Below are positions 1-39,985 of a DNA stretch of 39,985 bases, one piece after another. Positions within the stretch are counted from its first letter, which is position 1. Each line of letters opens with the position of its first letter. Made by a program: the position numbers and the translations under genes. The notes beneath the pieces are model-generated. The model worked only from the letters and a program-made list of their open reading frames with translations. It did no database searches and was not told where the DNA came from. The stretch is from Novosphingobium sp. 17-62-19 (lineage in GTDB: Bacteria; Pseudomonadota; Alphaproteobacteria; Sphingomonadales; Sphingomonadaceae), in the NCBI RefSeq assembly GCF_002256775.1, contig NZ_NCII01000015.1, positions 1 through 39,985 of the forward strand, read 5' to 3'.

Positions 1-58
1 GGGCAATGGGGCTAGGGACTTTGTCCGCCCTTTGTCATTATAACGAAAAGCTGTTCCA

Positions 59-2824
59 GTGAGCGACGACACCACGATCATCGACCCCCCTGCCCCCGCC
101 CCGGAAGGCGAGTTCCAGCGGATCGACATCGTCGACGAGATGAAGACCAGCTATCTCGATTACGCGATGAGCGTGATCGTGAGCCGTGCATTGCCTGATG
201 TGCGTGACGGTTTGAAGCCAGTCCATCGTCGCATCTTGTGGACCAGCCACGAAAACGGGTTCGTTTCGACCAAGGCCTATCGCAAATCGGCGCGTATCGT
301 CGGCGATTGCATGGGCAAGTATCACCCGCATGGCGACAGCGCGATCTACGATGCGCTGGCACGCATGACGCAGGACTGGTCGATGCGCCTGCCGCTGCTC
401 GATGGGCAAGGCAACTTCGGTTCGATGGACCCCGATCCGCCGGCGTCGATGCGCTATACCGAGGCGCGTCTGGCGAAGGTGGCGGATTCGCTGCTGGCGG
501 ACATTGAAAAAGACACGGTCGATTTCACGCCGAACTATGACGGGTCGGAGCACGAACCGCAGGTTTTGCCCGCTAGGTTCCCCAACCTGCTGGTCAACGG
601 TGCCGGTGGCATCGCCGTCGGCATGGCGACGAACATTCCGCCGCACAATCTGGGCGAAGTGATCGACGGCTGTCTGGCCTATATGGACAACCCGCTGATC
701 ACGATTGATGAGTTGATCCAGATCATCCCAGCGCCTGACTTTCCTACTGCGCCGCTGATCCTCGGCACGGCGGGCGCGCGTAAGGCCTATCATGAAGGCC
801 GCGGCTCGATCATCATGCGGGCGCGGCACACGATCGAAGAGAGCCGGGGTGACCGCCGCTCGATCGTGCTGACGAGCATTCCCTATCAGGTCGGCAAGTC
901 CGGGCTGGTCGAGAAGATTGCCGAGGCCGCCAAGGACAAGCGGATCGAGGGTATCTCGGACATCCGCGATGAATCGAACCGTGAAGGCGTGCGCGTGGTC
1001 ATCGACCTGAAACGTGATGCGACGCCGGAAGTTGTTTTGAACCAGTTGTGGCGCAACACGCCCGCGCAATCGAGCTTTCCGGCGAACATGCTGGCGATCC
1101 GTGGCGGACGGCCAGAGGTGCTCAACCTCAAGGACATCATCGAAGCGTTTGTTCGCTTCCGTGAAGAAGTCATCACACGGCGCACCAAGTTTGAACTGAA
1201 CAAGGCGCGGGATCGGGCACATATCCTGCTTGGGCTGGTGATTGCGGTGACCAACCTTGATGAGGTGGTGCGGATCATCCGTGGCTCGTCGAACCCATCA
1301 ATTGCGCGCGAGGCGCTGATCACGCGCGAATGGCCGATGGGTGAGATCGCGCCATACATCAGGCTGGTCGAAGCCATCGAAGACATGGGTTCGGTCGATT
1401 CCGCAACATATCGCCTTTCCGAGATTCAAGTCCGGGCGATCCTCGACCTGCGCCTGCATCGCCTGACAGCGCTGGGTCGCGACGAAATTGGCGATGAACT
1501 GGAAGGTCTTTCCCGGACGATTTCCGAACTGCTATCGATTCTGGCGGACCGGCTCAAATTGTTCGCCGTGATGCGCGAGGAACTGCTGGCGGTGCGTCAG
1601 GCATTTGCCACGCCGCGCCGGTCCGAGATCACCGCGCCTGCCGATGGCATTGAAGACGAAGATCTGATCGAGCGTGAAGACATGGTCGTCACGATCACAC
1701 TTGACGGCTACATCAAGCGCACGCCGCTCTCAACCTTCCGCGCACAGAACCGCGGCGGCAAGGGTCGCTCTGGCATGGCGACCAAGGACGAGGATGCCGT
1801 GGCGACGATGTTCGTCACCAGCACCCACACGCCGGTGCTGTTCTTCTCCACCGCCGGCAAGGTCTATCGCCTGAAGGTGTGGCGCCTGCCCGAAGGCGGG
1901 CCGACCACGCGCGGCCGACCGGTGGTTAACTTGCTCCCAGCGCTCGACAAGGACGAAACTATCGCCACAGTGTTGCCGCTGCCTGAGGACGAGGCGGAAT
2001 GGGGCAAGCTGTCCGTGGTATTTGCCACGGCCAAGGGCAACGTGCGCCGCAACTCGATGGATGCATTCGCCAACATCCCATCGAACGGCAAGTTCGCGAT
2101 GAAGTTCGAGGCGGATGACGAGGGCACGCCGAGCAATGATCGGCTCATCGGCGTGGCGTTGCTTGAAGCAAGTGATGATGTGCTTCTGGCGACCCGTGCT
2201 GGCAAGGCGATCCGCTTTGCCGGAGACGAAGTGCGCGAGTTCACGAGCCGCACCTCCACCGGTGTACGTGGCATGACCCTGAAGGGCGATGACGAGGTGA
2301 TCTCGCTTTCGATCCTGCATCGCGTCGGCGCCAATCCTGAAGAGCGCGAGGAGTATCTCCGCTACGCCCCGTGGAAGGGTGAGAAGGAAGGCGAAATGGC
2401 CGATCAGGCGCGCTACGCCTTCATGGCCGAGCGCGAGCAGTTCATCCTTACGGTCTGCGCGAACGGTTATGGTAAGCTGTCGTCCGCCTACGAATATCGC
2501 CGCACGGGCCGTGGTGGGCAGGGCATCACGAACATCGACAACATCGCGCGCAATGGGCCGGTGGTGGCAAGCTTCCCGGCCACGCAGGGTGACCAGTTGA
2601 TGCTGGTGACAGATCAGGCCAAGTTGATCCGCCTGCCGCTGACGACGTTGCGTGTCATCGGGCGTGGCAGTGCTGGCGTGCGTCTGTTCAACGTTTCGAG
2701 CGGTGAGCATGTTGTTAGCGCTGAGCGCCTTGCCGAAGGTGTAGTTGGCGAAGACGTTGCTGAGGACGTGGCCGTTGTTGCACCTGTGGCGGATGTATCC
2801 GACGCCGGGGATTCGGCTGAATGA
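59..2824 (+). CDS. gyrA: DNA gyrase subunit A
   Basis: Subunit A of DNA gyrase (GyrA2GyrB2), which breaks and rejoins DNA to introduce negative supercoils. The 921-residue product has the breakage-reunion core in its N-terminal half, with the catalytic tyrosine in RYTEARL (Tyr133). The quinolone-pocket segment HGDSAIYD carries Ser94 and Asp98, the residues normally found in quinolone-sensitive enzymes. The C-terminal DNA-wrapping domain contains a GyrA-box-like motif QNRGGKG (563-569) where the usual form is QRRGGKG; the presence of the box argues for GyrA rather than ParC. A charged insert lies around residues 755-795, and the tail is acidic and Val/Ala-rich. The start is GTG at 59, with only a weak purine-rich stretch upstream. 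The stop overlaps the ATG of the next gene (ATGA). Confidence 0.96.
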
Positions 2825-3174
2825 GTGACCTGCCCCTGCTCGCCTACAAAGTGCTGACTGCACCGGAAATGAAAGCGCTTGAGGCAGACTGCCTGTTCAA
2901 GGGCGCACCGGTCGATCTGGCAGATGGCTACATCCACCTGTCGTCCGAAACGCAACTGACCGAGACGGTGGACAAGCACTTTGCCGGACAAGGCGACTTG
3001 CATGTTGTGGCCGTAGACCTTGCTGTGCTGGGTGATGCTGTAAAGTGGGAGCCTTCGCGCGGCGGGCAACTGTTTCCACATATCTATGCAGACCTGCCGC
3101 TGAGTGCGGCAGTAGCGTATGGTCCGCTGGAACGGGACGAGGGCGGACGGGTTAAGCTCCCGGTCGCGGGCTGA
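2821..3174 (+). CDS. DUF952 family protein
   Basis: A 117-residue protein with the DUF952 signature: YIHLSS near residue 40, then WEPSRGG and FPHIYADLP in the C-terminal half. The family is small, soluble and has no established function; no catalytic role is proposed here. Its ATG overlaps the gyrA stop codon (ATGA), so translation is probably coupled to gyrA. The 3' end overlaps the end of the convergent TMEM86-family gene by 23 bases. Confidence 0.85.
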   Translation: MSDLPLLAYKVLTAPEMKALEADCLFKGAPVDLADGYIHLSSETQLTETVDKHFAGQGDLHVVAVDLAVLGDAVKWEPSRGGQLFPHIYADLPLSAAVAYGPLERDEGGRVKLPVAG

Positions 3175-3817
3175 ATTCGCCCTTTGCCCGCAACGAGGCG
3201 ATCACCCCGGTACAGATCAGGAATTGACCGAAGTAGTATAGCGGCCAGATCAGCAGGTCGGGCAACGCGCTTTTGGCCAATGGTCCCATCCGGGCGAAAA
3301 TCAGCAAGTCCGATGTGACGAACATCATCGCCCCGAGGCCGACACGATAGCGCGGGAAGCTGCTCAGCCATGCCGCTGCGGCCATGCCGGATAGGCTTAG
3401 CGCGTAGAGAGCAACATCGGTTTTGCCGGTCAACTGGTACGATACCAGCGGAACAGCAAGCAGTGTTGTGACCGCAGCAGCCTTCTGACTGCTCGCAGGC
3501 CGCTCGCGTCGGAACTTCACATAGAGCGAGATCGCGGCAAGGTGGCCGAGCAGAAATGCCACTGCGCCGCCAGTGAAGTTCACTTCCAGCACCATGTCTC
3601 CCACTGCCCCGAAAGCCATGACGACAGCGATAAGATGCGCGTTTCGAGATGGATGGTGTGCCCAAGCGTAAGCCGCTAGGAGTGCGACGCCAGCACCCTT
3701 CCACAGTATCAACCACAGACCGGGAACCTGGCCTTTGGCGGCCAGCCAATAGCTGACACCAGCCACAAGGCTGGCAACAAGCCACGGCCGTCTTTCAATA
3801 AGTGCGCGTTTCGGCAA
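3152..3817 (-). CDS. TMEM86/YhhN-family membrane protein (lysoplasmalogenase-like)
   Basis: A hydrophobic protein of about 221 residues with roughly eight membrane segments and the look of the YhhN/TMEM86 family. Eukaryotic TMEM86 proteins hydrolyse lysoplasmalogens; the substrate of bacterial members is mostly unknown, so the enzymatic label is by family only. Family-type features are Gly/Asp-containing helices such as GAVGDMVLE and [10 protein letters not shown] chose a TTG start at 3817 (LPKRALIE...) because AGGGAAGG lies just upstream and the frame before it looks non-coding. A longer reading to an ATG at 4012 would run through the start of trmFO and is unlikely. It is divergent from trmFO, about 66 bp apart, so the two probably share a promoter region. 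Confidence 0.75.
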
Positions 3818-3883
3818 AGCCTGCCCTTCCCTGCTAACTGGACGGTATTGCCGCAGCGCTGTCACAATGCCAAGGCGCAAGCC

Positions 3884-5251
3884 ATGACACATCAGGTTCA
3901 CATCATCGGCGGCGGCATGGCTGGAAGCGAAGCGGCTTGGCAGCTTGCCCGGCGCGGCATTCGGGTCCGCCTTTCCGAAATGCGCGGCAGCGGGGATACA
4001 ACCGCTGCGCACAACGGGGATGGGCTGGCTGAACTAGTTTGTTCCAATTCGTTCCGTTCTGACGATCACGAGAAAAACGCGGTAGGCTTGCTGCATCAGG
4101 AAATGCGCGATTGTGAAAGCTTGCTGATGACAGCGGCTGAGAAAGCGCGTGTTCCAGCAGGTTCTGCTCTCGCGGTGGATCGTGATGTATTTTCAGCGGA
4201 AGTTGAAGCTGCGTTGCGCGCGCAGCCCACACTGGAGATCGTGCGCGAACGGGTGGATGTGTTGCCATCCAACGGTCTGACGATTGTCGCCACCGGACCG
4301 CTTACCGCTCCCGCCCTCGCCAACAGCATCGGATCCGCGACAGGCGCCGACAGCCTCGCATTCTTCGATGCAATTGCGCCGATTGTTTATCGTGAGTCAA
4401 TCAACATGGACGTGGCGTGGATGGCCTCTCGCTGGGACAAGGGAGCCGAAGCGTCGCTTGCCATGGGAGGAGATGGCCGCGACTACATCAACTGCCCGAT
4501 GACCAAGGAACAGTATTTCGCTTTCTACGAAGAACTGTTGGCTGGCGAAAAGACCGAATTCAAGGAGTGGGAGGCGAACACACCATACTTTGACGGCTGT
4601 ATGCCGGTCGAGGTCATGGCATCACGCGGGGTGGAAACTTTGCGCTTCGGACCGATGAAGCCGGTCGGTCTCGACAATCCGCACTGGGCAACTCCTGAAC
4701 ACCCCAACGGTCGGTGGCCCTATGCAGTGGTTCAGTTACGGCAGGACAACAAGCTGGGCACGTTGTGGAACATGGTCGGCTTCCAGACCAAATTGAAGCA
4801 CGCGGAGCAAGTGCGGGTTTTCCGCACAATTCCAGGGCTGGAGCACGCTGAATTCGCCCGGCTTGGCGGGCTGCACCGCAACACCTTCCTCAATTCTCCT
4901 ACACTGCTGGACAGGCAACTACGGTTGAAATCCGCACCACATATCCGCTTTGCAGGCCAGATTACCGGTTGCGAAGGGTATGTTGAGAGCGGTTCGGTGG
5001 GAATGCTGGCAGGGCTTCTGGCCGCAGCTGAAATTGCCGGTTGCGACTGGACACCGCCACCGCGCACGACGGCATTGGGTGCCTTGCTTTCGCATATCAC
5101 AGGCGATGCCGAGGCCGAGACCTATCAGCCGATGAACGTCAACTTTGGATTGTTCCCTCCCCTGCACGATGTGAAGAAGAAAGCGCGCAAGGAGGCCTAT
5201 ACCGAACGAGCCAAAGCTGACATGACAGCTTGGGTAGCGACCCTTCCGTGA
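3884..5251 (+). CDS. trmFO: Methylenetetrahydrofolate--tRNA-(uracil-5-)-methyltransferase TrmFO
   Basis: A folate- and FAD-dependent enzyme that forms 5-methyluridine at position 54 in the T-loop of tRNA, using methylene-tetrahydrofolate as carbon donor. The product is 455 residues, the usual family length. The N-terminal FAD-binding motif is [13 protein letters not shown] (7-19). Two cysteines match those known to be important in the family: Cys53 in ELVCSNSF and Cys204 in YINCPMTK. A second dinucleotide-binding-type segment, [16 protein letters not shown], lies near residue 365. The start at 3884 is preferred over an in-frame ATG 36 bases upstream because AAGGCG stands about 7 bases before it and the protein then begins directly at the FAD motif. 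The 3' end is six bases from the end of the convergent EF-hand gene. Confidence 0.95.
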
Positions 5252-5257
5252 AAACTG

Positions 5258-5734
5258 CTATTTGCAAACACACTTCGGCTTGGGCTTGGGCCGTTCTTTC
5301 GGACGGGTAGTGGCGAACTCTTCACGCGTGAGAAACAGGTCTGCATTGCCGTCTGCACCGCTGAACTTGTCGATGGTGGTGTGCGCCCACTCATCGAAGG
5401 TCAGCAGATTGTTGCCGTCCTTGTCGAGCTTGCGGAAATCACGCGCTCGCCCGCTGAGCATTTCGGTGCGGCTTATCCGGTTGTCACGATCCTTGTCGAC
5501 TAGGTTGAAACGGCGTGTTTCGCGGCCCACGCTGGTTGCCTCTGGCGGCGCCGCACCCATCATGCCGTCCACGTCGGCGCTGGGCAAATCCTCTGGCTCA
5601 GCGTCGGATGCTTCGGCAACAGGAAGCACAGCCACCTCACCGCCAAATGCTGTTTCGGCCCGGCCCTGCCACCAGAATACCCCCGCCGCAGCGAGCATCA
5701 ATGCCGCCAAGCCACCAAGCAATCCGCGAATCAT
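5258..5734 (-). CDS. Membrane-anchored EF-hand protein
   Basis: A 158-residue protein with an N-terminal hydrophobic segment (about residues 5-22, ending FWWQGR) that should anchor it in, or export it across, the inner membrane, followed by an acidic Ala/Pro/Glu-rich linker. Three calcium-binding loops of EF-hand form follow: DKDRDNRISRTE (80-91), DKDGNNLLTFDE (104-115) and DGNADLFLTREE (128-139), each with acidic or Asn residues at positions 1, 3 and 5 and a Glu at 12. The tail is Lys/Pro-rich and ends CVCK. A role as a periplasmic calcium-responsive protein is inferred; no partner is visible. The ATG at 5734 is preferred to a GTG at 5746 because GGAG lies 11 bases before it. Confidence 0.8.
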   Translation of the reverse strand: MIRGLLGGLAALMLAAAGVFWWQGRAETAFGGEVAVLPVAEASDAEPEDLPSADVDGMMGAAPPEATSVGRETRRFNLVDKDRDNRISRTEMLSGRARDFRKLDKDGNNLLTFDEWAHTTIDKFSGADGNADLFLTREEFATTRPKERPKPKPKCVCK

Positions 5735-5826
5735 CGTCGAATGCACTCCATTTCGAACGTAAGGTTAGTCCGAACAGGATCGCACTGGCATCGGCAGATG
5801 ATACCGCTTTGGCGGAACTTCGCTGC

Positions 5827-6414
5827 CTATTTCCCCAAAAGGCCTGCGCGCACGATCCGTGCAAGATCGGCAAAAGGAGTTGGCTGTCCACCCTTTGCTT
5901 CTCGCACGGCACAGACGCGCAGTACGGCGAGCGGGCGCATCGCTTTTGGCATAGGCGATGGTAGTGGAGTGGCAGCGTGGGGATCGTCAATGTGTTGTAC
6001 CGCAGCACGCACGGTATCCACCGCGGTCACGCCAAGGAGATCGGCCAATGCAGCATAGGCCTTTATGCGGCCCTCTGCCAATTCACGGCCACCATCTTCG
6101 CCAACTACATGGGCTTCCCATCCGTCGACTAGTGGCAACAGTCCTTGATGTTTGCCCTTCCACGCTGTGAGACGTGCCAAGACCGGTTCACTCACGGGCC
6201 AGCGTTCAGGGGATTCAGCCAGCCTGTCTCGCCACCATGCCAGACGCAGTTGCACCATGATCGGATCACGACCAGGCCGGGCTGCATCGGCAAGCTTGCT
6301 TTCAAACTGCAGCAGCGCCAACCACGCCGCGCGGGCTGATTTCGGAGCATAGGCGAGCGCGATGCGGTGCACCGGGGCGATGGCATCGTCTGAAACCATA
6401 TCGATGTTCTGCAT
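5827..6414 (-). CDS. Squalene/phytoene synthase-like protein (NDUFAF6-like), probably non-catalytic
   Basis: A protein of about 195 residues with the family segment VQLRLAWWRDRL, seen in squalene/phytoene synthases and in the related assembly factor NDUFAF6. The Asp-rich DxxxD substrate-binding motifs of true prenyl-condensing synthases are not visible, and the chain is shorter than the about 280-350 residues of active enzymes. It is therefore more likely a degenerate family member than a carotenoid enzyme; no crt genes lie nearby. The ATG at 6414 is chosen (MQNIDMVSDD) because GAGG stands 10 bases upstream; longer starts add a poorly supported extension. Confidence 0.65.
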   Translation of the reverse strand: MQNIDMVSDDAIAPVHRIALAYAPKSARAAWLALLQFESKLADAARPGRDPIMVQLRLAWWRDRLAESPERWPVSEPVLARLTAWKGKHQGLLPLVDGWEAHVVGEDGGRELAEGRIKAYAALADLLGVTAVDTVRAAVQHIDDPHAATPLPSPMPKAMRPLAVLRVCAVREAKGGQPTPFADLARIVRAGLLGK

Positions 6415-6605
6415 TGATAGAAAGCCTCGCAAGCTTGAAGTTGCGCGTGCTCCAAAAGAATCTGGCAAAATTGTGGAAACACCACTGAAGTAACTTGCCA
6501 TTGGCTAACGCGGCATATGCGGTTCCAAACAGGTCAAGAGCTAACGATGTTGCTCTTCCGTTGAATCAAGTAGCACGGCACTTCGTGATCTAGCCAATTT
6601 AACAA

Positions 6606-6638
6606 AGCGGGGGCAACGACTGTGTCGATGCCCCCGCT
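6606..6638 (-). terminator. Rho-independent terminator after pdhB
   Basis: A near-perfect hairpin: ten-base arms AGCGGGGGCA and TGCCCCCGCT, one A-A mismatch, then an inner CGAC/GTCG stem with a three-base loop. Read on the minus strand it lies about 25 bases after the pdhB stop and is followed by TTTGTTAAATT, giving the usual U-rich tail. Confidence 0.85.
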
Positions 6639-6663
6639 CCAATCCAGCGATGCGCGTGCTCTA

Positions 6664-8040
6664 TCAGCGATAACAGACCTGATGAACAGCCGCCGCAATT
6701 TTATCGGCATTTATCAATGCCGCCTGTTCGAGATTTGCCGCGTATGGAAGCGGCACGTCCTCATTGCACACGCGCAGGACCGGCGCGTCGAGGTGGTCAA
6801 ATCCCTGCTCCATCGCAACGGTGATAATCTCCGACGCGATCGAGCAGATCGGGAAGCCTTCTTCGGCCACAACCATACGGTTGGTCTTGGCAAGCGAAGC
6901 CAGAACTGTAGCCGTATCGAGCGGACGCAAAGTGCGCAGATCGATCACTTCAGCGTCAATGCCTTCCTCGGCGAGCTTGGAAGCTGCTTCCAATGCAAAG
7001 CCAACACCGATTGAGTAGGACACGATCGTCACGTCCTTCCCCTCACGCACAATTCGCGCCTTGCCGATCGGCAGGACGAAATCGTCAAGCTTGGGGACAT
7101 CGAACGTGCGTCCATAGACCAGTTCGTTTTCAAGGAACACGACCGGATCTTCGCTGCGGATTGCTGCGCGTAGCAGACCCTTGGCATCGGCGGCATCGTA
7201 CGGTGCAATGACGACAAGGCCAGGAACGCTTGCGTACCACGGACCATAGTTCTGCGAGTGCTGTGCGCCAACGCGGCTCGCTGCACCGTTGGGGCCGCGA
7301 AACACGATCGGGCACCGCATTTGGCCGCCCGACATGTAGTTGGTCTTGGCAGCAGAGTTGATGATGTGGTCAATCGCCTGCATGGCGAAATTGAACGTCA
7401 TGAACTCGATGATCGGACGCAGGCCTCCCATCGCAGCACCAGTACCGATGCCGGCAAAGCCATACTCGGTAATCGGCGTGTCGATCACGCGATCAGGCCC
7501 GAATTCATCGAGCAAGCCCTGCGTGACCTTGTAGGCCCCCTGATATTCGGCCACTTCTTCGCCCATCACGAAGACGCGGCTGTCTGCACGCATTTCTTCG
7601 GCCATCGCATCGCGCAAAGCTTCGCGCACGGTGGTCGGAACCATCGCCGTGCCTGCGGGCAATTCTGGATCGACAGCAGGCTTAAGGTCTGACTTAGGCG
7701 TGATGGCTGCAGCAGCCTTCGCTTTCACGTCCTGAACTACAGGTGCGGCGTCTTCGGCAGGCTTCTTTTCAATTGCTGGAGTTGGAGATGCGTCATCAGC
7801 CTCTCCGTTGATCGTGGCGATGACTGCGCCGACCTTCACGCCTTCGGTGCCTTCGACGACAAGGATTTCACCAATCACGCCCTCATCGACGGCTTCGAAT
7901 TCCATCGTTGCCTTGTCAGTCTCAATCTCGGCGAGAATGTCGCCGGACTTAACCTCATCTCCGGCCTTGACCAGCCACTTGGCGAGTGTGCCCTCCTCCA
8001 TCGTGGGGGAGAGGGCGGGCATCTTCAGTTCGATGGCCAT
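6664..8040 (-). CDS. pdhB: Pyruvate dehydrogenase E1 component beta subunit with N-terminal lipoyl domain
   Basis: Beta subunit of the E1 component of the pyruvate dehydrogenase complex (thiamine diphosphate-dependent decarboxylation of pyruvate). The 458-residue chain begins with a biotinyl/lipoyl domain (about 1-78) carrying the lipoylated lysine Lys43 in ETDKATMEF. An Ala/Pro/Lys-rich linker (about 80-130) and the transketolase-type beta domain (about 135-458) follow, with segments such as [17 protein letters not shown] and [17 protein letters not shown]. The fused lipoyl domain is typical of alphaproteobacterial PdhB. The start at 8040 begins exactly at the lipoyl domain, one base after the pdhA stop, so the two are coupled. 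A strong terminator follows. Confidence 0.95.
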
Positions 8041-8041
8041 C

Positions 8042-9202
8042 TCAATAGGTCTCCACCAGCACGTCGGTATAAAGCTCGGCCATTTCCGGCTCGGGCGAGG
8101 TTTCGGCAAAGTCGGCCGATTCCGCGACGGTCTGACGAATGCGCTTGTCGATTTCCTTGATCTTTTCCTCGGTCACGCCGCGCTTCAGCAGTTCGGCCTT
8201 AGCCCCTTCGATCGGATCGTGATTGTCGCGCATGTCCTGCACTTCTTCACGGCTGCGATACTTGGCAGGATCTGACATCGAGTGACCGCGATAGCGGTAT
8301 GTCTTCAGTTCCATCAGCACCGGACCATTGCCCGCGCGAACATACTCCAACGCCACTTCGGCAGCCTGACGCACTTCGAGAACGTCCATGCCGTTCACGT
8401 CCATGCCGGGGATGCGGAATGCAGTGCCACGGCGATAGAAATGCGTTTCGGCCGAGCCGCGCTTAACCGCTGTACCCATCGCATAGCCGTTGTTTTCGAC
8501 CACAAAGATGATCGGCAGCTTCCACAGCGCTGCCATGTTGAACGTTTCATAGACTTGGCCCTGATTCGACGCACCATCGCCGAAGTAGGCCATGCAAACA
8601 CCGCCATCGCCGCGATACTTGTGTGCAAAGGCAAGCCCTGCCCCCAGCGGCACTTGTGCGCCGACGATGCCGTGGCCGCCGTAAAACTTATGCTCAGTAC
8701 TGAACATATGCATCGAGCCACCCTTGCCGTGCGAAATGCCCGCACCGCGACCGGTCAGTTCAGCCATGATCACCTTGGGATCAATGCCATAGGCGAGCAT
8801 GTGGCCGTGATCTCGGTAGCCGGTAATGACGCTGTCATGCCCTTCATCAAGCGCCGACTGCAGGCCGACCGCAACCGCTTCCTGCCCGATGTACAGATGA
8901 CAGAAGCCGCCGATCAAACCTAGGCCATAAAGCTGACCCGCCTTTTCCTCGAATCGGCGAATCAAGACCATCTGCTCGTAGAACTTCAGCAATTCCTCGT
9001 CGCTGGCATCATAGCGCTTGTGGTTTGCGTGAGCCTGTTGAAGGCTTCGCAATGCGAACGCAGCTTCCTCGGCTACTGACGATGCAATGGTTGGCTCTGC
9101 CGCTGGCTTTGCTGCGCGGGAAGCTCTTGGCTTTGCAGCAGTTTGGTTCGCAGGTTTAGCGGCAACGGGTTTGGCGGCACTGGGCCTGGCGGACTTTGCC
9201 AA
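8042..9202 (-). CDS. pdhA: Pyruvate dehydrogenase E1 component alpha subunit
   Basis: Alpha subunit of the E1 heterotetramer of the pyruvate dehydrogenase complex. The 386-residue product has the thiamine-diphosphate motif from GDGASNQG (208-215) to VENNGY (Asn237-Asn238), and the loop [15 protein letters not shown] corresponding to the conserved phosphorylation-loop region of E1 alpha. Residues 1-45 form an Ala/Lys/Pro-rich extension, probably disordered, before the folded domain; mature E1 alpha chains usually lack this. The start is TTG at 9202, supported by AAGGAAA about 8-9 bases upstream. It is first in a two-gene operon with pdhB. No E2 or E3 gene is in the window. Confidence 0.95.
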
Positions 9203-9232
9203 GTCTGGGTTTCCTTTTCTGGCAGCCTCACG

Positions 9233-9249
9233 TTCCGTAACGTCCGGAA
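9233..9249. promoter_or_regulatory. Inverted repeat upstream of pdhA
   Basis: TTCCG and CGGAA arms separated by seven bases, 31-47 bp upstream of the pdhA TTG start. It sits where a promoter-proximal operator could be, but arms of only five bases can arise by chance. No regulator can be assigned. Confidence 0.3.
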
Positions 9250-9391
9250 TGCGCTAGCAGCCTATACTCGACAGCGCCGCAATCGCAACGGCGTTCGACA
9301 GATGCGAACCTTTTGCGGATACCTATGCAACATTCGCGTGCCAATATGGTTTCCGCTTCGCGCTCGCAGCACGAGGCGAGGTAGGCAAAAC

Positions 9392-9422
9392 GAAAAAGGC
9401 CCGCTCAGGGCGGGCCTTTTTC
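9392..9422 (-). terminator. Rho-independent terminator after the tRNA-Arg pair
   Basis: Hairpin with a GGCCCGC/GCGGGCC stem, extended by A5/T5 and a G-C pair, around a five-base TCAGG loop. On the minus strand it lies 16 bases downstream of the second tRNA-Arg and ends in a T run. The A/T flanks make it potentially active in both directions, so it also isolates the tRNAs from pdhAB. Confidence 0.9.
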
Positions 9423-9437
9423 AGCGTGATCTATGAA

Positions 9438-9514
9438 TGGTGCACCCGGAGCGATTCGAACGCCCGGCCCTCAGATTCGTAGTCTGATGCTCTATCCAGC
9501 TGAGCTACGGGTGC
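9438..9514 (-). tRNA. tRNA-Arg(ACG), downstream copy
   Basis: Read on the minus strand it folds as a standard cloverleaf: acceptor stem GCACCCG/CGGGTGC with discriminator A and an encoded CCA end, D-arm GCTCAGCTGGATAGAGC, anticodon arm CAGA-CTACGAA-TCTG with anticodon ACG, and T-loop TTCGAAT. The ACG anticodon (A34 normally edited to inosine) reads CGU, CGC and CGA. Its 77 bases are identical to the upstream copy. Confidence 0.97.
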
Positions 9515-9549
9515 CCACCAATTCATTCCCTACCAACCCCCGAAGGGAA

Positions 9550-9626
9550 TGGTGCACCCGGAGCGATTCGAACGCCCGGCCCTCAGATTCGTAGTCTGAT
9601 GCTCTATCCAGCTGAGCTACGGGTGC
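9550..9626 (-). tRNA. tRNA-Arg(ACG), upstream copy
   Basis: Identical in all 77 bases, including the encoded CCA, to the copy at 9438-9514, from which it is separated by 35 bp. It begins 15 bases after the stop of the Nudix gene on the same strand, so its promoter must lie inside or before that gene. One terminator follows both copies, which suggests a single transcript. Confidence 0.97.
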
Positions 9627-9641
9627 TTGGGAGACGCGCCT

Positions 9642-10106
9642 TTAGGGGGGTGTTTCGGCTTTGGCAACCCCTTCCAGAAAAGGAATCACCGCCTGCGCCA
9701 GAGGGACATCAAGTGGCGGCATCGGCAGGGACACCATCTCATCGCGCGTGACCCATGCAATGGTACTACCAGCTTCCAGCGCTCGTGGCTCCCCATGCCA
9801 ATTGCGAGCACCGAACAGCAGGAGGAGCACCTGCCGCTTACTGTCACTTGGCGGTTCGATTGCGAAAAAAATCGGAGAAATATCAGCAACATCCACGGCC
9901 ACCCCAAGCTCCTCGTCGGTTTCCCTTACAAGCGCCCTTTCGCAGCTTTCCCCTGCCTCTACCTTACCCCCAGGAAACTCCCAGAGCCCGCCGTGTACTT
10001 TGTTTCGAGGGCGCTGTTGCAACAGCACTCGCCCTGCCCGGTCAAATAACGCCAGCGCGACCACGATCTGCACTGTCGGAAGACTTTCCATACTCATGGG
10101 AACCAT
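9642..10106 (-). CDS. mutT: MutT-type Nudix hydrolase ((deoxy)nucleoside triphosphate pyrophosphohydrolase)
   Basis: A protein of about 154 residues with a complete Nudix box: GKVEAGE, then SCERALV, then REXXEEXGU matched by RETDEELGV. The preceding segment, RPRNKVHGGLWEFPGGK, is typical of MutT proteins that hydrolyse 8-oxo-dGTP to the monophosphate and so prevent A:T-to-C:G transversions. The exact substrate is inferred from similarity. The start is uncertain: ATGs at 10106, 10097 and 10091 are all possible and the upstream ribosome-binding signal is weak. It is divergent from the Flp pilin genes, about 58 bp away. Confidence 0.88.
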   Translation of the reverse strand: MVPMSMESLPTVQIVVALALFDRAGRVLLQQRPRNKVHGGLWEFPGGKVEAGESCERALVRETDEELGVAVDVADISPIFFAIEPPSDSKRQVLLLLFGARNWHGEPRALEAGSTIAWVTRDEMVSLPMPPLDVPLAQAVIPFLEGVAKAETPP

Positions 10107-10164
10107 CAACGCTTTCTTAGGGATCCGAGCGTAGCATTCACCCTGCCGCTTTCTAGGAACAATA

Positions 10165-10344
10165 ATGAAGACCTTGCTTCAAGACCTTTTCCGCGATGAA
10201 GGCGGCGCAACAGCCATCGAATACGGCTTGCTGATCGCATTGATTGGCATGGCTATGGTCTTTGGCATGAAGTCGTTCGGCGATGCGATGTTCAACCTTT
10301 ATCTCACTGTCGACGAGAATACCGAGATTGCTGAACACGTTTAA
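10165..10344 (+). CDS. Flp/Fap-type pilin
   Basis: A 59-residue open reading frame, preceded by AGGA seven bases before the ATG. It has a short charged leader (MKTLLQDLFRDEGG), then ATAIEYGLLIALIGMAMVF, the hydrophobic Flp pilin segment. Prepilin peptidase would cleave after the Gly before ATAIEYG, leaving the Glu at mature position 5. The C-terminal part (NLYLTVDENTEIAEHV) differs from that of the next gene. Flp pilins form adhesive fibres exported by the Tad machinery; no tad, cpa or peptidase gene is in the window. Confidence 0.9.
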   Translation: MKTLLQDLFRDEGGATAIEYGLLIALIGMAMVFGMKSFGDAMFNLYLTVDENTEIAEHV

Positions 10345-10381
10345 CGCCTTCTTAGGCTTTGGTACGTAATGATGCGAAGGC

Positions 10382-10408
10382 CTGCTCCGGGGACAAAGTT
10401 TGGAGCAG
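10382..10408 (+). other. Intercistronic hairpin between the two Flp pilin genes
   Basis: Seven-base arms CTGCTCC and GGAGCAG around a 13-base loop, about 38 bp upstream of the second pilin ATG. There is no T run, so it is more likely an mRNA processing or stability element than a terminator. It could allow different amounts of the two pilins. Confidence 0.4.
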
Positions 10409-10445
10409 GACGGGAAGAAGAAACTTTACACTCTAGGAGACCGAA

Positions 10446-10625
10446 ATGAAGCTTTTCCGCAACCTGCTCGCCAACAACGAAGGCGCGACGGCAATCGAAT
10501 ATGGCCTGATCGCTGCCCTCGTCGCTGTCGCCGCGATCGCCGCTATGGGTTCGCTGGGTGACTCGCTGGGTAACACCTTCAACAACGTTTCTGACGAGAT
10601 GGAAGAAGCTAGCCCGACCGCCTAA
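10446..10625 (+). CDS. Flp/Fap-type pilin, second copy
   Basis: A 59-residue open reading frame with a good ribosome-binding site (TAGGAGACC). The leader MKLFRNLLANNEG is followed by ATAIEYGLIAALVAVAAIAA, the canonical Flp pilin core with cleavage expected after Gly, and an acidic tail (NTFNNVSDEMEEASPTA). This copy is closer to the standard Flp consensus than the first and is probably the major subunit. It is followed by a clear terminator. Confidence 0.93.
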   Translation: MKLFRNLLANNEGATAIEYGLIAALVAVAAIAAMGSLGDSLGNTFNNVSDEMEEASPTA

Positions 10626-10663
10626 CAGGCTGGATGGCTAGGCACCAGTGTGCCCGTCAATTG

Positions 10664-10694
10664 AAGGGGAGGCCGACTTGGCCTCCCCTTTTTT
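10664..10694 (+). terminator. Rho-independent terminator after the Flp pilin genes
   Basis: Perfect 11-base stem AAGGGGAGGCC/GGCCTCCCCTT with a five-base loop, running into T6, 39 bases after the second pilin stop. It also lies just past the 3' end of the convergent M48 protease gene. Confidence 0.92.
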
Positions 10695-10736
10695 GGTTGC
10701 GACACATGAGTGAAGCGCGTGAAGGAGCGTTCAAGC

Positions 10737-12221
10737 TCAATAAACGACCAGCTTTACCTTCTGCCCTGTCGTTAGCTTGCTTGACGATGTCATACCGTTG
10801 AGTACGAGAAAGCGCTCAAGCGGCCTGTCGCTGAAAGCCATCTTCGCGGATAGCGATTGCACGGTGTCGCCAGACTTTACAGTTGCAAGTGTCAGGCGGC
10901 GAGGTTTGATGGTTGTGGCCTCGCTGGCATTGATCCGACGAAACGACCGGAACAGCGAATCGAATTGCGATGACTGACCAGCTTGGCTCATTGTCGCAAA
11001 ATGATAAGCTTGGTTGGGGCCGAATTCGTAGGCATAGACCATTATATCAACCTGCCCGTTACCGCTCGTTGCACGCGCAGTGCCATATGCTGCTTTCAAT
11101 CCGTTGACCGTCGTCCGCTCAATCGTTTGCGGGGCTAATTGCTGCTGGCTCGAAAGACCCGAAAACACGGTGCGGATGTAGCTTTCGAGGTTGCCGCTGT
11201 AGCTGGCGCTTGAAAACTCGCCCTTCCCGCTTTGGCCGGAGATGGAAACTGAGCGGGTGCCGTTCACTAGGTAGAACCCGTTTGGTGCCTGAAACGCGAG
11301 ACGCAATGACGGGTGCGTGAAGCGTGATCCATCAACGATACCCTGCGCCGGATCATCGCCGTAGGTCAGCCCGTTGATGCTGTTCAGAAACACATCGCGG
11401 TTCGTCCGCCCGGCCTTCGACGCGCCAGCTCGGCTTAAAGCCGCGCGAACGCGCGAGGCTGGATCGGGGTGTGTGCTTGCCCACTGCGGCACCTGATTAC
11501 CTGTACCCTTGATCGCCGCATCCAGCGCGTTCTGGTTGGCCAGGCTTTGCAATACGGACGACATCGCGCGCGGATCATAACCTGCCCGCTGGAGGTAGGT
11601 GATGCCAAGGTTGTCGGCTTCGGTTTCCTGCCCGCGCGAATATTTCAGCGTAAGTAGCTGGCTGCCGGTAGAGAAAATCTCCTGTCCGATCTTGCCCAGC
11701 GCGCTGTTGCCCAGCACTGCGCCCGCGAGAACCGAACCAAGCGCGCCGAGGATTGAATTGCGCGTTGCCGCGCTCTGCCGCTTGTTAGAATGCCGGGCCG
11801 CGACATGGCCTACTTCATGACCAAGCACACCAGCAAGCTCAGCCTCGTTGTTCATCAATGCTGCGAGTTGCCGAGTGACGTAAACATAGCCGCCGGGAAT
11901 CGCGAAGGCGTTGTTCACGGGGGAATTGAGCAGGGTGACAGTGAAATCGCCCTTTGCGTTGCTCAAGCCCGACTGGACTGCAATCGTCTTTCCAACCTGC
12001 TCCACATAGGCTGCCTGCGCGCCGGTCATCGGGCCGCCGAATTCCTGCAATAGCTGAGGATGGGCTTCGGCGCCCTGCTTCTTGTCGGCGGCGCTGATGG
12101 ACTGGACTGCCCCTTGCGCATTTGCGGCACTGCCGGTTTCCAGCACCCAGGCTGGCAGAACCGAAGCCGCCACTATGGTAACGGTCAGCAAGGCAGCGCG
12201 AGAATTGCGGGCAATTGGCAT
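10737..12221 (-). CDS. M48 family metalloprotease with C-terminal LysM-like domain
   Basis: A 494-residue exported protein with an N-terminal hydrophobic signal (about 9-36, ending AANAQ). The zinc protease domain has HEVGH (His135, Glu136, His139) and the third-ligand Glu201 in GQETEADNLG. It resembles the BepA/YfgC type of periplasmic M48 proteases, which clear misassembled outer-membrane proteins. Instead of BepA's TPR tail, about 200 residues of unassigned sequence follow. The end (about 445-494) looks like LysM: VKSGDTVQSLSAKM ... LVLNGM ... LTTGQKVKLV, suggesting peptidoglycan binding. It is transcribed alone. Confidence 0.9.
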   Translation of the reverse strand: MPIARNSRAALLTVTIVAASVLPAWVLETGSAANAQGAVQSISAADKKQGAEAHPQLLQEFGGPMTGAQAAYVEQVGKTIAVQSGLSNAKGDFTVTLLNSPVNNAFAIPGGYVYVTRQLAALMNNEAELAGVLGHEVGHVAARHSNKRQSAATRNSILGALGSVLAGAVLGNSALGKIGQEIFSTGSQLLTLKYSRGQETEADNLGITYLQRAGYDPRAMSSVLQSLANQNALDAAIKGTGNQVPQWASTHPDPASRVRAALSRAGASKAGRTNRDVFLNSINGLTYGDDPAQGIVDGSRFTHPSLRLAFQAPNGFYLVNGTRSVSISGQSGKGEFSSASYSGNLESYIRTVFSGLSSQQQLAPQTIERTTVNGLKAAYGTARATSGNGQVDIMVYAYEFGPNQAYHFATMSQAGQSSQFDSLFRSFRRINASEATTIKPRRLTLATVKSGDTVQSLSAKMAFSDRPLERFLVLNGMTSSSKLTTGQKVKLVVY

Positions 12222-12355
12222 GTGGTTCTCTCCGGTCTCGACAAGCAGGCAGAAATGGCGACGAGAATGACCAGATACTGCTGGCTAGCCCCGTAACGTG
12301 CCACTCAAGCGCTTTGTCGCAAATCCGGTTCCCGAATGCCAGCGGCCTTACCGCT

Positions 12356-13312
12356 TCAGGCACCGATTCGGAGAAATCGCTCTGCTCGAAGATTACGAAG
12401 TTCGTCTGCCGATTTCCCGATGAGACCGCCGAGTTCTTCTGAAATTGCGTTGCCCAACGTTACGCATGTGGCCTCAGGATCGCGATGCGCGCCTCCGACT
12501 GGTTCTCGAACGATACGGTCGATCACGCCCAGACCATGCAAATCCTGTGCAGTCACCTTCATCGCTTCGGCAGCGTCAGCAGCCTTTTCGGAAGTCCGCC
12601 AAAGAATCGACGCGCAGCCTTCGGGCGAGATGACCGAATACACCGCATGTTCGAGCATCAACACGCGCTCAGCGCTCGCCAGTGCAACCGCGCCGCCCGA
12701 TCCGCCCTCACCCACGATCGTCGCGACCATCGGCACGCCGAGGGCAAGGCAAGCTTCAGTTGACCGGGCAATCGCTTCTGCCTGACCACGCTCTTCGGCC
12801 TCCACCCCGGGAAACGCGCCCGATGTATCGACCAGTGTCACGACGGGCAGGCCGAATCGGCTTGCCATTTCCATCAGGCGGATCGCTTTGCGATAACCTT
12901 CCGGCTTGCCCATACCAAAGTTGTGGCGGATGCGGCTTTGCGTATCATGGCCCTTTTCGTGGCCGATCACCATAACTCGCTGCCCGCCGAATTCTGGCGC
13001 GAGCTTGGCAAAGCCTCCGATGATGGCCTGATCCTCGCCGTAGAGACGGTCCCCCCCCAAAGGCATGAAATCGGTGAAAATCCGGCTGACATAGTCCTTG
13101 AAGTGTGGACGTGCCGGGTGGCGGGCGACTTGCGTTTTCTGCCACGGCGTCAACGCACGGTAGGTGCTGGCCAGAAGCTCGGCAGACTTGTTTTCAAGCC
13201 GCCGGATCTCTGACGTGATGTCAATATCACCGCCCTGCGCAGTCTCGCGCAGTTCAGCAATGCGGGCTTCGAGCGCGGCGACCGGCTTTTCGAACTCGAG
13301 ATAGGAAATCAT
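12356..13312 (-). CDS. accA: Acetyl-CoA carboxylase carboxyltransferase subunit alpha
   Basis: Alpha half of the carboxyltransferase that moves the carboxyl group from carboxybiotin to acetyl-CoA, the first committed step of fatty-acid synthesis; its partner AccD is not in the window. The 318-residue product matches the usual length (about 319). It opens with the family's helical segment (YLEFEKPVAALEARIAELR) and includes GHEKGHDT, PEGYRKAIRLM, TLVDTSGAFPG and GEGGSGGAVALA, the crotonase-like CoA and oxyanion region. The start at 13312 is supported by GGAAG just upstream. It lies 51 bp downstream of xerD on the same strand and may be read from the same transcript. Confidence 0.96.
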   Translation of the reverse strand: MISYLEFEKPVAALEARIAELRETAQGGDIDITSEIRRLENKSAELLASTYRALTPWQKTQVARHPARPHFKDYVSRIFTDFMPLGGDRLYGEDQAIIGGFAKLAPEFGGQRVMVIGHEKGHDTQSRIRHNFGMGKPEGYRKAIRLMEMASRFGLPVVTLVDTSGAFPGVEAEERGQAEAIARSTEACLALGVPMVATIVGEGGSGGAVALASAERVLMLEHAVYSVISPEGCASILWRTSEKAADAAEAMKVTAQDLHGLGVIDRIVREPVGGAHRDPEATCVTLGNAISEELGGLIGKSADELRNLRAERFLRIGA

Positions 13313-13363
13313 GGCACTTCCGCTAGGCGTGACCGTTGATTTGGTCAACTCCTGGGGACATGG

Positions 13364-14245
13364 TCAGCCACGCGCAAGCGGATGACGCTGGTTGACCAGA
13401 GTGACAAGCCGCGCCGAATCAACGTGCGTGTATATCTGTGTGGTAGCAATATCAGCGTGACCCAGCAGTGTCTGAAGCACACGCAGGTCCGCTCCTCCCT
13501 CAAGCAGATGCGTAGCAAAAGCATGTCGGAGCACGTGCGGGCTGACTTTCTCTGGATCAAGCCCGGCCCTCAACGCCAGGTCGCGCAGCAACTGAAACAG
13601 CCGTACGCGTGAAAGATGTCCACCGCGAGGGGACGGAAAGACAAAACGTCCACCTTTCCCTCTCACCACCAACCAGGCCGCTAGCGCGCGCGCGGCGCGG
13701 GCCGAGATTGGCACCATGCGCTGAACGCCCCCTTTACCCACTATAGTCAGGAACGGCGCGTCGCGCGGCACAGAGGCAAGCGGCAACGAAACGAGTTCAG
13801 TTGCGCGCAGGCCTGATCCATACAGCAGCTCGAGAAATGCGAGCAATCGCAATCCCTCTGGCGTGCCGCCAGCGGCATCTTCTTCGGCTGTGTGAAATAG
13901 CGACGCCACTTCCTCATGCCCCAGCAGCCGGGGGAGTGGTCGCCGAATGCGTGGGCGAGGCAAAGCTGGTGACGGATCATCTGCCCTGATCCCCTCATCC
14001 ACCAGAAATCCGTAGAATTGCCGCAATGCCGATGATTTTCTTGCCAACGATGACGGCGCAAGATCGATCCATGCTTCGCCGAGGCGTGTGACATCGGCTC
14101 GCGTGGCCTCTGCCAGCGGCCCGATCAAGTCAGCGGCTCCCGTCAAATCCCGGCGATAGGCAGAAAGCGTATTGGCCGCAGCCCCGCGCTGCGCCGCCAA
14201 CATTGCCAGAAAGCTCTCCACCGCAGCTTCGGCTTTGGCCTTCAC
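13364..14245 (-). CDS. xerD: Tyrosine recombinase XerD
   Basis: Site-specific tyrosine recombinase that with XerC resolves chromosome dimers at dif. The 293-residue protein has the SAM-like N-terminal core-binding domain (about 5-85) and a full catalytic set: Arg147 in SGLRATEL, Lys171 in VGKGGVQR, His237 and Arg240 in HVLRH, His263 in LLGHAD, and the nucleophile Tyr272 in IYTH. The GTG start at 14245 lies four bases after the stop of the 640-residue gene, so the two are coupled. Its housekeeping context (accA, aroK) argues against a phage integrase. Confidence 0.92.
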   Translation of the reverse strand: MKAKAEAAVESFLAMLAAQRGAAANTLSAYRRDLTGAADLIGPLAEATRADVTRLGEAWIDLAPSSLARKSSALRQFYGFLVDEGIRADDPSPALPRPRIRRPLPRLLGHEEVASLFHTAEEDAAGGTPEGLRLLAFLELLYGSGLRATELVSLPLASVPRDAPFLTIVGKGGVQRMVPISARAARALAAWLVVRGKGGRFVFPSPRGGHLSRVRLFQLLRDLALRAGLDPEKVSPHVLRHAFATHLLEGGADLRVLQTLLGHADIATTQIYTHVDSARLVTLVNQRHPLARG

Positions 14246-14249
14246 CGGA

Positions 14250-16172
14250 TCAAACGCGTGAGACGGCTTCAGCAGCGATCATCCGCGCTTCGCCATCCAG
14301 CCCCACCCGATGTAGTGCTGACACGATGTGGTACAGATGCAACGGAGTCATCCGGTCCCAGCGCTCTCCCTGCATACCGAACGCCGCGAGCAGCGCGACC
14401 AGTGCCTGATTGTTTGATGCTGCCGCGCTTTCGATTGCACTTGTCCATCGCGTTTTCCGGCCCAGATCGAGATCAAACTTGCCGGCAAAGTCGCGGGCGG
14501 CTGCCTGATCGACACGTTCGAGGCCCATCAAACCAGCTACCAGGAATTGTGACCGCAACGCCCCTCCCGATTCATCATCGGATGCAAAAGCATTGAGGCC
14601 TTCACTGTTTACCTGATTGGACCGCCCCGGGTTGGCGAGAACCAGCAGGCCCCACGCTTCGCTGCCAACCGGGCAGAACGGTGCCCATTTCAGCGCGTTG
14701 CGATCAAGCCCCGCGGTCAACATTGAGGCAATCAGGGGTGCTGCACTGTCAGCCACATCCTCACCGGGCAGCACCCGTGCAGCCGCGTAAGATGTCAGAA
14801 CAAGCCCTGAAAACGCGCGATCTGGATCGCTTCCATCCCCCCAAAGCGTGCGGATCGCCTCAAGCCGTTCACTTTGCTCCGCAGCAACATACGCTTTTCG
14901 AAGCGTCTCAGCCCGGCCTGACCATTCGTCAGGTTGATCGTTGCCGCCTTCACGCTCGGCGTAGAGTTCGCTGTATAGATCAACCATCGCCCGTGCAGAC
15001 AGCAGTCCCCGTGCGGCAGCCACATCCGCAGCACCGGCACGGGATTTCAGCGGCAGCATGGGGGCGCGCGCTGCCAGCAACGCGTAATTTGCACCGGCTT
15101 TGTCGCGCAGGGCCTGTGGCGGTTCAATGCCCGTGGCAAAGGACAAGCCGATGCTCCAAGGCGTCAGCGCTTCAACGTCTTCCCACTCGATTTTTACTGC
15201 GCGGCGCACGTTTGTGGCAGCACCTGCAAATTTCTGCGCGAGCAAAATGTCGATCTTGCTGCCCTTGCCCTGCCGCATGGCACGGTCAAGCTGCGACATC
15301 GCGTTCGAGCTTTCGTTGGCAAACGCCGAACAGATCGCACGAATCATATCCCATTCATTGCCGGGGCGCGCGGACGCAGTGAGCGCAGTAATGGGGCAGA
15401 GGCCGACCGGATCGGCTGTGGCCATGAAACTGACAAGCGCTGCGTCCTCAAGTCCCCGGGTAAAATTCCCGCTATCGACCGATTGGACCATGCCACGGGC
15501 AGCTTCCGCTTCGCCCATTCTTAGAAGCAGTTGAGCCCGCATTGCCGCCCAGTCGGCCCCGTTCATGCCAACCGGGGTGGCCAGCCTGCTGGCGAGCACG
15601 CGCCGTGCAAGGATATGCCCCCAGCGCGAGACGAACCGCCCGCGCATCTTGCCGATCACACCTTCGACGAACGCACCGTTGAGATAATGGGTCGACAGCG
15701 CAGGGAACCCACCGTCGCTTTGGTCAATGACGCCAACGCGAGCGAGGCTGCGTTGGCCCGCGGGGGGAATGTCAGACTTTGGCCGCGCAGATTCGATCAC
15801 CTTGGCAAGAAGTGCGGGATCGATCGAGTTGAGCAAGGCCTCATCGCTCAAACCACCGCCACTTCCAGACGGTGCCCCCCCTCCGCTTGGCAATGGCTGG
15901 ATCACCGGCGTCGCCGTAGTTGCGACACTGGGCGCCGAAGATGCCGTGCTCTGGCTTGCTGCGGACTGGGCTGTGCTCGGCGCAGTGGGAGTCGTGCGCG
16001 GGGCAGTCGCCGGGCTACGGGCCGGGGCATTCGTGCGTTGCGGCGCGGGCCGCGATTGTTGGGGAGGAGTGTCGAAACCCGGTGGTAGCAGTGATTCCTG
16101 CGCAAACAGAGTGCCCGAAACAGCGGCCAGTGCAGCCGCACTGCCCAACCAGAGGAAGCGATTGCGAATCAT
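14250..16172 (-). CDS. Secreted protein of unknown function, 640 residues
   Basis: I do not recognise a family. The N-terminus is a signal peptide (MIRNRFLWLGSAAALAAVS, probable cut after LFAQ). Residues about 32-115 are a low-complexity Pro/Ala/Ser/Thr/Gln region, probably a disordered spacer. The remaining 520 or so residues are Ala/Leu-rich and look all-helical, with many short amphipathic stretches that could be a TPR- or Sel1-like solenoid, although no repeat consensus is clear. It starts inside the stop codon of a 46-residue membrane peptide (ATGA) and is followed after four bases by xerD, forming a three-gene operon divergent from aroK-aroB. A periplasmic scaffold role is a guess. Confidence 0.85.
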   Translation of the reverse strand: MIRNRFLWLGSAAALAAVSGTLFAQESLLPPGFDTPPQQSRPAPQRTNAPARSPATAPRTTPTAPSTAQSAASQSTASSAPSVATTATPVIQPLPSGGGAPSGSGGGLSDEALLNSIDPALLAKVIESARPKSDIPPAGQRSLARVGVIDQSDGGFPALSTHYLNGAFVEGVIGKMRGRFVSRWGHILARRVLASRLATPVGMNGADWAAMRAQLLLRMGEAEAARGMVQSVDSGNFTRGLEDAALVSFMATADPVGLCPITALTASARPGNEWDMIRAICSAFANESSNAMSQLDRAMRQGKGSKIDILLAQKFAGAATNVRRAVKIEWEDVEALTPWSIGLSFATGIEPPQALRDKAGANYALLAARAPMLPLKSRAGAADVAAARGLLSARAMVDLYSELYAEREGGNDQPDEWSGRAETLRKAYVAAEQSERLEAIRTLWGDGSDPDRAFSGLVLTSYAAARVLPGEDVADSAAPLIASMLTAGLDRNALKWAPFCPVGSEAWGLLVLANPGRSNQVNSEGLNAFASDDESGGALRSQFLVAGLMGLERVDQAAARDFAGKFDLDLGRKTRWTSAIESAAASNNQALVALLAAFGMQGERWDRMTPLHLYHIVSALHRVGLDGEARMIAAEAVSRV

Positions 16173-16309
16173 CTAGAAGCTCCAGCAGGTGCAGTTCCCG
16201 GCCTTACCGGCTGTTCGATCCACTGCATTGGCTGCGCCCCACCTTTGATCCATGCTACTGACAAAATTGCAATCAGTGCGACTGCACCGACCACCGCAAG
16301 CTTCTTCAT
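16169..16309 (-). CDS. Small single-pass membrane peptide, 46 residues
   Basis: A short open reading frame (MKKLAVVGAVALIAILSVAW...) with one hydrophobic helix at about residues 4-20 and a polar tail rich in Pro, Gln and Gly (GAQPMQWIEQPVRPG). Its TGA stop overlaps the ATG of the 640-residue secreted protein (ATGA), and nothing else fits between that gene and the aroK promoter region. Evidence for expression is the tight overlap and the coherent membrane-peptide composition; the ribosome-binding site is weak. Function unknown; it could help localise or translate the downstream protein. Confidence 0.6.
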   Translation of the reverse strand: MKKLAVVGAVALIAILSVAWIKGGAQPMQWIEQPVRPGTAPAGASR

Positions 16310-16407
16310 TCACACGCATCCGGTTTGCGGCCAGGCCATGCCCGGCGGTTGCGACACTTCAGGCGATACTTGCAACCGGCACTAGCGCAAGTATAGGCGG
16401 CGCGGCA

Positions 16408-16989
16408 ATGGAACAAGAAGCGGCCTTCCTCAGCTTACCGGAAATCGGCCGCATCGCGCGCCGGATTGATCGGCCACTGGTGCTGGTCGGCATGATGGGC
16501 GTGGGCAAAACCACTGTGGGCCGCAAGCTGGCATCGATGCTGCATCTGCCTTTCGTTGACGCTGACGAGGAAATTGAACGCGCCGCCCACATGCCCATTC
16601 CTGAAATCTTCGAAACGTATGGCGAGCCATATTTCCGGGATGGCGAACGCCGGGTGATTGCACGCCTTGTTGGCAGCGGTCGGCATACAGACCGGAAAGT
16701 CTTATCTACGGGAGGCGGCGCATTCTGCGATGATGGCACGCGCGCGCTGTTGCTGGACAAGGGAATTGCCATCTGGCTCGACTGCGATGTCGAAACCCTG
16801 ATCGAGCGCGTTGGCCGAAAGGACAATCGCCCATTGCTCAAAAGTGGTGATCCGCGTGAGATTCTGACACGGCTCAAGAATGATCGCGCGCCGTTCTACT
16901 CTCAGGCCCCGATCCACGTAGTCAGCGGGGCTCAACCGCATCATGTCACTGCAACCAAAATCCTGAAGGCAATCGACCAATGGCTGTAG
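16408..16989 (+). CDS. aroK: Shikimate kinase
   Basis: Phosphorylates the 3-hydroxyl of shikimate with ATP, the fifth step of the shikimate pathway. The 193-residue protein has the P-loop GMMGVGKT (28-35), the shikimate-binding DADEEIE (about 49-55), STGGGAF and the LID-region RKDNRPLL. The start at 16408 is preceded by AGGCGG and puts about 25 residues before the kinase core; a longer in-frame reading from 16252 would run through the divergent promoter region and is not favoured. It overlaps aroB by 10 bases, the classic aroKB arrangement. Confidence 0.96.
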   Translation: MEQEAAFLSLPEIGRIARRIDRPLVLVGMMGVGKTTVGRKLASMLHLPFVDADEEIERAAHMPIPEIFETYGEPYFRDGERRVIARLVGSGRHTDRKVLSTGGGAFCDDGTRALLLDKGIAIWLDCDVETLIERVGRKDNRPLLKSGDPREILTRLKNDRAPFYSQAPIHVVSGAQPHHVTATKILKAIDQWL

Positions 16990-18086
16990 TTTCTGTTGCC
17001 ATCGCAGGTGCGCCCTATGATGTAAGGATCGAAACAGGTCTGCTCGAACGCGCTGGCGAACATTGCCGACCGTTCTTGCGCAAGAATCGCGTAGCGATTG
17101 TGACCGACGAAAACGTCGCTGCTGCATGGCGGACGAAAGTTGAAGCCTCGTTTGCCGCTGTAGGCGTGGTCAGCAATTGGCTGATCCTGCCTGCTGGCGA
17201 AGCGACCAAGAGCTGGGAGCAACTTGCTCGTGTCATTGACTGGCTGCTCGTACAAGAAGTTGAACGCAAGGACAACATTGTTGCACTGGGCGGCGGCGTA
17301 GTCGGTGACTTGACCGGCTTTGCGGCCTCGATGGTCAAACGTGGCTGCGGGTTCATCCAGATCCCTACCACCCTGCTAGCCCAGGTGGATTCGAGCGTGG
17401 GCGGCAAAACAGCAATCAACACGCCTGCGGGCAAGAACCTCGTTGGCGCCTTCCACCAACCATCGCTAGTGCTGGCCGATCCGCTTGCGCTGGATACGTT
17501 GCCGTTGCGCGATACGCGCGCAGGTTATGCCGAAGTGGTGAAGTACGGCCTGATCGATGACGCGCAATTCTTTGAATGGTGCGAAGCCAATGGCGCAAAG
17601 CTGCTGGCAGGGGACCCGTCTGCGCGCGAAACGGCGATTGCCAAAAGCGTGGCGGCCAAGGCACGGATCGTTGCGGCAGACGAGAAGGAAACCGTCGGGG
17701 TTCGCGCGTTACTCAACCTCGGCCACACTTTTGGCCATGCGCTGGAAGCCGAGACAGGTTTCTCAGAGCGCCTGCTGCACGGTGAAGGCGTGGCTTTGGG
17801 CATCGTGCTGGCAGCGCGTTTTTCAGCACGTCAGGGGCTGATGTCCGGGCAGGATGCAGCACGCATTGCTGCGCATATCGGCGGCATCGGTCTGCCCTCT
17901 TCAATGAAGGCTTTGGAGTTGGACTGCGACGGTCGGTCGCTTGCCGACCATATGCTCCACGATAAGAAAATGGATGCGGGCACTTTGCCGTTCCTGCTTA
18001 TGCGTGGAATCGGCCAGACGTTCTTGGCCAAGGATGTAGACCTTGGCGAAATCGGTGCCTTCCTTGATGAAGAAATGGCGCGATGA
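16980..18086 (+). CDS. aroB: 3-dehydroquinate synthase
   Basis: NAD- and metal-dependent enzyme converting DAHP to 3-dehydroquinate, the second step of the shikimate pathway. The 368-residue product has the NAD-binding GGGVVGD (104-110), the substrate loop DSSVGGKTAIN, and probable zinc ligands Glu185 (AGYAEVVK), His249 (LGHTFGHALE) and His267 (LLHGEG). Its ATG lies within the end of aroK, so the two genes are translated together. It ends 45 bp from the convergent crotonase gene. Confidence 0.97.
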   Translation: MAVVSVAIAGAPYDVRIETGLLERAGEHCRPFLRKNRVAIVTDENVAAAWRTKVEASFAAVGVVSNWLILPAGEATKSWEQLARVIDWLLVQEVERKDNIVALGGGVVGDLTGFAASMVKRGCGFIQIPTTLLAQVDSSVGGKTAINTPAGKNLVGAFHQPSLVLADPLALDTLPLRDTRAGYAEVVKYGLIDDAQFFEWCEANGAKLLAGDPSARETAIAKSVAAKARIVAADEKETVGVRALLNLGHTFGHALEAETGFSERLLHGEGVALGIVLAARFSARQGLMSGQDAARIAAHIGGIGLPSSMKALELDCDGRSLADHMLHDKKMDAGTLPFLLMRGIGQTFLAKDVDLGEIGAFLDEEMAR

Positions 18087-18093
18087 AAAGTGC

Positions 18094-18121
18094 GCGGTGC
18101 GCGACCTGAGCCGCACACCGC
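18094..18121. terminator. Possible hairpin between convergent aroB and the crotonase gene
   Basis: Arms GCGGTG and CACCGC with a further GCG/CGC pairing inside after one mismatch, sitting in the 45-bp gap between two convergent genes. Neither side has a T run, so a terminator role is only suggested by position. Confidence 0.35.
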
Positions 18122-18131
18122 CCGAATTTCC

Positions 18132-18914
18132 TCACCGTCCGGTAAAAACAGGCTTCCGCTTTTCCAGAAACGCCTTTCCGCCTTCGCCAGCGTCGGCGCT
18201 ACTGCCTGCCTGCCATTGACCCTCAGCCTCGACCAGCAAAGCGCTAGCGTAGTCTACCTCAAGCGCCTTGGCGAGGTTCTTGCGCATCGTGCCCAGCGCG
18301 ACGGTCGGCCCCGCGGCAAGCCGCGTCGCCAGAGCCATCGCCTCATCCTGAAGTGCTGCGTCATCCACAGCCTTGTAGATGAGTCCCCAACTCTCTGCCT
18401 TTTCCGCGCTGATCTTTTCGCCGAGCATCATCATCTGCGTGGCACGTGCCTTTCCAACCAGACGAGTCAGCATCCATGATGCGCCGCCATCGGGCACAAG
18501 GCCGATGTTGACGAAAGCTTGAAGAAAATAGGCGCTATGCCCCGCAACTACAAAATCCGCTGCCAGTGCGATTGAACATCCCACACCCGCCGCCGGTCCA
18601 TTGACGGCCGTCACCACCGGCACCGCAAGACGAGAAAGCGTCAGCATCAACGGGTTGTATGCCTGAGTCAGAACAGTATAGGCACCGCGACCGCCGGCAA
18701 TTGACCGCTCTCCCTTTGCTGCAAGATCTGCACCGGAACAAAACGCACGCCCCTCGCCAGTGATCAGCACTGCCCGCGCGCCATCAAGATCGGTCATGGC
18801 ATTTGCCAGTTCAAGCGCCATGTTCGGCGGACAGGCATTGAGTCGCTCCGGCCGGTTGAGCACGATTTTCAGAACGTCGCCGATCCGTTCGATACGAATG
18901 GTTTCATAGTCCAT
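18132..18914 (-). CDS. Enoyl-CoA hydratase/isomerase family protein (PaaG-like)
   Basis: A 260-residue crotonase-fold protein. The oxyanion-hole and CoA-binding segments are FCSGADLAAKG and GPAAGVGCSIALAADFVVA. The second acidic catalytic position is Asp, in IGLVPDGGASWML, and the usual first Glu is not evident. This pattern matches PaaG-type isomerases (oxepin-CoA formation and delta3/delta2-enoyl-CoA isomerisation) rather than a classical hydratase. No other phenylacetate gene is nearby, so the in vivo substrate is open. The start at 18914 is supported by GAAGAGGA; a longer reading to 19064 has no such signal. Confidence 0.85.
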   Translation of the reverse strand: MDYETIRIERIGDVLKIVLNRPERLNACPPNMALELANAMTDLDGARAVLITGEGRAFCSGADLAAKGERSIAGGRGAYTVLTQAYNPLMLTLSRLAVPVVTAVNGPAAGVGCSIALAADFVVAGHSAYFLQAFVNIGLVPDGGASWMLTRLVGKARATQMMMLGEKISAEKAESWGLIYKAVDDAALQDEAMALATRLAAGPTVALGTMRKNLAKALEVDYASALLVEAEGQWQAGSSADAGEGGKAFLEKRKPVFTGR

Positions 18915-19076
18915 CTGGCAATCCTCTTCTTTGGCCTTCCGCGCGTGGCACGTCGGATCAAGGCATACTGACTCGGCCCAACGAATCCACCAAAATTTAA
19001 TTGGCTGATTAAGTCGGCTACGACCCAAAGACCGATCGCTGCTCGTGTGGCCGCAATTTGCCAACCGGCTAAAATG

Positions 19077-20045
19077 TCAGTCGGCGTGCGCTTGCGCAAA
19101 TGCGGCTGCTGCGCCGAACAGGCCTGGCTGCGGATGGGTGATCAATTTTACCGGGATGGCGGCCATCAAACCTTCGAATCGTCCCTTGGCGCGAAACCGG
19201 TCGGAGAAGCCGGAACGGGCCAAAGTATCCTTGATCCGCAAACCAAGGCCGCCCGCCATGACCACGCCGGTTGCGCCATGAGCCAGTGCAAGATCACCTG
19301 CTACGCTGCCGAGAGACAGGCAGAACCGGTCGACCGCCGCTGCAGCCAGACTGTCCGTGCCTAACGTGCCCAGTTCCCAAAGTTCACGGTCGGTGCGCTG
19401 CGTGAACGGGCGGTGCTGCAAATGGGCGAGAGCCTCGTAGATGTCGACGATGCCCGGCCCTGCGACCACGCGCTCCACAGAAACGCGGCGATGCCGCTTG
19501 CGCAGGCCGGCCAGAATAGCATCTTCAATTGAATCGAGCGGCGCAAAATCGATGTGCCCGCCTTCGGTCGGAACCACCCGATAACCCGCAGGATCAAGCC
19601 ACAGTTGCGCAACGCCAAGGCCTGTGCCGGGGCCTACTACGCTGATCACGCCGCGCTCAGGCAATGCGTGATCAGGCCCGGAGAGATGCAAAAAATGGTC
19701 CGCATCGGCCTGCGCCACCGCGTGGGCAACGGCAGCGAAATCGTTGACGACGACATATTGATCGGCGCCAAGCTTTTCGGGAATCAACGCCGGGCGGATG
19801 ATCCAGGGGTTGTTGGTAAACTTGATCACCTCCCCACCAACTGGTCCTGCCACGGCGATAGCCGCTGCCTTTGGTAATGCAGTGCCCTGCGTCTGACCGA
19901 AAGCTTCCCATGCCAGTTGGAACGAGCCATGCTCGGCCGTTTTCAGCGTTACAGCGTCACCCAGCGAGAGCACGCGCCCACCTTCGACCTCTGCAATCGC
20001 AAAGCGCGCGTGGGTGCCACCAATATCGACTGCAACAACCTGCAT
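19077..20045 (-). CDS. glk: Glucokinase
   Basis: ATP-dependent phosphorylation of glucose to glucose-6-phosphate. The 322-residue product has the phosphate-binding VDIGGTHARFAI (6-17), the glucose-site PTEGGHIDFAP and the adenosine motif VVMAGGLGLRI, typical of the bacterial Glk family (not ROK, as there is no zinc-binding Cys cluster). GGGAG precedes the ATG. It is the last gene of zwf-pgl-edd-glk, 37 bp after edd, and feeds glucose released by the adjacent alpha-glucosidases into the Entner-Doudoroff pathway. Confidence 0.95.
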   Translation of the reverse strand: MQVVAVDIGGTHARFAIAEVEGGRVLSLGDAVTLKTAEHGSFQLAWEAFGQTQGTALPKAAAIAVAGPVGGEVIKFTNNPWIIRPALIPEKLGADQYVVVNDFAAVAHAVAQADADHFLHLSGPDHALPERGVISVVGPGTGLGVAQLWLDPAGYRVVPTEGGHIDFAPLDSIEDAILAGLRKRHRRVSVERVVAGPGIVDIYEALAHLQHRPFTQRTDRELWELGTLGTDSLAAAAVDRFCLSLGSVAGDLALAHGATGVVMAGGLGLRIKDTLARSGFSDRFRAKGRFEGLMAAIPVKLITHPQPGLFGAAAAFAQAHAD

Positions 20046-20082
20046 CCCAACTCCCGATTTATTTTTGTTCAGGCCGATCCGT

Positions 20083-21906
20083 TCAGAGTCCTGCCGCCGC
20101 GAGCATTGCCGAACCGCCGCGCTCCGCCGGGTCCGAATGGTCCCGCATCAATGCAAAGAGCTCGCGCCCTACGCCAACGCCGCCACCGGGTGCAACCGAA
20201 TCAGCCCGCGCGCTCCATTCCGCTTCAGGCACCAGTGCAGTCAGTTCCCCGGTCGTAGCGCACACCCGAACCACATCACCGTCGCGCAACTTGGCCAACG
20301 CGCCGCCCAGCTTGGCTTCGGGCGAGACGTGGATGGCTGCTGGAACCTTGCCAGAAGCGCCAGACATGCGTCCATCGGTCACCAGTGCCACCTTGAAGCC
20401 GCGATCCTGCAACACACCAAGCGGCGGGGTGAGCTTGTGCAGTTCAGGCATACCGTTGGCAGCTGGCCCCTGGAACCGGACGACAACAACAACGTCCTTT
20501 TCCAATTCACCCGCCTTGAACGCCGCAAGAACCGAGTTCTGGTCCTCGAACACACGACAAGGTGCCTCGATAGCCCATCGCGAAGGATCAACGGCGCTAA
20601 CCTTGATCGTCCCGCGCCCCAGATTGCCGCGAAGCAGGCGGAAACCGCCCTCGGGCTGGAAAGGGGCCGCGACCGGGCGCAGCAGCGCGTCGTTGGCTGA
20701 AACCACCGGCGGCGGCACCCAAGCCAGAGCATCGCCGTCCATCACCGGTTCCTGCGCCCCTTCTTCCAGCGATTTGCCATAAACGGTCATGATATCGGCA
20801 TGGGCCAGCCCTGCGCCGATCAGTTCACGGATCACATAGGGCATCCCGCCGGCGGCCGCGAAGGCGTTCACATCGCCCGCACCATTGGGGTAAACACTGG
20901 CAACCAAGGGCACTACACGACTCAACTCGTCCATATCGTCCCAGTCGATCTGGATACCGGCGGCGCGTGCGATGGCCGGCAGGTGGATCACATGATTGGT
21001 CGACCCGCCAGTCGCCAGCAGGCCGACGATGGCGTTAACGATGGCTTTTTCATCCACACACAGACCCAACGGGCGGTAGTCATCCCCGTCCCATCCAATC
21101 TGCGCAACACGGTGCGTCGCCGCGCGCGTCAGTTCCTGCCGCAGCTTCTGGCCGGGCTGGACGAAGCTGGACCCGGGCATATGCAAGCCCATCATTTCCA
21201 TCATCATCTGGTTGGAATTGGCGGTGCCATAGAACGTGCAGGTGCCCGCCGAATGATAGCTCGCGCTTTCGCTTTCCAGCAACTCGTCGCGCCCTACCTT
21301 GCCCTCGGCGTAGAGCTGGCGGATGCGGACCTTTTCCTTGTTAGGCAATCCGCTCGGCATTGGGCCTGCGGGCACAAGGATTGTCGGCAGATGGCCAAAG
21401 CGAAGCGATCCGATCAGCAGCCCCGGCACGATCTTGTCGCAGATGCCCAGCAGCAAAGCACCTTCGAACATTGCGTGGCTGAGGCCGACGACCGTGGCCA
21501 TGGCAATGTTGTCGCGGCTGAAAAGCGACAGTTCCATCGAATCCTGCCCCTGCGTAACACCATCGCACATCGCCGGAACGCCGCCCGCCACCTGTGCCGT
21601 CGCACCCACTTCACGCGCGAAAATCTTGATCTGCTCAGGGTAGCGGCCATAGGGCTGATGTGCCGAAAGCATGTCGTTATAAGCGGTAACGATGCCGATG
21701 TTCATCGCCCTGCCTGACTTGATCAACGCCTTGTCGTCGCCTGACGCGGCAAAGCCATGTGCGAGGTTTCCGCAAGACAACTGCGGCCGGTTAAGCCCCT
21801 GCTCGCGCGAACGCTCAATCAGATCGATATAGGCGGCGCGCGTGCTGCGCGAACGCTCGATGATGCGTTGTGTGACGCGCTCGACGGTGGGGTTCAGCGG
21901 CATCAT
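20083..21906 (-). CDS. edd: Phosphogluconate dehydratase
   Basis: Dehydrates 6-phosphogluconate to 2-keto-3-deoxy-6-phosphogluconate, the defining step of the Entner-Doudoroff pathway. The 607-residue protein belongs to the IlvD/Edd family, with iron-sulfur cluster cysteines in [16 protein letters not shown] and [13 protein letters not shown]; the C-terminal domain includes [19 protein letters not shown]. The ATG overlaps the pgl stop (ATGA). The partner aldolase gene (eda) is not downstream, where glk stands instead. Confidence 0.97.
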
Positions 21907-22529
21907 TCGCTCCAGTAGATTGTGACGGGCGGGCCATATCCGCGCAGGAAATCGGTAACCGGGTAACGGTCATCACCGGCAATGGCGCGCTCCATCAGCG
22001 CCTTCTTCGAAGCACCGGTAACAACCAGAATGATCTCTTTGGTCGCCTTAAGTGCCTTGGCGTTGAGCGTCAGCCGGTCAAACGGCGCTTCTGGCGGCAG
22101 CGGGATCGGTGTGGTGGCGATCACCGCCGGACCGGGGCGCACGTGGGCCTTCATCTCAGGGAACAACGATGCAACGTGCCCATCCTCACCCATGCCGAGC
22201 CAAACCAGATCGAAAGGCGCAACCTCAGCACCTTCCTCAAGTCGCTCGAATGTCGCTCCCGATGTTCCGAGCGCTGCATGAATCTTACCAAAGTTGCTGG
22301 CAGCATGATCGTCAGGCACGCGCCGGTCATCGGTCAGCGCAATGGTCACGCTTGCCCAGTCCAGCGGGCGATCCTTCAGCAGGGCCAGCACCTTGATCGG
22401 CGTAGAGCCGCCGGTGAAAGCAATCCGCTTGTGCCCCGGCGCAGAAACGACGCGGGCGATGTGATCAGCCACCGCAACTGCATCGCCCGGCTCAGCCCAT
22501 TCAACCGTAGCTGCCACAGCCTCAGTCAT
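21903..22529 (-). CDS. pgl: 6-phosphogluconolactonase
   Basis: Hydrolyses 6-phosphoglucono-delta-lactone to 6-phosphogluconate. The product is about 208 residues (DevB/Pgl type, related to the glucosamine-6-phosphate isomerase fold), with [11 protein letters not shown] near the N-terminus, [14 protein letters not shown] and [17 protein letters not shown]. The ATG at 22529 overlaps the last codons of zwf by eight bases and has GGAG five bases before it; an ATG at 22544 would lack such a signal. It is coupled to edd at its 3' end. Confidence 0.94.
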
Positions 22530-23970
22530 TCCAACTCCTTCCATCGCGCTCGGTCAGCGCGATGCCGGCGTTCGGACCCCAGCTTCCTGCGGCATAGGGC
22601 TTGGCTTCCATGCCGGTATCAGCCCAGACCTTGCGGATCGCATCGACCCATTTCCACTGCGCTTCCACCTCGTCGCGCCGCACGAAGAGCGTCTGCTCCC
22701 CCTCGATCAGGTCAAGCAGCAGGCGTTCATAGGCGATGCGGCGGCGGGCCTTGGCAAAGGCCGTGGTCAGCGACAGATCAAGGTTCACTTCGCGCAGCAC
22801 GATCCCGCCGCGGTCCAGCCCCGGCTCTTTGGCCATGACCTGCAACCGCACGTATTCCTCAGGCTGGAGCCGGATCACGAGGCGGTTGGCGCGCAGCCGC
22901 CCTCCCCGCTCGGAAAACACATTGTGCGGCACTTGCTTGAACTCGACGACAATCTCGCTGCGCCGTTCACTCAGCCGCTTGCCAGTGCGCAGATAGAACG
23001 GCACCCCGGTCCAGCGCCAGTTATCGACATGCGCCTTGATCGCAACGAATGTCTCAGTGTCCGAAGCCTCGCCCAGATCCTCCTCATAGCCGGTGACCGA
23101 AGCTCCCTTCACCGCGCCGGTACGGTACTGTCCGCGCACCATCTCTTCCGCTTTCGCAGGGCGCAGCGCGCGAAGAACCTTGACCTTTTCGTCGCGAATC
23201 GACGTCGCATCAAGGTTCGCAGGCGGCTCCATCGCCGTAAGCGCCAGCAACTGGAGCATGTGGTTCTGTACCATGTCACGCAGTGCGCCGGTGTCGTCGT
23301 AGAACCCCTTGCGGCCTTCCAGTCCCACCGTTTCGCTGACCGTGATCTGCACGTGATCGATGCCGCCCGCATTCCACAGCGGTTCGAACATCATATTGGC
23401 AAAGCGCAGGGCCATAAGGTTCTGGACCGTCTCCTTGCCTAGGTAATGGTCGATGCGGAAGATCTGTTCCTCGGCAAAGGCCCCGGCCACAGCGTCGTTG
23501 ATGCGCGTTGACGACGCGAGATCGTTGCCCAGCGGCTTTTCAAGCCCGATCCGCACGTTGGTGTGGGCCAGACCTGCACGCTTCAACCCTTCGATAGTAG
23601 GCTCGAACAGAAACGGGGCGGTCGACAGGAAGATCGATAGGCCGCATGACGTATCGCCCAATTTCTTCGCCAGATCGCCAAAGCCATCGACATTGGACGC
23701 ATCCAGCGTCTGATACTCCAGCCGATCAAGAAAGCTTGCCAGCTTGGCCTCGTCCTTGCGATCCTCAGGCAGAAACTCTGCCAAGGCATTGCGCGCAAAT
23801 TCGCGGAATTCGGCATCATCATGTTCGGAACGTGCCGTGCCAACGATCCGCAGGTCGGGAGAGATCAGTTCGTCTTCATGCAATGCGTAAAGCGAGGGCA
23901 GCAACATGCGGCGGGAAAGATCCCCGGTCGCGCCGAACAGCAGCAAGGCCGAGCAGCTGGATTCGATCAT
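22522..23970 (-). CDS. zwf: Glucose-6-phosphate 1-dehydrogenase
   Basis: Oxidises glucose-6-phosphate to the lactone with NAD(P). The 482-residue protein has the dinucleotide-binding FGATGDLSRR (12-21), EKPLG (144-148) and the active-site motif RIDHYLGKE (172-180; Asp174 and His175 in the catalytic region). The ATG at 23970 follows GGGAG by about 10 bases and starts the protein just before the dinucleotide motif; the longer reading to 24024 is not needed. It leads the zwf-pgl-edd-glk operon. A near-palindrome at 24068-24079 lies 97 bp upstream. Confidence 0.97.
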   Translation of the reverse strand: MIESSCSALLLFGATGDLSRRMLLPSLYALHEDELISPDLRIVGTARSEHDDAEFREFARNALAEFLPEDRKDEAKLASFLDRLEYQTLDASNVDGFGDLAKKLGDTSCGLSIFLSTAPFLFEPTIEGLKRAGLAHTNVRIGLEKPLGNDLASSTRINDAVAGAFAEEQIFRIDHYLGKETVQNLMALRFANMMFEPLWNAGGIDHVQITVSETVGLEGRKGFYDDTGALRDMVQNHMLQLLALTAMEPPANLDATSIRDEKVKVLRALRPAKAEEMVRGQYRTGAVKGASVTGYEEDLGEASDTETFVAIKAHVDNWRWTGVPFYLRTGKRLSERRSEIVVEFKQVPHNVFSERGGRLRANRLVIRLQPEEYVRLQVMAKEPGLDRGGIVLREVNLDLSLTTAFAKARRRIAYERLLLDLIEGEQTLFVRRDEVEAQWKWVDAIRKVWADTGMEAKPYAAGSWGPNAGIALTERDGRSWND

Positions 23971-24067
23971 CGACGCAATTCTCCCGTTGGTGTTGCGGGC
24001 CGTAGATGGACGGCTGACGATCACCTTGCGGCACCGCCCTAGACCCTAAAGGACCGCCGTTCAGCAC

Positions 24068-24079
24068 GCATAAGTATGC
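24068..24079. promoter_or_regulatory. Putative LacI-family operator upstream of zwf
   Basis: GCATAAGTATGC, which matches the palindrome GCATACGTATGC at 11 of 12 positions. It is 97 bp before the zwf ATG, between zwf and the GH97 stop. Related 12-mers stand upstream of the TonB receptor and MFS genes. Confidence 0.5.
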
Positions 24080-24106
24080 AGGATAGCTATGCGCGGCGAT
24101 ACGGCC

Positions 24107-24134
24107 GGTGATGGTTGTGCATTGCACCATCGCC
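24107..24134 (-). other. Hairpin downstream of the GH97 gene
   Basis: Nine-base arms GGTGATGGT and ACCATCGCC pair with one G-U wobble around a 10-base loop. It lies 30 bases past the GH97 stop and upstream of the zwf operator. There is no T run, so termination is possible but not shown. Confidence 0.35.
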
Positions 24135-24163
24135 GACCGCAATCCCGTCATTCCATTTCCGGC

Positions 24164-26212
24164 TTACTTTGCTGGCTGCAATCGCACGGCAAGGCCACCG
24201 CCGGGGGCCAACCATGCCGGAAATACGTCGCCTTTCCTGACTTTCAGCGTGGCGTAAGCAATCCGATGGCGGGCGTCGGTTGCATACGTGGCCCCCTCCC
24301 CATCCTTCCAGATCATGGCCGTGTAAGTCTTGCCTGCGTCGAGGAAATCAAGCGACAGCGCAACATCACGCGCCGTCGCATCGTTGACCCCACCAATATA
24401 CCAGTCTTCGCTGTTGCGATCCTTGCGCGCGAAGATTGCGTAGTCGCCCACCGCACCTGCGATCAGATGGCTTTCAGACCAGTCTGCCGGGACTTGCTTG
24501 ATGAAGGCCAGTTCCTTCGGATACGCCTCAAGGCTCTCGACAAAGTCCGCCGCCATCTGGATCGGGGAATAGAGCGCCAGATAGAGGCCGAGCTGCTTGG
24601 CCAGCGTAGACGCCAGCGGCACCTTGTTCGCGCCTTCAAGGCTCAGGATACCTGGCGTGTAATCCATCGGGCCTGACAGCATCCGCGTGTAGACGAGCGT
24701 CGGTTCATGGTCCGGGCCATTGGCGAACTGGCCCCACGCATTGTATTCCATGCCCCGCGCGCCTTCGCGGTCTATCCAGTTGGGATAGGTGCGACGCAGA
24801 CCCGTGTCCTTCACCGGTTCATGCGCATTGATGGCGATGCGATGCTTCGCCGCCGTCTGCACCACTTTGAGATGGTGCTGAACCGCGCGCTGGCCGTCGT
24901 GGAATTCCATCCGATACGCGCCGGGTGTATCACCGGGGGCCAGAATGCCGCCAGCATCCGCCACATAGCCGGTCTTCACCGCGCGCACGCCAAGCCGGTC
25001 ATACAGCTTCATCGCATCGTCCAGTTGGGCTTCATAGTTGGCGATATTGCCGCCAGTTTCATGATGCCCGATCAGCATGACGCCCTTCTTCGCGCCATAC
25101 TTCGTCACGGCCTCCAGATCGAAGTCGGGGGTTGCCTCGGTATAGCTGAAGTCCTTGCCGCTGCCGAACCAAGTGCCGTTCCAGCCCATGTCCCAACCTT
25201 CGACCAAAACCCCGCCAAAGCCATGCTTCGCGGCAAAATCGATGTACTGCTTGGTCCGAGCAGTGGTTGCGCCGTGGTTCGGGCCTTCCGCCCATGACCA
25301 GTCGCCCCGGATCATGCCCCACCAGATGCCGATATACTTCATCGGCTTGAAGTAAGAGACATCGCCGATCTTGTTCGGTTCGTTGAGATTCAGTTCAAGA
25401 TCGTTCTCGACAATGCCTTTCGCACCGTCAGCAATCCGCACTGTCCTCCAAGGCGTGTTGAACGGCAGCGCCCGGATGACTTTCGGCCCGCTGCCAGATG
25501 GCGCCAAGGTTGCGCGGAAAGATGTGCCGGTCTGGCGTTTCAGCCACATCGCCGAATAGTCAACCAGTGCAGCCTCATGGAACGACAGGTGCGTCCCATC
25601 CTCCAGCTTCATAGTGATCGGGGTATGCGCGGTCGAAACACCGTCAATCGCCGTCTGCTGGTAAACCTGCTCGTAACGGTTCCATTCGCTGCCGGGAATC
25701 CACCATGCGGTGCCATTCTGCGCCACGTTGAACTCGGTCAGTTCGTCGGCAATCTTCATCACCTGCATCGCGGGCTGTTCCGGCATTTCATAACGGAAGC
25801 CCACACCGTCGTTGAACAGGCGGAAGCGCACGTTCATGCGGCGGCTGCCCCAGTCGGGCACCTGCTCGAACCGCACCAGCAGTTCGTTATGGTTGTCCGT
25901 CACAAAGCGCCGCTCACCCCACGGCTGTTCCCACGTTTCCTTGCCAGACGCGGTCTCGCTGCCGACAATCTTCTGCCCGCGCTGCATCGTGGGGCCATCG
26001 CTGGTGATGAAGCCCAGCATTGATGAGCCGATGAGCAGCTTGCCTTTGCGCATCACGCTATAAATCGGATGCCCGTCGTTGTCGGTCGTGACCGACAGGA
26101 CAATGGAGCCATCGGGCGAAGCTGCAGTCACCGTCTCGGCAAAAGCAGGCGTCATGAGGGCGCACGAAAGGGTCAGCGCCAGCGGCGCTGCACAAGCCAA
26201 ATTGTATCGCAT
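24164..26212 (-). CDS. GH97 family alpha-glucosidase, secreted
   Basis: Exported glycoside hydrolase of family 97 that should remove glucose from the non-reducing ends of maltooligosaccharides. The 682-residue protein begins with a signal peptide (MRYNLACAAPLALTLSCALM, probable cut after PAFA). It has an N-terminal beta-sandwich (to about 275), a TIM barrel with EGWDMGWNGTW, and a C-terminal beta domain. Three glutamates fit the inverting alpha-glucosidase subgroup (SusB/BtGH97a type): Glu385 in GHHETGG, Glu465 in INAHEPVKD and Glu489 in GMEYNAW; the last two have the same 24-residue spacing as in BtGH97a. The start is coupled to the preceding GH13 gene (TGATG); a longer reading to 26398 is rejected. 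Confidence 0.94.
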   Translation of the reverse strand: MRYNLACAAPLALTLSCALMTPAFAETVTAASPDGSIVLSVTTDNDGHPIYSVMRKGKLLIGSSMLGFITSDGPTMQRGQKIVGSETASGKETWEQPWGERRFVTDNHNELLVRFEQVPDWGSRRMNVRFRLFNDGVGFRYEMPEQPAMQVMKIADELTEFNVAQNGTAWWIPGSEWNRYEQVYQQTAIDGVSTAHTPITMKLEDGTHLSFHEAALVDYSAMWLKRQTGTSFRATLAPSGSGPKVIRALPFNTPWRTVRIADGAKGIVENDLELNLNEPNKIGDVSYFKPMKYIGIWWGMIRGDWSWAEGPNHGATTARTKQYIDFAAKHGFGGVLVEGWDMGWNGTWFGSGKDFSYTEATPDFDLEAVTKYGAKKGVMLIGHHETGGNIANYEAQLDDAMKLYDRLGVRAVKTGYVADAGGILAPGDTPGAYRMEFHDGQRAVQHHLKVVQTAAKHRIAINAHEPVKDTGLRRTYPNWIDREGARGMEYNAWGQFANGPDHEPTLVYTRMLSGPMDYTPGILSLEGANKVPLASTLAKQLGLYLALYSPIQMAADFVESLEAYPKELAFIKQVPADWSESHLIAGAVGDYAIFARKDRNSEDWYIGGVNDATARDVALSLDFLDAGKTYTAMIWKDGEGATYATDARHRIAYATLKVRKGDVFPAWLAPGGGLAVRLQPAK

Positions 26213-27846
26213 CAGATCCTCTCTTCGATCAGCAGCGCGCCGAATGGCGGAAGCTGCTCCCCGTTTGCGCCGTTGACCGACGCGAGTTGGTTTCCATCCC
26301 GTAGCAACCCTTGCAGAAGCGCCACAGAAGACGATGACAGGTTGAACACTCCTGCAATCGATTGCTGACCGTAAATGCGTCGAATGACAAGTAGGCATTC
26401 GTCTGCATGAAGCACTTCGAATGTGCCAAGACGCAAAGCGGGATGATCGCGCCGCATACGCAGCAATGCCGTGGTAAGGTTCAGCAGCGAATCCGCGTCA
26501 GCTTCCTGCCGGTCAACCGCGCGGCCGAGGTTATCCTCACCCACTGGCAGCCACGGCACGCCCACGGTAAAGCCCCCCTCACCTGACTGCACTATCCACG
26601 GCATCGGCGTACGCGCGCCATCGCGCGAAAGCGTCAGCGGCCAGTTGGCAATCGCCTCAGGATCTTGCAACTGTTCGAACGGGATATCGACTTGGGTGAG
26701 GCCCAGTTCCTCGCCTTGATAGACGATGATGTTTCCCCGCAGCGATGCAAACAGCATCGCCTTCAACCGCCCGAATGCATCGCGATGTTCCGGCGCACAC
26801 CAGCGTGAAAGCGCGCGCGGCGCATCGTGGTTTTCGAAGGCCCAGCTTGGCCAGCCTATCCCCGGCGCATCGGTCCACTTGGACACCGCTTGTTCGACGA
26901 ACTTCGGCGTGAGCCTGTCCGCATAAAGGAAATCAAAACCATAGGCGCTGTTCAGGTGCTGCTCGCCCGCAGTGAACGCCTTCATCTCCGTCTCGGCCAG
27001 ATCGCCGCCCACTTCGGCCACGGTAAACACCGCGCCATATTCGTCGCACAGTTCCCGCACCCGCTGGATGAACCCGATAATGTCCGGGTGCGACTGGTTG
27101 TAGATCTTGAGTTGGAAATCAAACGGACGCGTTTTCCGGCGGCCATCGTCGGGCGCAGGCGGATTGTCGCGCATCGTCGGGTCGTGCATCAGAAAGTTCA
27201 GCGCATCCAGCCTGAACCCGTCCACGCCCCGGTCCAGCCAGAAGCGCATAACCCCCAGCAGGGCTTCCTGCACTTCCGGGTTATGCGCGTTCACCTGCGG
27301 CTGGCTGGAAAGGAAGTTGTGCAGATAATACTGCCGCCGCCGCGCATCCCATGTCCACGCTGGCCCGCCGAATACCGACTGCCAGTTTGATGGCGGCGAG
27401 CCATCGGGCTTTGGGTCGGCCCAGACGTACCAGTCGGCCTTGCCATTCGTGCGGTCCTGTCGGCTCTCTTGGAACCACGGGTGCAGGTCCGAAGTGTGCG
27501 CATAGACCTGATCGATGGTGACGTTCAGCCCCAACTCGTGCGCCCGCGCCACCATCGCGTCAAAATCTTCAAGCGTTCCGAAGATCGGATCGACGCCGCA
27601 ATAGTCCGCCACGTCATAGCCGAAATCGCGCATCGGCGAGGTGAAGAAGGGCGACACCCAGATCGCATCGACGCCAAGCCGGGCGACGTGTTCGAGGCGC
27701 GATGTGATCCCCGGAAGATCGCCGATTCCATCGCCGTTGGAATCGCAGAAGCTGCGCGGGTAGATTTGATAGATCGCCGCACCGCGCCACCACGGCACAG
27801 CATTTTTCGTGTCGTGATCAGCGTGAAGAGCTTCGGTCTTATTCAT
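26212..27846 (-). CDS. GH13 alpha-glucosidase (GH13_23-like), cytoplasmic
   Basis: A 544-residue retaining alpha-glucosidase that would hydrolyse maltose and short maltooligosaccharides, or sucrose. There is no signal peptide, so it acts in the cytoplasm. The catalytic triad is visible: nucleophile Asp214 (GFRLDALNF), acid/base Glu278 (VAEVGG) and transition-state stabiliser Asp341 (FENHDAPRA). The first conserved region reads DQVYAHTSD rather than the more usual DLVPNHTSD, which points to subfamily GH13_23 (assignment from memory). The ATG overlaps the amylase stop (ATGA), and its stop overlaps the GH97 start. Confidence 0.93.
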   Translation of the reverse strand: MNKTEALHADHDTKNAVPWWRGAAIYQIYPRSFCDSNGDGIGDLPGITSRLEHVARLGVDAIWVSPFFTSPMRDFGYDVADYCGVDPIFGTLEDFDAMVARAHELGLNVTIDQVYAHTSDLHPWFQESRQDRTNGKADWYVWADPKPDGSPPSNWQSVFGGPAWTWDARRRQYYLHNFLSSQPQVNAHNPEVQEALLGVMRFWLDRGVDGFRLDALNFLMHDPTMRDNPPAPDDGRRKTRPFDFQLKIYNQSHPDIIGFIQRVRELCDEYGAVFTVAEVGGDLAETEMKAFTAGEQHLNSAYGFDFLYADRLTPKFVEQAVSKWTDAPGIGWPSWAFENHDAPRALSRWCAPEHRDAFGRLKAMLFASLRGNIIVYQGEELGLTQVDIPFEQLQDPEAIANWPLTLSRDGARTPMPWIVQSGEGGFTVGVPWLPVGEDNLGRAVDRQEADADSLLNLTTALLRMRRDHPALRLGTFEVLHADECLLVIRRIYGQQSIAGVFNLSSSSVALLQGLLRDGNQLASVNGANGEQLPPFGALLIEERI

Positions 27847-29666
27847 CGAGCGGGTTTTTCCGGGGAGGGAGAGACTCGGCAGACCACACTGCCGAAAGCG
27901 GGAATTTCAAGCATGACCGAACCCGGTGCTGTTACGTGCGCAGGACATTGACCATAAAGGCTTTCAAGGCTGTTTGCGGTCGCTTGGAGCACGCTTGGTG
28001 CAGTTAGGTGCTGTTCAGACGTGTTGAAGGCAATCAGGTATTCCCTACCTGTGACAGGATCAAAACGGGATACGGAAAACAACCCCGGCACCTCTGAATA
28101 CGTCCGCGTAACCTGCCGCCCGCGCGCAATGGCGGGATGATCCCGGCGGAGCTTTGCCAGCGTCGAGATCAGCCGGTAAAGCGGGTGCCGGGTGTCGAAA
28201 TTGCTGGCAGCGGTGGTAGCACTGGTGCCCACAAGTGCGTTGTCGTTGTAGCTGGCGGTCCGGCTTGGGAACATATCCTCGCGCGCATCCTGATCGTTGC
28301 CGTCGCCAATAAAGCCCTGTTCATCGCCGGAATAGATCACCGGCGATCCGCGCAAGGTCAGCAGCATGGCATGGGCAAGGCTCACCCGCGCCAGCACTTC
28401 GGCGTCGGATATTCCGGGCCGGTCCTTGCGCACCAGCATGGCGAAACGGCCCATGTCATGATTGCCAAGGAACGTCGGCATGGCCAGCGCTGCTGCCTCG
28501 CCGCCCTCATACAACACGTCGCCATCGAAGGTGTCGGCCAGAACCTCGGTGCCCTTCCCTTGCGCCACTATCGCACGCACTGCGCCCTGGAATGCGAAGT
28601 CCAGCACTGCCGGATAGCCGTCACGCCGGGTGTAGCGCGCGATGGTGCCGGGGTCTGAGCCTTCGTGCGCCACTTCACCAAAGATCGCGAAGTTGGGGAT
28701 GCCCGCCTGCTTGGCGGTGGATTGCATTGCCGGAATGAAGGCCTGCCAGAAACCGGGATCGACATGTTTGGCGGTGTCGATGCGATAGCCGTCGATGCCG
28801 AACCGCTTGATCCAGTCGGCATAAATCTCGATCATCCCGCTGCGAACGCGTGGGTGTTCGGTGAAGAGGTCATCAAGTCCCGCAAAGTCGCCAAAGCGGC
28901 TGTTCTCGCCTCGGAAAGTCGTGTCGCCCCGGTTATGATAGAACAACGGATCGTTGAGCCACGCTGGCGTCTTGGCGTTGCGCTCTGCCTCCGGGACGAA
29001 GGGTTCATAGGCCGCCCCCGGATCGGTCAGCTTGGCAAAATTTGCCTCGCTGGAATCCTCGTCGCCGGCAAACCCCGGATTGATTGCAGGACCTTTCAGA
29101 CCACCCTTGCGCGAATAGGGCCAGTTCGCCCGGTCGCGGTAGGTGTACTGGCCGCTCTTGTATTGGATCACGTCCGCCGTGTGGTTGGCGATAATGTCCA
29201 TGTAAACCTTCAGCCCCCGCGCATGGGCCGCATCAACCAAAGCCTTGAATTCGGCATTGGTCCCGAAATGTGGGTCGACGCGGGTAAAGTCTGTGACCCA
29301 GTACCCGTGATATCCGGCGCTCTCCTGCCCCGGAAGGCCCTGAACCGGCTTGTTCTTGAATACCGGCGCCACCCAGATTGCGGTCGCACCAAGGCCTTGC
29401 AGATAGTCGAGCCGGGACATCAGCCCCTTCAGATCGCCGCCGTGGTAGAAGCCCTTGGCCGCAGGATCGAATCCGGTCTTGTACCGATCTCCTTTCAGGC
29501 CACCGGTATCGTTCTTCGTGTCGCCATTTTCGAAACGGTCGGGAAGGAGGAAGTAGATCGTCTCCCCCGCTGCTGGTCGCGCGCGAACTTCAGCAATCGG
29601 AACATCGGCAAGTGCCGACTGCGCCACGCAGAACGCCATCAGAGATGCGGCAACGAGTTTACGCAC
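27843..29666 (-). CDS. GH13 alpha-amylase family protein, secreted
   Basis: A 607-residue exported endo-acting glucan hydrolase, first gene of the three-hydrolase set. A GTG start at 29666 follows GAAGGGG by eight bases and gives a clean signal peptide (VRKLVAASLMAFCVAQSALA). The GH13 catalytic residues are nucleophile Asp297 (GYRIDTAKHVD), acid/base Glu331 (FGEVAHEG) and Asp404 (FLGNHDMGR). Other family regions are IYFLLPDRFENGD and DIIANHTAD. It would cut starch or maltooligosaccharides in the periplasm after uptake by the receptor upstream. An in-frame reading to 29849 runs into the receptor gene and is unlikely. Confidence 0.92.
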   Translation of the reverse strand: MRKLVAASLMAFCVAQSALADVPIAEVRARPAAGETIYFLLPDRFENGDTKNDTGGLKGDRYKTGFDPAAKGFYHGGDLKGLMSRLDYLQGLGATAIWVAPVFKNKPVQGLPGQESAGYHGYWVTDFTRVDPHFGTNAEFKALVDAAHARGLKVYMDIIANHTADVIQYKSGQYTYRDRANWPYSRKGGLKGPAINPGFAGDEDSSEANFAKLTDPGAAYEPFVPEAERNAKTPAWLNDPLFYHNRGDTTFRGENSRFGDFAGLDDLFTEHPRVRSGMIEIYADWIKRFGIDGYRIDTAKHVDPGFWQAFIPAMQSTAKQAGIPNFAIFGEVAHEGSDPGTIARYTRRDGYPAVLDFAFQGAVRAIVAQGKGTEVLADTFDGDVLYEGGEAAALAMPTFLGNHDMGRFAMLVRKDRPGISDAEVLARVSLAHAMLLTLRGSPVIYSGDEQGFIGDGNDQDAREDMFPSRTASYNDNALVGTSATTAASNFDTRHPLYRLISTLAKLRRDHPAIARGRQVTRTYSEVPGLFSVSRFDPVTGREYLIAFNTSEQHLTAPSVLQATANSLESLYGQCPAHVTAPGSVMLEIPAFGSVVCRVSPSPEKPAR

Positions 29667-29736
29667 GGGCTGGACCCCTTCCACGGTCAGAGCGCACCTT
29701 ACACTGCATTGCGTTGCAATCCCGCGCAAGCAGGGT

Positions 29737-29765
29737 GGAGGGGGCGGGATGAGGCCGCCCCCTCC
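29737..29765 (-). other. GC-rich intercistronic hairpin between receptor and amylase genes
   Basis: Perfect 11-base arms GGAGGGGGCGG and CCGCCCCCTCC around a seven-base loop, 11 bases after the receptor stop and about 70 bases before the amylase start. There is no T run. It may be an mRNA stabiliser or partial terminator that lets the receptor be made in excess over the enzymes. Confidence 0.6.
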
Positions 29766-29775
29766 GAGGGAACCA

Positions 29776-32478
29776 TCAGAACTTGTAGTTGAACCCGGCC
29801 ATGAAACGGCGGCCATAGGTCTGGTAGTTGCGGATCTGCAGCGGCGCACCGTTATCGACCGAGACGAACGGTTCGTCTGTCAGGTTCTGGCCCTGCAGGA
29901 ACAGCGACAGACCGTTGAGCGGGCTGCTCTCCTGGAAGTCATACCCGATCTGCGCATCGACAATGGTCTCCTTCAGCGCGCGGCGCAGTTCACGCTCGCC
30001 ACCGAAGCCAACGAAGATGCCCTGGAACGACGAGCGATAACGGGCCGAAACGCGGGCGTTGAACCCAGCCTTTTCGAAAAACAGCGTGCCCGAACCAACC
30101 CAGCGCGAATAGTCCGGCAGATCCATGGAGTCCGCGTTCGGTCCCGGCTTGATCGAGGTCTTGGTGTAGCCGAGGCCGCCGGTGAAGCCGAAGCCTTCAA
30201 GCGCGGGTGTGATCACATCAAACGGCAGGGTGCCTGCCAGTTCCACGCCGTAGAGTTCACCGCCAGTGCCGTTTACCGCCGTCGTAATTGTGCCCACGAA
30301 ATTGGTGATTGGCACGGGTGCGACCACGGGCAGGCCGCTGTAGTCGAACGGCACGACATCGCGGTAGATGTAGTTGTCGAGCTTCTTGTAGAACATCTGA
30401 ACCCCGACATAACCCTTGCTGCCGAAGTACTTCTCGATGTTCAGATCCGCTGCCCAGGCGCGATAGGGTTCCAGCTGCGGGTTGCCGCCATTGCCGGTGA
30501 TCACACCGCTGTTGACGTTGTAGCTGTAATCGAGGCTGACTTTCATGTCTTCGAAACGGGGGCGCTGGATTTCGCGGGCCGCAGCAACGCGGACCACCCA
30601 GTCTGCGGGCAGACGGAAGTTCAGGTTCATGCTGGGCAGGAAGTCCCAGTAGCGCGCACCGCGCGTCACCGGCACCAGACTGGCCGAGGCAAGGTTCTGG
30701 AACCCGCGTGATTTCTGTTCGGTGTTCTGCGCCAGCAGGCCGATGTTGCCGTCCATCTCCACCGCGCCGAAAGCAGCCTTGAGATCGCCCTTTATGTAGA
30801 TCGACATGACCCGCTCGGTCACCGAGTAGGCCTTGGCCGGAACGTCCTTGCTGGTGTTCGGCGTCAGGACATAGACGCCGTCTTCAAGCATCGCGAAGGG
30901 ATCGTAACCGATGATCGGACCGACACCGATGAAGCCCAGATCGGTCGCGCCCGTGCGGTACTTTTCCGGCACTGTCAGCGACTTCGCGCCACCGGCAAGG
31001 TTGAGGAACGATTCAACCGGCGTCTTGCCCTTCGTGCGATCAACATAGGCCGTGCCGACCGTCAGCTTTGACAGGAAACCGCTCTCCAGTTCCTTGCCCA
31101 CCTCGATCTGGAAGCTCTTGATCTCATCGTCGATGATGCGATCGTTGTAGTACCCTTCCTGCGAACCCAGCGGTGCGCCAGCGCCCCAGCCCAGCGGATC
31201 GGTCAGCACAATCGTGTTGTAGTTGCCGTAATCCAACGTGTTGCTGGTGAACGTAGTGCCGGTAGGACCGCTCACGAATGTCAGCGTATCGGCAGCGCCC
31301 ACGCCAGCGCCCGGCCCTGTCCCGGCGTTGGTCTCCAAAGTCAGCTCGCTGCGGTCGGTCTTCGAATAGCCGAAATCGAACGACGCCGACCAGCCATCGT
31401 CACCGGTCCAGTCCGCATTGAAGCCGCCCGAAAAAATGTCGGACCGGCGTTCATAGCCGTGATTGTTGACCACGGCCTCGACACCGGTGAAAGTGCCCTG
31501 CGTGATCAGATTGCCATTGGTCTGGATGCCCGCTGTCGACAGTTGCGCCGGGCTGAACGCCAGCGGAAACTCGACGCCGCGCTTGATCTGCTTGTCGGTA
31601 AACTTGCCGTAGAAGCCATCAACCGTCAGCATCAGTTCGTCCACCGGCTTGAACTGAACAGTGCCCTGGATGCCGAGCCGCTGGAGCTGGGTCGAAACAC
31701 CAAAGGGCTTCATTCCCCCGATGACCTTGGTGCCATTCGGCGCATCGGCATAGCCCCAGGCCTCGAATTCCTGCGCCTGATACGGCTCGTCGGTATATGC
31801 CGCAGACAGCGCCACACCAAGGCGGTCTTCCATGAACTGACCAACATAAGTGCCTGTGGCGCGATAGCCGAATTCGTTGCTGTCAGCGTTGACCTTGCCC
31901 AGATCGGTGTAGGTGCCGCGTCCGCCGAAAGAGACCAAACCCTTGCCGAATTCCAGCGGGCGGATCGTCTTGATATCTACCGTGCCGACCAGGCCTTGAT
32001 GCACAAGGTTGGCCTGCGGTGCTTTATAGACATCGACGCGGCTGACGATTTCCGAGGGGAACTGGTCGAACTCGACATTGCGCTGTTCGCCGGTCGACGT
32101 TTGCGGGCGTCCGTTCAGCGTGGTCGACGACAGGTCGGCGCTCGACCCGCGAATGGCGATGGAGTTGGCGCGGCCAAACAGACGCTGGGTGGTCAGGCCC
32201 GGCAGGCGGGCGATCGATTCACCGATCGATGCATCGGGCAAGCGGCCAATGTCCTCAGCCGAAACCGATTCCACGATCACCGATGAGGTCTTCTTGGTGT
32301 TCACCGCCGTGGCCAAGGAGGCGCGGAACCCGGTGACGACGATGGCTTGCTCTTCACCTTCTGGCGCGGCCTGTGGTTCTGCCGTGGCGTCTTGCGCCAA
32401 CGACGGACTGGCGACGAGGGTCATGGTCAATGCTGCAAGCGAAGCGCCCGCAATTGCGGTGAATGTGCGAATAGCCAT
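29776..32478 (-). CDS. TonB-dependent receptor, probably for maltooligosaccharides or sucrose
   Basis: Outer-membrane transporter that takes up substrate using the proton-motive force relayed by TonB. The product has about 900 residues: a signal peptide (MAIRTFTAIAGASLAALTMTLV, cut after SLAQ), an Ala/Glu linker with a TonB-box-like AIVVTGFRAS, a plug domain (to about 185) with GRLPDASIGESIARLPGL and IRGSSADLSSTTLNGR, and a 22-strand barrel ending RRFMAGFNYKF with the typical terminal Phe. It resembles the oligosaccharide-type receptors of Caulobacter and Xanthomonas. The ATG at 32478 has GGGAG 11 bases upstream; a GTG at 32490 would sit on that signal. The substrate is inferred from the hydrolases next to it. 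Confidence 0.93.
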   Translation of the reverse strand: MAIRTFTAIAGASLAALTMTLVASPSLAQDATAEPQAAPEGEEQAIVVTGFRASLATAVNTKKTSSVIVESVSAEDIGRLPDASIGESIARLPGLTTQRLFGRANSIAIRGSSADLSSTTLNGRPQTSTGEQRNVEFDQFPSEIVSRVDVYKAPQANLVHQGLVGTVDIKTIRPLEFGKGLVSFGGRGTYTDLGKVNADSNEFGYRATGTYVGQFMEDRLGVALSAAYTDEPYQAQEFEAWGYADAPNGTKVIGGMKPFGVSTQLQRLGIQGTVQFKPVDELMLTVDGFYGKFTDKQIKRGVEFPLAFSPAQLSTAGIQTNGNLITQGTFTGVEAVVNNHGYERRSDIFSGGFNADWTGDDGWSASFDFGYSKTDRSELTLETNAGTGPGAGVGAADTLTFVSGPTGTTFTSNTLDYGNYNTIVLTDPLGWGAGAPLGSQEGYYNDRIIDDEIKSFQIEVGKELESGFLSKLTVGTAYVDRTKGKTPVESFLNLAGGAKSLTVPEKYRTGATDLGFIGVGPIIGYDPFAMLEDGVYVLTPNTSKDVPAKAYSVTERVMSIYIKGDLKAAFGAVEMDGNIGLLAQNTEQKSRGFQNLASASLVPVTRGARYWDFLPSMNLNFRLPADWVVRVAAAREIQRPRFEDMKVSLDYSYNVNSGVITGNGGNPQLEPYRAWAADLNIEKYFGSKGYVGVQMFYKKLDNYIYRDVVPFDYSGLPVVAPVPITNFVGTITTAVNGTGGELYGVELAGTLPFDVITPALEGFGFTGGLGYTKTSIKPGPNADSMDLPDYSRWVGSGTLFFEKAGFNARVSARYRSSFQGIFVGFGGERELRRALKETIVDAQIGYDFQESSPLNGLSLFLQGQNLTDEPFVSVDNGAPLQIRNYQTYGRRFMAGFNYKF

Positions 32479-32817
32479 GTTGAATCTCACTCCCCCAAGC
32501 CGGACATTTCCGGCCTCGAAATCTGGTCGATGTATCGTGATGCGAAGGACGGCGCCGCTGAGCCGGGCTTCCGTTCGAATCCGGTTTTAAGGGAGAGAGC
32601 GGCGATGACGAATATGGCATACGTATACTATGCGTAATTTGGTTTCAGATGAAGCTTTCTTGCCACGCAGCGGACCCGCCCGAAAATCCCGATAAATCGG
32701 CACCTTCACACCGGTATTGCACGGTCGCAGACTCCTGATTGCATGAGTGGAACTTCACGCATACACTCTTGGCCAGCCAGCTTCGGGACCACACCGGGCG
32801 GCGGGAGAGACGGGGAT
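32479..32817. promoter_or_regulatory. Divergent control region between the receptor and LacI-family genes
   Basis: 339 bases without a convincing gene. It holds the ribosome-binding sites of both flanking genes and a putative operator at 32617-32628 followed by TATGC, so GCATA and TATGC arms flank an inner CGTATAC. A stretch of alternating A/T-rich sequence (32611-32640) is the least GC-rich part and is the likely receptor promoter area. No -35/-10 pair could be fixed with confidence. Confidence 0.5.
32617..32628. promoter_or_regulatory. Putative LacI-family operator upstream of the TonB receptor gene
   Basis: GCATACGTATAC, 11 of 12 matches to the palindrome GCATACGTATGC with the central CG common in LacI-family operators. 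It lies 139 bp before the receptor ATG and 190 bp before the regulator gene, so it could control either or both. Confidence 0.6.
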
Positions 32818-33852
32818 ATGGGGCGTCGGCCATCGAACAAGCCAACCAGCTTTGACATTGCCTATCTTGCAGGGGTTTCGCAGCCAACGGTCAGCCGTGC
32901 GCTGCGTGGCAGCAAATCGGTCAGCATAGCCACCCGGCAGAAGATCGAGGCCATTGCCCGCCAGCTCAACTATACGGTGGACAAGAACGCTTCGTCATTG
33001 CGCTCTCAACGGTCAAACACACTGGCGCTGCTGTTCTTTGAAGACCCGACGCCCGATGAATCGAACATCAATCCGTTCTTCCTTGCCATGCTCGGGTCGA
33101 TCACCCGGCACTGCGCCAACCGTGGGCTGGACTTGCTGATTTCATTCCAGAAACTGGATGACGATTGGCACAAGCGCTATCAGGATAGCCACCGCGCCGA
33201 TGGCCTGATCCTGCTCGGCTATGGCGACTACACTGCCTACGAGCCGCGCCTGCGCCAGTTGCTGAAATCCGGTACGCACTTCGTGCGCTGGGGTTCGGTC
33301 GATGCAGGGACGATCGGCGCAACCGTCGGCTCTGATAACTTCGGCGCGGGGCGGATGGCCGGGGAGCATTTGCTGGCACGCGGGCGCAGAAAAATCGCCT
33401 TTCTGGGCCAGGCGGATTCACACTACCCAGAGTTTGAGCAGCGCTATGCAGGCCTTGCCAAGGCGATCACTACAGCCGGGCTGGAGCCAGACCCCAACCT
33501 GATCGTCGATGCCGTATCGGACGAGGAAGTCGGCTACAAAGCCGCCCACGAACTGCTGGCGCGTGGTATGCCCTTTGACGCCGTGTTCGCCGCGAGCGAC
33601 CTTATCGCCATTGGCGCGATGCGAGCGATGGCCGAAGCTGGCCTGAATGTGCCCAATGACATTGCGGTTGTCGGCTTTGACGATATCCCGACCGCTGCCT
33701 TTACATCGCCACCGCTGACCACGCTGATGCAGGATATTCGGCTCGCCGGCGAGGCATTGGTCGAAAGCGTGCTGGCGCAGGTTGAAGGTCGCGCCCCCAA
33801 TCCCCGCGTGTTGCCAGCCCGGCTGGTGGTCCGCGCCAGCAGCGGCGGTTGA
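32818..33852 (+). CDS. LacI-family transcriptional regulator
   Basis: A 344-residue DNA-binding regulator. The helix-turn-helix is at the N-terminus (FDIAYLAGVSQPTVSRAL), followed by the hinge region (NYTVDKNASSLRSQ), whose leucine matches the residue that inserts at the centre of LacI operators. The rest is a periplasmic-binding-protein-like sensor domain with VGSDNFGAGRMAGEHLL and DAVFAASDLIAIGAMRA. It is divergent from the receptor operon and precedes the MFS and fructokinase genes, so it probably represses the sugar genes until an inducer such as maltose or sucrose binds. The start at 32818 is chosen by domain position and GGGAGAGACGGGG upstream. Confidence 0.93.
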   Translation: MGRRPSNKPTSFDIAYLAGVSQPTVSRALRGSKSVSIATRQKIEAIARQLNYTVDKNASSLRSQRSNTLALLFFEDPTPDESNINPFFLAMLGSITRHCANRGLDLLISFQKLDDDWHKRYQDSHRADGLILLGYGDYTAYEPRLRQLLKSGTHFVRWGSVDAGTIGATVGSDNFGAGRMAGEHLLARGRRKIAFLGQADSHYPEFEQRYAGLAKAITTAGLEPDPNLIVDAVSDEEVGYKAAHELLARGMPFDAVFAASDLIAIGAMRAMAEAGLNVPNDIAVVGFDDIPTAAFTSPPLTTLMQDIRLAGEALVESVLAQVEGRAPNPRVLPARLVVRASSGG

Positions 33853-33873
33853 TCTTCCAGCTCGCAATTTTTG

Positions 33874-33885
33874 GTATTCGTATGC
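33874..33885. promoter_or_regulatory. Putative LacI-family operator upstream of the MFS gene
   Basis: GTATTCGTATGC, 10 of 12 matches to the palindrome GCATACGTATGC, 102 bp before the MFS ATG. Read towards its gene it aligns with the receptor site at 11 of 12 positions (GTATWCGTATGC). An 8-bp palindrome, ATGCGCAT, overlaps its right edge. Confidence 0.5.
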
Positions 33886-33987
33886 GCATCGATTGCAGCG
33901 CCGTGCGGATTCTGCGACGTCGCGTTGCATGAAGCCACAAGCATGGTCGCGCCAGACGGCCAGCAGCGCCGTGATCGGGGAGTAGAG

Positions 33988-35493
33988 ATGACCACATATT
34001 CCGGCGCCTTCGCCCCGCCCAAGCCGCGGCAGAGCTTCTGGGGCCTTTGGAATATCAGCTTCGGCTACTTCGGGATCCAGCTCGCCTTCGCGCTGCAGAA
34101 CGCCAATGTCAGCCGGATTTTTCAGTCGCTCGGCAGCTCGGTTGATGACCTGGCCTTCCTGTGGATTGCAGGGCCGGTCACTGGCCTGCTGGTGCAGCCA
34201 CTGATCGGCTACTACTCGGACCGCACCTGGGGGCGCCTTGGCCGCCGCCGTCCTTATTTCCTCGCCGGAGCTGTGCTGGCTGCACTCGCACTGATCGGCC
34301 TGCCCAACGCCGGCCTGCTGCTGTTTGCGGCGGCTTTCCTGTGGATGCTGGATGCTTCGCTGAACGTTGCGATGGAGCCGTTCCGCGCCTTTGCCGGTGA
34401 CATGACGCCCGATGATCAGCGCGCGCAGGCCTTCGCGTTCCAGACGGCGTTTATCGGTGCAGGAGCAGTGCTGGGCAGCCTTGCTCCCGCATTGTTCAAC
34501 TGGCTTGGCATTGCCAACACCGCACCTGACGGCGTGATCCCGGCATCAGTGCGCTACAGCTTCTACCTTGGCGCGGTGGCCATCGTGCTGAGTGTGGGGT
34601 GGACCGTTCTGCGCGTGCGCGAATATGCGCCGGATGAAATGGCCGCGTTTGAAGGCACCAGCGCGAACCCGGATGTTGTGCAGCATGAGCCGCTGGTCCA
34701 CCCACGCACCGGCCCGCTGTGGGTTACTGCTGGTGGTGTCCTTCTGGCGCTGGTTGCTGCGTTTCAGCTCGATAAGCAGCTCTATGTTCTGGGCAGCGGG
34801 CTTGCGCTCTTTGGGGCAATCCAGATCGGCGTTCGCGCCACGTCTGCCAAGGGTGCTCTTGCCCACATCGTTTCCGATCTTGCGCAGATGCCTGTGCAGA
34901 TGAAGCAACTCGCCTTTGCGCAGTTCTTCACGTGGATCGGCTTTTTCATCGTGTGGATCTACACTACCCCGGTCGTCACCGCGCAAGCCTTTGGCGCGAC
35001 CGACACTGCAAGCGCCGCCTACAATGAAGGCGCAGACTGGGTCGGCGTGATGTTTGCGTTCTACAATGGGGTGGCCATCGTGGTGGCCTTCCTCCTGCCA
35101 GCCCTTGCAAAGCGCATCGGCAATGCCGGTACACACGCCGTTGGGCTGCTGTGCGGGGCCGCCGGGTTCATCGGCCTCTTGCTGATGCGTGACCCTGTCA
35201 TGTTGCTGTTGCCGATGGTCGGCATGGGCATTGCCTGGGCTTCGGTCCTGTCGATGCCATATGTGATCCTCACCCGCGTGTTGCCGCCCCGCAAGTTCGG
35301 CATCTACATCGGGATATTCAATTTCTTCGTCGTCATACCCCAGCTTGTCGTTGCCACACTGATGGGTGGCATCATGCGCAGCTTCTTCCCCGGAGAGCCG
35401 CGCTGGACGATGCTGGTAGCCGCATTGATGATGGCATTGGCGGCTGCGGCGATGATGCTGGTTCGCGAAAATTCAAAGGATGTTGCAGCATGA
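33988..35493 (+). CDS. MFS sugar transporter (SUT/SLC45-like alpha-glucoside or sucrose symporter)
   Basis: A 501-residue inner-membrane protein with about 12 predicted helices. The loop after the second helix reads GYYSDRTWGRLGRRRPYF, close to the RxGRRR motif of plant sucrose transporters and SLC45 proteins, so proton-coupled import of sucrose or maltose is likely. The first helix region (FWNISFGYFGIQLAFALQ-like; here FGYFGIQLAFALQNANVSRI) is also typical of that group. The ATG at 33988 follows GGGGAG by five bases. Its last codon overlaps the fructokinase start (ATGA). The hydrolases nearby fit either disaccharide. Confidence 0.88.
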   Translation: MTTYSGAFAPPKPRQSFWGLWNISFGYFGIQLAFALQNANVSRIFQSLGSSVDDLAFLWIAGPVTGLLVQPLIGYYSDRTWGRLGRRRPYFLAGAVLAALALIGLPNAGLLLFAAAFLWMLDASLNVAMEPFRAFAGDMTPDDQRAQAFAFQTAFIGAGAVLGSLAPALFNWLGIANTAPDGVIPASVRYSFYLGAVAIVLSVGWTVLRVREYAPDEMAAFEGTSANPDVVQHEPLVHPRTGPLWVTAGGVLLALVAAFQLDKQLYVLGSGLALFGAIQIGVRATSAKGALAHIVSDLAQMPVQMKQLAFAQFFTWIGFFIVWIYTTPVVTAQAFGATDTASAAYNEGADWVGVMFAFYNGVAIVVAFLLPALAKRIGNAGTHAVGLLCGAAGFIGLLLMRDPVMLLLPMVGMGIAWASVLSMPYVILTRVLPPRKFGIYIGIFNFFVVIPQLVVATLMGGIMRSFFPGEPRWTMLVAALMMALAAAAMMLVRENSKDVAA

Positions 35494-36389
35494 GCGGGCA
35501 AGGTTTGATCGGTGCGGTGGAGGCAGGGGGCACGAAGTTCGTTCTCGCGCTCTCAACGCAGCAAGGCGAAATCCTTGCCCGCACGCGTATGCCCACCAAC
35601 ACGCCCGGCGAAACCTGGCTCGCGATGAGGGCGTTCTTCGAACAGGCTAGCGCGGAACATGGGCCTATCGACGCATTCGGCGTGGCAAGCTTTGGCCCGA
35701 TCGACATTGACCCTGCCTCACCGGCCTACGGCACCTTTACCACCACGCCAAAGCCCGGTTGGGCAGGCGCGCGATTCCATGATGCTCTGGGCCAGTTCGA
35801 TGCTCCGATCATGGTGGATACCGATGTGAACGGCGCAGCAATCGGCGAATGGATGGCGGGCGCAGGGCAAGGTTGCCGGACGCTGGCCTATACCACCATC
35901 GGCACCGGCATCGGCACAGGCGTTGTGCGCGATGGCCGATCCTTGATGGGCATATCACACTTCGAAAGCGGCCACATCGTGGCCCCGCGTGATCGTGTTC
36001 GCGATCCCTTTCCCGGCATCTGCCCCTTCCACGGCGATTGCCTTGAAGGTCTGGCTTGTGGCCCTGCGATCGAGCGCCGCTGGGGCAAGAGCCTTGACCA
36101 ACTGGGGCATGACGAAACCAAGCTGATCGCCAGCTATATCGCGCACCTCGCCAGTACGCTGGTGCTACTGCACATGCCCGACAGGTTGATCTTTGGCGGT
36201 GGCGTCATGAAGGCACCGGGACTGGTGGAAGCAGTGCGCCGCGAGACTGCCGCAAAGCTGAATGGCTATATCAGCCATCCACGTCTGGACGAGGGTCTGC
36301 AGAGCTACATCGTCACGCCCGGTCTTGGCGATGACGCGGGCATCACCGGCGCAATCGAACTTGGACGTCAGGCACTCGCCAAGGGATAA
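35490..36389 (+). CDS. ROK-family fructokinase
   Basis: A 299-residue sugar kinase that would phosphorylate fructose released by intracellular sucrose cleavage. The N-terminal phosphate loop is AVEAGGTKFVLAL, the second ATP motif is IGTGIGTGVV, and the zinc-binding segment CPFHGDCLEGLACGPA (with a preceding His in SGHIVAPRD) is the form found in ROK fructokinases. It is translationally coupled to the MFS gene by ATGA. Its 3' end overlaps the convergent GH32 gene by 22 bases. Mannose or glucose kinase activity cannot be excluded. Confidence 0.9.
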   Translation: MSGQGLIGAVEAGGTKFVLALSTQQGEILARTRMPTNTPGETWLAMRAFFEQASAEHGPIDAFGVASFGPIDIDPASPAYGTFTTTPKPGWAGARFHDALGQFDAPIMVDTDVNGAAIGEWMAGAGQGCRTLAYTTIGTGIGTGVVRDGRSLMGISHFESGHIVAPRDRVRDPFPGICPFHGDCLEGLACGPAIERRWGKSLDQLGHDETKLIASYIAHLASTLVLLHMPDRLIFGGGVMKAPGLVEAVRRETAAKLNGYISHPRLDEGLQSYIVTPGLGDDAGITGAIELGRQALAKG

Positions 36390-37693
36390 CGCACCGTCAG
36401 CGCACCTTCGCCGCGCAGGCCGAATGCCTCCCCGGCAAGGCGATGCTGCAAGGTCAGGCAATCCGCGCCCTTGCTCGCCAGCACCTCGATGCTCCCGCTG
36501 TCGAGCCAGATTTCAATCGGCTCATCATCGGTCACCGTAATGGTCGAAGTATGGTCCAGTTGGGGCGTCACCGGATCGCGGCGGATCACGTGCAGGAGGC
36601 CAGCGGCAAACGCACATTCCAACGTGCGGCCGGCATCATCTGCAAGTGTAAACTGCCAATCCTCACGCGCAGGTGCTTCCACCAAGGCCGCTCTCCCCAG
36701 TGGTCTGCATCCATCGCCAAGTGCCACGATCTCTGCTGCGGCAAACTGCGCGCGGCAAGATGGTTCCACCGTCTGCACCAGCGTGAGCGTAGCGCCGACG
36801 CGCCTCAGCGAAAGCCGACGCGGCAAGCTCATCGCCCCTCTCCAGCCCTGCTTCGGCAAATGCTTTTGTACCGCGTGATTGCCCATCCACCCGATCCATG
36901 TGGGGCGGTCCCCGCCATCGCGCGGATCGGTCCAGCCAATCGCAGCATAGAATTCGTCGCCATGATCGGTGACCTGCCATTCCGTTTCAGGCGTGAATTT
37001 TGTGCCATCGAAGCGCCCGACACGGTAAAGTGCGCCCGATCCCGGTGCGCCGGAAAGCACATCAACTTTAAAAATCCAGCGCATTTCCCGCGATCCCTCA
37101 ATGGGCAGTTTGATCAGGAACGGACACTCCCAGAGATGGCCGGGCGCTCCATCGCGAGCAATCTCGGAAAGCTCGTGCCAAACCTTCAGGTCGGTCGAGC
37201 CGTAGATCAGCGCCCGGTTCTCATCAGACAGCACCACGACCATGATCCACTGCCGCGAAGGCTCGTGCCAGAACACGCTGGGATCGCGGAAATCGGCCAT
37301 TTGCCGGTCCAGCACCGGATTGCCAGCAAACTTCGTGAATGTCCTCCCACGGTCAGTGCTGGCGGCAATGCATTGGATCTGGAGCGCCCGGTCTGTCCGC
37401 GCGCCGGTGTAGACTGCGATCATCGCATCCTTGCCAAACCCGGCACCACCTGAATGGTCGATCACGGCAGAGCCGGAGAAGATCATCGTGCTGTCTTCTT
37501 CGGCCAACGCCACCGGCAATTCCTGCCACCGCGCCAGATCGCGGCTGACGGCGTGGCCCCATGACATGTGGCCCCACTCCTCACCGAACGGGTTGTACTG
37601 GTAGAACATGTGCCATTCCCCATCCTGCCAGACCAGGCCGTTGGGATCGCTCAGCCAATTGGCGGCGGGAGCAAAGTGATAGCGCGGTCGCAT
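36368..37693 (-). CDS. GH32 family beta-fructosidase (sucrose hydrolase), cytoplasmic
   Basis: A 441-residue member of GH32 (invertase, levanase, fructanase). The three hallmark motifs are present: WLSDPNG with nucleophile Asp16, FRDPSVF with Asp137, and WECP with acid/base Glu189. It begins almost at the first motif and has no signal peptide, so it should cleave sucrose or short fructo-oligosaccharides inside the cell, matching the symporter and fructokinase across the intergenic overlap. The C-terminal beta-sandwich domain runs from about 300. The ATG is one base after the stop of the truncated oxygenase gene, so it was probably expressed from a promoter that is now missing or replaced. Confidence 0.93.
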   Translation of the reverse strand: MRPRYHFAPAANWLSDPNGLVWQDGEWHMFYQYNPFGEEWGHMSWGHAVSRDLARWQELPVALAEEDSTMIFSGSAVIDHSGGAGFGKDAMIAVYTGARTDRALQIQCIAASTDRGRTFTKFAGNPVLDRQMADFRDPSVFWHEPSRQWIMVVVLSDENRALIYGSTDLKVWHELSEIARDGAPGHLWECPFLIKLPIEGSREMRWIFKVDVLSGAPGSGALYRVGRFDGTKFTPETEWQVTDHGDEFYAAIGWTDPRDGGDRPTWIGWMGNHAVQKHLPKQGWRGAMSLPRRLSLRRVGATLTLVQTVEPSCRAQFAAAEIVALGDGCRPLGRAALVEAPAREDWQFTLADDAGRTLECAFAAGLLHVIRRDPVTPQLDHTSTITVTDDEPIEIWLDSGSIEVLASKGADCLTLQHRLAGEAFGLRGEGALTVRYPLASA

Positions 37694-37694
37694 T

Positions 37695-38910
37695 TCAGGC
37701 TTTCATGTTGGGGATCACGTCGAAGGCGATCGTCATGCGCTCGCCATCGGTGAACGGCACGGTGCCGTGCCACATGGTGGAGGGGAACAGCGCCAACCTG
37801 CCCGGCTTGGGCACCACCTCGCCATAGGGTTTCAGCGCAAGGTGCAGTTCCGGCGGCGGTGCGCCGAACTGCAAGTGCCCCGCAGGTGGCGCACCCAAAT
37901 CCTTCGCGTTTGGCACCGTGACGTAGAGCGCAGAACTGATCCAGCCCATCGGGTGGGTATGGACGGAGTGGAAGCCGCCCGGTCGCAGTCGTACAGACCA
38001 GCTTCCTGCAAACAGGAAACGTCCCCGTGGCGCGGCCAGCAACGGGTGTGCCGGATCGGCCTGCGGCAGGTCATCGATGTAGTGCCGCACCGCCGCTTCG
38101 ATCTTTGCTCGGGCGTTTGCGATTACCGGATCGATGCGCAGCAACAAGGGCCGCTCCGTCTGCGTGCCACCACGAACCGACTGTTCGTGCCATGGTTGCT
38201 GCATCGTGTGCAGCCGCCGCAGGGTTACTGCGAGATCGTCAAGCTCCACCGCCGTGAAATCCAGATCGAAGCTGCGCACATCGCGCATCCCGCCGTCCAG
38301 CCAATCCGCCCGAGCATCGCCCAGCAAACGCCACGCGAGCGAGAGATAGGACCAGAACGCCCGCATCGCCCGCGTACCCATATGCCGCACGCAGACATCG
38401 CGTGCCCGTTCAACCTGACCACCGCGCAGGAAATGCCGCACGCGCGCAAGGTCCAGCCCAACGTCCTGCACATGCTCCACCTGATCGAACAGCGCAGGAT
38501 CACACGCCCCTTCCCCGCTTTCGCTGGCGATAAACAGCTTGCCCAGCAGCGACGCCTGCCGCTCACCCAGCAGCGTTTCCGCGTCTGCAATCACATGACG
38601 CGCAGCATCCCAATCCTTCGCCGAGGCAAGGACGTGAAACCACGCCATGCGCAGGCCAAAATTGCCCGGATCGCGCGCGATTGCTGCGGCAAAGCTGCGT
38701 GCGAAGTCAGCATCTCCGGCAGTTGCCCGCATTCCGCAAAGGCAGCGATGCCCGTCGATCCAGGCGGGGTTTTCTGCAAGGATCTGTTCGAGAAGAGCCT
38801 CGCCCTCTGCCTGCCGCCCTTCTGCTGAAAGAGCTGTCGCTCTGCTGCGCTGAAGATCGATCCGCGCAGGCGAAAGTTCGGCTGCGCGCGCATAATGACC
38901 GGCTGCGCGC
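37695..38910 (-). pseudogene. TPR / 2OG-Fe(II) oxygenase protein, 5'-truncated
   Basis: The readable part, about 400 residues, starts at HYARAAELSPARIDL, in the middle of a TPR-like helical repeat region (repeats to about the middle of the chain), and ends with a 2OG-Fe(II) oxygenase domain of the PF13759 type: HTHPMGWISSALYVTVP, GHLQFGAPP, LALFPSTMWHGTVPF and ERMTIAFDV, giving two probable iron-binding His residues. The frame continues upstream to an ATG at 39092, but that stretch is antiparallel-frame sequence of the helicase and is not homologous coding. The true start and promoter are missing. Members may hydroxylate a protein or metabolite; no substrate can be named. Confidence 0.75.
38879..38910. 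repeat. 11-bp direct repeat at the helicase/oxygenase junction
   Basis: CGGCTGCGCGC occurs at 38879-38889 and again at 38900-38910, 21 bp apart, exactly where helicase similarity stops and oxygenase similarity begins. It may be microhomology used in the join, or chance in a GC-rich region. Confidence 0.5.
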
Positions 38911-39985
38911 AGACACCACCGTGAAGTCCTCGACTGCGATGGTCTCAAGGCCGAGATCGAGTGTGCCGGCCTGCTGGGCGGCATCGATGCGCGCTTCGAC
39001 CAGCCCCATGAACTCGTCAAAGATCGCGTTCTGCAAGGCGATAGGAAGTGCAAGGATGCGATTGAGCCAACGCTGGATCGAGGGCAGGTCATCGACCATT
39101 GAACCGTCGGGTGCTTCGATCCGGAGGCCCGTCAGCTCCTGAAATCGTCCAAGGCTGACCGCTTCGAGCTTGCCGGTGAACAACAGGCCGAACCAGCGAT
39201 GGAGCGCTTCCTTGGCGTAGATGCTTTCGAGATTGTCAGCGGGATCGAACAGGTTCTGCCCGCCGGTCTGGCGCTGCCCGCGCGTCAGAGCGCCAAGACT
39301 GTCCAGTCGCCGCGCGATAGTCGAGATGAACCGGAGCTCGCCGCGCACGTCGGTGGTCACCGGCCTGAACAGCGGGGCTGATGCCTGGTTGGTGCGATTG
39401 GTCCGGCCAAGCCCCTGGATTGCGGCGTCCGCCCGCCAGCCCGGCTCGAGGAGGAAGTGGACACGGCGGGCCTGGTTCCTCGCGGTAAGATCAGCGTGGT
39501 AGCTGCGCCCGGTTCCACCGGCATCGGAGAAGACCAGGATACGCTTGGCGCCGTCCATGAACGCCTGGGTCTCAGACACGTTGGCGCGCGGCGACCGCGA
39601 TTGGAGCTTCTGACGACCGTCGCGGCCGACGATGAGCCGGCGTGTACGACCGGTGACTTCCGCTACCTGTTCGACGCCGAAGCGTTCGATGATGGCATCA
39701 AGCGCGGTGGCAATCGGCGGCAAGGCGCAGAGCTGTTCGATCATCCGGTCGCGCGCGGCAAGCGCAGAGCGGCAGAGCACCGGTGCGCCTTGCTCGTCAC
39801 TCATGGGCTCTGAGCGAGGATTGCCGTTTTCGTCCGTGAACACCGCCATCAGGCGGACAGGAAAGCTTTTGGCGAGATAGTCGATGACATATTCTTTGCA
39901 GTCGCAGTTTATGTCGAGCGTGGCGGCAGGAGGCGCAGGTTTTCTTCGGTTTTCCATGATTTCACTCCAGATAACTACGGTTCCG
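38911..39985 (-). pseudogene. Strawberry-notch-type helicase, C-terminal part, truncated at its 3' end and running off the window
   Basis: Partial protein of the strawberry-notch/Helicase_C_4 type, large SF2-like ATPases often carried on sphingomonad plasmids and islands. Visible features are EYVIDYLAKSFPV, AEVTGRTRR, FSDAGGTGRSYHAD, a motif VI-like stretch with QGLGRTNRTNQ, and the helical region ALQNAIFDEFMGLVEARIDAA. The last family-like residues are LGLETIAVEDFTVVS; the frame then runs 67 more residues of Arg/Ser-rich nonsense to a stop at 38707. The frame is open to the window edge beyond the ATG at 39957 (although GGAG precedes that ATG), so the 5' end probably lies outside. Confidence 0.75.

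Follow-up and report, generated by a model that had tools for sequence, protein, structure and literature searches.

Three similar 12-bp palindromes lie in the window, by which we mean the whole 39,985-nucleotide stretch of Novosphingobium DNA analysed here (Table 1). The best explanation, to which we give a probability of roughly two in three, is that they answer to two related LacI-family repressors, one for alpha-glucan uptake and one for central carbon metabolism, and not to a single regulator. It is directly supported by the conservation of the sites, their two centre classes in near genomes, their gene targets, the persistence of the zwf site where the LacI-family protein encoded in the window (window LacI) was not found, and the paralogy of the two proteins.

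Under this explanation the two paralogs would recognise a nearly identical half-site, (G)CATA. The window LacI would be a local repressor, binding as a dimer to CG-centred palindromes and keeping two gene groups repressed, TonB receptor/GH13/GH13/GH97 and MFS/ROK, until it is freed from its operators by an alpha-glucoside (maltose-type) inducer. The zwf site would be part of a central-carbon regulon that takes in zwf-pgl-edd-glk, eda, class I fba and pdhA, and probably ppdK as well. The regulator of this set is most likely a paralog, P0002, which would accept the centres CT, CA, GC and GG. We infer that P0002 is the binder and that the window LacI works as a dimer, and likewise the sign of the regulation and the effector of each protein.

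Table 1. Sites and genes of the window considered in this analysis.
Feature	Coordinates	Strand	Basis
pdhA, pyruvate dehydrogenase E1 alpha-type subunit	8042..9202	-	PF00676
pdhA upstream site GCATAGGTATCC, central-carbon class	9317..9328	-	site family in 22/25 genomes, own included
glk, glucokinase	19077..20045	-	PF02685 above cut-off
edd, phosphogluconate dehydratase	20083..21906	-	TIGR01196 above cut-off
pgl, 6-phosphogluconolactonase	21903..22544	-	TIGR01198 above cut-off
zwf, glucose-6-phosphate dehydrogenase, ATG near 23970	22522..24024	-	TIGR00871 above cut-off
Putative zwf operator GCATACTTATGC (on zwf strand), non-CG centre, central-carbon class	24068..24079	-	GCATAC[TA]TATGC in 35/36 near genomes
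Second zwf palindrome GCATAGCTATCC, 13 bp centre-to-centre from the first, same class	24081..24092	-	beside first site in closest relatives
GH97 glycoside hydrolase	24164..26398	-	PF10566
Second GH13 alpha-amylase-family enzyme	26212..27846	-	PF00128
GH13 alpha-amylase-family enzyme	27843..29849	-	PF00128
TonB-dependent receptor, Xanthomonas/Caulobacter type	29776..32478	-	TIGR01782 above cut-off
Putative operator between TonB receptor and lacI, GCATACGTATAC, CG centre	32617..32628	.	75/75 orthologous regions
LacI-family protein, putative repressor of local sugar locus	32818..33852	+	PF00356 + PF13377 above cut-off
Putative operator between lacI and MFS gene, GTATTCGTATGC, CG centre	33874..33885	+	65/66 orthologous regions
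MFS transporter, probably sugar	33988..35493	+	PF07690; TIGR01301 match below its cut-off
ROK-family protein, probably sugar kinase	35490..36389	+	PF00480

Conservation of the three sites

The sequence-only reading had placed 12-mers at 24068, 32617 and 33874 that match one palindrome at 11, 11 and 10 of 12 positions, and both positions and counts are as it claimed. Its distances also fit. The gap to the zwf ATG measures ~97 bp from 24068, that to the receptor start (32478) 139 bp from 32617, and that to the MFS start (33988) ~103 bp from 33885, where 102 bp had been given. Six matches to the palindrome with at most two mismatches occur in the window, against 1.38 expected, a number reached by one of 100 shuffles. 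The same search of the whole genome returned 66 places against 43 for a reversed-pattern control, so a two-mismatch match by itself is weak, and we rejected the window count alone as proof of function. This near-background figure is what speaks for chance similarity of sites without function. Such a reading is very hard to credit, since the site columns are near-invariant between variable flanks across dozens of genomes. Mean column identity is 0.97 in the receptor-lacI site against 0.49 in its flanks (75 sequences), 0.91 against 0.46 in the lacI-MFS site (65 sequences), and 0.99 against 0.52 in the zwf site (35 sequences). Judged by this conservation, which settles the question, all three are real regulatory sites, and they are of two classes. 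The further weak matches in the window are at 9317, upstream of pdhA and also conserved, and at 26395 and 35581, both within listed genes.

The local sugar locus

Both sites that flank lacI are even palindromes with a CG centre, which bears out their earlier interpretation as LacI-type operators. The window LacI combines a DNA-binding domain (PF00356) with a periplasmic-binding-protein-like sensor domain (PF13377), and very probably acts at these two putative operators. We compared 80 LacI loci, leaving out L073, L075, L077, L082 and L091, which have no receptor-lacI interval, from the first comparison, and L041, L043-L053, L055 and L091, which have no lacI-MFS interval, from the second. All 140 local sites detected (in 75 of 75 and 65 of 66 regions, respectively) have a CG centre. 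In the genome's own sequence RYATWCGTATRY matches only at the two places flanking lacI; its three strand-hits equal the three of the reversed control, and an excess of CG-type sites over chance in this genome was rejected. Over eight genomes the same pattern gave 39 hits against 12 for the reversed control. A promoter scan of 32470-34000 returned nothing overlapping either operator.

The zwf site and the central-carbon set

Conservation of the zwf site was followed in 102 same-genus genomes with a zwf hit (36 near and 66 distant). Genomes left out of this number are G068, whose upstream region was not fetched, and those with partial zwf hits (G020, G023, G053, G056, G062, G085, G086, G088, G108 and G118). 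Eight genomes of other families, excluded from the counts, had no match of 9/10. A genome called negative is negative at a cut-off, with at most ten candidates scored.

The site is present in 35 of the 36 near genomes, own included, and its centre is CG in none of the 35. It occurs in all 24 near genomes with the window LacI and in 11 of the 12 where that protein was not found (E 1e-100). These numbers bear on the proposal of the sequence-only reading that a single regulator, the window LacI, occupies the three sites and ties import and hydrolysis to the Entner-Doudoroff operon. In its favour, the half-sites are common to all three and zwf adjoins the sugar locus here; L069 and L076 likewise have zwf next to this LacI/MFS locus. 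However, the nearest zwf match in L069 and L076 likewise lacks a CG centre, and G112, G094 and G011, in which the window LacI was not found, nevertheless have the zwf, eda, fba and pdhA sites. With the site kept in 11 of 12 such genomes, never with a CG centre, and a paralog as the better candidate, the proposal is supported for the receptor and MFS sites and is not supported for the Entner-Doudoroff operon of this genome; as an account of all three sites it is improbable.

The zwf site is one of a second set of sites, others of which precede eda, class I fba and pdhA. In eight relatives GCATANNTATGC was found at 25 places against 4 in the control, before zwf in 8/8 genomes and fba in 7/8. GMATASBTATSC, made with eda left out, gave 59 strand-hits against 11 for the control in six genomes, with zwf, pdhA, fba and eda each recovered in 6/6. 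The scan upstream of eda suggested earlier worked in part: related sites precede eda in 12 of 12 near genomes, eda having its own site wherever it stands apart (12/12) and none where it lies beside edd or glk (0/18). Across genomes, one motif precedes several genes of the Entner-Doudoroff pathway and glycolysis. The CG centre usual for even LacI palindromes is not a feature of this set, in which centres vary.

The gene ppdK is probably also a member. A CG-centred match at its start, overlapping codons, was hit in 6/6 genomes (inspected in four of them), three of the six giving no window LacI. The centre therefore separates the classes imperfectly, and we rejected the centre dinucleotide alone as a class marker, most distant zwf sites being CG-centred as well. 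The ppdK match, with the common half-sites, favours an asymmetric overlap, in which P0002 binds every site and the window LacI only the CG-centred ones, so that local control would be overridden by the global regulator. The idea extends the two-repressor explanation and does not compete with it. We regard it as possible and no more than tentative: P0002 action at the receptor and MFS sites would be a prediction, the ppdK match lies over codons, and the centre preferences come from alignments.

A candidate central-carbon regulator

P0002 is most likely the regulator of the zwf/eda/fba/pdhA set, judged by its relationship to the window LacI and its distribution. It is encoded outside the window (C84:1573-2589) as an orphan LacI paralog adjoining gloB. 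Among six paralogs in the genome it is the nearest to the window LacI (41% identity, the other five reaching 28-32%), and VSQxTVSRAL is common to these two alone. Of the 36 near genomes, 32 gave a hit for it, and the remaining four are 68-91% complete; the P0002 tables omit G008 and G049, whose P0002 paralog is of lower identity. Hits of at least 50% identity among 385 genomes of the class fall only within its own family, and no NCBIfam cut-off was reached.

The sites might instead answer to a regulator of another family, given that their centres are mostly not CG, which is unusual for LacI operators as described in PMC4052901, and that near genomes show no such site ahead of P0002, an absence that also counts against P0002 as the regulator. 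There, a match of at least 9/10 upstream of P0002 was found in none of 30 genomes (four had 8/10, about the chance level), and autoregulation through such a site was not found. Among 20 distant genomes only L425 has such a match before P0002, and L340, another ortholog from outside the genus, has none. We nevertheless consider a non-LacI regulator unlikely: the sites co-occur with P0002, and in L339, from one other genus of the family, zwf and the P0002 ortholog are divergently arranged around GCATAGCTATGC and GAATAGCTATGC.

Distant relatives

Among distant relatives that gave no window LacI, a zwf site is present in 7/7 genomes with P0002 and 1/17 without it; among those that gave no P0002, it is present in 11/20 with the window LacI vs 1/17 without. 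Against the two-repressor explanation, zwf-site scores from the central-carbon matrix in the 66 distant genomes separate more sharply by window LacI (p 1e-7) than by P0002 (p 4e-4), and scores are low for the seven P0002-only sites (6.1-9.7 bits, where 5% of shuffles lie above 5.3). Since zwf sites there also track the window LacI, the one-regulator model may hold in these more distant relatives. Independent phylogenetic contrasts are too few, at five pairs for each protein, to give significance: the site changed the same way as P0002 in 1.9 pairs on average and the opposite way in 0, and the same way as the window LacI in 1.0 and the opposite way in 0.1.

Relation to known systems

LacI-family regulators of central carbon metabolism have been predicted or described in Rhizobiales, Rhodobacterales and Caulobacterales (PMC4052901). 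The main text of that study has no word beginning Sphingomonad, and a literature search, mostly without full texts, turned up no publication that deals with a regulator of the Entner-Doudoroff pathway in either Novosphingobium or Sphingomonas. Sphingomonadaceae could conceivably have a global LacI-type regulator, as yet undescribed, for the Entner-Doudoroff pathway and lower glycolysis, a paralog of the local repressor that differs in CG strictness and also acts on the local operators, with zwf switching regulator where the global one is lost; this wider picture is speculative. A central-carbon counterpart in Sphingomonadaceae would close a gap for a group of biotechnological interest; it would also provide a testable example of paralogous repressors with operators that agree in half-site and differ in centre. 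It also carries a caution that a look-alike operator need not imply the same regulator.

In the collection of PMC4052901, even palindromic LacI-family motifs have a CG centre in 1173 of 1251 cases and other centres in 78. GluR of Caulobacter (CC2053) is a LacI-family protein whose predicted targets in that study (Ravcheev et al. 2014, PMC4052901) are zwf-pgl-edd-glk, ppdK and further genes of central carbon metabolism; no orthologs outside Caulobacterales are reported there. P0002 resembles it in family and in having zwf-pgl-edd-glk and, probably, ppdK among its predicted targets. In contrast, gluR immediately follows glk and carries a site of its own, whereas P0002 lies by gloB and has none in near genomes. 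GapR/CceR of Rhodobacterales and PckR of Rhizobiales are LacI-family proteins that regulate Entner-Doudoroff and glycolytic genes and others of central carbon metabolism, among them fba, eda and zwf; they are mostly unclustered with their targets, are described as not orthologous to one another, and differ in motif, that of GapR being 20 bp (PMC4052901, PMC5507952). P0002 resembles PckR, GapR/CceR and GluR as a predicted LacI-type regulator of central-carbon genes.

The window locus resembles carbohydrate-utilisation (CUT) loci such as sux of Xanthomonas and mal of Caulobacter, which comprise a TonB receptor, degrading enzymes, a transporter and a LacI-type repressor, the repressor having been shown for sux (PMC1790865). 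It shares their layout of TonB receptor, enzymes, MFS transporter and LacI repressor, but differs in its genes; it combines two GH13 enzymes and a GH97 enzyme with two CG-centred putative operators around lacI.

Results

All three palindromes that the sequence-only reading had reported are present. The window holds six matches to the palindrome with at most two mismatches vs. 1.38 expected, a number reached by one of 100 shuffles. Genome-wide, such matches occur at 66 places and matches to the reversed pattern at 43; a count of mismatches is thus weak evidence by itself, and conservation was used instead.

Positions of the palindromes and of the two LacI-family genes considered
Feature	Position	Strand	Setting
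Palindrome	24068		zwf
Palindrome	32617		TonB receptor-lacI interval
Palindrome	33874		lacI-MFS interval
Window LacI	32818..33852	+	
P0002	C84:1573-2589		outside the window, downstream of a gloB-type gene

Using the window LacI as query, we collected 80 loci, chiefly from Novosphingobium, Sphingobium and Erythrobacter-type genera, which commonly carry a TonB receptor, two GH13 genes and a GH97 gene on one side, and lacI and an MFS gene on the other. All 75 usable receptor-lacI intervals contain a site matching at 9 or more of 12 positions, as do 65 of the 66 usable lacI-MFS intervals (the sole miss is locus L092); every one of these sites is CG-centred. Mean column identity is 0.97 in the receptor-lacI site vs. 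0.49 in its flanks, and 0.91 vs. 0.46 for the lacI-MFS site. Matches to RYATWCGTATRY in this genome are confined to the two places flanking lacI (three strand-hits, and three for the reversed control); across eight genomes there were 39 vs. 12 for the control. We take these two palindromes as putative operators of the encoded window LacI.

The surroundings of these sites vary among relatives. At loci L021-L039 and L042, compared with L016-L020, the TonB receptor is 33-37% identical to that of the window; LacI identity there is 80-85%, that of the GH13 genes 67-78%, and the operator 12-mer is unchanged. The receptor seems to have been exchanged under an unchanged switch. At L059, L060, L062, L063, L066, L074, L079, L080 and L088, ~700 bp of extra DNA lies between receptor and lacI, and the operator keeps its place near the receptor, ~900 bp from lacI. 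In most of L041 and L043-L053 (mainly Sphingobium), an odd-length palindrome, e.g. GCATAATATGC, directly follows the receptor-lacI operator and may represent part of a promoter or an additional site. A CG-type site ~31 bp upstream of an alpha-amylase-family gene at L285 (genome G067) suggests that the local regulon is larger in some relatives. At L295 and L289 (genomes G009 and G067), GCATTCGTATGC, the same sequence as a local-type MFS operator in some relatives, precedes a transketolase gene (family checked in L295 only).

The zwf site was followed in 36 near genomes, this one included, with zwf at least 79% identical. It is present in 35, always as GCATAC[TA]TATGC and never with a CG centre; the sole exception, G038, is 68% complete. 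The window LacI was detected in 24 of the 36, absence being defined at E 1e-100 with up to 10 candidates scored per genome, such that a diverged copy could escape. The zwf site occurs in all 24 genomes with the protein and in 11 of the 12 without it, nine of these 11 being at least 97% complete. Thus, by its distribution in near genomes, the zwf site appears not to depend on the window LacI. At L109, L111, L112 and L114, the zwf site is preceded at ~33-34 bp by GCAAAAGTATGC in place of the adjacent second palindrome.

Scanning eight relatives with GCATANNTATGC gave 25 places vs. 4 for the control, including eight at zwf (8/8 genomes) and nine at the class I fructose-bisphosphate aldolase gene, fba (7/8 genomes; family checked). 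GMATASBTATSC, a broader pattern derived from the sites at zwf, fba and pdhA, had 59 strand-hits vs. 11 for the control in six genomes, upstream of zwf, fba and pdhA and also of eda in 6/6 genomes (eda family checked). An identical site stands at the start of ppdK (pyruvate phosphate dikinase; family checked) in 6/6 genomes, four of them examined closely. It overlaps codons and includes GTA, chosen for 6.3% of valines across 19 window genes, a hint that the DNA itself is constrained. The pdhA site family occurs in 22 of 25 genomes (absent in L218, L222 and L226). Where eda stands apart, it has its own site in 12/12 near genomes (ten match 9 of 10 positions, two match 8). In eighteen distant genomes, eda adjoins edd or glk, and no site was found upstream in any of them. 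Shuffled 250-bp pieces contained a 9-of-10 match in ~0.7% of cases and an 8-of-10 match in ~9%. A site of this class also precedes a glucose/galactose (gluP)-type MFS gene at L268 and L185 (G105 and G077), the L268 gene scoring slightly below the gluP family cut-off.

Among the seven LacI-family genes of this genome, P0002 encodes the nearest paralog of the window LacI, at 41% identity overall and 50% within the DNA-binding region; the remaining five reach 28-32% and 29-42%, respectively. VSQxTVSRAL is common to these two and to no other of the seven. P0002 was detected (E 1e-80) in 32 of the 36 near genomes, the remaining four being 68-91% complete. Matches of at least 50% identity among 385 genomes of the class came from this genome, G341 and G521, all of the same family. 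In G341, from a different genus, the ortholog (L339) is divergent from zwf, with GCATAGCTATGC ~48 bp upstream of the ortholog and GAATAGCTATGC upstream of zwf. This gene arrangement is the strongest link between P0002 and its putative target zwf. Counting against the link, a 9-of-10 match upstream of P0002 was found in none of 30 near genomes (8-of-10 in four, about chance) and only at L425 among 20 distant genomes, and the G521 ortholog (L340) has no matching site upstream.

In the 66 distant same-genus genomes, zwf sites, where present, are mostly CG-centred. We scored the last 220 bp with a matrix from window-LacI sites (cut-off exceeded by 5% of shuffles; G008 and G049 excluded). Ignoring kinship, a site was found in 7/7 genomes with P0002 only, 19/20 with both proteins, 11/20 with the window LacI only and 1/17 with neither; the P0002-only sites score low, at 6.1-9.7 bits. 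With a central-carbon-site matrix, kinship again ignored, zwf scores were higher with P0002 (p 4e-4) and raised even more with the window LacI (p 1e-7). These counts and scores suggest that zwf may be under either paralog in distant relatives. The zwf tree offers only five independent pairs with a difference in P0002. Site presence is concordant in ~2 of them and opposite in none, which is not significant; for the window LacI, ~1 is concordant and 0.1 opposite, of five pairs.

Discussion

The sequence-only reading had proposed a model in which a single LacI-family regulator controls sugar import, hydrolysis and the Entner-Doudoroff operon. Control of all three sites by the window LacI alone is favored by the sharper tracking of this protein by zwf scores in distant genomes, and may hold where P0002 is missing, but the persistence of the near-genome zwf site without the protein makes it unlikely. 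The best explanation, to which we assign a probability of roughly two in three, is two putative repressors whose half-sites would be near-identical and whose tolerance of the centre would differ. Judging from gene content, the inducer of the local repressor would be maltose or a malto-oligosaccharide. For P0002, a sugar-acid phosphate is a plausible effector by analogy with CceR, which is said to sense gluconate-6P (PMC5507952).

The literature searched yielded no paper on a Novosphingobium or Sphingomonas Entner-Doudoroff or LacI-type central-carbon regulator. PckR, GapR and GluR are predicted, non-orthologous LacI-family regulators of central carbon metabolism in Rhizobiales, Rhodobacterales and Caulobacterales, respectively (Ravcheev et al., 2014, PMC4052901); terms beginning with Sphingomonad are absent from its main text. 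According to the same paper, 1173 of 1251 even palindromes have a CG centre, which makes the non-CG centres described here unusual.
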